From assembly GCA_015489365.1 (NCBI GenBank), contig WFZW01000065.1:1-42339 (forward strand): a DNA stretch of 42,339 nucleotides, in the 5' to 3' direction. The position numbers were made by a program, and so were the translations under genes. Shown here one piece after another: positions 1 through 42,339 of the stretch; position 1 is the first letter of the stretch; the number at the start of each line of letters is the position of its first letter. The notes beneath the pieces were generated by a model. The model saw only the letters and a program-made list of their open reading frames with translations, searched no databases and was not told where the DNA came from. The DNA comes from Deltaproteobacteria bacterium (lineage in GTDB: Bacteria > Desulfobacterota > Dissulfuribacteria > Dissulfuribacterales > QOAL01).

Positions 1-488
1 ATGGAAAGCAGTGTGCTACAATCGGCAGGGGCCTGGGCCATGGTGACGATTTTTCCTATATCGGCACCAGTTTTTTCTTGTTTTATCAAAATATTACGTA
101 GTTTGTCAAGGCTGGGGGTTCCATTAAAGTCATGATAGGAGATTATGACCTTGGTGCCATGTTTGTGGGCATGCTTGATGAGGGGACCCTTCAGGGAATC
201 GTCAGTACGTAATTCAATGTCGACATAGTCGGCCCCTGCGGCTACCGCCTGTTCAAGTATGGCCACCCTTTCATCTTCGCCGCCTTGGAAATGGCCACCC
301 TCGTTTCTTGGTCGATTTGTAAGGATCAAAGGGCAGGGTTTGTTTTGTATCAATCTTACTAGATTTAGATCGGCCGGGTTGTGCAATGCGTCTAGCCGTA
401 TCTCAAGAACATCGGCCTGCTTCCCAAAGAGGGCTATCTTTCTCGAAAGAAAGTCTGGTTGTGATTCTGCCAGGGGTACACATATCAT
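1..488 (-). CDS. aroD: Type I 3-dehydroquinate dehydratase, partial (C-terminus beyond the left edge)
   Basis: Reverse-strand reading gives MICVPLAESQPDFLSRKIALFGKQADVLEIRLDALHNPADLN...LILTNRPRNEGGHFQGGEDERVAILEQAVAAGADYVDIELRTDDSLKGPLIKHAHKHGTKVIISYHDFNGTPSLDKLRNIL, typical of AroD type I. Absent from the ORF track because it is open at the window edge. The start codon may be further upstream. Confidence 0.88.
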   Translation of the reverse strand, partial: MICVPLAESQPDFLSRKIALFGKQADVLEIRLDALHNPADLNLVRLIQNKPCPLILTNRPRNEGGHFQGGEDERVAILEQAVAAGADYVDIELRTDDSLKGPLIKHAHKHGTKVIISYHDFNGTPSLDKLRNILIKQEKTGADIGKIVTMAQAPADCSTLLS

Positions 489-661
489 AGATGCATCCGA
501 AATCTTGCCACTTGCCCCTTTGTGCCCATGGTTAATCAAAAAATGCACATTCGAATAAAAAAGAGGGCATAGATCTCATATGTGTTCATAGGGCCCATGG
601 CAGCGATATCCTTAAGGACACGTGCTTTTTCCATATACATGTAGCTGGCAGCTGGCTATGT

Positions 662-1291
662 TTAGTCACCTTGAAAATAGGGATCCGATTCTGGGTCAAT
701 AGAGGCAAGATACCGGCTGATGGCCTCATCGTAGCGGCTGGTTGTCGCAAATACCTTTTTGGCAAGATCAAATCTGGTCTTGAGCGAGGTTGCCCCACCA
801 TTGGCCTTCATATCGTTGAGTACCATTTGGTAATCCTGCGGATCGACGATCACTGTTACGTATTTGAAATTCTTGGCCGATGAACGAAGGAGCGTAGGCC
901 CACCTATATCGATATTCTCTATGGCATCTGCCAAACCGGTACCTTCCTTGGCAACTGTTTTTTCGAATGCATAGAGATTCACAACAACCATATCAATGGG
1001 AACAATGCCATGGGCGTTCATCTGTGCCACATGTGTCTTATTGTCCCTTATGGCCAATATCCCCCCGTGAATCTTAGGGTGTAAGGTCTTTACACGCCCG
1101 TCCATCATTTCAGGAAAGCCCGTGACCTCTGATACGTCCTTTACAGCTACACCGGCATCCCTGATTGTCTTTGCAGTGCCCCCGGTAGAAATAATTTCCA
1201 CTCCCATCTCGTGGAGTTCACGGGCTAGTTCCGTCACTCCGCTTTTGTCCGTAACGCTGATAAGAGCCCTCTTTATCTTGTTCATCATCAT
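662..1291 (-). CDS. purH: IMP cyclohydrolase (MGS-like) domain of PurH, stand-alone 209 aa
   Basis: [76 protein letters not shown] is the PurH N-terminus; a stop follows ...PYFQGD with no AICAR transformylase domain. Confidence 0.9.
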
Positions 1292-1317
1292 GCCCCTGGG
1301 TTTCTTGGTTGAAAAAA

Positions 1318-1394
1318 TGGTCGGGACGAGAGGATTTGAACCTCCGACCCCAGCGTCCCGAACGCTGTGCTCTACCAGACTGAGCCACGTCCCG
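1318..1394 (-). tRNA. tRNA-Pro (anticodon CGG), CCA encoded
   Basis: Reverse complement CGGGACG TG GCTCAGTCTGGTAGAGC A CAGCG TTCGGGA CGCTG GGGTC GGAGG TTCAAAT CCTCT CGTCCCG A CCA; cloverleaf stems pair and a T run follows. Confidence 0.95.
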
Positions 1395-1662
1395 ACACAA
1401 AACTTCTGCAGCCTGCATCCCTGAATCTGCCCCTATTTCTATGCTCAAGGTACATAATTTGAAATAGGACCATCCCTGAGATGTACCTCGAATATGCCCC
1501 AATACAAGGTATCCTTTCATATATTCGGCCCTGGCAACCTTGTCAACCGTAGGAAAAGATATATAAACTTCTTATATGTTCTAGGCCCCTTAACTCGCAT
1601 CTTAAGGCATGGCGGCATGATTCAAGGGCGGAACATATGTGCAGGCAGTCGAACAGCAGGAG

Positions 1663-1748
1663 GTTTATCGTAAAAATACAGAGTCTATGAGCTGTATCTT
1701 CATGTATTGGGGGTGCGGCACCAAGGTGCGGGCCGCATAGAAATTTAG
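1663..1748 (+). repeat. Family A intergenic element, copy 1
   Basis: TTTATCGTAAAAATACAGAGTCTATGAGCTGTATCTTCATGTATTGGGGGTGCGGCACCAAGGTGCGGGCCGCATAGAAATTTA. Confidence 0.85.
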
Positions 1749-1810
1749 TCCAGATCTTTGCCTCATAGATGAAGCATTTATCCCAGGTCTCTAAGCGCAA
1801 GGAGGATCAA

Positions 1811-2161
1811 ATGGTCATCGAATCCTATCGTTTCGGCCAGATAGTGATCGACAACAAGGTGTATACAAGCGATCTCAAGATTATTAATGGGGTGGTAAAG
1901 GATAATTGGTGGCGGTCCGAGGGACACGTGGTATCACCCTCTGATATCGATGATATAATGGCTGCAAGGCCTGATATCGTAATAATAGGCACAGGGGCAT
2001 CCGGGATGATGAAGTTGGCCCCTGGGCTTTCCAAGGCATTTACAGACAAGGGTATAAAGGTAGAGGCCCTGCTTACCAAGCTTGCGGCCAAAAGATTTAA
2101 TGAACTCGTCTCCCGACTTGGGCCTTCAAAGGTTGCCTTTGCCGCACATTTGACCTGTTGA
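1811..2161 (+). CDS. Mth938-like / DUF498 domain protein
   Basis: MVIESYRFGQIVIDNKVYTSDLKIINGVVKDNWWRSEGHVVSPSDIDDIMAARPDIVIIGTGASGMMKLAPG; start placed at ATG 1811 after AGGAGG. Confidence 0.8.
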   Translation: MVIESYRFGQIVIDNKVYTSDLKIINGVVKDNWWRSEGHVVSPSDIDDIMAARPDIVIIGTGASGMMKLAPGLSKAFTDKGIKVEALLTKLAAKRFNELVSRLGPSKVAFAAHLTC

Positions 2162-2200
2162 CCAGGAAGGGCAGCCAAATGACTACCTGCTAGAATTCCT

Positions 2201-3646
2201 ATGCATATGACACCAGGACTGATAATAGCTGGCACCCACAGCGGCTGTGGCAAGACCACCGTAACATTGGCCTTGATGGCCGCACTGAGGAGACAGGGCC
2301 TTTCGGTCGCGCCCTTCAAGGTGGGGCCCGACTTCATAGATCCTGGGCATCACGCCCAGGTATGTAACCGGCCCAGCTACAATCTGGATAGCTGGATGCT
2401 TAAGAAACAATATGTTCGGCACCTGTTTAACAAATCCTCCACGGACGCCAATTGTGCTGTAATCGAAGGGGTAATGGGCCTCTTTGACGGTGCACAGGGT
2501 GATACCCTGGTAGGATCAACCGCTGAAATAGCCATGTGGCTGGACTTGCCAATCCTGTTGGTAGTGGACGCCCGGAGCCTTGCTGGAAGTGTTGCCGCAC
2601 TGGTTCACGGATACATCTCATTCAAAAAATGCCTAAGGTTTGCCGGGGTGATACTCAACAGGGTGGGAAGTAAAAGGCATGCCGAAATCCTGGTCGACGC
2701 TTTGAAGGTATTGGAATTGCCATGGATAGGGTATCTTGAAAGGGATGATAGGATCAATGTGCCTTCAAGGCATCTGGGGCTTGTGACCGCTAACGATTTC
2801 CCTTGGGAACCCGACAAGATGAGAATCTTGGCAGATTGGCTGGAAAGGGGTTGTGATCTCTCTGAATTGTGGAAAATTCTAACGGCCTCAGGTCCTACCT
2901 GGCGGGGTACCAGCCTATCGGATGATAGAGTGGGTGATATGCGCCATATTTATACAGTTACGGAAGCAGATGAGAAAAAGGGTGGTGAAACCGTAAGGAT
3001 TGCTGTGGCCATGGACGAGGCCTTCTCCTTTTATTACCAAGACAATTTGGATCTTCTTCAACAGTATGGAGCAGAGCTGGTCTATTTTTCACCCATTAGG
3101 GATGCAAGGCTACCCAAGGGTATTAGTGGATTATATCTTGGAGGTGGATATCCTGAGCTCTATGGTAAAGTCCTTGGGGAAAACCGAACGCTGATCGAGG
3201 AGCTTGTTCGTCTGGCAAAAAGGGGAATGCCTATCTACGCGGAATGTGGAGGTATGCTCTATTTGTGTAAACGTATCATGCCCTTAGATGGAACGACAGG
3301 GCCCATGGAGATGGCAGGGCTCTTCCCCCTTGATATAAGGATGTATACCAGACGCAGGGCCCTAGGTTATAGGGAGGCTACTATAAAAGGGGATTTCTTG
3401 TTAGGACCAATTGGCGCAACCATGAGGGGACATGAATTTCATTATTCCGACATGGATGTGACAGATGCCCCTGGGAGAAATTGCCTGAGTTTCTGTCTAC
3501 AGGTTAAGGATTCTAACGGAAGGCCAGTCAATCTGCCTGTATTGCGATATAAAAACGTCTTTGCAAGCTATCTACATCTTCACTTTGGGAGTTTTCCCCT
3601 CTCGGCCAGGTACCTGGTAAAAAGGGCAATGCAATATCATAATTGA
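2201..3646 (+). CDS. cbiA: Cobyrinate a,c-diamide synthase (CbiA/CobB family)
   Basis: GLIIAGTHSGCGKTTVTLALMAALRRQGLSVAPFKVGPDFIDPGHH plus the glutaminase-like part (PIYAECGGMLYLCK, ASYLHLHFGS). Confidence 0.93.
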   Translation: MHMTPGLIIAGTHSGCGKTTVTLALMAALRRQGLSVAPFKVGPDFIDPGHHAQVCNRPSYNLDSWMLKKQYVRHLFNKSSTDANCAVIEGVMGLFDGAQGDTLVGSTAEIAMWLDLPILLVVDARSLAGSVAALVHGYISFKKCLRFAGVILNRVGSKRHAEILVDALKVLELPWIGYLERDDRINVPSRHLGLVTANDFPWEPDKMRILADWLERGCDLSELWKILTASGPTWRGTSLSDDRVGDMRHIYTVTEADEKKGGETVRIAVAMDEAFSFYYQDNLDLLQQYGAELVYFSPIRDARLPKGISGLYLGGGYPELYGKVLGENRTLIEELVRLAKRGMPIYAECGGMLYLCKRIMPLDGTTGPMEMAGLFPLDIRMYTRRRALGYREATIKGDFLLGPIGATMRGHEFHYSDMDVTDAPGRNCLSFCLQVKDSNGRPVNLPVLRYKNVFASYLHLHFGSFPLSARYLVKRAMQYHN

Positions 3647-3674
3647 TGACTTGATCTTGCAATCCTTCCAGTTG

Positions 3675-3750
3675 CCCATGGGTGTCCATAGCTAATCAAA
3701 AAAGCATTTTCGGATTAACCTTCATGCGGCCAGGTACATGGTGCCTATCT
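3675..3750 (-). repeat. Family B box plus tail of a family A element
   Basis: Reverse complement GGCACCATGTACCTGGCCGCATGAAGGTTAATCCGAAAATGCTTTTTTGATTAGCTATGGACAC. Confidence 0.6.
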
Positions 3751-3788
3751 ATTAGGAAAAACCTTCCCCATTGGTTCTTTTCATCCCA

Positions 3789-3920
3789 AGCCTTCATACA
3801 GCCCGTATTCTCTATGCTACGCCCAGGGCATGAAGATACTGCCCATATGTATACCTTGTTTTCGCAGATAAACCTTTATGTAGCCCATATTTCCCCCGGT
3901 GCTGCGGCCCTGGAAAGTAA
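3789..3920 (-). repeat. Family A element (degenerate) plus tail of another copy
   Basis: Reverse complement ...GGTTTATCTGCGAAAACAAGGTATACATATGGGCAGTATCTTCATGCCCTGGGCGTAGCATAGAGAATACGGGCTGTATGAAGGCTT. Confidence 0.6.
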
Positions 3921-4052
3921 ATAGGCTTTTTGCTGAGCGGTTTTTTCAAAATTGAGTTTCTTGGATACGGTATGACTCTTGCAAGTATTTTTCGAAAATA
4001 CATTTTGAACTTAGATCGCATCTTGGTCTTACTGCATCTGCAGGCCGCATGA

Positions 4053-4134
4053 TTTACCGTGAAAATACAGGGTCTATGGGCTGTATCTTCATATATTGGG
4101 GGGCGGCACCAAGGTACGGGCCGCTGGAAGTTTA
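4053..4134 (+). repeat. Family A intergenic element
   Basis: TTTACCGTGAAAATACAGGGTCTATGGGCTGTATCTTCATATATTGGGGGGCGGCACCAAGGTACGGGCCGCTGGAAGTTTA, ending 14 nt before the fliK ATG. Confidence 0.9.
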
Positions 4135-4148
4135 AAGGTGCATAGATT

Positions 4149-5978
4149 ATGGCTACAGCAAACCTGCCAGGGATACAAGAAATCATGTCCCCAGGGGCAT
4201 TGAACATATCGGGTCCATCTGTTGAAACAGACGGGAAATCGTCCCCTGCTTCCCCATTTGAGGATGTAATAAACAAGGCCTTTGTAGGTGGAAGGTCGAT
4301 TAAGGCCGGGGACAAGGGCCTTGCAAGGTTACAGGAGGAAAATAACCAGGAAAAGATGTGTTCCCAGGGTGCATATGCAATGCTCAATGCATTTTATACC
4401 CTGCTGGCCCAGTATGTCAAAACAGGTTCGGAGGGCCTACAAGACGAGGATATTTTGGGTACCTCTTTGTCCCTTGAACTTGACAAGGGATTGATAGACA
4501 AGGGACAAGAGGGGGCTTTGGCCGGTGATATCGGTCGAGAGATCCATTCGGCGACCGACCAGCTTGCCGGGCCCAAGATGTCGGCCATCGCTGAAAATGT
4601 ACGACAGGATAAGATGGCAGATTTTCTAAAGGCATGGGAGGCCTTGAATGGGAAGGCACTAGTAGCTGCTCAAGCGGATACCAGTACAGACGACAACAGC
4701 CTTGCTACACGGATAAGGGCATTCTTTATGCATGTGTTTGCGACGCGGGACAAGGGCATGATATTTGCCGAGGCCGAAGACATTACGCCACCAATAGTTT
4801 CACAGACAGGGCAGCATCAGGAAGGCAGGAAGAACTTATTGCCCTTCGATAATGAGATGTCCCCGCGAGCCCCACTAACAGGCATGCTGTCTTTTCCTGT
4901 CTTAGGATCCATAAGCCGTGCCCAACAGCCGGTGGCGGCCCATGGAAAAGGAGGCCACGATGCAACCAAGCCTAATATGGCGAGAGATCCTGGCGTTGTC
5001 ACCACTAATCATCAAGCCGATCGATCATTCAAGGCCTCACATCACAAGGCGATTCCTCCTGACAAGCAGGCATCAGCCCAGCAAACCGTGGAGACGCCCA
5101 GGCAAGACAACAAATTGGACAATCCAGGCCCAAAGGCCTCTGCCGATGGTCCTGTCGATGAGGCCTTAAGGGAACCAAGACCTGCAAATACAGGCGGCCG
5201 TAAAACAAATGGGCCTTCATTTATCGAATCCAAGGATGGTGTCCGCCAAAGGGCCATCGGTCAGAACGTCGGTAGTCCCTTTAATCAGACCGTAAAAAGA
5301 TCCTTCAGCCATGGTATTCAGGATAGACCTGGGGATAAAATCCTAGATACTGTCACGATGTCCGGTCCAAGGGTTGACAGGCACCAAGATATATCCAAGG
5401 GGATCATTGAGGCCAAGGTCGACACCATCTTGATGCGTGATGAGGACAGAGCCAATGCATCGGACAGGAGCAACGGGGCCATAGGCACCTACAACCATGC
5501 CCATTTACCACCCCTTAAGGGAACGAAAGGGCAACAGGTACCCGGTGGAGTTGATGTGACTGGACAGCTTAGCAAGGGCGTTTCAGAGGCAATAAAATCC
5601 AACCAGGGGCGGCTTGTCCTTCACCTTGATCCACCGGAGCTAGGCTCGGTGCAAATAAGGATAGTTGTAAATCACCACAATGAAATAAGTGCTACGTTTC
5701 TGGCCGAGCACCCTGAAACCAGGCACACGATAGAGCAAAATTTAGGGGGATTGAGGCAGCAACTTGCCAATCAGGGTTTTTCCCTTGGTGACGTGAATGT
5801 CGGATTGGGGCATGGGGGGGGCTTTGGGCATGCCAGAGATCAAGACGGAAGGCAGATATTCGATGGTCCAATCCCTGCTAATGTATTGGAATCCAGGACA
5901 GATGGCCATGCAGCAGCAAGGCAGACCGGGCAGGTCGTTGCATCCCGTTCTGGTAGTAGTGTTCATTTGATAGCCTGA
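4149..5978 (+). CDS. fliK: Flagellar hook-length control protein FliK
   Basis: C-terminal Flg_hook-type segment GRLVLHLDPPELGSVQIRIVVNHHNEISATFLAEHPETRHTIEQNLGGLRQQLANQGFSLGDVNV; low-complexity N-terminus; followed by flgD. Confidence 0.85.
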   Translation: MATANLPGIQEIMSPGALNISGPSVETDGKSSPASPFEDVINKAFVGGRSIKAGDKGLARLQEENNQEKMCSQGAYAMLNAFYTLLAQYVKTGSEGLQDEDILGTSLSLELDKGLIDKGQEGALAGDIGREIHSATDQLAGPKMSAIAENVRQDKMADFLKAWEALNGKALVAAQADTSTDDNSLATRIRAFFMHVFATRDKGMIFAEAEDITPPIVSQTGQHQEGRKNLLPFDNEMSPRAPLTGMLSFPVLGSISRAQQPVAAHGKGGHDATKPNMARDPGVVTTNHQADRSFKASHHKAIPPDKQASAQQTVETPRQDNKLDNPGPKASADGPVDEALREPRPANTGGRKTNGPSFIESKDGVRQRAIGQNVGSPFNQTVKRSFSHGIQDRPGDKILDTVTMSGPRVDRHQDISKGIIEAKVDTILMRDEDRANASDRSNGAIGTYNHAHLPPLKGTKGQQVPGGVDVTGQLSKGVSEAIKSNQGRLVLHLDPPELGSVQIRIVVNHHNEISATFLAEHPETRHTIEQNLGGLRQQLANQGFSLGDVNVGLGHGGGFGHARDQDGRQIFDGPIPANVLESRTDGHAAARQTGQVVASRSGSSVHLIA

Positions 5979-6012
5979 TATGTAATCCGGTTACAAAGGG
6001 AGAGTACGACAG

Positions 6013-6705
6013 ATGGAAAGCGGATTCATCAATAGCCCTGTGGCGAGTCAGGATAAGGTGACAGGTGGTGTTAAATATGAGAAACCCCAGGACCGGAACA
6101 CCCTTGACCGTGAGGATTTTATGAATCTATTCGTGGCTCAACTCCAATATCAGGATCCTATGAATCCCATGGATAGTGAACAGATGGCCTCCCAGGTGGC
6201 CCAGTTCAACATGGTGGATCTCATGTACAAGAACAATGATGCCATCAATAACATGGTAAGGGCCGAGGAGTCGAGGACACAGATAGATGCCGTATCAATG
6301 ATAGGCAGGCGCGTGCGCTACGAAGGAAATAGACTACCCGTTGGTCCCAATGGGCCTTATGCCTTTGAATACGAATTAGATAGGCCCGCAGCCGCTTGCA
6401 AGATAACCATCAAGGATGAATCAGGACGCTTAATAAAACAGTGGGATGCAGGCTCGCAAGGAACCGGGCAACATGACCTGGATTGGGATGGTACTGACAG
6501 CTCCGGGAATGCGGTATCAGGGGCCATGTACATTGTCAGTATTGAGGCCATGGATGAGCAGGGCAACGATTTGGAGACCAAGACCTGGACTACCGGCCAG
6601 GTGAATGCAGTAGCCTTTCCCGATAAAGGGCTACCAGAGCTATCCATAAAGGACGGACCAAGGTTGAAATTCGACCAGATTTCCATGGTGGACGGCACTA
6701 GTTGA
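6013..6705 (+). CDS. flgD: Flagellar hook assembly protein FlgD
   Basis: REDFMNLFVAQLQYQDPMNPMDSEQMASQVAQFNMVDLMYKNN. Confidence 0.93.
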   Translation: MESGFINSPVASQDKVTGGVKYEKPQDRNTLDREDFMNLFVAQLQYQDPMNPMDSEQMASQVAQFNMVDLMYKNNDAINNMVRAEESRTQIDAVSMIGRRVRYEGNRLPVGPNGPYAFEYELDRPAAACKITIKDESGRLIKQWDAGSQGTGQHDLDWDGTDSSGNAVSGAMYIVSIEAMDEQGNDLETKTWTTGQVNAVAFPDKGLPELSIKDGPRLKFDQISMVDGTS

Positions 6706-6801
6706 TACCAATGGTCAGGTGCATCACCTGCTCGTCTCTGGTTATAGGCTATTTTTGAATTGCTTGGCACATTCGGGTGCATAATGTCTTGCGTTTGCAT
6801 C

Positions 6802-6820
6802 GATCCCTGAAAAAGGGATT
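6802..6820 (+). promoter_or_regulatory. Leader hairpin upstream of flgE
   Basis: ATCCCTGAAAAAGGGAT; inverted repeat TCCCT/AGGGA about 60 nt before the flgE ATG. Confidence 0.35.
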
Positions 6821-6877
6821 CGCTTAGGATGGAATTTTAAAAGAAATAAAGGTTTTAAACATACAAGGAGGAAACAT

Positions 6878-8947
6878 ATGGCTCTCACCAGTTCTTTGTA
6901 TTCAGGCGTAAGTGGCCTCGTAAACATGGGGAATGCCATGCAGGTTATAGGTGACAACATCTCCAACACGAATACCACTGGTTTCAAGGCGGCAAGGGCT
7001 ACCTTCCAGGATATAATGGCCCAGTCCATCAATACTGCCCGAGGTGGTTCCCAGGTAGGCAGGGGCTCTGCCATGTCCGATGTGGCGCCACTCTTTATCC
7101 AGGGTTCCTTTGAGAGCACCTCTTCGCCCACAGATCTGGCCATAGCGGGGAATGGTTTTTTTATGGTGACCGATCCCAAGGTTGAAAACAGCATATATTT
7201 TACCAGGGCAGGTCAATTCCATGTGGACAAGTTGGGATATCTGGTCAACCCTGCAGGCCTCAGGGTCCAGGGGTGGGGCATGGAGACACAACCTGACGGC
7301 AGCGCAGAGATCGTTGGTGCGATAAAGGATGTTCAGTTGACCACGACCTCACCTCCGGTTGCCACTTCACAGTCTACAATAGCGGTGAACCTGGACAGCC
7401 GGGTCTCCGGTCCAGTGGATGCAAGGAGCCTTGAGACCGCCTGGGTGCAGAAAAAAGGTGAGCTTTCCCCTGATGTTGATTATGAATACAAGACTACTAT
7501 TAATGTCTTCGACAGCGTGGGTAATACCCACGAGTTGAGCGTATATTTTGACCGAACCCACCAGGACAGGGAATGGGAATTCCTTGTCACCATGTCCCCT
7601 GAGGAAGATAAGAACATATTCGCCACCGCACCGGACGTTCCCCCGGATAACAGGGGTATCCTTATGCGGGGTTATATCCATTTTACCCCCCAAGGGAGCA
7701 TAGACGGGATATACAGCAAGCATATAGCGGGAATCGGGGAAGTCACTAGCAGTACGAATACCCAGTACGCCAACTCCAGTTTCTATTCCGATGGGACAGG
7801 AACCTCAAAGGTCAACTTCCGCATAGAGGACATAGAGGATCTTCCAACCCCGCTTCCCAATGGAAGTACATATACCATCTCCGACCAGCCCCATGTTTGG
7901 CTGGAAGATGCCACGAATCCAGGGACCTATCAAGACTTCTACGTGGTAGCCTTTGATCCTGAAGATGACGAGCTTACCCTTGCCGATGCAAGTGGTAATC
8001 CGCAGATAGTGGCCAAGTATTCCGCCAATAATGATGAAAACATACAGCGCTTCGGCACAAGGATCTTGAACTTTCACGATCCCAGCGGCGTTGGAGACAT
8101 TGCGGTCAATCAGGACATAGATACGACAAACAACAAGCTAGATCAGCTGGAACTCGATGACCTCTACCGGATCGATCCGAACGATGATACTACATGGATC
8201 GATTTCAACGACTCTGCATATACAATTACTGCCTATGATCATGACAACATGACCGTTACCATAAGGGATAACAGTACCTCGACATCTTCTACCTATCAGA
8301 TACGTCCAACCGACATCCGGGGTGATTGGTTCGATGTCTCCTATGGCAACCATAACTATCCTGAGCTCAAGGCCTATTTCCTGCCCCCAACAGGTCAGGT
8401 TCTTGCAACTACTGGAGAGGACCTGTCTGCCCAGATGATGGAGATTGATTTCGGAGCGTTTGCCACGGTTAACCAGAACAACGATGGAAGTTTTGATCCC
8501 CCCACGAAGTGGACCACCGAGGCGATCACGACCACCCAATACGCAAACCGGTCCAGCACCCTTTTCTATGACCAGAACGGCTTTGGGCCAGGCTTTCTGG
8601 AATCGGTCAATGTCGATTCCGAGGGTATCATATCAGGTAGTTATTCCAATGGGCGCATAATATCGTTGGCCCAGTTGGGCCTTGCCCGCTTCAATAGCCC
8701 AACGGATCTGTCCAAGGAAGGTGGAAACCTATGGCGGGAGACCACGGCTTCAGGCTCACCCATTACCGGTCCGCCTAGGACGAATGGCCTCGGGAGTATC
8801 GCAGCAAATGCCCTTGAACAATCGACCGTAGACATGGGCACTGAATTTGTCAAATTGATCACCACGCAGAGGGCATTTCAGGCAAATTCCAGGGTCATTA
8901 CCACTACTGATGACATGTTGAATGAATTACTAAATATGAAACGTTAA
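6878..8947 (+). CDS. flgE: Flagellar hook protein FlgE (689 aa)
   Basis: MALTSSLYSGVSGLVNMGNAMQVIGDNISNTNTTGFKAARATFQD and C-terminus LEQSTVDMGTEFVKLITTQRAFQANSRVITTTDDMLNELLNMKR. Confidence 0.95.
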   Translation: MALTSSLYSGVSGLVNMGNAMQVIGDNISNTNTTGFKAARATFQDIMAQSINTARGGSQVGRGSAMSDVAPLFIQGSFESTSSPTDLAIAGNGFFMVTDPKVENSIYFTRAGQFHVDKLGYLVNPAGLRVQGWGMETQPDGSAEIVGAIKDVQLTTTSPPVATSQSTIAVNLDSRVSGPVDARSLETAWVQKKGELSPDVDYEYKTTINVFDSVGNTHELSVYFDRTHQDREWEFLVTMSPEEDKNIFATAPDVPPDNRGILMRGYIHFTPQGSIDGIYSKHIAGIGEVTSSTNTQYANSSFYSDGTGTSKVNFRIEDIEDLPTPLPNGSTYTISDQPHVWLEDATNPGTYQDFYVVAFDPEDDELTLADASGNPQIVAKYSANNDENIQRFGTRILNFHDPSGVGDIAVNQDIDTTNNKLDQLELDDLYRIDPNDDTTWIDFNDSAYTITAYDHDNMTVTIRDNSTSTSSTYQIRPTDIRGDWFDVSYGNHNYPELKAYFLPPTGQVLATTGEDLSAQMMEIDFGAFATVNQNNDGSFDPPTKWTTEAITTTQYANRSSTLFYDQNGFGPGFLESVNVDSEGIISGSYSNGRIISLAQLGLARFNSPTDLSKEGGNLWRETTASGSPITGPPRTNGLGSIAANALEQSTVDMGTEFVKLITTQRAFQANSRVITTTDDMLNELLNMKR

Positions 8948-8975
8948 CTTGGCATTTTGTTCCTATCCATGGTGA

Positions 8976-9005
8976 CCTCCCTGTATCTTGCAGGGAGGTT
9001 TTTTT
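8976..9005 (+). terminator. Rho-independent terminator after flgE
   Basis: CCTCCCTG-TATCTTG-CAGGGAGG-TTTTTTT. Confidence 0.92.
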
Positions 9006-9126
9006 GTTGCAAATTGATGTCTAGTTGGCTATGAAATCCTGTGTTTGATTTTTTAAGGGGTCTTTTTAGGGATTGAGATATACGGGACCGTTTCGGAACA
9101 GCGGTTGAAAAATTTTGTCAGGGAAA

Positions 9127-9214
9127 TTCACCGCGAAAATACATCCTGGATAAGGGCTGTATTTTCATAGTCCAGGGAATGCGGGGCCAACATAATGGGC
9201 CGCATGGAAGTTTA
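9127..9214 (+). repeat. Family A element
   Basis: TTCACCGCGAAAATACATCCTGGATAAGGGCTGTATTTTCATAGTCCAGGGAATGCGGGGCCAACATAATGGGCCGCATGGAAGTTTA, 15 nt before the secDF start. Confidence 0.85.
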
Positions 9215-9229
9215 GGAGATGAGGAAGTC

Positions 9230-11803
9230 ATGCCTAAAGGATTGCGCTGGAAAATAAGCTTGATGGTAGTGCTGGTGGTGGCGTCAGTATTGATTGTCTT
9301 GCCTTCCTTTTATAAGGATACCCCCCATTGGTACAAAAAATATATCTATGGTGGTGGGCTAAAGCTCGGCCTGGACCTGCAGGGTGGCATGCACCTGATC
9401 CTCAGGGTAGATGTGGATCAGGCGGTAAGAAATGCCGTCAACCTGGCTGCAAGGGACCTACAGGATGCCCTCAGGAGCAATCATATAACAGTGGTGCCCA
9501 GGAAATCCGAAGGACCGGATGAAATAACCTTCTCTGTGCCCAACAAGAGTGCCATCGAGAGGATAAAATCCATAGTGGAAGAGGACTTCCCAAACCTTGT
9601 CATTACACAGATAAATCAGGAAGGAAAGTTTCCTCTGATCACGTTGAAGATCTCCCCGGCCGAAGAAAAATTTATACGCGAGCATGCCGTTGATCAATCG
9701 TTAGAGATCATCCGCAACCGTATAGACCAGTTTGGTGTAACCGAGCCGGTGATTGTACGCCAGGGAACCCAGGAAATCGTGGTCCAGTTACCCGGTGTCA
9801 AGGATCCTAAAAGGGCCATAAAATTGATTGGGCAGACTGCACAACTGGAATTCAAGTTGGTGGATGACGATGCAAGGATTGATCTGGGAGCGCTTATCAG
9901 ACAGGCCAGGGAGGATGGCCGTCTGCCTGCAACCTTTGACGCCAAGACCCTCAATGCTGTTTTGAAGGGTCAGATACCAAGGGGCGATGCCATATATTTA
10001 ATGAAAGAGGTAGATCCCCGCACCGGAAGGGTGCGCAAGGTGCCCATCTTACTTAAAGACAAGACCTTAATGACAGGTGATGCCGTAAAGACTGCCCATG
10101 TCCGTATAGGTGGAACCTTCAACGAGCCCTATGTAGCCCTGGAGCTTACTGACAGGGGGGCCAAGTTGTTTGAAAAAATAACCTCTGAGAATGTAGGGAA
10201 GAGGTTGGCTATAGTCCTCGATGGGGTTGTGCGCTCAGCGCCCGTGATACGGGAACGCATCGGTGGAGGGCATGCCCAAATAACCGGCTCGTTCACCCAT
10301 GAAGAGGCCTCTGATCTTGCCATAGTATTGAGGGCAGGTGCCCTTCCCGCCCCGGTTCACATTATACAGAATGTGACCGTTGGCCCTTCCCTTGGTAGGG
10401 ACTCGATCCAGAAGGGATTGGTCTCAGGTATCATGGGGGCCTGCTTTGTGATCGTCTTTATGGTGATCTATTATCATCTGTCCGGTTTCATTGCGGATAT
10501 AGCCATGCTTCTGAACCTCCTTTTCCTCATGGCGGTTCTATCCCTTTTCCATGCCACCCTTACGTTACCCGGAATCGCAGGTATCATATTGACCATAGGT
10601 ATGGGAGTCGATTCAAATGTCCTTATATTCGAGAGGATGAGGGAGGAAAAGGCCTTGGGCAAGCCGCTCAAGGGCTTTATCGATGGAGGATACGACAAGG
10701 CCTTCTGGACCATCGTAGATGCCCACGTAACCACCCTCATTACGGCCATGGCCTTGTTCCTGTTTGGAACAGGTCCGATAAAGGGTTTTGCAGTAACCCT
10801 ATCGGCAGGTATCATAATCAACCTGTTCACCGCTATCTTTGGTACGCGAATTGTGTATGACTGGTTGCTTGCCAAGAAGGCACTCAAGGATCTCAAGTTT
10901 CTACAGCTTGTCAAAAAGACCTCGATAGACTTCATAGGCAGGAGGTATATTGCCTTTGGGCTGTCCGGTATCCTTGTGCTCAGCGGACTCTTCGCATTTG
11001 TTCAGATCCAGCGTGGGGTGGCAAACCTTGGCGTGGATTTTGCCGGAGGAACAATGGTTCAATATAAGGCTGACAAGCCCTTTACCCTAGATAAGATCAG
11101 ATCAGCCATGGAAAAGGCAGGCATCAAGGGCTATACCCTTCAGGAAGTACCAGGAGAAAACGTGCTCATAGTCAGGGTTAAAAAATCAGAGGCCACGGTT
11201 GGAAACGTTGAAGCACAGATAACCCGTACCCTTAATGAAAAATTATCGTCCATACACTTCGTCATGGAAAGTAAGACGGAAATCGGTTCTACTGTCAGTA
11301 AGGAACTTAGAAAAAAGGCCATCATTGCTATCTTGATCTCCCTGGCCGGCATCATCGGCTATCTGGCCTTCAGATTCAATCTGAGTTTTGGTGTGGCGGC
11401 CGCGGCAGCTACCTTCCACGATGTGCTTGCAGTCCTGGGTATTCTCTATATCCTGGACAAGGAAATAACCCTTCTGACAGTTACTGCACTGCTGACCCTG
11501 GCAGGTTATTCCTTGACGGATACGGTGGTGGTCTTTGACAGGATTAGGGAGAATATTCGTCGGTACCAGAAATTGGCCTTCGATCAGATCATAAACAGAA
11601 GTGTCAATGAAATGCTTGGGAGAACTATCATTACCTCACTTACCACCCTTATCGTGGTACTATGCCTCTTTTTCTTTGGAGGGGTGGTGATTCACGATTT
11701 TGCATTGACCTTGATGTTGGGTATTATCATTGGTACCTATTCGTCGGTATTCGTGGCAAGTCCCATCGTATTTCATTGGCATAAGGGCAAGGCCCCCAGA
11801 TAG
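9230..11803 (+). CDS. secDF: Protein translocase SecD-SecF fusion
   Basis: SecD motifs (LGLDLQGGMHLIL, GMGVDSNVLIFERMREE) and SecF motifs (LGVDFAGGTMVQY, GYSLTDTVVVFDRIRENIRRY) in one ORF. ATG 9230 (MPKGLRW) preferred over ATG 9179. Confidence 0.93.
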   Translation: MPKGLRWKISLMVVLVVASVLIVLPSFYKDTPHWYKKYIYGGGLKLGLDLQGGMHLILRVDVDQAVRNAVNLAARDLQDALRSNHITVVPRKSEGPDEITFSVPNKSAIERIKSIVEEDFPNLVITQINQEGKFPLITLKISPAEEKFIREHAVDQSLEIIRNRIDQFGVTEPVIVRQGTQEIVVQLPGVKDPKRAIKLIGQTAQLEFKLVDDDARIDLGALIRQAREDGRLPATFDAKTLNAVLKGQIPRGDAIYLMKEVDPRTGRVRKVPILLKDKTLMTGDAVKTAHVRIGGTFNEPYVALELTDRGAKLFEKITSENVGKRLAIVLDGVVRSAPVIRERIGGGHAQITGSFTHEEASDLAIVLRAGALPAPVHIIQNVTVGPSLGRDSIQKGLVSGIMGACFVIVFMVIYYHLSGFIADIAMLLNLLFLMAVLSLFHATLTLPGIAGIILTIGMGVDSNVLIFERMREEKALGKPLKGFIDGGYDKAFWTIVDAHVTTLITAMALFLFGTGPIKGFAVTLSAGIIINLFTAIFGTRIVYDWLLAKKALKDLKFLQLVKKTSIDFIGRRYIAFGLSGILVLSGLFAFVQIQRGVANLGVDFAGGTMVQYKADKPFTLDKIRSAMEKAGIKGYTLQEVPGENVLIVRVKKSEATVGNVEAQITRTLNEKLSSIHFVMESKTEIGSTVSKELRKKAIIAILISLAGIIGYLAFRFNLSFGVAAAAATFHDVLAVLGILYILDKEITLLTVTALLTLAGYSLTDTVVVFDRIRENIRRYQKLAFDQIINRSVNEMLGRTIITSLTTLIVVLCLFFFGGVVIHDFALTLMLGIIIGTYSSVFVASPIVFHWHKGKAPR

Positions 11804-11836
11804 TGCCCTGTCCCATTTATAGAATTTAGATGGCCT

Positions 11837-13102
11837 ATGGAACGATTGATTGTCAAGGGTGGCTCATCTTTGAAGGGGCGGACCAGGATCAGTGGGGCCA
11901 AAAATGCCGCCCTGCCGATGCTTGCTGCCACATTACTTACAGGTGGCGAATTTACATTTACCAACGTGCCCATGCTCCATGATGTGACCACCCTGGTAAT
12001 GCTTCTCAAGGACCTTGGAGTGGATGCAGACCTTTCTCCGGGTTCATCGTCCTGCGTCTTGAGAATCGATTCATCATCCCTGAGCAAGTATGAGGCCTCA
12101 TACGAGCTTGTACGCCAGATGCGTGCATCGATCCTTGTCTTGGGGCCCTTAATGGCTAGAGAGGGACAGGCAAGGGTATCTCTACCCGGTGGCTGCGCAA
12201 TCGGAGCCCGTCCTATTGATTTTCATCTGAAGGGGCTTGAACTTATGGGGGCAAAGTTGAAATTGGAAGAGGGCTACGTGGAGGCAAAGGCCGCCAGGCT
12301 CAACGGTGCCCATATCTATTTCGATGTACCTTCAGTGACAGGCACCGAGAATCTGATGATGGCCGCCGTGACAGCAAGGGGTAAGACCACACTGGAAAAT
12401 GCGGCGCGCGAGCCTGAGGTGACGGCACTGGGGAACATGTTGAGGAAGATGGGGGCAAAGATCAAAGGACTGGGGACAGAAACCATATCCATTGAAGGGG
12501 TCAGGTACCTGAACCCAACGGAATGTGACATTATTCCAGACAGAATCGAGGCAGGAACATTTATGATGGCCGTGGCCGCTGCCGGTGGCAAGGTGCTAAT
12601 TGAAGATGTCATTCCCGGGCATCTCGATGCCGTGATATCCAAGTTGAGGGTGGCTGGTCTGCATCTGGACGTAGATAATGACAGGATATTAGTCAAAAAG
12701 AGGGGCAAACTCAAGAGTATCGATATAAAGACCCTTCCCTATCCTGGCTTTCCAACGGATCTGCAGGCCCAGATGATGGCGATTATGTGTTTGGCATCGG
12801 GACTCAGTGTGATCACAGAGACCATCTTCGAGAATCGTTTCATGCACGTGGCTGAGCTAAGACGTCTAGGCGCAGAAATCAAGGTGGAGGGCAGAAGTGC
12901 CATAATAAGAGGGGTAAAGGGGCTCAAGGGTGCCCAGGTAATGGCCACCGATCTTAGGGCCAGCGCGTGTCTTGTGCTAGCAGGGCTAGCAGCCAAGGGC
13001 CCTACCATCATATCCGGTCTTCAACATCTGGACCGGGGTTACGAGGCCATGGACAAGAAACTCGCGGCCCTTGGCGCCAACATAAGCAGGGTAAACGAAT
13101 AG
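11837..13102 (+). CDS. murA: UDP-N-acetylglucosamine 1-carboxyvinyltransferase
   Basis: [34 protein letters not shown]...[23 protein letters not shown]. Confidence 0.96.
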
Positions 13103-13177
13103 GCGCCCTGGTTCCCTACAGTCCATACCTCGATTCTGTGTCTTCCAGTACATCGGAAACATGGTACAAAAGTAGAA

Positions 13178-13300
13178 TGTATTTTTTATCCGGGAATGTA
13201 TCCTTCTTAGCCATAGACACGGGTATACATGGACAAAGGGCAAGATGTTTTAAGCAGAATATTTTCATGTTTCATTGTGCCTGCCTTGCTAGTGGCTATT
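13178..13300 (+). repeat. Family B long repeat, copy upstream of moaA
   Basis: About 120 nt alignable to 23640-23760; shared TTTTTTATCCG..AATG, TTAGCCAT.GACAC, ATACATGGACAAAG.GCAAGATGTT, ATTTTCAT..TTCA.TGTG. Confidence 0.75.
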
Positions 13301-13404
13301 ATCATGAAGATGAACACCTTCCCGTTCTACATCTTTTTAGGGATGATACGAAGGTGTAGGCTATAAAGGGTTCATGTTAGGGTAACTGATGCGGGGGTTC
13401 ACCT

Positions 13405-14406
13405 GTGACAGATAAGGTCCGATTAACAGATGGTTTTCATAGGCGCCTCAATTACTTGAGACTTTCGGTTACAGATCGGTGTAATCTCCGTTGCATGTAT
13501 TGCATGCCTCAGACCGCCTTTTCGTGGATGCCAGCCGATGAGATCTTGAGCTATGAAGAAATATTAAAGGTGTGCCGGGTATTGGCCGATCTTGGCGTGG
13601 AAAAGGTACGCCTTACAGGTGGAGAACCCCTTGTACGCAAAGACCTTGAGCGGCTGATAGGCGGCATGGCTGATCTGCCGGGTATAAAGGAACTTTGCCT
13701 TACGACCAATGGGGTACTTCTCGAAAGGTCTGCAAGATCCCTCTACGATGCCGGGATTAGGCACATCAATATTAGCTTGGATTCATTGGTGCCTGGAAAA
13801 TACAAGTATATTACCGGGTTCGATCTGTTCGAACAGGTATGGGCTGGACTACATGCGGCACTGGAGACCGGATTTTCACCTGTGAAGATAAATTGCGTCA
13901 TCATGAAGGGGGTTAATGACGATGAGATAGTTGACATGGCAAGTCTTTGTCTCAGATTCCCGCTGGAGATAAGATTTATCGAGTTCATGCCCATTGGTGA
14001 GGATTCATTTTGGGATCCAGGCCGGCTCATGACGAATGATCAGGTAAAAAAGGTTATAGAGCAGGACCTCGGCACGCTCCATGAGGTTGGTAATCCAGGT
14101 GGTGGGGGACCTGCCGTAATATATACCCTAGATGGTGCCATAGGAAAATTGGGTTTCATAAGCCCCATGAGCCATCATTTTTGCGCAACCTGTAATAGAC
14201 TTCGCCTGACAGCCGATGGACGTTTGCGCCTATGCCTTTTCTCTGACAGGGAGGTAGACATCAGGAGTATCATCAGAAAGGGAATTTCTTTAGAGGAGCT
14301 GGAATCCTTCTTTCGCAAGGTCGTTCTTCTCAAACCCAGGGGATATGAACATCTTGGCAAGTTACAACCTTCATGTTCAAGACAGATGTCCAGCATAGGT
14401 GGATGA
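13405..14406 (+). CDS. moaA: GTP 3',8-cyclase MoaA
   Basis: LRLSVTDRCNLRCMYCMP radical-SAM motif; C-terminal cysteines CATCNRLRLTADGRLRLCLFS; ends in GG. Confidence 0.96.
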   Translation: MTDKVRLTDGFHRRLNYLRLSVTDRCNLRCMYCMPQTAFSWMPADEILSYEEILKVCRVLADLGVEKVRLTGGEPLVRKDLERLIGGMADLPGIKELCLTTNGVLLERSARSLYDAGIRHINISLDSLVPGKYKYITGFDLFEQVWAGLHAALETGFSPVKINCVIMKGVNDDEIVDMASLCLRFPLEIRFIEFMPIGEDSFWDPGRLMTNDQVKKVIEQDLGTLHEVGNPGGGGPAVIYTLDGAIGKLGFISPMSHHFCATCNRLRLTADGRLRLCLFSDREVDIRSIIRKGISLEELESFFRKVVLLKPRGYEHLGKLQPSCSRQMSSIGG

Positions 14407-14423
14407 GCCTGGTGGACGAGCTG

Positions 14424-14448
14424 GACCTGCTATACTGGCAGGTCTTTT
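14424..14448 (+). terminator. Rho-independent terminator after moaA
   Basis: GACCTGC-TATACTG-GCAGGTC-TTTT. Confidence 0.8.
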
Positions 14449-14496
14449 CAGTAGATTACATTTACATGGCCAGAAGACCCCTTAGCGGATTATGCC

Positions 14497-14569
14497 ATTT
14501 GCTGTGAAAATATATCCTAAGCAAGGGCTATATCTTCGTGTCCAGGGGGGCGGGCCACATGGAAGTTTC
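14497..14569 (+). repeat. Family A element (short form)
   Basis: ATTTGCTGTGAAAATATATCCTAAGCAAGGGCTATATCTTCGTGTCCAGGGGGGCGGGCCACATGGAAGTTT upstream of the gcvH-like gene. Confidence 0.8.
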
Positions 14570-14603
14570 GGTTTTTTTAATCTTTCATCATTAGGAGGAC
14601 AAT

Positions 14604-15062
14604 ATGTTGATCTTAGAGGATCTCCTCTATACGGAAAACCATCTATGGGTCCGTTCCTCAGAGGGCGACAATAACGCCGTCATAGGTATGACAGACTATG
14701 GCCAGGAACGTATTGGCCCTATTGCTGCCATTGACCTGCCTGCCACAGGCGAGGTGATTGCCGAGTCTGATGTTTTTGGCACAGTGGAAAATATGAAGGC
14801 AGAGGTTACTGAATTGCTTGCCCCTGTATCGGGTAAGGTAAGGGAGGTAAATACAGCGGTTATCGATCAGCCCGACATCATAAACGAGGACCCCTATGAG
14901 GATGGCTGGCTCTTGCAGCTAGAGCTCGCTCAGCCGAAGGAGCTAAAGGACCTTATGACAGCAAAGGATTATGAGGTATATGCAGAAGAACAGAGATTGA
15001 GGGACGAAGAAGAAAGCGCACTGGAGGACCCTGTGGAGGCATTGGAGGTAGAGGAGACATGA
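14604..15062 (+). CDS. gcvH: GcvH-like lipoyl-carrier protein
   Basis: ENHLWVRSSEG...IGMTDYGQERIGPIAAIDLPATGEVIAESDVFGTVENMKAEVTELLAPVSGKVREVN; lipoyl Lys context VENMKAE retained. Confidence 0.8.
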   Translation: MLILEDLLYTENHLWVRSSEGDNNAVIGMTDYGQERIGPIAAIDLPATGEVIAESDVFGTVENMKAEVTELLAPVSGKVREVNTAVIDQPDIINEDPYEDGWLLQLELAQPKELKDLMTAKDYEVYAEEQRLRDEEESALEDPVEALEVEET

Positions 15063-16000
15063 TTGGAAAGATTGCCCTGTGTTTTCCTGGCCAAGGGTCC
15101 CAATATGTAGGTATGGGTAAGGAATTCCTGGATGTCGTTCCAGGTGCCAGGGAGGTCTTCTCTAGTGCGGAAAGGGTTACGGGTATCCCTGTAGAGAGCT
15201 TGTGTATAGACGGCCCTGTCGAGGAATTGACAAAGACCATCAATCTCCAGCCCTGTCTTACAGCAGTTGGGATAATTTGTGCCATGGCCGTCATGGATGC
15301 AGGGATTAAGCCAGATGCAGTGGCAGGGCACAGCTTGGGCGAATATCCGGCCCTGTGGGTCTCGGGTGTTTTGAATATGGATGATACCTTTCGCCTTGTA
15401 AGATATCGCGGTCAATTCATGGAGGATGCTGCCCAAAAAAATCCTGGGGCAATGGCCGCAGTGATCGGGCTTGAGAAAGAAAAATTAGAGGATCTCGTAG
15501 GAGCCGTGGCTGCCTCTGGCGGGGTCCTTTCACTGGCCAATTATAACTCTCCAGATCAAATCGTTATCACTGGTGAAAAACATCTCGTCTCAGAGGCGTG
15601 TAAGGCCGTTAAACAGGCAGGGGGAAGGGCAGTGCCTCTCAAGGTGTCAGGTGCATATCATAGCGATCTCATGAAGGATGCGGCGGATGCCTATTCCCTG
15701 GTCCTGGCAGAATTGGATTTCTCTGCACCTAGGATGCCCTTTTATAGCAACGTTACCGGTAAGGCTGAATATGATCCCGACAAGATCAGGCAACTCATGG
15801 CAAAGCAGATATGTTCTCCGGTCCGATGGAGTCACTCAATAAGCAACATGGCGCAAGATGGCATCGGCACATTCATAGAGGCAGGGCCTAAAAAGGTGCT
15901 GACAAATCTAATACGCAAGTGTCTGCCGGATTCCAACAACTTGTTGATATCTGTTGAAAACCCAGAAGGGCTTCAATCCTTGAAGGAGGAATTGGATTAG
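15059..16000 (+). CDS. fabD: Malonyl CoA-acyl carrier protein transacylase
   Basis: IALCFPGQGSQYVGMGKEF...AVAGHSLGEYPALWVSG; ATGA overlap with the upstream gene. Confidence 0.95.
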   Translation: MIGKIALCFPGQGSQYVGMGKEFLDVVPGAREVFSSAERVTGIPVESLCIDGPVEELTKTINLQPCLTAVGIICAMAVMDAGIKPDAVAGHSLGEYPALWVSGVLNMDDTFRLVRYRGQFMEDAAQKNPGAMAAVIGLEKEKLEDLVGAVAASGGVLSLANYNSPDQIVITGEKHLVSEACKAVKQAGGRAVPLKVSGAYHSDLMKDAADAYSLVLAELDFSAPRMPFYSNVTGKAEYDPDKIRQLMAKQICSPVRWSHSISNMAQDGIGTFIEAGPKKVLTNLIRKCLPDSNNLLISVENPEGLQSLKEELD

Positions 16001-16003
16001 TAC

Positions 16004-16195
16004 ATGAAGACAAAAGATATTTCAGGACTACGGTGCAAAAGATGTAATCAGGAATTGGAACTATGCCGCCGTTGAAGGGGTGTCGCCCTTAGGTGTAAGG
16101 GCTGCGGCACAGTCTACCCTTTGAGTGAATATGCAAGGTTCCTGGATGATAAGATGGAACGTATGCTAGCCTTTACCCGTTGTGACAGGATCTAG
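16004..16195 (+). CDS. Candidate small dual-CXXC selenoprotein (TGA 16073-16075 read as Sec)
   Basis: MKTKDISGLRCKRCNQELELCRR-U-RGVALRCKGCGTVYPLSEYARFLDDKMERMLAFTRCDRI; both sides of the TGA are in one frame, giving CKRC, CRRU and CKGC motifs; SECIS-like hairpin follows. Confidence 0.75.
16080..16110 (+). promoter_or_regulatory. Candidate bacterial SECIS element
   Basis: After TGA: AGGG-GTGTC-GCCCTT-AGGTGT-AAGGGC-TGC-GGCAC. Upper stem GCCCTT/AAGGGC (6 bp), lower stem GTGTC/GGCAC with 3-nt bulge, GGT in apical loop 17-19 nt after the TGA. Confidence 0.72.
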
Positions 16196-16245
16196 GGTCT
16201 CGTCAAGTCTGAACTGCCACACCTTCATGCAGCCTTGTATCCTAA

Positions 16246-17538
<1,293 letters not shown>

Positions 17539-17851
17539 TCAAATGGGTAATATATACTTTGACTGTTGCCCTCATTTTGGGGACGATATGACCCAAGGGG
17601 CTGGCAATAAATGTTCCTGCCGACACGTTGCCCAGATCCTTGCGTCTTAATGACTATCTTACAGGATGCCCGGTCTAAATGGGGCAGGGGCACGGATTTT
17701 ACCTGGGCTGGTATTTTTACGGTAAATGCTGGATAAATACAATAGGAGAGTTCTTGGGATCTTCCATCTAGTGCATCTTTTCATAAATATGATAAGGCCG
17801 TATTGGATGGGAAGTAGGGGCATCCTTATCCATATAAGGCCCTGGCATGGA

Positions 17852-17931
17852 TTTACCGTGAAAATATAGAGTCTATTGACTCTATCTGTATTGGGGGTGC
17901 GGCACCAAGGTACGGGCCGCATGGAAGTTTA
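17852..17931 (+). repeat. Family A element with 8-bp perfect first stem
   Basis: TTTACCGTGAAAATATAGAGTCTATTGACTCTATCTGTATTGGGGGTGCGGCACCAAGGTACGGGCCGCATGGAAGTTTA. Confidence 0.9.
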
Positions 17932-17982
17932 GACGAGGAATCCATGCGAAGGGCACCGTCCTGCAACAGGCCAGTGTTATGA

Positions 17983-20325
17983 TCAACGTATGCAGGCTGA
18001 GCGGACCTGCTTCAGGTCTGTTTCCCCGGTAAGCACCTTCCTGATGCCATCCTGTTTCAAGGTGAGCATACCATTTTCCATACCATGCTCCCTTATCTCT
18101 GCAACGCTCGCCTTTTTTTGAATGAGCTTTCTTAGGCCATCATTGGATACCAGCAACTCGTGGATTGCCATCCTGCCCTTATAACCAGTCTTGTTGCAAT
18201 GTGGACAGCCTGTGGGCTTGAACAGGGTGGCCCGCTCCAACAACCCTGGATCCAGGGGCTTGGATGGATTATGCCCATATTCATGGAGTATGAGTTCCTT
18301 TTCCTCGTCACTTGGGGTGTAGGCCGTCTTACATTTCGGGCATAGGCGTTTGACAAGCCTCTGGGCCAGGACACCTAGCAAGGCATCGGCGAAATTGAAG
18401 GGATCCATACCCATGCCGAGCAACCTGGTAACGGTTTCAGGGGCGGAATTCGTATGCAGGGTGGAAAAGACAAGGTGGCCTGTTAAGGATGCCTCGATTA
18501 CGGTATTGGCGGTCTCCTCATCCCTGGTTTCCCCCACCATTATCACATCAGGGTCGGCCCTGAGGAATGCCCTGAGTACCTTTGCAAAGGTGAGCCCTAT
18601 GGCAGGCTTGACCTGGACCTGCCTAAGTCCCTCCTGTACGATTTCAACCGGGTCCTCTGCTGTCCATATCTTTTTTTCAGGCCTATTAATGTATCCAAGG
18701 GCGGCGTGTAGGGTTGTGGTTTTACCTGATCCAGTTGGTCCTACTACCAGTATCAGGCCATATGGCATGCTAAGGAGCCTTTTCATCTCATTGAGGTTTT
18801 CCTCAAGTAGCCCCATCTTGTCAAGGGGCATGGCATCGGATGCGGCTAGTATCCTCAATACGATATCTTCATTGCCCTCGGTGGTAGGCAAGGTGGCCAC
18901 GCGTAGTTCAATAGTCCTGCCGGTTCTGGACCTGAACTTGATCTTGCCATCCTGTGGCAACCTTTTTTCCGCTATGTCCAGATTGGACATGATCTTTATC
19001 CTGGATACGAGCGCCCGTTTATAATTGAAGGGGATATTCTGGTATTTCATACAATCCCCATCGATCCTTAGCCTTACCAAGGCCCCTCTTTTCCCGGTAA
19101 GTGACTCAATATGGATGTCCGATGCATTTCTTAGGAAGGCATCCTCGATAATCTTATTGGCCATTTGTACGACGACGCTATCTGCATCGCTGGCGACATC
19201 TTCATCCTCTTCCTCTTCGGTTTCTTCATCTACTAGCTCAAGCTGTTCGAAGACATCCTCACCATCGCCTCCAACCGAATATTTTCCGTAGAAATAATCG
19301 ATGAATTTATCGATATCCTCCTTCAAGGCCACGGCAAATTCAAAATTTTTGGCCTTGAGTACCCTTCTAATATTATCTATTTTGGTTAGATCGTGAGGGT
19401 TGTCCAGTGCCACAACCAAGACGCCTGCTTCTTCCCTTATGGGGACACAGGCGTTGGAACGGAAGAAGTGTTCCTTTATCCCGTGAATGCAGGAAGGGGT
19501 CCCCCCGACCTCAAGTTCATCGAATTCCACGAATGGGCATCGGTAATATTCACTAAGGGAGCGTCCTATCTCTATGGTGTCAATGTCAAACTGGTTTATG
19601 AGTACATTCTCAATAGTCTTTTTGCCCTGCTTGGCCAGGGCCTTGGCCTGCTCTAATTCCTCTTCGGAGATTATCTCATTTCTTATGAGGTAATAGAATC
19701 TTCCGAATTTTTGAGCGGTTTGAGAGAGATCCTTGAGGCGTTGAGCCGCATTTCTAAATGATGGATCCAGACGGATGATCTGTTCTAGGGCTTCAAGTGC
19801 CTTGGTGACAGCTCCTGTTTTTTCATGGGTCAGGGCCAATTGATAGAGGATCTCCAACCGCTGATCCTTTGAGAGCCGATGGTCATCCAATGCCTTTTCT
19901 AGGTATTCCAATGCGTCGAAGGGCATATCAAGCTTCAAGTAGGATTGCCCTATTTTTGCCCTGATTTCACCTAGTCGGCGCCCGGCCTTCAGTAGGGATT
20001 TCAATTCGTCGATCGCCTCTGCAAGAAATCCGGCCTCTATAAGGCCCATGCAGTTATTATATTCCCGATCGAACTCGTCCTCTTCGGAGTTGGCAGTGGA
20101 ATCCGTTATGCCATTTTGCCGGTGGTCATCGGAATCGCCTTGGATCGCCTTGAGCTGTTCTTCGATCCTTTTTGACAGGTCACTGGGTAGATCATCGCCC
20201 ATCTCCCTCAGAATGTCCTCATAAAGGAGACGGGCCTCTTCCTTCAGGCCATGATGCAGATAGAGTTCTGCCTCTTGTAGTCTTTCTTCAAAGGAATTGG
20301 CAGCAGATAGCTGGCTATCAATCAT
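17983..20325 (-). CDS. GspE/PilB-type secretion ATPase with TPR-like N-terminal extension
   Basis: GPTGSGKTTTLHAALGYINRPEKKIWTAEDPVE, GETRDEETANTVIEASLTGHLVFSTLHTNSAPETVTRL, tetra-Cys CPKC...CPHC; N-terminal ~200 aa helical repeats. Confidence 0.9.
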   Translation of the reverse strand: MIDSQLSAANSFEERLQEAELYLHHGLKEEARLLYEDILREMGDDLPSDLSKRIEEQLKAIQGDSDDHRQNGITDSTANSEEDEFDREYNNCMGLIEAGFLAEAIDELKSLLKAGRRLGEIRAKIGQSYLKLDMPFDALEYLEKALDDHRLSKDQRLEILYQLALTHEKTGAVTKALEALEQIIRLDPSFRNAAQRLKDLSQTAQKFGRFYYLIRNEIISEEELEQAKALAKQGKKTIENVLINQFDIDTIEIGRSLSEYYRCPFVEFDELEVGGTPSCIHGIKEHFFRSNACVPIREEAGVLVVALDNPHDLTKIDNIRRVLKAKNFEFAVALKEDIDKFIDYFYGKYSVGGDGEDVFEQLELVDEETEEEEDEDVASDADSVVVQMANKIIEDAFLRNASDIHIESLTGKRGALVRLRIDGDCMKYQNIPFNYKRALVSRIKIMSNLDIAEKRLPQDGKIKFRSRTGRTIELRVATLPTTEGNEDIVLRILAASDAMPLDKMGLLEENLNEMKRLLSMPYGLILVVGPTGSGKTTTLHAALGYINRPEKKIWTAEDPVEIVQEGLRQVQVKPAIGLTFAKVLRAFLRADPDVIMVGETRDEETANTVIEASLTGHLVFSTLHTNSAPETVTRLLGMGMDPFNFADALLGVLAQRLVKRLCPKCKTAYTPSDEEKELILHEYGHNPSKPLDPGLLERATLFKPTGCPHCNKTGYKGRMAIHELLVSNDGLRKLIQKKASVAEIREHGMENGMLTLKQDGIRKVLTGETDLKQVRSACIR

Positions 20326-21997
20326 GTCGCCATGCCCTTAAAACAGATTTTACCGTGCACAGGGGAATGGTTTCCTCACCGTTTTTCAAGGTCCCTTCAA
20401 AGGGTCCCTTGACCTCCTGTGTAGGTTTCCATGTCATTTTCCGTGTGCCTTCACTTACAGGTTCAGTATCGGACAGGATCGTGATACCTCTTGAACCATC
20501 GTACATGATTGTCACGATCTTACAGGTACAGTTACCATCATTGTTACCTGCTCCGGCTATAAATTCAGGCTTGATCACAGGGAACTCGAATCGTTTCAAG
20601 ACGTCTTCATCGAGAGCAGCCAGTTGACCCTTGAGCAGGGGCCCTATTTTGGACCACGGCCATTTCTTCAGCCCCTTAAGTGGAAAGGCCGAAAGTGAAC
20701 CCAGCTTTCCCTTCATTGACCAGACCGGAGGACCATAGAAACACACCTCCTTGTCAGGAAAGGCAACCTTCTTTCCACCTAGGCTTATCAGCATAATCTT
20801 GTCCCAAGGTGGTGAAAGTGGCCTTTGTTCAGGGGTATCTGTTGGCATATCGAGGGCCGCAGTATCAGGGAGCCCCAGTTTCTTGCCTGTCAATTTAGCC
20901 AGACGTCTTGCCTCCTTTTCCAGGGTGGACCGTATGCCTTCCTGGAACCTGTGAAGCTTCTCCATCCCTGATGTATTTTTCAGGAGGATTTCTACAGGCA
21001 TTATCTTTTCTATGCACGAGACCAATACATCTAGGTGTTCGTCTAGGACGTGAAGGATCTCATCCTCAGAAGGTGAGGAGGCAATCGATTTAGATTCTGG
21101 TTTGGCTGGACCTTGTAGCTGGGTGGCAGTGTAGGGCAGGGATTCCTCTTTTTTATCACTTACAGATCCGGATTCTTGTGGGTTGTCTGGCATAGAAGAA
21201 AGGGAAGGGGGAGCTTGGACCGTATTGTTTCCTTCTCCATGGTTTTTTAGCTCGATATGTATATCCGTGGCCTTGGTGCCTGGGGTCTTTGTGGGTTCTT
21301 CATCTGTCTCCTCGGGCAGTTCCCCTTCCTTGAGTATCTTTTCAAGTTCCAGGGCAGTGGCATTTAACCCATCGGTCAAATCCTGTGGCAGCGCGGCCCT
21401 GTTGGCCTGAGGTAGTACTGACAGCTGTTTCAGGCCTTCGAGGCCCCTTTTTAATACGACTGGACTGCTGGCAGCTATCGTTTCTGGATGGTCTTCCATC
21501 CTGCTCAGGATATCAAGCATTAAGCGGATGAGGTGTCTGGCTTCGGCGATATCCTTGATGACGGGTTCCGTATTTATACCCTTCAAGGTATCGATTGCAG
21601 CCGCTACCTGCTCAGTGGTAATTTCCCATTCCAGTGTCGATAATTGTTGGTCCAGGGTATCGAGCAACGCGGACAGCTCATCCTTTTCTGCGCTGGTATC
21701 GGGTTTTTCCTCGATTTCGGGTTCGAGTTCTAGCTCGAGTTCCAGGAGGTTTTCCTCTACACCTTCTTCCCCCTTGGATTCAGACGACGGGGCTGGTGGT
21801 GCCAAGATGGAGGGTTCGAGATCTAAATCCGCCTCTGGGGTTATTTCATCGGGCGAGTTGTTCTCTGAGACCTCTTTGACCTCATTTGTCAGGGGATCGA
21901 TCTCTATCTTCCTGGAAGGTTTGAATAGATCATCAATGGTATCTTCGATTTCATCAGTAAGGATGTTGGGGTTGAGGGTATCTTTCTCTTCTGTCAT
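20318..21997 (-). CDS. Hypothetical acidic protein, coupled to the ATPase gene
   Basis: ORF overlaps the start of the ATPase gene by 8 nt; preferred start MTEEKDTLNPN at 21997 preceded by AGGGAG; no family recognised. Confidence 0.65.
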   Translation of the reverse strand: MTEEKDTLNPNILTDEIEDTIDDLFKPSRKIEIDPLTNEVKEVSENNSPDEITPEADLDLEPSILAPPAPSSESKGEEGVEENLLELELELEPEIEEKPDTSAEKDELSALLDTLDQQLSTLEWEITTEQVAAAIDTLKGINTEPVIKDIAEARHLIRLMLDILSRMEDHPETIAASSPVVLKRGLEGLKQLSVLPQANRAALPQDLTDGLNATALELEKILKEGELPEETDEEPTKTPGTKATDIHIELKNHGEGNNTVQAPPSLSSMPDNPQESGSVSDKKEESLPYTATQLQGPAKPESKSIASSPSEDEILHVLDEHLDVLVSCIEKIMPVEILLKNTSGMEKLHRFQEGIRSTLEKEARRLAKLTGKKLGLPDTAALDMPTDTPEQRPLSPPWDKIMLISLGGKKVAFPDKEVCFYGPPVWSMKGKLGSLSAFPLKGLKKWPWSKIGPLLKGQLAALDEDVLKRFEFPVIKPEFIAGAGNNDGNCTCKIVTIMYDGSRGITILSDTEPVSEGTRKMTWKPTQEVKGPFEGTLKNGEETIPLCTVKSVLRAWRHD

Positions 21998-22228
21998 AGT
22001 GTTTCTCCCTGAATGAAAAGGGATGACATCTGACCCAGATGAACGAGTCGTCCTTTTTCTTCCTTTTCCGTCCTTGGTCATCTTGTGCCTGTCCATAAAC
22101 GGTCTTTTCGCCTGATCTCGACATCATGGGGAAAATTTTATTCTTTGGGATACTGGCTACATGCCTATGGTAAAATTTTTCAGATGCCTTAACCTCGAGC
22201 GAAAATCCATTTTTCGATAGGCACCAGC

Positions 22229-22843
22229 TTATTTTGCCATCAGGTGCTTTCTGGCCACATGTCGAACCGTCAGTTTACTGATTGCCTTAAGTGTTTCAAA
22301 AACGCCCATGCCCTTGGTGGCTGCTGCCTCGAATGCCATTGTATGTAAGTGACTATTTAGATCCGATTCCAGTTCATCCAACTCCAATGTGGGAATCGGC
22401 GTACTTACGAGATCCCTCTTGTTGTATTGGAGGATGAGCGGGATTTCATTGAAACTTAAATTGTTTTCCATAAGATTTTTTTGTAGGTCCTCAAGGCTTT
22501 CTATGTTTTTCGCCTGCCTGACCCTCAGGGAATCCGCCACGAAAACCAGGCCATCAACTCCCTTGAGGACGAGCTTTCTGGTAGCTTCATAGATTGCCTG
22601 TCCTGGCACTGTATAAAGCTGGATTCGAATGTCGAATCCATTGACCTTCCCAAGATTCAATGGCAAGAGATCAAAAAATAAGGTGCGATCCCCCTTGGTC
22701 TCAATGGTGAGCATCTTGCCCCTGGCACGATCACTCATGGCGTTATATATGTAAAGAAGATTGGTGGTTTTCCCGCACCTGCCCGGTCCATAATAGACAA
22801 TCTTGCAATGGACCTCTTTTTTGCTCAGATCTATGAGGGCCAT
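22229..22843 (-). CDS. mglA: MglA-type small Ras-like GTPase
   Basis: CKIVYYGPGRCGKTTNLLYIY...LYTVPGQAIYEATRKLVLKGVDGLVFVADS...LQYNKRDL. Confidence 0.93.
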   Translation of the reverse strand: MALIDLSKKEVHCKIVYYGPGRCGKTTNLLYIYNAMSDRARGKMLTIETKGDRTLFFDLLPLNLGKVNGFDIRIQLYTVPGQAIYEATRKLVLKGVDGLVFVADSLRVRQAKNIESLEDLQKNLMENNLSFNEIPLILQYNKRDLVSTPIPTLELDELESDLNSHLHTMAFEAAATKGMGVFETLKAISKLTVRHVARKHLMAK

Positions 22844-22845
22844 AG

Positions 22846-23247
22846 CTAGTTGCAGATTCCAAAGACTTGCTCGATGGTTTTGATAAGTTGGGCTACCCTG
22901 ATCCTTACCAATCCCAATGAGACATCATCGCCAAATATGGTAATAAGTATCAGTGCTGAACCGATCCGGGCGAAATGGATACTGTCCTTTTTCCCCTTAT
23001 GAAACAGCAAAGAGAAGTCGTCTTCTCCTATGAGTTTTGCCATCTGAGAGGTGGCTCCGAAGTTTGCTGCTGCTAGGGCTGCCAGGGATGTGGTGTCGAG
23101 ATCATTACGTTTTTTCCCACAACTGGCGACTATGTTCCCAGCTTCATCAATGAGTAAAACCGTATGCACCCCGGCCTTGATCAAGGACTTGTCTATTTGA
23201 ATCTTTGCCTTTTCTAGAACCGGACCTGTAACTACTAAATCAGCCAT
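22846..23247 (-). CDS. mglB: Roadblock/LC7 domain protein (MglB-like)
   Basis: GVHTVLLIDEAGNIVASCGKKRNDLDTTSLAALAAANFGATSQMAKLIGEDDFSLLFHKGKKDSIHFARIGSALILITIFGDDVSLGLVR; 2 nt from mglA. Confidence 0.85.
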   Translation of the reverse strand: MADLVVTGPVLEKAKIQIDKSLIKAGVHTVLLIDEAGNIVASCGKKRNDLDTTSLAALAAANFGATSQMAKLIGEDDFSLLFHKGKKDSIHFARIGSALILITIFGDDVSLGLVRIRVAQLIKTIEQVFGICN

Positions 23248-23332
23248 GATTGATGGTCCCTGCCATGTTCAGGGGATCTTAAACGGGTCAGTAACCCTCT
23301 CCATACCCTGAAAAGTTATTACCTAAACCTTT

Positions 23333-23357
23333 TGCGGCCCGAGCGTTTGAGGCCGCA
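23333..23357 (-). promoter_or_regulatory. GC-rich hairpin upstream of mglB
   Basis: TGCGGCC-CGAGCGTTTGA-GGCCGCA, 7-bp perfect stem. Confidence 0.5.
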
Positions 23358-23639
23358 TCCGGGTCACGAGAACGAATAAATTGTCTTTGTATCCAAGGAA
23401 TAAAGTATATATCTTGGCTTCTGCCCCAGCCTTGAGGCAGGCTTGAAAATTGTCAACACCGTTAGTTTCGTTTTGTGTCCCACCATCGATCTACCCGACT
23501 TATCGGAAAGCTGAGGAAAAAGATAAAAGGGGATACCTCTATTCCCTCAAGTTCGTGACTTTTCCCGCCGATAATATGATAAACGTACGCACCTTACCTG
23601 CCTTTCGATTGGAAGGGGGGATCGGCTGTTCTGTGAATA

Positions 23640-23760
23640 TTTTTTATCCGAAAATGCATTTTTGATTAGCCATGGACACACAAGGACATACATGGACAAA
23701 GGCAAGATGTTCCCAGATATGCATTTTCATACTTCACTGTGTCCGTACTGGGAATGGCAG
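23640..23760 (+). repeat. Family B long repeat, copy upstream of the HDOD gene
   Basis: TTTTTTATCCGAAAATGCATTTTTGATTAGCCATGGACACACAAGGACATACATGGACAAAGGCAAGATGTT; matches 13178-13300. Confidence 0.8.
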
Positions 23761-23761
23761 T

Positions 23762-23818
23762 CATCGTGAAAATACATCTCTTGGATAAGGGCTGTGTATT
23801 CATATTAGGAGGTGCGAT
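23762..23818 (+). repeat. Family A element, 3'-truncated, fused to the family B repeat
   Basis: CATCGTGAAAATACATCTCTTGGATAAGGGCTGTGTATTCATATTAGGAGGTGCG. Confidence 0.75.
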
Positions 23819-23865
23819 ATTGATTGTATTGGTCACATGAGATTGATTGAGGGGGTTGCCATACC

Positions 23866-24717
23866 ATGAGCATATCCATGGCCAAGAGGCTGGATAAGGT
23901 GGAGGATTTGCCATCCTTGCCCCACACCTTACACAAGGTATTGGAGGGACTCGATAGCGTTTCTGCATCTGCTAAGACATTGGAAGGTATAATTCGTGAA
24001 GACCCGGTGCTTACTGCAAAGATACTCAAGATGGCCAATTCCCCTTTTTATGGAATCCAGGGCGAGGTAAGCAGCATAGCAAAGGCGGTTGTAGTCTTAG
24101 GTTTTGAAGAGGTTCGCAGTCTGGTGATAGGACTTTCGCTCACCGGAGCGTTTGGAGGAGACTTGGGGGTGGAAGAATTCGATGCCCAGAGCCTGTGGCT
24201 TCATTCCATCGGTGTTGCCAAAACGGCCCATATGTTGGCGACCCATGTGAATGGATGCGTGCCGGATGAACTGTTTACTGCAGGCATAGTTCATGATCTG
24301 GGGCGTTTTTTGTTGTGCCTGTATTTCCCAAAGGAATACAAGGTGATCCTTGGGCAGAAAAGGCAAAACGGTCTGCCTCTGTTCAAGGTTGAGGAATCCT
24401 GCGGGCTGAGCCATGCCGAGGCAGGGGCATATCTTGCAAAGAAATGGGCTTTGAGCGATATGTTGGTAAACGTGGTTAGGTATCACCACCATCCTGGTAG
24501 TGCGGGTACCTACTCCGTGCCGGCATCAATCGTCTTTTTGGCCGACGAATTGTGCCATAAATTAAAGATCGGCTGGGATGCTAAGGGTGAAATAGGCACG
24601 GTGTTGGTGCCAAAGGCACTGGGACTTGCCCCAGAGATAATAAAAAAGATTGCGCGTAAGATTAAGAAGGAAAAGGAATCCATAGAGGCTAGTTGGAGCA
24701 AGGTCCTGTCTGGATGA
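23866..24717 (+). CDS. HDOD domain protein
   Basis: DLPSLPHTLHKVLEGLDSVSASAKTLEGIIREDPVLTAKILKMANSPFYGIQGEVSSIAKAVVVLGFEEVRSLVIG. Confidence 0.92.
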   Translation: MSISMAKRLDKVEDLPSLPHTLHKVLEGLDSVSASAKTLEGIIREDPVLTAKILKMANSPFYGIQGEVSSIAKAVVVLGFEEVRSLVIGLSLTGAFGGDLGVEEFDAQSLWLHSIGVAKTAHMLATHVNGCVPDELFTAGIVHDLGRFLLCLYFPKEYKVILGQKRQNGLPLFKVEESCGLSHAEAGAYLAKKWALSDMLVNVVRYHHHPGSAGTYSVPASIVFLADELCHKLKIGWDAKGEIGTVLVPKALGLAPEIIKKIARKIKKEKESIEASWSKVLSG

Positions 24718-24813
24718 ATGTAAACATTCGACGTAGCAGGTGTCCCTTTGTTGAAAGGATAGCTGGCAGACGGCCTTGTTTTCACGGTTTAGGTTACAAG
24801 AAAAGGAGCCAGC

Positions 24814-25854
24814 TTGTCCATCGACAAAAATGCACCGATAAAGACCCTAATAGTTGATGATACTGCCTTCATGCGAAAGGCCCTTACTGAAATACTGTCA
24901 GGGCGCAACGGGATAGAGGTAGTGGGGGTAGCACGTCATGGTAAGGAGGCCCTGGAGATCGCCGAATCGCTTGACCCAGACGTTATAACCCTTGACGTGG
25001 ATATGCCTGTGATGGATGGTCTTACCACCATAAAACATTTAATGGTCAGGAAACCAAGACCTGTTGTCATGGTGAGCGGCTTAGCGGATCATGGCAATGT
25101 TACACTTGAAGCCCTCAGGTTAGGTGCGGTGGATTTCTTCCCCAAGCCCTCAGGTACGATTTCCCTTGACATGCATGAATCCGCCCATGGGTTTGCCAAG
25201 GTGGTGGCAAGGGCGTCAACGATAAATCTTGGTGCCATTCAGAGGGCTAGACTCTCACCAAGATGCGATAGCAAGCCTGTAGAAAAACGGCGACCTGAGG
25301 GGCTTCTCGTTCTTATTGCCCAGGAAGGTGCCAGTGCAAGTTTCATACGGCTCATTTTCAATATAGATCCATTGCACCCAATCTCCATAGTTGCCATCCA
25401 GGCAGTGGCATCTGGGGTCCTGTCATCCTTTTGCAACGCGCTAAACAGGATCGTTCCCTGGGAAATTACAATGGGAAACGGCGCGAAATTGCAGACCGGT
25501 ATGTGTTTTCTGGCAGGGGCAAATAGAGGTCTGCGTATTGTGGGCAATGGAGACGGACCAGCCATTGAAACACAAGATGGTGCAGATGCCTACCGTCCGT
25601 TCCTCTCGGAGGCTGTGGGGCTGTTTGGCCATCGCTGCATGATAGCAATCATGGGAGGGGCCGATGCCGTGGCAATGGAAGGACTTTCGAGGATCACAAA
25701 TAGTGGGGCCTCCATACTGGCCTTGTCACCTGATAGTTGTGTCTACGGACGTCTTCCCCGGGCAGCGATAGAGGCGGGTATAGCCAAGAGCGTGTATTCG
25801 GAAAGTGATCTTTGGAGGGAAGTTGACGCATTTGGCAGGAGGCTAGCTAGGTAG
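24814..25854 (+). CDS. Response regulator: receiver + degenerate CheB-like domain (paralog 1)
   Basis: Receiver IKTLIVDDTAFMRKAL...DVITLDVDMPVMDGL; C-terminal CheB-like fold without the triad. TTG start. Confidence 0.85.
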   Translation: MSIDKNAPIKTLIVDDTAFMRKALTEILSGRNGIEVVGVARHGKEALEIAESLDPDVITLDVDMPVMDGLTTIKHLMVRKPRPVVMVSGLADHGNVTLEALRLGAVDFFPKPSGTISLDMHESAHGFAKVVARASTINLGAIQRARLSPRCDSKPVEKRRPEGLLVLIAQEGASASFIRLIFNIDPLHPISIVAIQAVASGVLSSFCNALNRIVPWEITMGNGAKLQTGMCFLAGANRGLRIVGNGDGPAIETQDGADAYRPFLSEAVGLFGHRCMIAIMGGADAVAMEGLSRITNSGASILALSPDSCVYGRLPRAAIEAGIAKSVYSESDLWREVDAFGRRLAR

Positions 25855-25942
25855 CCTTGTTAATCAATGGGTTTTGGCAGGTTATCTGAGCCCTAACTAT
25901 CATGTATTGGCATTATTACCTATACAAAAAGGAAGGAAGGCG

Positions 25943-27016
25943 ATGACTTCTAGTTATGCTACACAGTGTAGCAAGAAAAGGATAAAGGTCCTTGTAGTTG
26001 ATGACTCACCCCTTATGTGCAGGGTGATAAAGGAGGCCCTCAAGGATGATGAACAAATGGAGGTTGTGGGACACGCATTAAACGGGCAAGAGGCCTTGGA
26101 AATACTCTCTGGGGGTGAGGTGGACGTATGCACCCTGGACGTCTATATGCCCGGGATGAATGGGCTTACCGTCTTGAAAAACATAATGATTCGATTCCCG
26201 CTGCCAACACTTATGGTTAGTGCATTTACTGCTGATGGCTCTAGGATCACCTTTGATGCCCTGAGATATGGCGCAGTGGATTTTTTCCAAAAACCAACCA
26301 GACAAAACGGTGGGGATATCCTGAAACAGGCCGCTGTGTTGCAATCGAGGGTAAGGCGCGCTGCAAGAACCCAGGTGGAGGCCGCTCGTTATCTGAGGCT
26401 AAAACCCATATCAGGTCCCGGATCTTCCAATGGCCATGCGGTCTATCCCTCCAGGGACCAGGCCGCCGTGATAATAAACGCTGGGACCGGTGGATATTCA
26501 TCCATTCTATCCCTTTTGCCAAATATGAAGGCCAGGCCCAGGGTACCTTTGATAGTCTCCATGGGAGTACCAGAAACCTGCCTTAATGCATTTCTGGAAT
26601 ATCTTAAGAAATACGTGGTGTTTGACCTGGTAAGGGCAGGCGAGAGGCAGTATCTGGATGCAGGGAAGGCCTACTTTTTGTGCTCAAATGAGGCGGCAAT
26701 CCTGGAGAAGGAAAACGGCAGGTATCTATTGGTGGTAAAGGACCATCAGGACCTGGCCAGCCATGAAGGCGCTATAGATTTGCTTCTGTTTTCAGCCAGT
26801 GAATATCTGGGCGAGGGCACCTTGTCGATATTTCTTTCTGGTGACGGGACCCATGGCCTGAGTGGGGCCAGGGAGGTGATCAGAAACGATGGCACCGTAT
26901 TGGTACAGCGGCCCGAAACCTGTCTTGCTCCGGAACTTCCACAGGCACTAATAAATGAAATCGACAGTGATATCTGTTCACTAAACGAACTTGCGGCCAG
27001 GGCATTTGCCTGGTAA
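25943..27016 (+). CDS. Response regulator: receiver + degenerate CheB-like domain (paralog 2)
   Basis: IKVLVVDDSPLMCRVIKEAL...VCTLDVYMPGMNGL; IINAGTGGYSSI, IFLSGDGTHGLSGAREVIRNDGTVLVQRPETCLAPELPQALI. ATG at 25943 preferred. Confidence 0.85.
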   Translation: MTSSYATQCSKKRIKVLVVDDSPLMCRVIKEALKDDEQMEVVGHALNGQEALEILSGGEVDVCTLDVYMPGMNGLTVLKNIMIRFPLPTLMVSAFTADGSRITFDALRYGAVDFFQKPTRQNGGDILKQAAVLQSRVRRAARTQVEAARYLRLKPISGPGSSNGHAVYPSRDQAAVIINAGTGGYSSILSLLPNMKARPRVPLIVSMGVPETCLNAFLEYLKKYVVFDLVRAGERQYLDAGKAYFLCSNEAAILEKENGRYLLVVKDHQDLASHEGAIDLLLFSASEYLGEGTLSIFLSGDGTHGLSGAREVIRNDGTVLVQRPETCLAPELPQALINEIDSDICSLNELAARAFAW

Positions 27017-27038
27017 CCGGCGATTGAAAGGTATATCC

Positions 27039-28478
27039 ATGGCCTTCGAGCTTGCAAATAACGGATCTCTGGGTGACCCTCTTATTTCAGAGGGCCATCA
27101 AGGAAGTTTTAAAGGTTGGCTTGAAGGTCTTAGTATGCCCGATATCGTTCAGCTGGCATGCCTTGGGGGGAAGGATTACGTCCTCGAAGCTGAAAGTGGT
27201 ACGCGCAAGGGCTTCATATACTTTTCATCTGGAGAGGTGGTACACGCTTCCACGGCATCATTGGAGGGACAGGATGCGTTCTTTGAGATGATGGCATGGG
27301 GTGAGGGAAGCTTTCATCTGGCGCCAGGCAAAACGGATCGGGTATCCATCGAGGTACCTTGGAACTTTCTTTTGATAGAGGCCCTGAGGCGTAGCGATGA
27401 GGACAGCAGTATTGAAGAAGAGCAGGGACCTACAAGGGTCTTGATCGTAGAGGACTCCAACATGGTCACCAAGGCCCTTAACAGGATATTGAAGGAAGAT
27501 CTCGGGGCCGAGGTCATAAAGATCGCAGAAAATGGTAAAGAGGCCCTTGACATCTTGGCAAACGAGACACCAGATCTTGTTACCCTGGATATCAATATGC
27601 CGGTCATGGGAGGAGATCTGACCTTAAAGCATATAATGGTCAAATCTCCTGCACCTGTCGTACTGATTTCAGGATACCGTGCGGAAGATTTTCCTAAGGT
27701 AATGGAATTCTTGCGGCTTGGCGCGGTAGATTTCATTGCAAAACCGGAAATAGGTGAAAACTGGGATGTGGTCAAGGAAAGACTGCGGAAGCTAGTGAAC
27801 CATGCCAAGGGGTTCAAGATCAAAAATATACGTAGGGCAAGACAGCCCAAGTCACCCCGGATAAAGGCAGAACCAGGGCTCCCTGCCGGCGAGCTGGTTA
27901 TACTCGTAGGTGGTGCCGGCGCCTTGCTGGAGATCCAGAAGATAATACCTGTCTTGTGCCAGAGGGTTCAAGGTTCCATAGTTGTATTTCAGGATATGTG
28001 CCACAATATCATATCGTCCTTTTCCTCCTATCTTGATAGGTATGCACGGCATACGGTTTTACCCCTAGGCGAGGGTGCCCCGTTGCTTAGTAATCAATGC
28101 TGGGTCACGGACTGGCAAGGTTCTTGGGAAATAATTTCCGATGACAACGGTGCAGCCATATCCCAGGTCCAGGCCAATAGCAGGCTTATCGATATGGAAA
28201 ATCTACTCATGTCATCGGCGAATATCTTTAGGGAAAAATTGACCGTTGTAATCCTGAGCGGGGCAGATATCGAAATGGAGATAGGGCTTGAGACCGTGAC
28301 CTCCCAGGGTGGCAGGATCCTGTTGCAGCTTCCAGAGACCTGTTTGTGCCCTCAGCCCATGGAAAAGATCAAGGCCATGGAACTTGAGGATGAATGTTTC
28401 GAGCCGGAAGGATTCCAGGATATGTTTTCAGGCCCTGGGCCTCTGGAAGACAGGCATGGCGAGGATAATCATGGCTAG
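27039..28478 (+). CDS. DUF4388-like N-terminus + receiver + degenerate CheB-like domain (paralog 3)
   Basis: GSFKGWLEGLSMPDIVQLACLGGKDYVLEAESGTRKGFIYFSSGEVVHAS; receiver TRVLIVEDSNMVTKAL...LVTLDINMPVMGG; CheB-like tail. Confidence 0.82.
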   Translation: MAFELANNGSLGDPLISEGHQGSFKGWLEGLSMPDIVQLACLGGKDYVLEAESGTRKGFIYFSSGEVVHASTASLEGQDAFFEMMAWGEGSFHLAPGKTDRVSIEVPWNFLLIEALRRSDEDSSIEEEQGPTRVLIVEDSNMVTKALNRILKEDLGAEVIKIAENGKEALDILANETPDLVTLDINMPVMGGDLTLKHIMVKSPAPVVLISGYRAEDFPKVMEFLRLGAVDFIAKPEIGENWDVVKERLRKLVNHAKGFKIKNIRRARQPKSPRIKAEPGLPAGELVILVGGAGALLEIQKIIPVLCQRVQGSIVVFQDMCHNIISSFSSYLDRYARHTVLPLGEGAPLLSNQCWVTDWQGSWEIISDDNGAAISQVQANSRLIDMENLLMSSANIFREKLTVVILSGADIEMEIGLETVTSQGGRILLQLPETCLCPQPMEKIKAMELEDECFEPEGFQDMFSGPGPLEDRHGEDNHG

Positions 28479-28836
28479 GGTATTGGTAGTAGAGGATTCA
28501 AGCTTCATGCGCAAACGGATAGCTAAGGCGTTAACAGATGCTGGTCACGATGTGGTAGGGCAGGCCCGCGATGGGGAAGAAGGTTACAAACTCTATCGAA
28601 AGATTAGGCCAGATGTGGTGGTCACGGACGTTACGATGAGAGGTGTGGATGGAATAGCCGGGGCACGGATGATAAGGGACTATGATCCTGAAGCACTGGT
28701 GATCTTCATGAGCCTCGTAAATGATCCTGCGGTAAGATCTGAGGCCGCAAGGATCGGCGCAGAGGGCTTTCTGGCCAAGGATCAGCATGACAGGTTGATA
28801 GAATTGATAGGTAATTGTTGTCGGAAGGCACGATAG
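28456..28836 (+). CDS. cheY: CheY-like single-domain response regulator
   Basis: MARVLVVEDSSFMRKRIAKALTDAGHDVVGQARDGEEGYKLYRKIRPDVVVTDVTMRGVDGIAG; start 28456 or 28471, overlapping the preceding CDS. Confidence 0.88.
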   Translation: MARIIMARVLVVEDSSFMRKRIAKALTDAGHDVVGQARDGEEGYKLYRKIRPDVVVTDVTMRGVDGIAGARMIRDYDPEALVIFMSLVNDPAVRSEAARIGAEGFLAKDQHDRLIELIGNCCRKAR

Positions 28837-28863
28837 ACATACCAGGATATCCCCGAGGGCGTT

Positions 28864-31605
28864 ATGAAACAATTGGATCAAGAAATGTTACAGGATTATG
28901 TGATCGAGGCACAGGAAAATTTGCAAGAGCTTGAACCCAACCTATTACTCCTCGAGCAGGAGCCTGAAAATATCCCCCTGTTGAATGATTGTTTTCGAAA
29001 TATGCATAGCATAAAGGGCGCAGCCGGATATATGGGTCTTGAAAGGACCAGCACCCTGGCCCATAGAATGGAAACACTATTTGACCAGGTGCGTCAAGGA
29101 AAGCGGCACCTGGATGAGGGGACAATGAATCTGGCCTTCGAGGCACTGGATAGGTTGAAGAGCCTTGTGGCTGATGTGGCTGAAAAGGGCAGGGAACTTA
29201 CTGATATTTCCAGTATGATAGCCAGGCTCGAAGGTCTGGAGGACGTCCCTGCTAGGCAGGATAGGCAGGAAGCTAGCCCTGTGGAGGATTCATCGGAAAA
29301 CATGGGGGATGACACGATAGTCGAAGTAGACGATGACCAGGAGTTGCTCTGTATATATAGGGACGAGATGAAGAATCTCTACGGAGAGCTTGAGCGTCTG
29401 GCAAACTCGCATGATGCCTCTCTTCATGCCATCAACGGCATTGTCAGGGACATGATAAGGGTGACCAACTATGTTGGAGACCAGGATTTAATGGATGCCC
29501 TGGAGGCCGTTGCTGGATCAATTGACGAGAATGCCACTGCCACTGCTGACAAGCTGGATGTATCAGATATTATCGAACGTATCCATATGATTATCGAAGA
29601 GGGACTCGACATATGCCTTGAATCAGGCCTAGATACATCTGAATCGCAAGATAAGATAGAAGAAGACGATGAATTATATGGGATTTTTCTTGATTTCGTA
29701 GCTGAGGTCTCGGGTCCATTGGCCAATGTCCCAAGTGATCCTGACGAGGAATGGCTTGAGGCATGCAGTAGCGCCATCGAACGCCTCAAGGCCTCGGCCC
29801 ATTATATGGATTATGGAGAGGTACTGGCGATATTAGATGAATGGGGCGAGAGATTAGCTGAAATATTGTCAGAAAGCGGGAATAGTGGAAAACTCGATAC
29901 TGCACCATTAAGAGAACTTTGGCACCGACTTCTAGATTTGCTTCCAGGTCTTTCGGCCAAACTGGATGCACAGGGGCCCGAACCTGGAATGGTACCTAAG
30001 GGTATGGAAAAAACATCAGAAGAAGGCCCCTCTGTAATGGAACTTGAAGAGGCTATCGACGACCTATTTGCCGATGTTGAGACAGGGGAATCGGATACCC
30101 CGTTTGCATCACAAGTCACCAGTAGCCCCTCTAAGGTGCATGAAGCAAGGATTGATCCCTCTAAGAGCGGGGAAGAGATCCCGCCCCAACCTGCCATCCA
30201 TGGATTACATGATAACGGTTCCGCGTCACAGGATGCCGCCAGGAAGGATTCTGCCAATTCTACAAGACCTCGCTCGGCATCCAAGGATCGATCATCAAGG
30301 GGGTCTCAACTTGTAAGAATCGACTTGAACAAGGTCGAGGGGCTTCTTGGGGATGTGGGGGAGCTAGTAGTCCTGCGCTCGGCACTTGTGCAGCTTTCCC
30401 AGGAGATCAAGGGGCTCTATGGCCAGTGGCTTGAAGGACATATCTTGAGTAGCAAGGAACTCAAGCCATTTAAGGGCATAATGGTCCGGCTGTCCGAGCA
30501 TACATCCGCACTGGGCAGGGTAGTCAACCAGTTGCAGGATGGGGTCATGAGGATGAGGATGCTTCCGGTGAGTAGGCTTTTCAACCGTTATCCCCGTATG
30601 GTTCGTGATCTGGCCTTGAAACTTGGCAAAAAGGTTGAGCTTGACATGGAAGGCCTTGAAACAAACCTAGACAAGAGGGTGATAGAACAGATGGCCGATC
30701 CCCTCCAGCATATCATCAGGAATGCCATTGGCCATGGTATAGAACCTCCTGAACTTAGAGAGAAATTGGGCAAACCTGCCGCAGGACGCCTTAGGCTTTC
30801 TGCTCACCAGGAGGGAAATTTTGTCGTTATCAGCGTGATGGATGATGGCAAGGGACTGGACAGGGCTGCTATCCTGGAGAAGGCTGTAAAACAGGGCATA
30901 ATTAATCAGAATATTGGGTTGTCGTTTACAGATGAACAGGTCTGGAACATGATCTTTTTACCTGGGATTTCTACTGCCAGAGAGGTATCGGAAACCGCAG
31001 GTCGTGGTGTAGGCATGGACGTAGTGAGGCGCAATGTGGAAAGGCTGGGTGGAACTATTACCCTCCGTTCACAACAGGGCCAAGGGACCGAGATTCTTAT
31101 CCGTATCCCGCTGACACTGGCCATTATAAAGGCCCTCCTTGTGGGTATTGGCGAGCAGGTAATGGCCGTGCCGCTTGCATCTGTAAAGGAGACATTCAGG
31201 ATCTATCCTGACGAAATCAGTTCCATCGAGGGTTACGAGATTATCTCTGTCCGTCAGGATACGCTGCCACTCATTCGACTGGCAAATGTCTTTAGAGGTA
31301 CCGGGGCCAGCGCCAACCCAGAGAAATTGTTCGTGGTCAGGGTAAAACAGGGTGATATAGAGGCCTGCCTCGGGGTAGAGTCATTAAAAGGCCAGCAGGA
31401 GGTGGTTATAAAGCCGTTGGCAGAATATCTTACGGATCAGCCGGGTTTCTCAGGGGCTACCATTTTGGGCGATGGATCTATTGCACTCATCCTGGATATT
31501 CCAGTGGTTCTCCAGCGGGCGAAGGAGTTTACCTTGCGGCGTCAACAGGTCATGGAACAGGCTTCGATGGACCTGGGGCAGGTTGCAAGCAGGCTCATAC
31601 ATTGA
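28864..31605 (+). CDS. cheA: Chemotaxis histidine kinase CheA
   Basis: Hpt NMHSIKGAAGYMGLERTSTLAHRMETL; HATPase DPLQHIIRNAIGHGIEPPELR, GRGVGMDVVRRNVERLGGTI; C-terminal CheW-like regulatory domain. Confidence 0.95.
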   Translation: MKQLDQEMLQDYVIEAQENLQELEPNLLLLEQEPENIPLLNDCFRNMHSIKGAAGYMGLERTSTLAHRMETLFDQVRQGKRHLDEGTMNLAFEALDRLKSLVADVAEKGRELTDISSMIARLEGLEDVPARQDRQEASPVEDSSENMGDDTIVEVDDDQELLCIYRDEMKNLYGELERLANSHDASLHAINGIVRDMIRVTNYVGDQDLMDALEAVAGSIDENATATADKLDVSDIIERIHMIIEEGLDICLESGLDTSESQDKIEEDDELYGIFLDFVAEVSGPLANVPSDPDEEWLEACSSAIERLKASAHYMDYGEVLAILDEWGERLAEILSESGNSGKLDTAPLRELWHRLLDLLPGLSAKLDAQGPEPGMVPKGMEKTSEEGPSVMELEEAIDDLFADVETGESDTPFASQVTSSPSKVHEARIDPSKSGEEIPPQPAIHGLHDNGSASQDAARKDSANSTRPRSASKDRSSRGSQLVRIDLNKVEGLLGDVGELVVLRSALVQLSQEIKGLYGQWLEGHILSSKELKPFKGIMVRLSEHTSALGRVVNQLQDGVMRMRMLPVSRLFNRYPRMVRDLALKLGKKVELDMEGLETNLDKRVIEQMADPLQHIIRNAIGHGIEPPELREKLGKPAAGRLRLSAHQEGNFVVISVMDDGKGLDRAAILEKAVKQGIINQNIGLSFTDEQVWNMIFLPGISTAREVSETAGRGVGMDVVRRNVERLGGTITLRSQQGQGTEILIRIPLTLAIIKALLVGIGEQVMAVPLASVKETFRIYPDEISSIEGYEIISVRQDTLPLIRLANVFRGTGASANPEKLFVVRVKQGDIEACLGVESLKGQQEVVIKPLAEYLTDQPGFSGATILGDGSIALILDIPVVLQRAKEFTLRRQQVMEQASMDLGQVASRLIH

Positions 31606-31645
31606 AAGTCCGGATCCATGGGGATTGAGGCCATGACAAGCAGGC

Positions 31646-34009
31646 CTATTTAAGCCCTTTCCTACCGATCTGTGTCATGATATCCATCATCATCCTGATA
31701 TGCTGGGCCTGGTCGATCCTCTTATCGGTAGCAATCCTTTCCCATAGGGATACATCAGACATGTATTTATGACATCCCATGCACGTCCCGCCCTTTCTCA
31801 TGGCATCAAGCTCTTGCTTATTAAATGCCCGACTCAATGGCCAATGCGTGCCAACGGTTACGAGCTGCGTGCCGTTTGCATCCAGAATCTTTGACCAGTC
31901 AAAGGTCAATTGAGGTATCGCTGGGATCTGAATCTGATAGTGACGAGGTATGATCTTATCCGTCCTGGCGTTCATTAAATCTTCTACTACGTTCTTGTCG
32001 TATCTTCCAAGTGTACCACCGGATATGCCGAGCCCCATTGCCTTTGGATCCACATGGCAGGATTCGCATGTGCGGGCCTGTCTCTGCACGGTATGGGGTT
32101 GAACTGGAGACATGTCGATTGCCAGGGGTACCCTTTTTTGGCCAATGAACCTTGCCTCATCCGGGCTCTTTTCAATCCGGTTGTGGACAAGGGTTTCCCC
32201 GTTAGGACCTATTACGGTATAAACTACCTGACATCCCGGCATGAGGGGGGATATCCTACCTTCGCCATTGTAGCCGATAATTGGCACCTCCCAGCGAAGA
32301 TAGGATCTTGATTCTGAAACCTTTCCCGGGGATTCAAGGCCGCTGGTACCAAGCGGGGCATCGGGAGTAGTCCCGTTTTCCATGTGGGCATTACCATTTG
32401 CAGTCCAATCGGTTCCCATGGGTATATGTCCTGCATTTGAGGCATAGCTCACCTTTACGTGGCAGCCATAACATTGGGGGACCCATGATGCATGGCAGCT
32501 ATAACATTCCATCTTGTCCATATGGGTCTTGACCGAGACCATGGCCGTTTTTGCCGACAGGGTCTTCCAACCGTTTCTTATGGCAATATCCTTCAACAGA
32601 GGGACCTTGAAATCCTGTCCCGTGGCAGAATGAAGTATTACGCTGTTGGACCTGCGGATGACGTTACCCAAGGGGTTTCCTCTGGCGCTAAGTATGAAAC
32701 CATCCTCAGGTGCATAGGGAAAGCCGAATTCGTCTTCGGGTCGATTCTTCTTCAGTCCTACACCCCTGGGCCTGTTATTCAAGATCTTTCCAGCTTCATC
32801 CCCGAAACCTATGGGCAACTCCCATGGATAATCCGTGGGGGTCCCGTGGCAATCGGTGCATTCGATTTCTACCTGTGCCAAGGTAGTCCCGGCGATGTTT
32901 CCATCACCATGAACATCGATACTGGTATGGCAATCCTGGCATAAAAGGCCCCCTTTTGGGTTTCCTTTTCGACTCCTGTATTGATGATGAAGGTCGTCAG
33001 AGATGAAAAGATAGGTTTTGGTATGGAGCTTCGGCTGTTTTTTGCCGTGCTTGTCATATGGAGATCCATATGGAAATTCCATCAGGCCCTGGAACGATAC
33101 ACCAATCCGTTTGCCACGGTTATGGCAGGTATTGCAGGTTTCTACAGGGATACCTCCTGTCCTCCTGGTACCAACCAGTCTGTGCTTCAATATGTGGCCG
33201 GGTTCAGTTTTGTCTATGCTTTTATCCTTACCCTCGTAATAGCCATCATTGGCATAAAGAATATGGCAGGCACTGCAACCCATTCCCCTATAATCGCCCC
33301 GCTTTTCCCTGCCACGTACTCCAACGTGACAGCGTTGACATTCATGGCGCTGATAGGTCAAGGCGGCCAAACGTGGGTCTCGTTTGATTTCATTGGGATC
33401 GGCAGAGGGGAGCCTGGTAAGGCTATGGGGATATTGCCTTGGATACTTACCGATCTGTAGCTGCATGTAGTCCTTGTATGCCTTGCTACCTACCATAGGT
33501 ACAGGGCCGTCGGTATCCTTTATTTCATAGTTGCCATAGGGTACTTGGCAGTTTCTAGTCTTCTTGAATCCCCAAGTATGTAAATTGCCTGAGATCTTTC
33601 CAGCTTCGGTGTTCATGAGTGAAAGTTTGACACGGCGGATATAACCTGGATGGCAAAGTCCACAGGTGTTTTGGGCGATCCATATGGAGCCGGGATCAGG
33701 GTAAAAGGTCTTGGGGCCTCCGGCATTTTCAAGGCCCTCTGGTGTACCGCTATGGGCAATGGACTTGACTGAGTTCTCCTTGGGATTGCCGCCATGACAC
33801 ACGACACACCCTGCAGGATCGTCATACTTCATCCCTAGGGCCTTGATGGAGCGGGCCATATTAGAATCAGGCGGCATTATATTCTCTATGCCTTGATGGC
33901 AACCCTTTGTATTACACGCTGCGGTAGCAATTTCGGCTAGCATGTAGGTGCTGGGCAAAAATAGCAATGCTATTGTTAAAATATGTAAAAAGTAAGCCCT
34001 CTTATCCAT
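31646..34009 (-). CDS. Multiheme c-type cytochrome (11 CXXCH plus one CX4CH)
   Basis: N-terminal signal-like segment; CNTKGCH, CVVCH, CGLCH, CQRCH, CSACH, CNTCH, CQDCH, CTDCH, CYSCH, CYGCH, CESCH, CMGCH counted by eye. Confidence 0.9.
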   Translation of the reverse strand: MDKRAYFLHILTIALLFLPSTYMLAEIATAACNTKGCHQGIENIMPPDSNMARSIKALGMKYDDPAGCVVCHGGNPKENSVKSIAHSGTPEGLENAGGPKTFYPDPGSIWIAQNTCGLCHPGYIRRVKLSLMNTEAGKISGNLHTWGFKKTRNCQVPYGNYEIKDTDGPVPMVGSKAYKDYMQLQIGKYPRQYPHSLTRLPSADPNEIKRDPRLAALTYQRHECQRCHVGVRGREKRGDYRGMGCSACHILYANDGYYEGKDKSIDKTEPGHILKHRLVGTRRTGGIPVETCNTCHNRGKRIGVSFQGLMEFPYGSPYDKHGKKQPKLHTKTYLFISDDLHHQYRSRKGNPKGGLLCQDCHTSIDVHGDGNIAGTTLAQVEIECTDCHGTPTDYPWELPIGFGDEAGKILNNRPRGVGLKKNRPEDEFGFPYAPEDGFILSARGNPLGNVIRRSNSVILHSATGQDFKVPLLKDIAIRNGWKTLSAKTAMVSVKTHMDKMECYSCHASWVPQCYGCHVKVSYASNAGHIPMGTDWTANGNAHMENGTTPDAPLGTSGLESPGKVSESRSYLRWEVPIIGYNGEGRISPLMPGCQVVYTVIGPNGETLVHNRIEKSPDEARFIGQKRVPLAIDMSPVQPHTVQRQARTCESCHVDPKAMGLGISGGTLGRYDKNVVEDLMNARTDKIIPRHYQIQIPAIPQLTFDWSKILDANGTQLVTVGTHWPLSRAFNKQELDAMRKGGTCMGCHKYMSDVSLWERIATDKRIDQAQHIRMMMDIMTQIGRKGLK

Positions 34010-34074
34010 CGAAACTACCTCCTAGGTACAATGCCAACCTTTTCTACCAACTTTCATGCAAACTAAACCTTCTA

Positions 34075-34132
34075 CGATACCCCCGATATATGAAGATACA
34101 GCCATAATGCAGGGTATATTTTCATGGTAAAG
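34075..34132 (-). repeat. Family A element, partial
   Basis: Reverse complement CTTTACCATGAAAATATACCCTGCATTATGGCTGTATCTTCATATATCGGGGGTATCGTAGAAGGTTT. Confidence 0.7.
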
Positions 34133-34333
34133 TTCTGCATGTAAATTTTTAATTTAATTATCTTGTCAACTGTATCATTCTGCCATGGCCAAGTCCAGGT
34201 GGCTTCAGGTGCCTTATGGGGCTCTGTCAAGGTCATGTCATTTTCTATAATCAGGCACATAGGAGGGCTATAATGAAATATGAGGATGCCCTTTTGGGAA
34301 TATTGGGTCTTTCGTTCGTGTAGGTCCTGCGTA

Positions 34334-34440
34334 TTCATGGTTAATCAGAAATGCATTTTACCGTGAAAGTACAGAAGACTATGGGCTGTATCTTCATGTA
34401 TTGGGGGTGCGGCACCAAGGTACGGGCCACATGGAAGTTT
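34334..34440 (+). repeat. Family A element with inverted family B box at its 5' end
   Basis: TCATGGTTAATCAGAAATGCATTTTACCGTGAAAGTACAGAAGACTATGGGCTGTATCTTCATGTATTGGGGGTGCGGCACCAAGGTACGGGCCACATGGAAGTTT. Confidence 0.88.
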
Positions 34441-34504
34441 TGGGCTAAGTGTTGCTTAACGAGGTTATGTACGTTAAGGCTAGAAAGTACAGGGGATCTC
34501 TATC

Positions 34505-34990
34505 ATGGAAAAAAACAAACCGGTTGAAAAGCACTTCATCCCTGCCTTAAGAGAGGGGGTGGATCTTGTAAGGATGATCCTTTTTGTGCGATTGAAGAGG
34601 TATCTGGCCGATAGATACCCGCATGAGGAATCTGGTTATATAGCCATGTTGTCAGGGGCTATGATCAATCGCCTTTTCGATACTCCAAATCCAGAGAGAC
34701 AATTTGCCGGGTTTGCAGCGGCAAATTCTGAACGGATCGAGAAGGAATTAGGTAATATTGCAACGGAATTTGCCGATCTGAGGATCCTTCTTACCGATGC
34801 CCTACGGATTCATTTTCTTTGCAATTATCAGGAAGACCTGGATAATGGAAACCAGGAAATGCTGAGCAGAGCCAGGGATTATGGCCTACTTATGGAGGAG
34901 CGGCCTGTGCCGCTGCCTAAGGGTTTTATGAATCTGGTCTATAGGGTTGGAAGGGCCTACGGGCTCATAAGATCCCAAGAAGATTCCTAG
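34505..34990 (+). CDS. Hypothetical protein, 161 aa, helical
   Basis: ORF with ATG after an element-bearing leader; convergent with fliW; family not recognised. Confidence 0.65.
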   Translation: MEKNKPVEKHFIPALREGVDLVRMILFVRLKRYLADRYPHEESGYIAMLSGAMINRLFDTPNPERQFAGFAAANSERIEKELGNIATEFADLRILLTDALRIHFLCNYQEDLDNGNQEMLSRARDYGLLMEERPVPLPKGFMNLVYRVGRAYGLIRSQEDS

Positions 34991-35463
34991 GGCTGATTAC
35001 AGGTTGTCGATGACACATGCAAGCCCTTTTTCAGGCGGATCTCAAATTGTACTGGATACCTCTTGGGATCTAGAACAAGCTGTCTTGCCAGCATATTCCT
35101 GCAATTGACGATGATGGGACCTAGTAGGTTGACCGTAACCTTGGGTGGTACATCACTTCTCTGTTTTCTTACGGTGACCAGGACCAACGTTTCTATGGAG
35201 TTGGTATCCCTTATATCCAAATCTTCAATGATTTCATCAGGGATGTTGAAGCTATAATCCGGACATACGAAGGCTGGATTAATGGTTATAAAGGCAAGTT
35301 CAGGCCTATCAATGCACTGTAACCAGGTAAACGGGGAGCCATCCCTGTGTGGAAGTAGTACAAAGCGTCTGTCTTCTTTGAAACCTGGTATACCTTGTTT
35401 GAAGGTGATTATCTTACTTTCATCTATTTCCAAGTTTCCAAAGCGGCTGGTATCGATTTTCAT
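34987..35463 (-). CDS. fliW: Flagellar assembly factor FliW
   Basis: MKIDTSRFGNLEIDESKIITFKQGIPGFKEDRRFVLLPH...PFTWLQCIDRPELAFITINP; next to csrA. Confidence 0.94.
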   Translation of the reverse strand: MKIDTSRFGNLEIDESKIITFKQGIPGFKEDRRFVLLPHRDGSPFTWLQCIDRPELAFITINPAFVCPDYSFNIPDEIIEDLDIRDTNSIETLVLVTVRKQRSDVPPKVTVNLLGPIIVNCRNMLARQLVLDPKRYPVQFEIRLKKGLHVSSTTCNQP

Positions 35464-35520
35464 AGCTGCGGCATCTTAAGAGCCTATTTTGTTTCCGTAT
35501 CCGTGTGGCCTTGTATGTAT

Positions 35521-35582
35521 GCGGTTCCAAGCGGCCGTTGGGCCCCTTTTCGTATCTTGAGTATTTGAAGATACAAGTTAAT
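35521..35582 (-). repeat. Family A element, degenerate
   Basis: Reverse complement TTAACTTGTATCTTCAAATACTCAAGATACGAAAAGGGGCCCAACGGCCGCTTGGAACC; internal stem GTATCTT/AAGATAC. Confidence 0.5.
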
Positions 35583-35689
35583 ACGTGTCATGTGACCACA
35601 TGTAGACAACAAATTTTTAGCTTTGATCTTGTGATCAGTTGGGCCTTTGCCCTGTAGGCCATCTCAACAGGCAATATTGGCAGGAAATC

Positions 35690-35770
35690 CAAACTTCCAT
35701 GCGGCCCGTACCTTAGTGCGCCCCCAATACATGAAGATACAGCCCATAGACTCTGTATTTTCACGGTAAA
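35690..35770 (-). repeat. Family A element directly abutting the csrA stop codon
   Basis: Reverse complement ATTTACCGTGAAAATACAGAGTCTATGGGCTGTATCTTCATGTATTGGGGGCGCACTAAGGTACGGGCCGCATGGAAGTTT. Confidence 0.9.
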
Positions 35771-36001
35771 TCAGGCATTAATCCTGAAGGGCAATTCGCT
35801 ATCTTCTATATCGGTAGTTGAGCTGGCAGCATTAATGTTTTCTTCTAATATCTTTTGCAAGACCTCTTCCCGGTATACTGACAGCCCCTTGGGGGCCTTT
35901 ATGCCAACGCGTACCTGGCGACCCCGTATTTCCAATATGGATATCTCTATATCGTCGCCTATTAGGATCTTCTGGCCTGACTTTCTTGCTAAGATAAGCA
36001 T
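35771..36001 (-). CDS. csrA: Carbon storage regulator CsrA
   Basis: [47 protein letters not shown]; start at 36001, where GGAGGG sits upstream. Confidence 0.97.
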
Positions 36002-36032
36002 GATGCCCTCCATGGCACTCGGGTACAGGGAT

Positions 36033-36050
36033 CTGCCAGGGCCCTGGCAG
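36033..36050 (-). promoter_or_regulatory. 18-bp perfect palindrome in csrA leader
   Basis: CTGCCAGGGCCCTGGCAG. Confidence 0.6.
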
Positions 36051-36086
36051 GTTATCTATCAACATGATAGCATTTCTTGTCTGGCC

Positions 36087-36170
36087 AAACCTTCATGCAG
36101 ACCATACCCCTTGGGTCGCACCCCTGACATGAAGATGGAACCCATGCGAGCCTGTATTTTCGGATAAACC
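36087..36170 (-). repeat. Family A element upstream of csrA
   Basis: Reverse complement GGTTTATCCGAAAATACAGGCTCGCATGGGTTCCATCTTCATGTCAGGGGTGCGACCCAAGGGGTATGGTCTGCATGAAGGTTT. Confidence 0.8.
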
Positions 36171-36227
36171 TTTATGCTGCATTCACAAGGTGCGTACTAG
36201 TATGTACGGCCACAGTACCTGTAGGTA

Positions 36228-37124
36228 TTACAGGAAATCCACCAGGCTAAGGTTCATAACCCTTGAGGCCGAGGCAAGTGCAGCTTTATAGCCCGTATCA
36301 AGGGCCTTTAGATCAGATATTGCCTTTATGATATCCGTATCTTCTATGGACGAAAGCAAAGTCTTGTCCGTAAGCCCTAGTGTATCCGTAATATCATCCC
36401 GGTTATCAAGATCGTTTTGTATGGCGCCAAGCACTGCGCTCTGGTCACTTATGTGGGTGATGACCTTGTCTAGATCCCCAAGGGCGATTTCTATATCAGG
36501 GCGGCTATCTGCCTTTAGCGCGTCGTAGAGTTGGTCCAGCGTCTCAAAGATTCCACTTTGAACCAAGGCGGTCTGCCCATCGATGTTTATCTTCAGTTGC
36601 TGGCCCGAGGCCACATCTACAGAGAAATCCTCCTGATTACCCAGATAGGTAACGTGGCCATCCCTATCCAGGGAAAATGGGCGTTGGCCTGGTCGATAAC
36701 CGGTTGTCTTTGAACCTGCCAGCACGTATCTATTCCCCATCTTTGTATTTGCCAAGGCCACTATCTCATCACGAATGGCCTTGACCTCAGAGGCAATAGC
36801 CTTCCTGTCATTAGAATTTTGTATATCATTTGCCCCTTCAACCGCGAGTTCCTTGGCCCGGCCCAGGCGATCTGTGATTTGTCTGAGCGCCGTTTCAGTA
36901 GCCTTTGCCCATCCCTTGCCATATGAGATGTTTCTCTTGTATTGATCTATTTCGGACAGTGTGCCCCTTACCTCCAACGCATGTGTCAATTTTACCGGGG
37001 CATCTGAAGGCATACGATAGATCTTGCCCGAGGATATACTGCTGTTTGTCTTGGCCTGTTTCTCCACCAATCTCGAAAGATCCGTGTTGATCTGGTCATA
37101 AAGTGTGTTCATCGTTACCCTCAT
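36228..37124 (-). CDS. flgL: Flagellar hook-associated protein FlgL
   Basis: MRVTMNTLYDQINTDLSRLVEKQAKTNSSISSGKIYRMPSDAPVKLTHALEVRGTLSEIDQYKRNI. Confidence 0.9.
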   Translation of the reverse strand: MRVTMNTLYDQINTDLSRLVEKQAKTNSSISSGKIYRMPSDAPVKLTHALEVRGTLSEIDQYKRNISYGKGWAKATETALRQITDRLGRAKELAVEGANDIQNSNDRKAIASEVKAIRDEIVALANTKMGNRYVLAGSKTTGYRPGQRPFSLDRDGHVTYLGNQEDFSVDVASGQQLKINIDGQTALVQSGIFETLDQLYDALKADSRPDIEIALGDLDKVITHISDQSAVLGAIQNDLDNRDDITDTLGLTDKTLLSSIEDTDIIKAISDLKALDTGYKAALASASRVMNLSLVDFL

Positions 37125-37220
37125 AACTTGCCTCCGGCAATCTCTATACTGATAATCCCTGCAACATTTCTAGTAATCCATGCGCATAAATACGATACTT
37201 TATAGGTTGGATCCTTCTTT

Positions 37221-37286
37221 CCATGGGTGCGTTGCCAAGGATTGGGTACTTGAGATATGTCTTGGGTATGGGCCGCATAATGCCTT
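37221..37286 (+). repeat. Family A-like element, degenerate
   Basis: CCATGGGTGCGTTGCCAAGGATTGGGTAC...TATGGGCCGCATAATG resembles the 3' half of family A with an insertion. Confidence 0.4.
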
Positions 37287-37300
37287 AAGAAATCCTTCTA

Positions 37301-40120
37301 TCATTTGGTTTCCAGCAGGGTCATGAACATTTCATCAGCGGCCTTGATCAGCTTGGCAGCCGCCGTATAGGCATGTTGGAATTTTATGAGATCCGCCATC
37401 TCTTCATCTAGCGAGACTCCAGAAACCTCGTCCCTCCTGGCCTGGAGTTGGTCAACGGTTGCCCTGCTGAAATCATAATCCTGTTGGAATCCCCGTGAAT
37501 GGATACCCACGGTACCTATTAGTCCTTGATATGCCTCGCCTATGGTGGCATTGTCCAAGTCGGCAATTGGCTGCCTGTTAAGCCCCCTTATGGCCAGGGC
37601 GTTTTGATTGTTGGCCGGTGATAGGTCTCCACCAGCAGGGGTGTTAAGCCCCATATGCGCCAGTAATCCCGTGGTATCATCCAAGAATCTCAGTGAAGTG
37701 GTATTGCCTTCGGCAGAGATGCGAAGACGGCCATCCACTACCTCTGCGCTTATGCCGCTGTTACTGTCTATGGCTGCTGCGATATCTTCTAGAGATTCCT
37801 GGACCCGACCCAGGCCATCTGCAGTGAGGGCAACGTTGACCTGCGTGGCCGCCCCTTGGTTATCCGTAAGCTCAATGATCAAATTGCCCGGGGAAACATT
37901 GGTATCATAGGAGGAAACAGGATCAAACGTACGTTCCACGTGGAAAGTGCCCTTGAGATTCGAACCGGACACAGGAGATGCCATACCAAGGTATTCAAGG
38001 AAGTGGGTATCACCTGTGGCCGCATCATCTATAGACACGCTCCAGCCTGGCCTATCCGTGGATATCTCTAACAACCCTTCCTTTATGGTAGCATCTATCC
38101 CATCGATTTGATTTATCTGCTCAACGACATCCTTCAGTGAGGTAGTGTTTCGGTCGATAGTGATATTCTTCGTTGTCTGTACGCTGCCCTGCGGGTCTAT
38201 TAACGATACGTTGACCGTACCATTTTGAATAGAGATGCCAAGGGGCCTGGCTGGTTCCCTGGCAGATACAGTGCTGATGGCTGTGCCGGCCCCTGACGCC
38301 CCTACCTGGGCCGCGGCAATCAGGCGAGGGTCTTCCTGGATCTTCTCATTGATTCCTATGGTAGCTGCATCGTATCCTGTGAAAAAGCTATTCAGCCCAA
38401 GGGCCGACGTGGCGCCTGATGTGTCCCTTCCAAAGGCAAAGGAACCAACGATGTTGGGATCATCCACACCTATTACGAGCCTCCCATTGAGGATACGTGC
38501 CCTGAGGCCATTTATGCCATCTATTGCTGCACGTAGGTCCTCTAGGGACGTGCCCCCACTTCCCTCCGTAACCTGTATCCGTACAGGGTCATTGACGAGC
38601 GGGGTAGAGGGATCATTGTCTATGACGTCCCCACTAGGTCCATAGAGCCATATCTCGAATTCCCCGTCATGGATATCCTCTGAAAATTCAAGCCCTGAGG
38701 ATTTCAATGAAATTGGTTCCGATGGATTTATTGCCTCATTGGTAGCCGTGGTCTCCTGGAGCCTTATAAGTCCTACCCCTTGCGCATGTTGGCTGTTGAC
38801 TGTTTTGATCAATTCCCTGCCAATCCTGTTTAATTGTTCCACATAATTTAGGGGATAGGAGCCATCGAATTTACCCAGGTCCAGTCCGATTACACCGCCC
38901 GAGATACCATCTACCTGGAAGGATATGGGGTGATCCCCTGGGCTTAGGTCTTCAATATTCAACCTTCCATCCTGTGTTACACTAACCCTTACCTGGGCAG
39001 ACGGGGATGCGTTCAGGAATCGGTTTTCGACGAATGTTGCAAAGTCCGCCAATGTGCCACTGATGCCATCGCTATCATAATCAGTGCCGCTATCATAACT
39101 CCCTGTGACAGGCAACCCCTCCTGGGTCGTACCAGAAATGGATATGGTGAATGGGCCTGTCTCGGTAACACCGTCGATGTCTCCCCAAAGCGTACTCATC
39201 TTGACCGCCTTTCCACCTGTTGTGTTGATCTGCGAAGAGGTGAGTATAGAGGTATCTCTTGGGGAAATTCGGCTCTTTATCTCGATCCAACCTCCTAGCT
39301 CGCCATTTTCAACATCGCTGGTGGTCAATTCTACGCTTTGTCCATCCTTCCCAGACCAGTATACCTTTCCTTCGCGAAAATCCAGTTGCCAGGCACTATC
39401 CCCCTCTACTAGGGGATTGCCTTGGCCTATCAAAACGGTCACCGATCCCCTTTCCGTCTCAAAGTAGTGGATATCGGTGAGGCCAGAAAGTTTCTTTATC
39501 AGATCATCCCTTTGGTCCCGGAGATCATTGGCAGAGTGCCCACTGGCCTCTGCGCTTACAATCTGGACATTCAGCTCGGCCACCTGCTTTGATAGCTGGT
39601 TGATGTCCTTGATGTTACTGTCTATATTCAAATCTACATCGTGGGACATCTGGATGAGCGAGTTGTATTTGTCCCTTAATTGATCCACTAAAAGTGATGC
39701 GCGTTGAAGCAAGGTAGTCCTTTCGGCCATTGCCTCGGCATCGTTTGAAACGTCATCCCATCCTGCCCAGAATTGATTCATCAATTCATTAAGCCCATTT
39801 TCATCCACCTCATTGAGGACCCCTTCTATGAGCTTCATACCAGATTGCCTGGTTTCAAGACCAGACATTACCGAGGTCTTATCAAAGAGTGTGTTCGTAA
39901 TAAATCTATCAAAGTCCCTGGTTATCTCCACCGCCTTTACGCCATTGCCAAGGGGACCGATATACGAAGGGGAGGGGGTACGGGCCTCCAGTGTCACCTC
40001 CTGACGTGAATAGCCCCTTGTATTGACATTGGCCACGTTGTGCCCTGTGGTCTGCAGATTGGTTTGGTGTGTAAGAAGTCCTACCTTTCCTATGTTAAGC
40101 AGGCTCGATAAACCGGGCAT
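37301..40120 (-). CDS. flgK: Flagellar hook-associated protein FlgK (939 aa)
   Basis: MPGLSSLLNIGKVGLLTHQTNLQTTGHNVANVNTRGYSRQEVTLEA; C-terminus VSLDEEMADLIKFQHAYTAAAKLIKAADEMFMTLLE. Confidence 0.95.
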   Translation of the reverse strand: MPGLSSLLNIGKVGLLTHQTNLQTTGHNVANVNTRGYSRQEVTLEARTPSPSYIGPLGNGVKAVEITRDFDRFITNTLFDKTSVMSGLETRQSGMKLIEGVLNEVDENGLNELMNQFWAGWDDVSNDAEAMAERTTLLQRASLLVDQLRDKYNSLIQMSHDVDLNIDSNIKDINQLSKQVAELNVQIVSAEASGHSANDLRDQRDDLIKKLSGLTDIHYFETERGSVTVLIGQGNPLVEGDSAWQLDFREGKVYWSGKDGQSVELTTSDVENGELGGWIEIKSRISPRDTSILTSSQINTTGGKAVKMSTLWGDIDGVTETGPFTISISGTTQEGLPVTGSYDSGTDYDSDGISGTLADFATFVENRFLNASPSAQVRVSVTQDGRLNIEDLSPGDHPISFQVDGISGGVIGLDLGKFDGSYPLNYVEQLNRIGRELIKTVNSQHAQGVGLIRLQETTATNEAINPSEPISLKSSGLEFSEDIHDGEFEIWLYGPSGDVIDNDPSTPLVNDPVRIQVTEGSGGTSLEDLRAAIDGINGLRARILNGRLVIGVDDPNIVGSFAFGRDTSGATSALGLNSFFTGYDAATIGINEKIQEDPRLIAAAQVGASGAGTAISTVSAREPARPLGISIQNGTVNVSLIDPQGSVQTTKNITIDRNTTSLKDVVEQINQIDGIDATIKEGLLEISTDRPGWSVSIDDAATGDTHFLEYLGMASPVSGSNLKGTFHVERTFDPVSSYDTNVSPGNLIIELTDNQGAATQVNVALTADGLGRVQESLEDIAAAIDSNSGISAEVVDGRLRISAEGNTTSLRFLDDTTGLLAHMGLNTPAGGDLSPANNQNALAIRGLNRQPIADLDNATIGEAYQGLIGTVGIHSRGFQQDYDFSRATVDQLQARRDEVSGVSLDEEMADLIKFQHAYTAAAKLIKAADEMFMTLLETK

Positions 40121-40704
40121 TAAATTCCACCATCCTGTTTTCCATGAAGTTGATTGATCTGGTATGAGCAGACCCCATGCCTGTACAGATCGCCCCGGAC
40201 CTGGGTGTTGACGCCTGGGCTATCGTGCCGGGCCCTTGCCGTGGTGCCGTTGTCTTTATCACCAGGTCGTGCATAGGTTGTGTAATTTTCGTGTCCCCTT
40301 TTACCACACAGGATTTCGATAAGCTGTCTCCCAAGATTCATCTCCTGCGTGATCCATTTCAGGGTTGCCTTGTTGGTCCTGTATGCCTGGGCCTTGGCAA
40401 GTTCCAGCCTTGTCTTCCAACGCGTGAATCTATCTACCTCCATGGGATGAAGGATATCCCTTAGTGCAACTAAGGAGGGCGTGTTATTTATCCCTCGATT
40501 CGTGAGTATTTGCCGGGCCAGGAAATCAAGATCCGATTCAAGCCCCTTGATCCTTTGTGCCAGCGCGTTCTTTGAACCGATGATGGTCCATAGGGATTTG
40601 AGATCTCTCGATAGCAGGATCTTCCTCTCCCTATCAAGGATGAGGTTTAGTTGTTGCCATGCCTTGAGGGTCTGATCACATAATATCCAAAATCTTTTGG
40701 GCAT
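40120..40704 (-). CDS. flgN: FlgN-like flagellar chaperone
   Basis: Position between flgJ and flgK; helical ERERKILLSRDLKSLWTIIGSKNALAQRIKGLESDLDFL; stop overlaps flgK start (TAATG). Confidence 0.65.
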   Translation of the reverse strand: MPKRFWILCDQTLKAWQQLNLILDRERKILLSRDLKSLWTIIGSKNALAQRIKGLESDLDFLARQILTNRGINNTPSLVALRDILHPMEVDRFTRWKTRLELAKAQAYRTNKATLKWITQEMNLGRQLIEILCGKRGHENYTTYARPGDKDNGTTARARHDSPGVNTQVRGDLYRHGVCSYQINQLHGKQDGGI

Positions 40705-40741
40705 GGTAACAAGATGGCATGTAGTCGGATTCGATAGATGG

Positions 40742-41077
40742 TTACCTGTCATTACTAAGCCTTTTTCCTGTCTTGGTGCTCAACTGCCTATAAAGCATGT
40801 CACCGATACCGATTCCCCTTTGTGCCATCGCCTGGGCAAGCCTTTCATCGAACATGCCCTTGTATATATCCTCTTGCAATCCTCCATCTAGAAGACCGCT
40901 TTTAGGCACTGTACGGCGCATGGATTGAAGTAGTTTGTTGAGGAAGATGGCCTCAAAGCCGGTGCAGGCCTTTCTTAGGTCCTCGTTGTCCTTGTCGGCC
41001 TTTAATACGTCCTGAAAATCACGTTTTCGGGTTCCATTGATGAGTAAGTGAGCAGGAATCAATGACAAAGGTTCCAT
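40742..41077 (-). CDS. flgJ: Rod-binding domain protein, FlgJ N-terminal type only
   Basis: LRKACTGFEAIFLNKLLQSMRRTVPKSGLLDGGLQEDIYKGMFDERLAQAMAQRGIGIGDMLYRQL; no muramidase domain. Confidence 0.9.
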   Translation of the reverse strand: MEPLSLIPAHLLINGTRKRDFQDVLKADKDNEDLRKACTGFEAIFLNKLLQSMRRTVPKSGLLDGGLQEDIYKGMFDERLAQAMAQRGIGIGDMLYRQLSTKTGKRLSNDR

Positions 41078-41095
41078 AATCTTGTACGCCTTTTC

Positions 41096-41168
41096 CCCTG
41101 TAAAGATACGCCTTGGGCGTGTTTTCCTTTGGTTTGCAGCCCATGGGCTAAGGCCGCATAAAAATTTT
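41096..41168 (+). repeat. Family A-like element, degenerate, with strong first stem
   Basis: CCCTGTAAAGATACGCCTTGGGCGTGTTTTCCTTTGGTTTGCAGCCCATGGGCTAAGGCCGCATAAAAATTTTA; stem ATACGCC/GGCGTGT. Confidence 0.55.
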
Positions 41169-42327
41169 AGATAATCTCCAGGTCCGCCTGTAGGGCGCCG
41201 GCAGCCTTGACCGATTGCAGGATGGAAATCAGGTCCCTGGGGGTCACCCCCACTGCATTGAGCGCCCTTACAAGTTCGCCTATGGTTGTTCCCGATCTCA
41301 GGACAACCAGCTTGCCGCCTTGCTCCTTGGCATTTATTTCGCTCTTGGGGGTGACTACCGTCTGCCCCTGGCCAAATGGTTGCGGTTGAGAAACTTGCGG
41401 GGTTTCCTTGATCTGTATGCTCAAGTTTCCATGGGCTATTGCCACCCGCGATACCCGTACCTGCTCTCCCATTACTACCGTGCCGGTGCGCTCATCCAGT
41501 ACTACCTTTGCCTTGGTGTCAGGGTCTATCTCCAGGTTCTCGATGGAGGCCATAAGCCCGACTGCATTACCTTGATATTCCGGTGGCACCGTCAGGTTCA
41601 CTGTCTCCGCATCGACAGGACGGGCGAGGTCGGCGCCGAGGGTATCGTTTATGGCCTCGGTTATCCTGGTTACCGTGGTGAAATCTGGGTTGTTCAAGCT
41701 GATTTTTATACTGGATTTTCCATTGAGATCGAAGGGAATTTCCCGTTCCACCGTTGCCCCATTGGGAATCCGGCCTACGGTAGGATGATTTTTCTGTACC
41801 CCCGTTCCGGATGCCCCCTCCACGGCGAATCCACCTATGCTGAGTGGTCCCTGTGCAAGGGCATAGACCTTACCATCGACCCCCTTAAGCGGTGTAAGCA
41901 GCAGGGTTCCTCCCTGGAGGCTCTTGGCATCGCCCATTGAAGAGACCACTACATCTATCCGTTGTCCTATCTTGGCAAATGGCCTAAGCTTGGCGGTTAC
42001 CATTACACCAGCAACATTTTTAACCTTCACCTGCTTCGGGTCTACATTAATGCCCATGCGCTCCATCATGTTGACTATGGACTGGGTGGTAAATTGTGCC
42101 TGGGTGCCATCGCCCGACCCATTCAGCCCTACCACCAACCCGTAGCCAACCAGTTGATTGATTCGCATACCCTGGAGGGTGGCAATATCCTTTATCCTGG
42201 CCGCCAACACCTGGCTAGTCTCGCCTGTTGAGGACAGCACTAGGGCAAAAAATACCCATGTCTTGAAAAGGGCCAGGATGATTTTTCCGGCCGTACGTTG
42301 CGCTGAATATTTTTGCTGGTTTGACAT
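41167..42327 (-). CDS. flgI: Flagellar P-ring protein FlgI
   Basis: ARIKDIATLQGMRINQLVGYGLVVGLNGSGDGTQAQFTTQSIVNMMERMGI. Confidence 0.96.
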   Translation of the reverse strand: MSNQQKYSAQRTAGKIILALFKTWVFFALVLSSTGETSQVLAARIKDIATLQGMRINQLVGYGLVVGLNGSGDGTQAQFTTQSIVNMMERMGINVDPKQVKVKNVAGVMVTAKLRPFAKIGQRIDVVVSSMGDAKSLQGGTLLLTPLKGVDGKVYALAQGPLSIGGFAVEGASGTGVQKNHPTVGRIPNGATVEREIPFDLNGKSSIKISLNNPDFTTVTRITEAINDTLGADLARPVDAETVNLTVPPEYQGNAVGLMASIENLEIDPDTKAKVVLDERTGTVVMGEQVRVSRVAIAHGNLSIQIKETPQVSQPQPFGQGQTVVTPKSEINAKEQGGKLVVLRSGTTIGELVRALNAVGVTPRDLISILQSVKAAGALQADLEII

Positions 42328-42339
42328 GGTCTTTCTACC

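Follow-up and report, generated by a model that had tools for sequence, protein, structure and literature searches.

Three tandem CheB-like response regulators without a methylesterase triad in a CheA gene array of the Dissulfuribacterales

The window, i.e., the whole stretch of 42,339 nucleotides analysed here, carries three consecutive genes, P1, P2, and P3, whose predicted products are response regulators with a receiver and a CheB fold, and which, judged by sequence, are devoid of the Ser-His-Asp methylesterase triad across the whole order Dissulfuribacterales. We consider it reasonably probable that these proteins are long-maintained CheB-fold pseudoenzymes that regulate a CheA pathway, with P2 and P3 as binding outputs, P1 as a competitor or phosphate sink, and MglA/MglB and a PilB-like motor as the targets. 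The array is located on contig C65 of a source genome of 2.49 Mb in 239 contigs. Its genes and those that flank it are the following:

17983–20325, minus strand: PilB/GspE-type ATPase with TPR and MshEN domains
20318–22096, minus strand: conserved acidic hypothetical protein without known domain, present in most loci, with 26–33% identity beyond the genus
22229–22843, minus strand: MglA-like small GTPase, divergent from the array
22846–23247, minus strand: MglB-like Roadblock/LC7 protein, divergent from the array
23866–24717, plus strand: HDOD-domain protein, whose gene opens the array in most orthologous loci
24814–25854, plus strand: P1, receiver and CheB-like domain, with Gln, Ala, and Val at the triad positions
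25943–27016, plus strand: P2, receiver and CheB-like domain, with Gly, Gly, and His at the triad positions and a new conserved Asp (SGD)
27039–28478, plus strand: P3, DUF4388, receiver, and CheB-like domain, with Gly, Asp, and Glu at the triad positions and the signature GGxGGLLEIQK
28471–28836, plus strand: CheY-type single-domain response regulator, sharing 8 bases with the 3' end of P3
28864–31605, plus strand: CheA histidine kinase with Hpt, dimerisation, ATPase, and CheW-like domains, and with the phosphoacceptor His and the N and G boxes intact

The plus-strand genes, in the order HDOD-P1-P2-P3-CheY-CheA, are spaced by 96, 88, 22, −8, and 27 bases. The original prediction of three consecutive open reading frames with receiver and CheB-like C-terminal domains was confirmed by the frames in the sequence and by Pfam, in which P1, P2, and P3 match Response_reg (E values 1.2e-22, 6e-22, and 1.9e-20, respectively) and CheB_methylest (E values 4.7e-15, 4.1e-23, and 5.7e-13), all above the Pfam cut-off; the motif strings quoted with it are all present. 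The starts that it assigned to P2 and P3, at upstream TTG codons, are less probable than the ATG codons at 25943 and 27039, and the CheA gene, which it called adjacent, does belong to the locus, with the CheY gene intervening between P3 and CheA. It missed the N-terminal DUF4388 of P3, the conserved surroundings that include MglA/MglB, the PilB-like ATPase and the HDOD gene, and the triad-bearing outgroup P2 proteins described below. A Pfam domain search detected no receptor, CheW, or CheR gene in the locus, no Rfam match was obtained at 22000–32000, and a scan for promoters and terminators gave counts close to the shuffled expectation. A CheW-like C-terminus was considered for the hypothetical protein and dropped, as Pfam CheW was matched by one of 19 members, weakly (E value 0.018), and a CheW profile comparison returned a probability of 7%. 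A minus-strand gene downstream of CheA, at 31646–34009, encodes a large protein that, with its numerous CxxCH motifs, is probably a multiheme cytochrome c. Flagellar-looking genes (hook, FliW, FlgL, FlgK, and P-ring), which were named by eye and a few of which were also matched in one relative, are located on both sides of the array region, at 4149–8947 and 34987–42327.

The triad was read at reference positions S164, H190, and D286 in an alignment with the three ordinary CheBs that the genome encodes and Salmonella CheB (1A2O), and the claim that no triad is intact in P1–P3 was borne out. An intact triad is found in none of the 28 P1, 29 P2, and 29 P3 sequences of the order, and in all 41 ordinary CheBs aligned with them; the same loss in 86 of 86 array proteins, set against 41 of 41 with S-H-D, indicates that it is not due to chance. 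Paralogue-specific, near-invariant residues stand in place of the triad. In P1, Asp occupies the His position in 19/28 sequences. All 29 P3 sequences carry Gly in place of the Ser, and 17 of the 29 carry Asp in place of the His. The nucleophile position of P2 is Ser in 21/29 and Thr in 3/29, with Gly in the P2 of the window and its nearest relative; no P2 has His at the His position, where 21/29 have Gly, there is no conservation at the Asp position, and a new Asp is present at the M283 position in 27/29. Unlike the CheB methylesterases (PF01339), in which the stretches cRPxVD and TGMGxDG are conserved, P1, P2, and P3 have lost both. The CheB family HMM scores from 31 related genomes fall into two groups, in which no ordinary CheB is below 158 bits and no array protein is above 96 bits.

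The loss of the triads and the Pfam scores, low relative to those of ordinary CheBs, might be taken to mean that P1–P3 are decaying or mis-assembled CheB pseudogenes. This explanation is already refuted, since the frames are open, the gene order is the same across nine or ten families, and the dN/dS values against the nearest relative (G001) are well below 1, namely 0.15 for P1, 0.09 for P2, and 0.10 for P3. By these sequence-based measures, the array genes are under purifying selection and are not decaying. The receiver Asp, which had been described as kept in all three proteins, is present in all 86 array paralogues, and the receiver Ser/Thr and Lys are nearly invariant. The phosphoacceptor His and the N, G1, and G2 residues of CheA are found in 25/25 orthologues. 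The N-box of the CheA in the window reads RNAIGHGIE, with the usual Asp replaced by Gly in two of the 25 orthologues, this one included, and Asp in the other 23.

AlphaFold2 models of P1 and P2 were built from alignments of 28–32 sequences and have a mean pLDDT of 90 and 87, respectively. Superposition on CheB, a check that had been proposed together with the prediction, gave a match over both domains of full-length 1A2O, with a TM of 0.85 for P1 and 0.82–0.84 for P2. The CheB fold is thus assigned by model in P1 and P2, which match both 1A2O and 6YMZ, and by sequence profile only in P3. With a receiver joined to a CheB fold, a matching arrangement of these two domains in the models, a phosphorylatable Asp, and a CheA nearby, the array proteins resemble CheB methylesterase; they differ from it in their occurrence as three tandem copies, in a locus without CheR or receptor, and in the DUF4388 extension of P3. 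The description of the three proteins as phosphorylation-controlled pseudoenzymes is well supported by the triad loss, the receiver residues, the purifying selection, the CheB fold, and the adjacent intact CheA. Their proposed role as binding outputs or phosphate sinks is still something that we infer, and the evidence differs by paralogue.

Mean identity in the receiver and the CheB-like domain is 73% and 26% in P1, 68% and 41% in P2, and 54% and 34% in P3, compared with 64% and 63% in ordinary CheB. Such an excess of receiver conservation in all three paralogues, together with receiver active-site residues that hardly vary, would suit a role of P1–P3 mainly as phosphate sinks that drain CheA or compete with CheY, the CheB-like domains being structural leftovers. 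However, these domains are still under purifying selection (dN/dS, calculated from domain dN and dS, of about 0.23, 0.12, and 0.09 in P1, P2, and P3) and contain the near-invariant residues particular to each paralogue, and a pure sink needs neither them nor DUF4388. We therefore regard it as unlikely that all three are mainly sinks. The sequence comparisons suggest, rather, that the function of P1 resides mostly in its receiver, and that of P2 and P3 in their CheB-like domains. The far greater conservation of the P1 receiver fits a sink or competitor, and the low identity of its CheB-like domain speaks against tight constraint on a binding surface in this protein; the CheB-like domains of P2 and P3 are more constrained, and their new paralogue-specific conserved residues fit binding outputs.

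A search for the three-gene array in other genomes, which had also been proposed, recovered 28 further arrays, which are spread over nine or ten families of the order. Nearly every locus compared among the relatives has P1-P2-P3 along with CheY and CheA, arranged as in the window, and the block that begins with HDOD is usually divergent from a MglB-MglA-hypothetical-PilB-like ATPase set, which was scored where the contig extends far enough. The array is missing from about a quarter of 41 genomes, and one genome, G020, has two (L047 on C37 and L048 on C244). The carriers are a group of sulfur-metabolising bacteria of vents and hot springs. Dissulfurimicrobium hydrothermale Sh68, a cultured member of the Dissulfuribacterales, is described as motile and has a polar flagellum (PMC8780430). 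MglA and MglB adjoin the pathway genes in most array loci for which upstream sequence is available, and MglA is present in 29/30 genomes with the array versus 7/11 without it. Its presence in these array-less relatives, and its location on a different contig from the array in G028, indicate that MglA is independent of the array and that the link between them is one of proximity only. It is from this gene proximity that MglA/MglB and the PilB-like motor are inferred to be the output target. The type II/IV secretion ATPase family has six strong matches in the genome, including the one in the window and two that adjoin each other on contig C67.

Outgroups were sought in the contig collection genome_contigs and in 297 genomes of the phylum. 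Array-related genes were identified in other Desulfobacterota and in Gammaproteobacteria, among them Candidatus Venteria ishoeyi. In the trees, P1, P2, and P3 form three separate groups, each with outgroup members and apart from the ordinary CheBs, although some deep nodes have low support. On this phylogenetic evidence, P1, P2, and P3 are three old lineages that reach other Desulfobacterota and some Gammaproteobacteria. In several outgroup clusters, the genes of a receptor and a CheW adjoin those of CheY and CheA; P2 occupies one end of the cluster, and P1, in some cases together with P3, the other. P1 is followed in outgroup clusters by the gene of a ParA-like ATPase that has a zinc-ribbon domain (L098:9361–10308 and L169:3383–4324). 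MglA/MglB was not recognised among the neighbours of the outgroup clusters except in L101 and L103, on contigs labelled Thermosulfurimonas and Thermodesulfatator, where P2 and P3 with CheA adjoin MglB-MglA.

Three outgroup P2 proteins (L169, L175, and L172) have a complete Ser-His-Asp triad; none of the P1 or P3 proteins examined has one. The retention of all three residues in these outgroup proteins makes it probable, as far as the sequences tell, that P2 arose from an enzyme-like ancestor and that its triad was lost in the order of the window. Genome G305 encodes both a triad-bearing P2 (L172) and a triad-less one (L171). These three outgroup proteins, and the frequent Ser or Thr at the nucleophile position of P2 with its new Asp at the M283 position, also lend something to the possibility that P2 retains some hydrolase activity via a rearranged site made up of these two positions. 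This seems very improbable given that the His position is never His, the Asp position is not conserved, and Ser itself is replaced by Gly in the window and the nearest relative.

The source genome encodes three ordinary CheBs and four CheRs. A receptor of 796 aa and a CheW of 159 aa are paired on contig C46 (L184:1245–4146). When four receptors of the genome were compared with the receptor of the outgroup cluster L170, the one on C46 matched best (31% over 833 aa, 354 bits), the other three having at most 112 bits; it is therefore the candidate to serve the array CheA. An orphan CheR on contig C10 was considered as a further pathway member and left out, not being the best match to the outgroup-cluster CheR. 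A receptor could also be what the array proteins bind. The preserved fold and domain packing, and the position of the genes beside receptor and CheW in outgroup clusters, would allow the CheB-like domains to bind chemoreceptors without cutting, as methylation-site shields or as tethers to the receptor array. The cRPxVD and TGMGxDG stretches of ordinary CheB are, however, gone from all three proteins, and the locus has neither a receptor nor a CheR gene, so we think this role improbable.

In the pathway that we favour, with P1–P3 as pseudoenzyme regulators, the C46-encoded receptor and CheW would activate the array CheA, which would in turn phosphorylate CheY as well as P1, P2, and P3. As in ordinary CheB, phosphorylation would shift the receiver off the CheB-like domain, and the face thus uncovered would bind a partner, with no demethylation of receptors. 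P2 and P3 are most likely to be the phosphorylation-gated binding outputs, and P1 more probably serves as a competitor or phosphate sink that works mainly through its receiver. As targets, the MglA/MglB switch and the PilB-like motor encoded next to the array would be likeliest, and the pathway may control how type IV pili are polarised or how active they are, perhaps steering surface movement.

In Pseudomonas, the ChpB protein has the ordinary methylesterase function, and homologues of the receptor, CheW, and CheR are encoded within the Pil-Chp operon. The array locus is without these genes, and its CheB-like proteins are triad-less. It has in common with the Pil-Chp system of the type IV pilus a CheA with several response regulators and a PilB-type motor gene nearby, and PilG and PilH of Pil-Chp are antagonistic response regulators (PMC10519157). 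In Myxococcus, the Frz system reaches MglA/MglB through the response regulator RomR, which works by binding (PMC3441718). The array likewise combines a CheA-type kinase and response regulators with an MglA/MglB pair as likely target; it differs in its CheB-fold outputs, which the text consulted on Frz-RomR does not describe, and in a link to MglA that is positional only. The array CheA has no Pfam receiver match, whereas the Frz kinase, FrzE, is a CheA-receiver fusion. Frz-RomR and PilG/PilH are precedents for non-enzymatic outputs of a CheA-type pathway. In the open-licence literature, searched as full text with the hits read mostly as titles and abstracts, DUF4388 occurs in one paper, and no report of CheB-fold pseudoenzymes in an array was found.

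It is conceivable, though we would not count on it, that these genes represent a distinct chemosensory class, present in the Desulfobacterota and in some Gammaproteobacteria, for which the CheB fold gave rise by duplication to three lineages and passed from adaptation enzyme to phosphorylation-gated adaptor, with coupling to MglA/MglB and the type IV pilus motor in the Dissulfuribacterales. The P2 lineage, with triads intact or lost in related genomes, offers a ready comparison of enzyme and pseudoenzyme, for which the triad-complete outgroup proteins would be useful as enzyme-state controls. CheB is the textbook response regulator with an enzymatic output. If our reading is true, the CheB fold can also provide an output that is gated by phosphorylation without being enzymatic. 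Chemosensory pathways would then include a further class, concealed by gene annotation because P1, P2, and P3 all match the methylesterase family.
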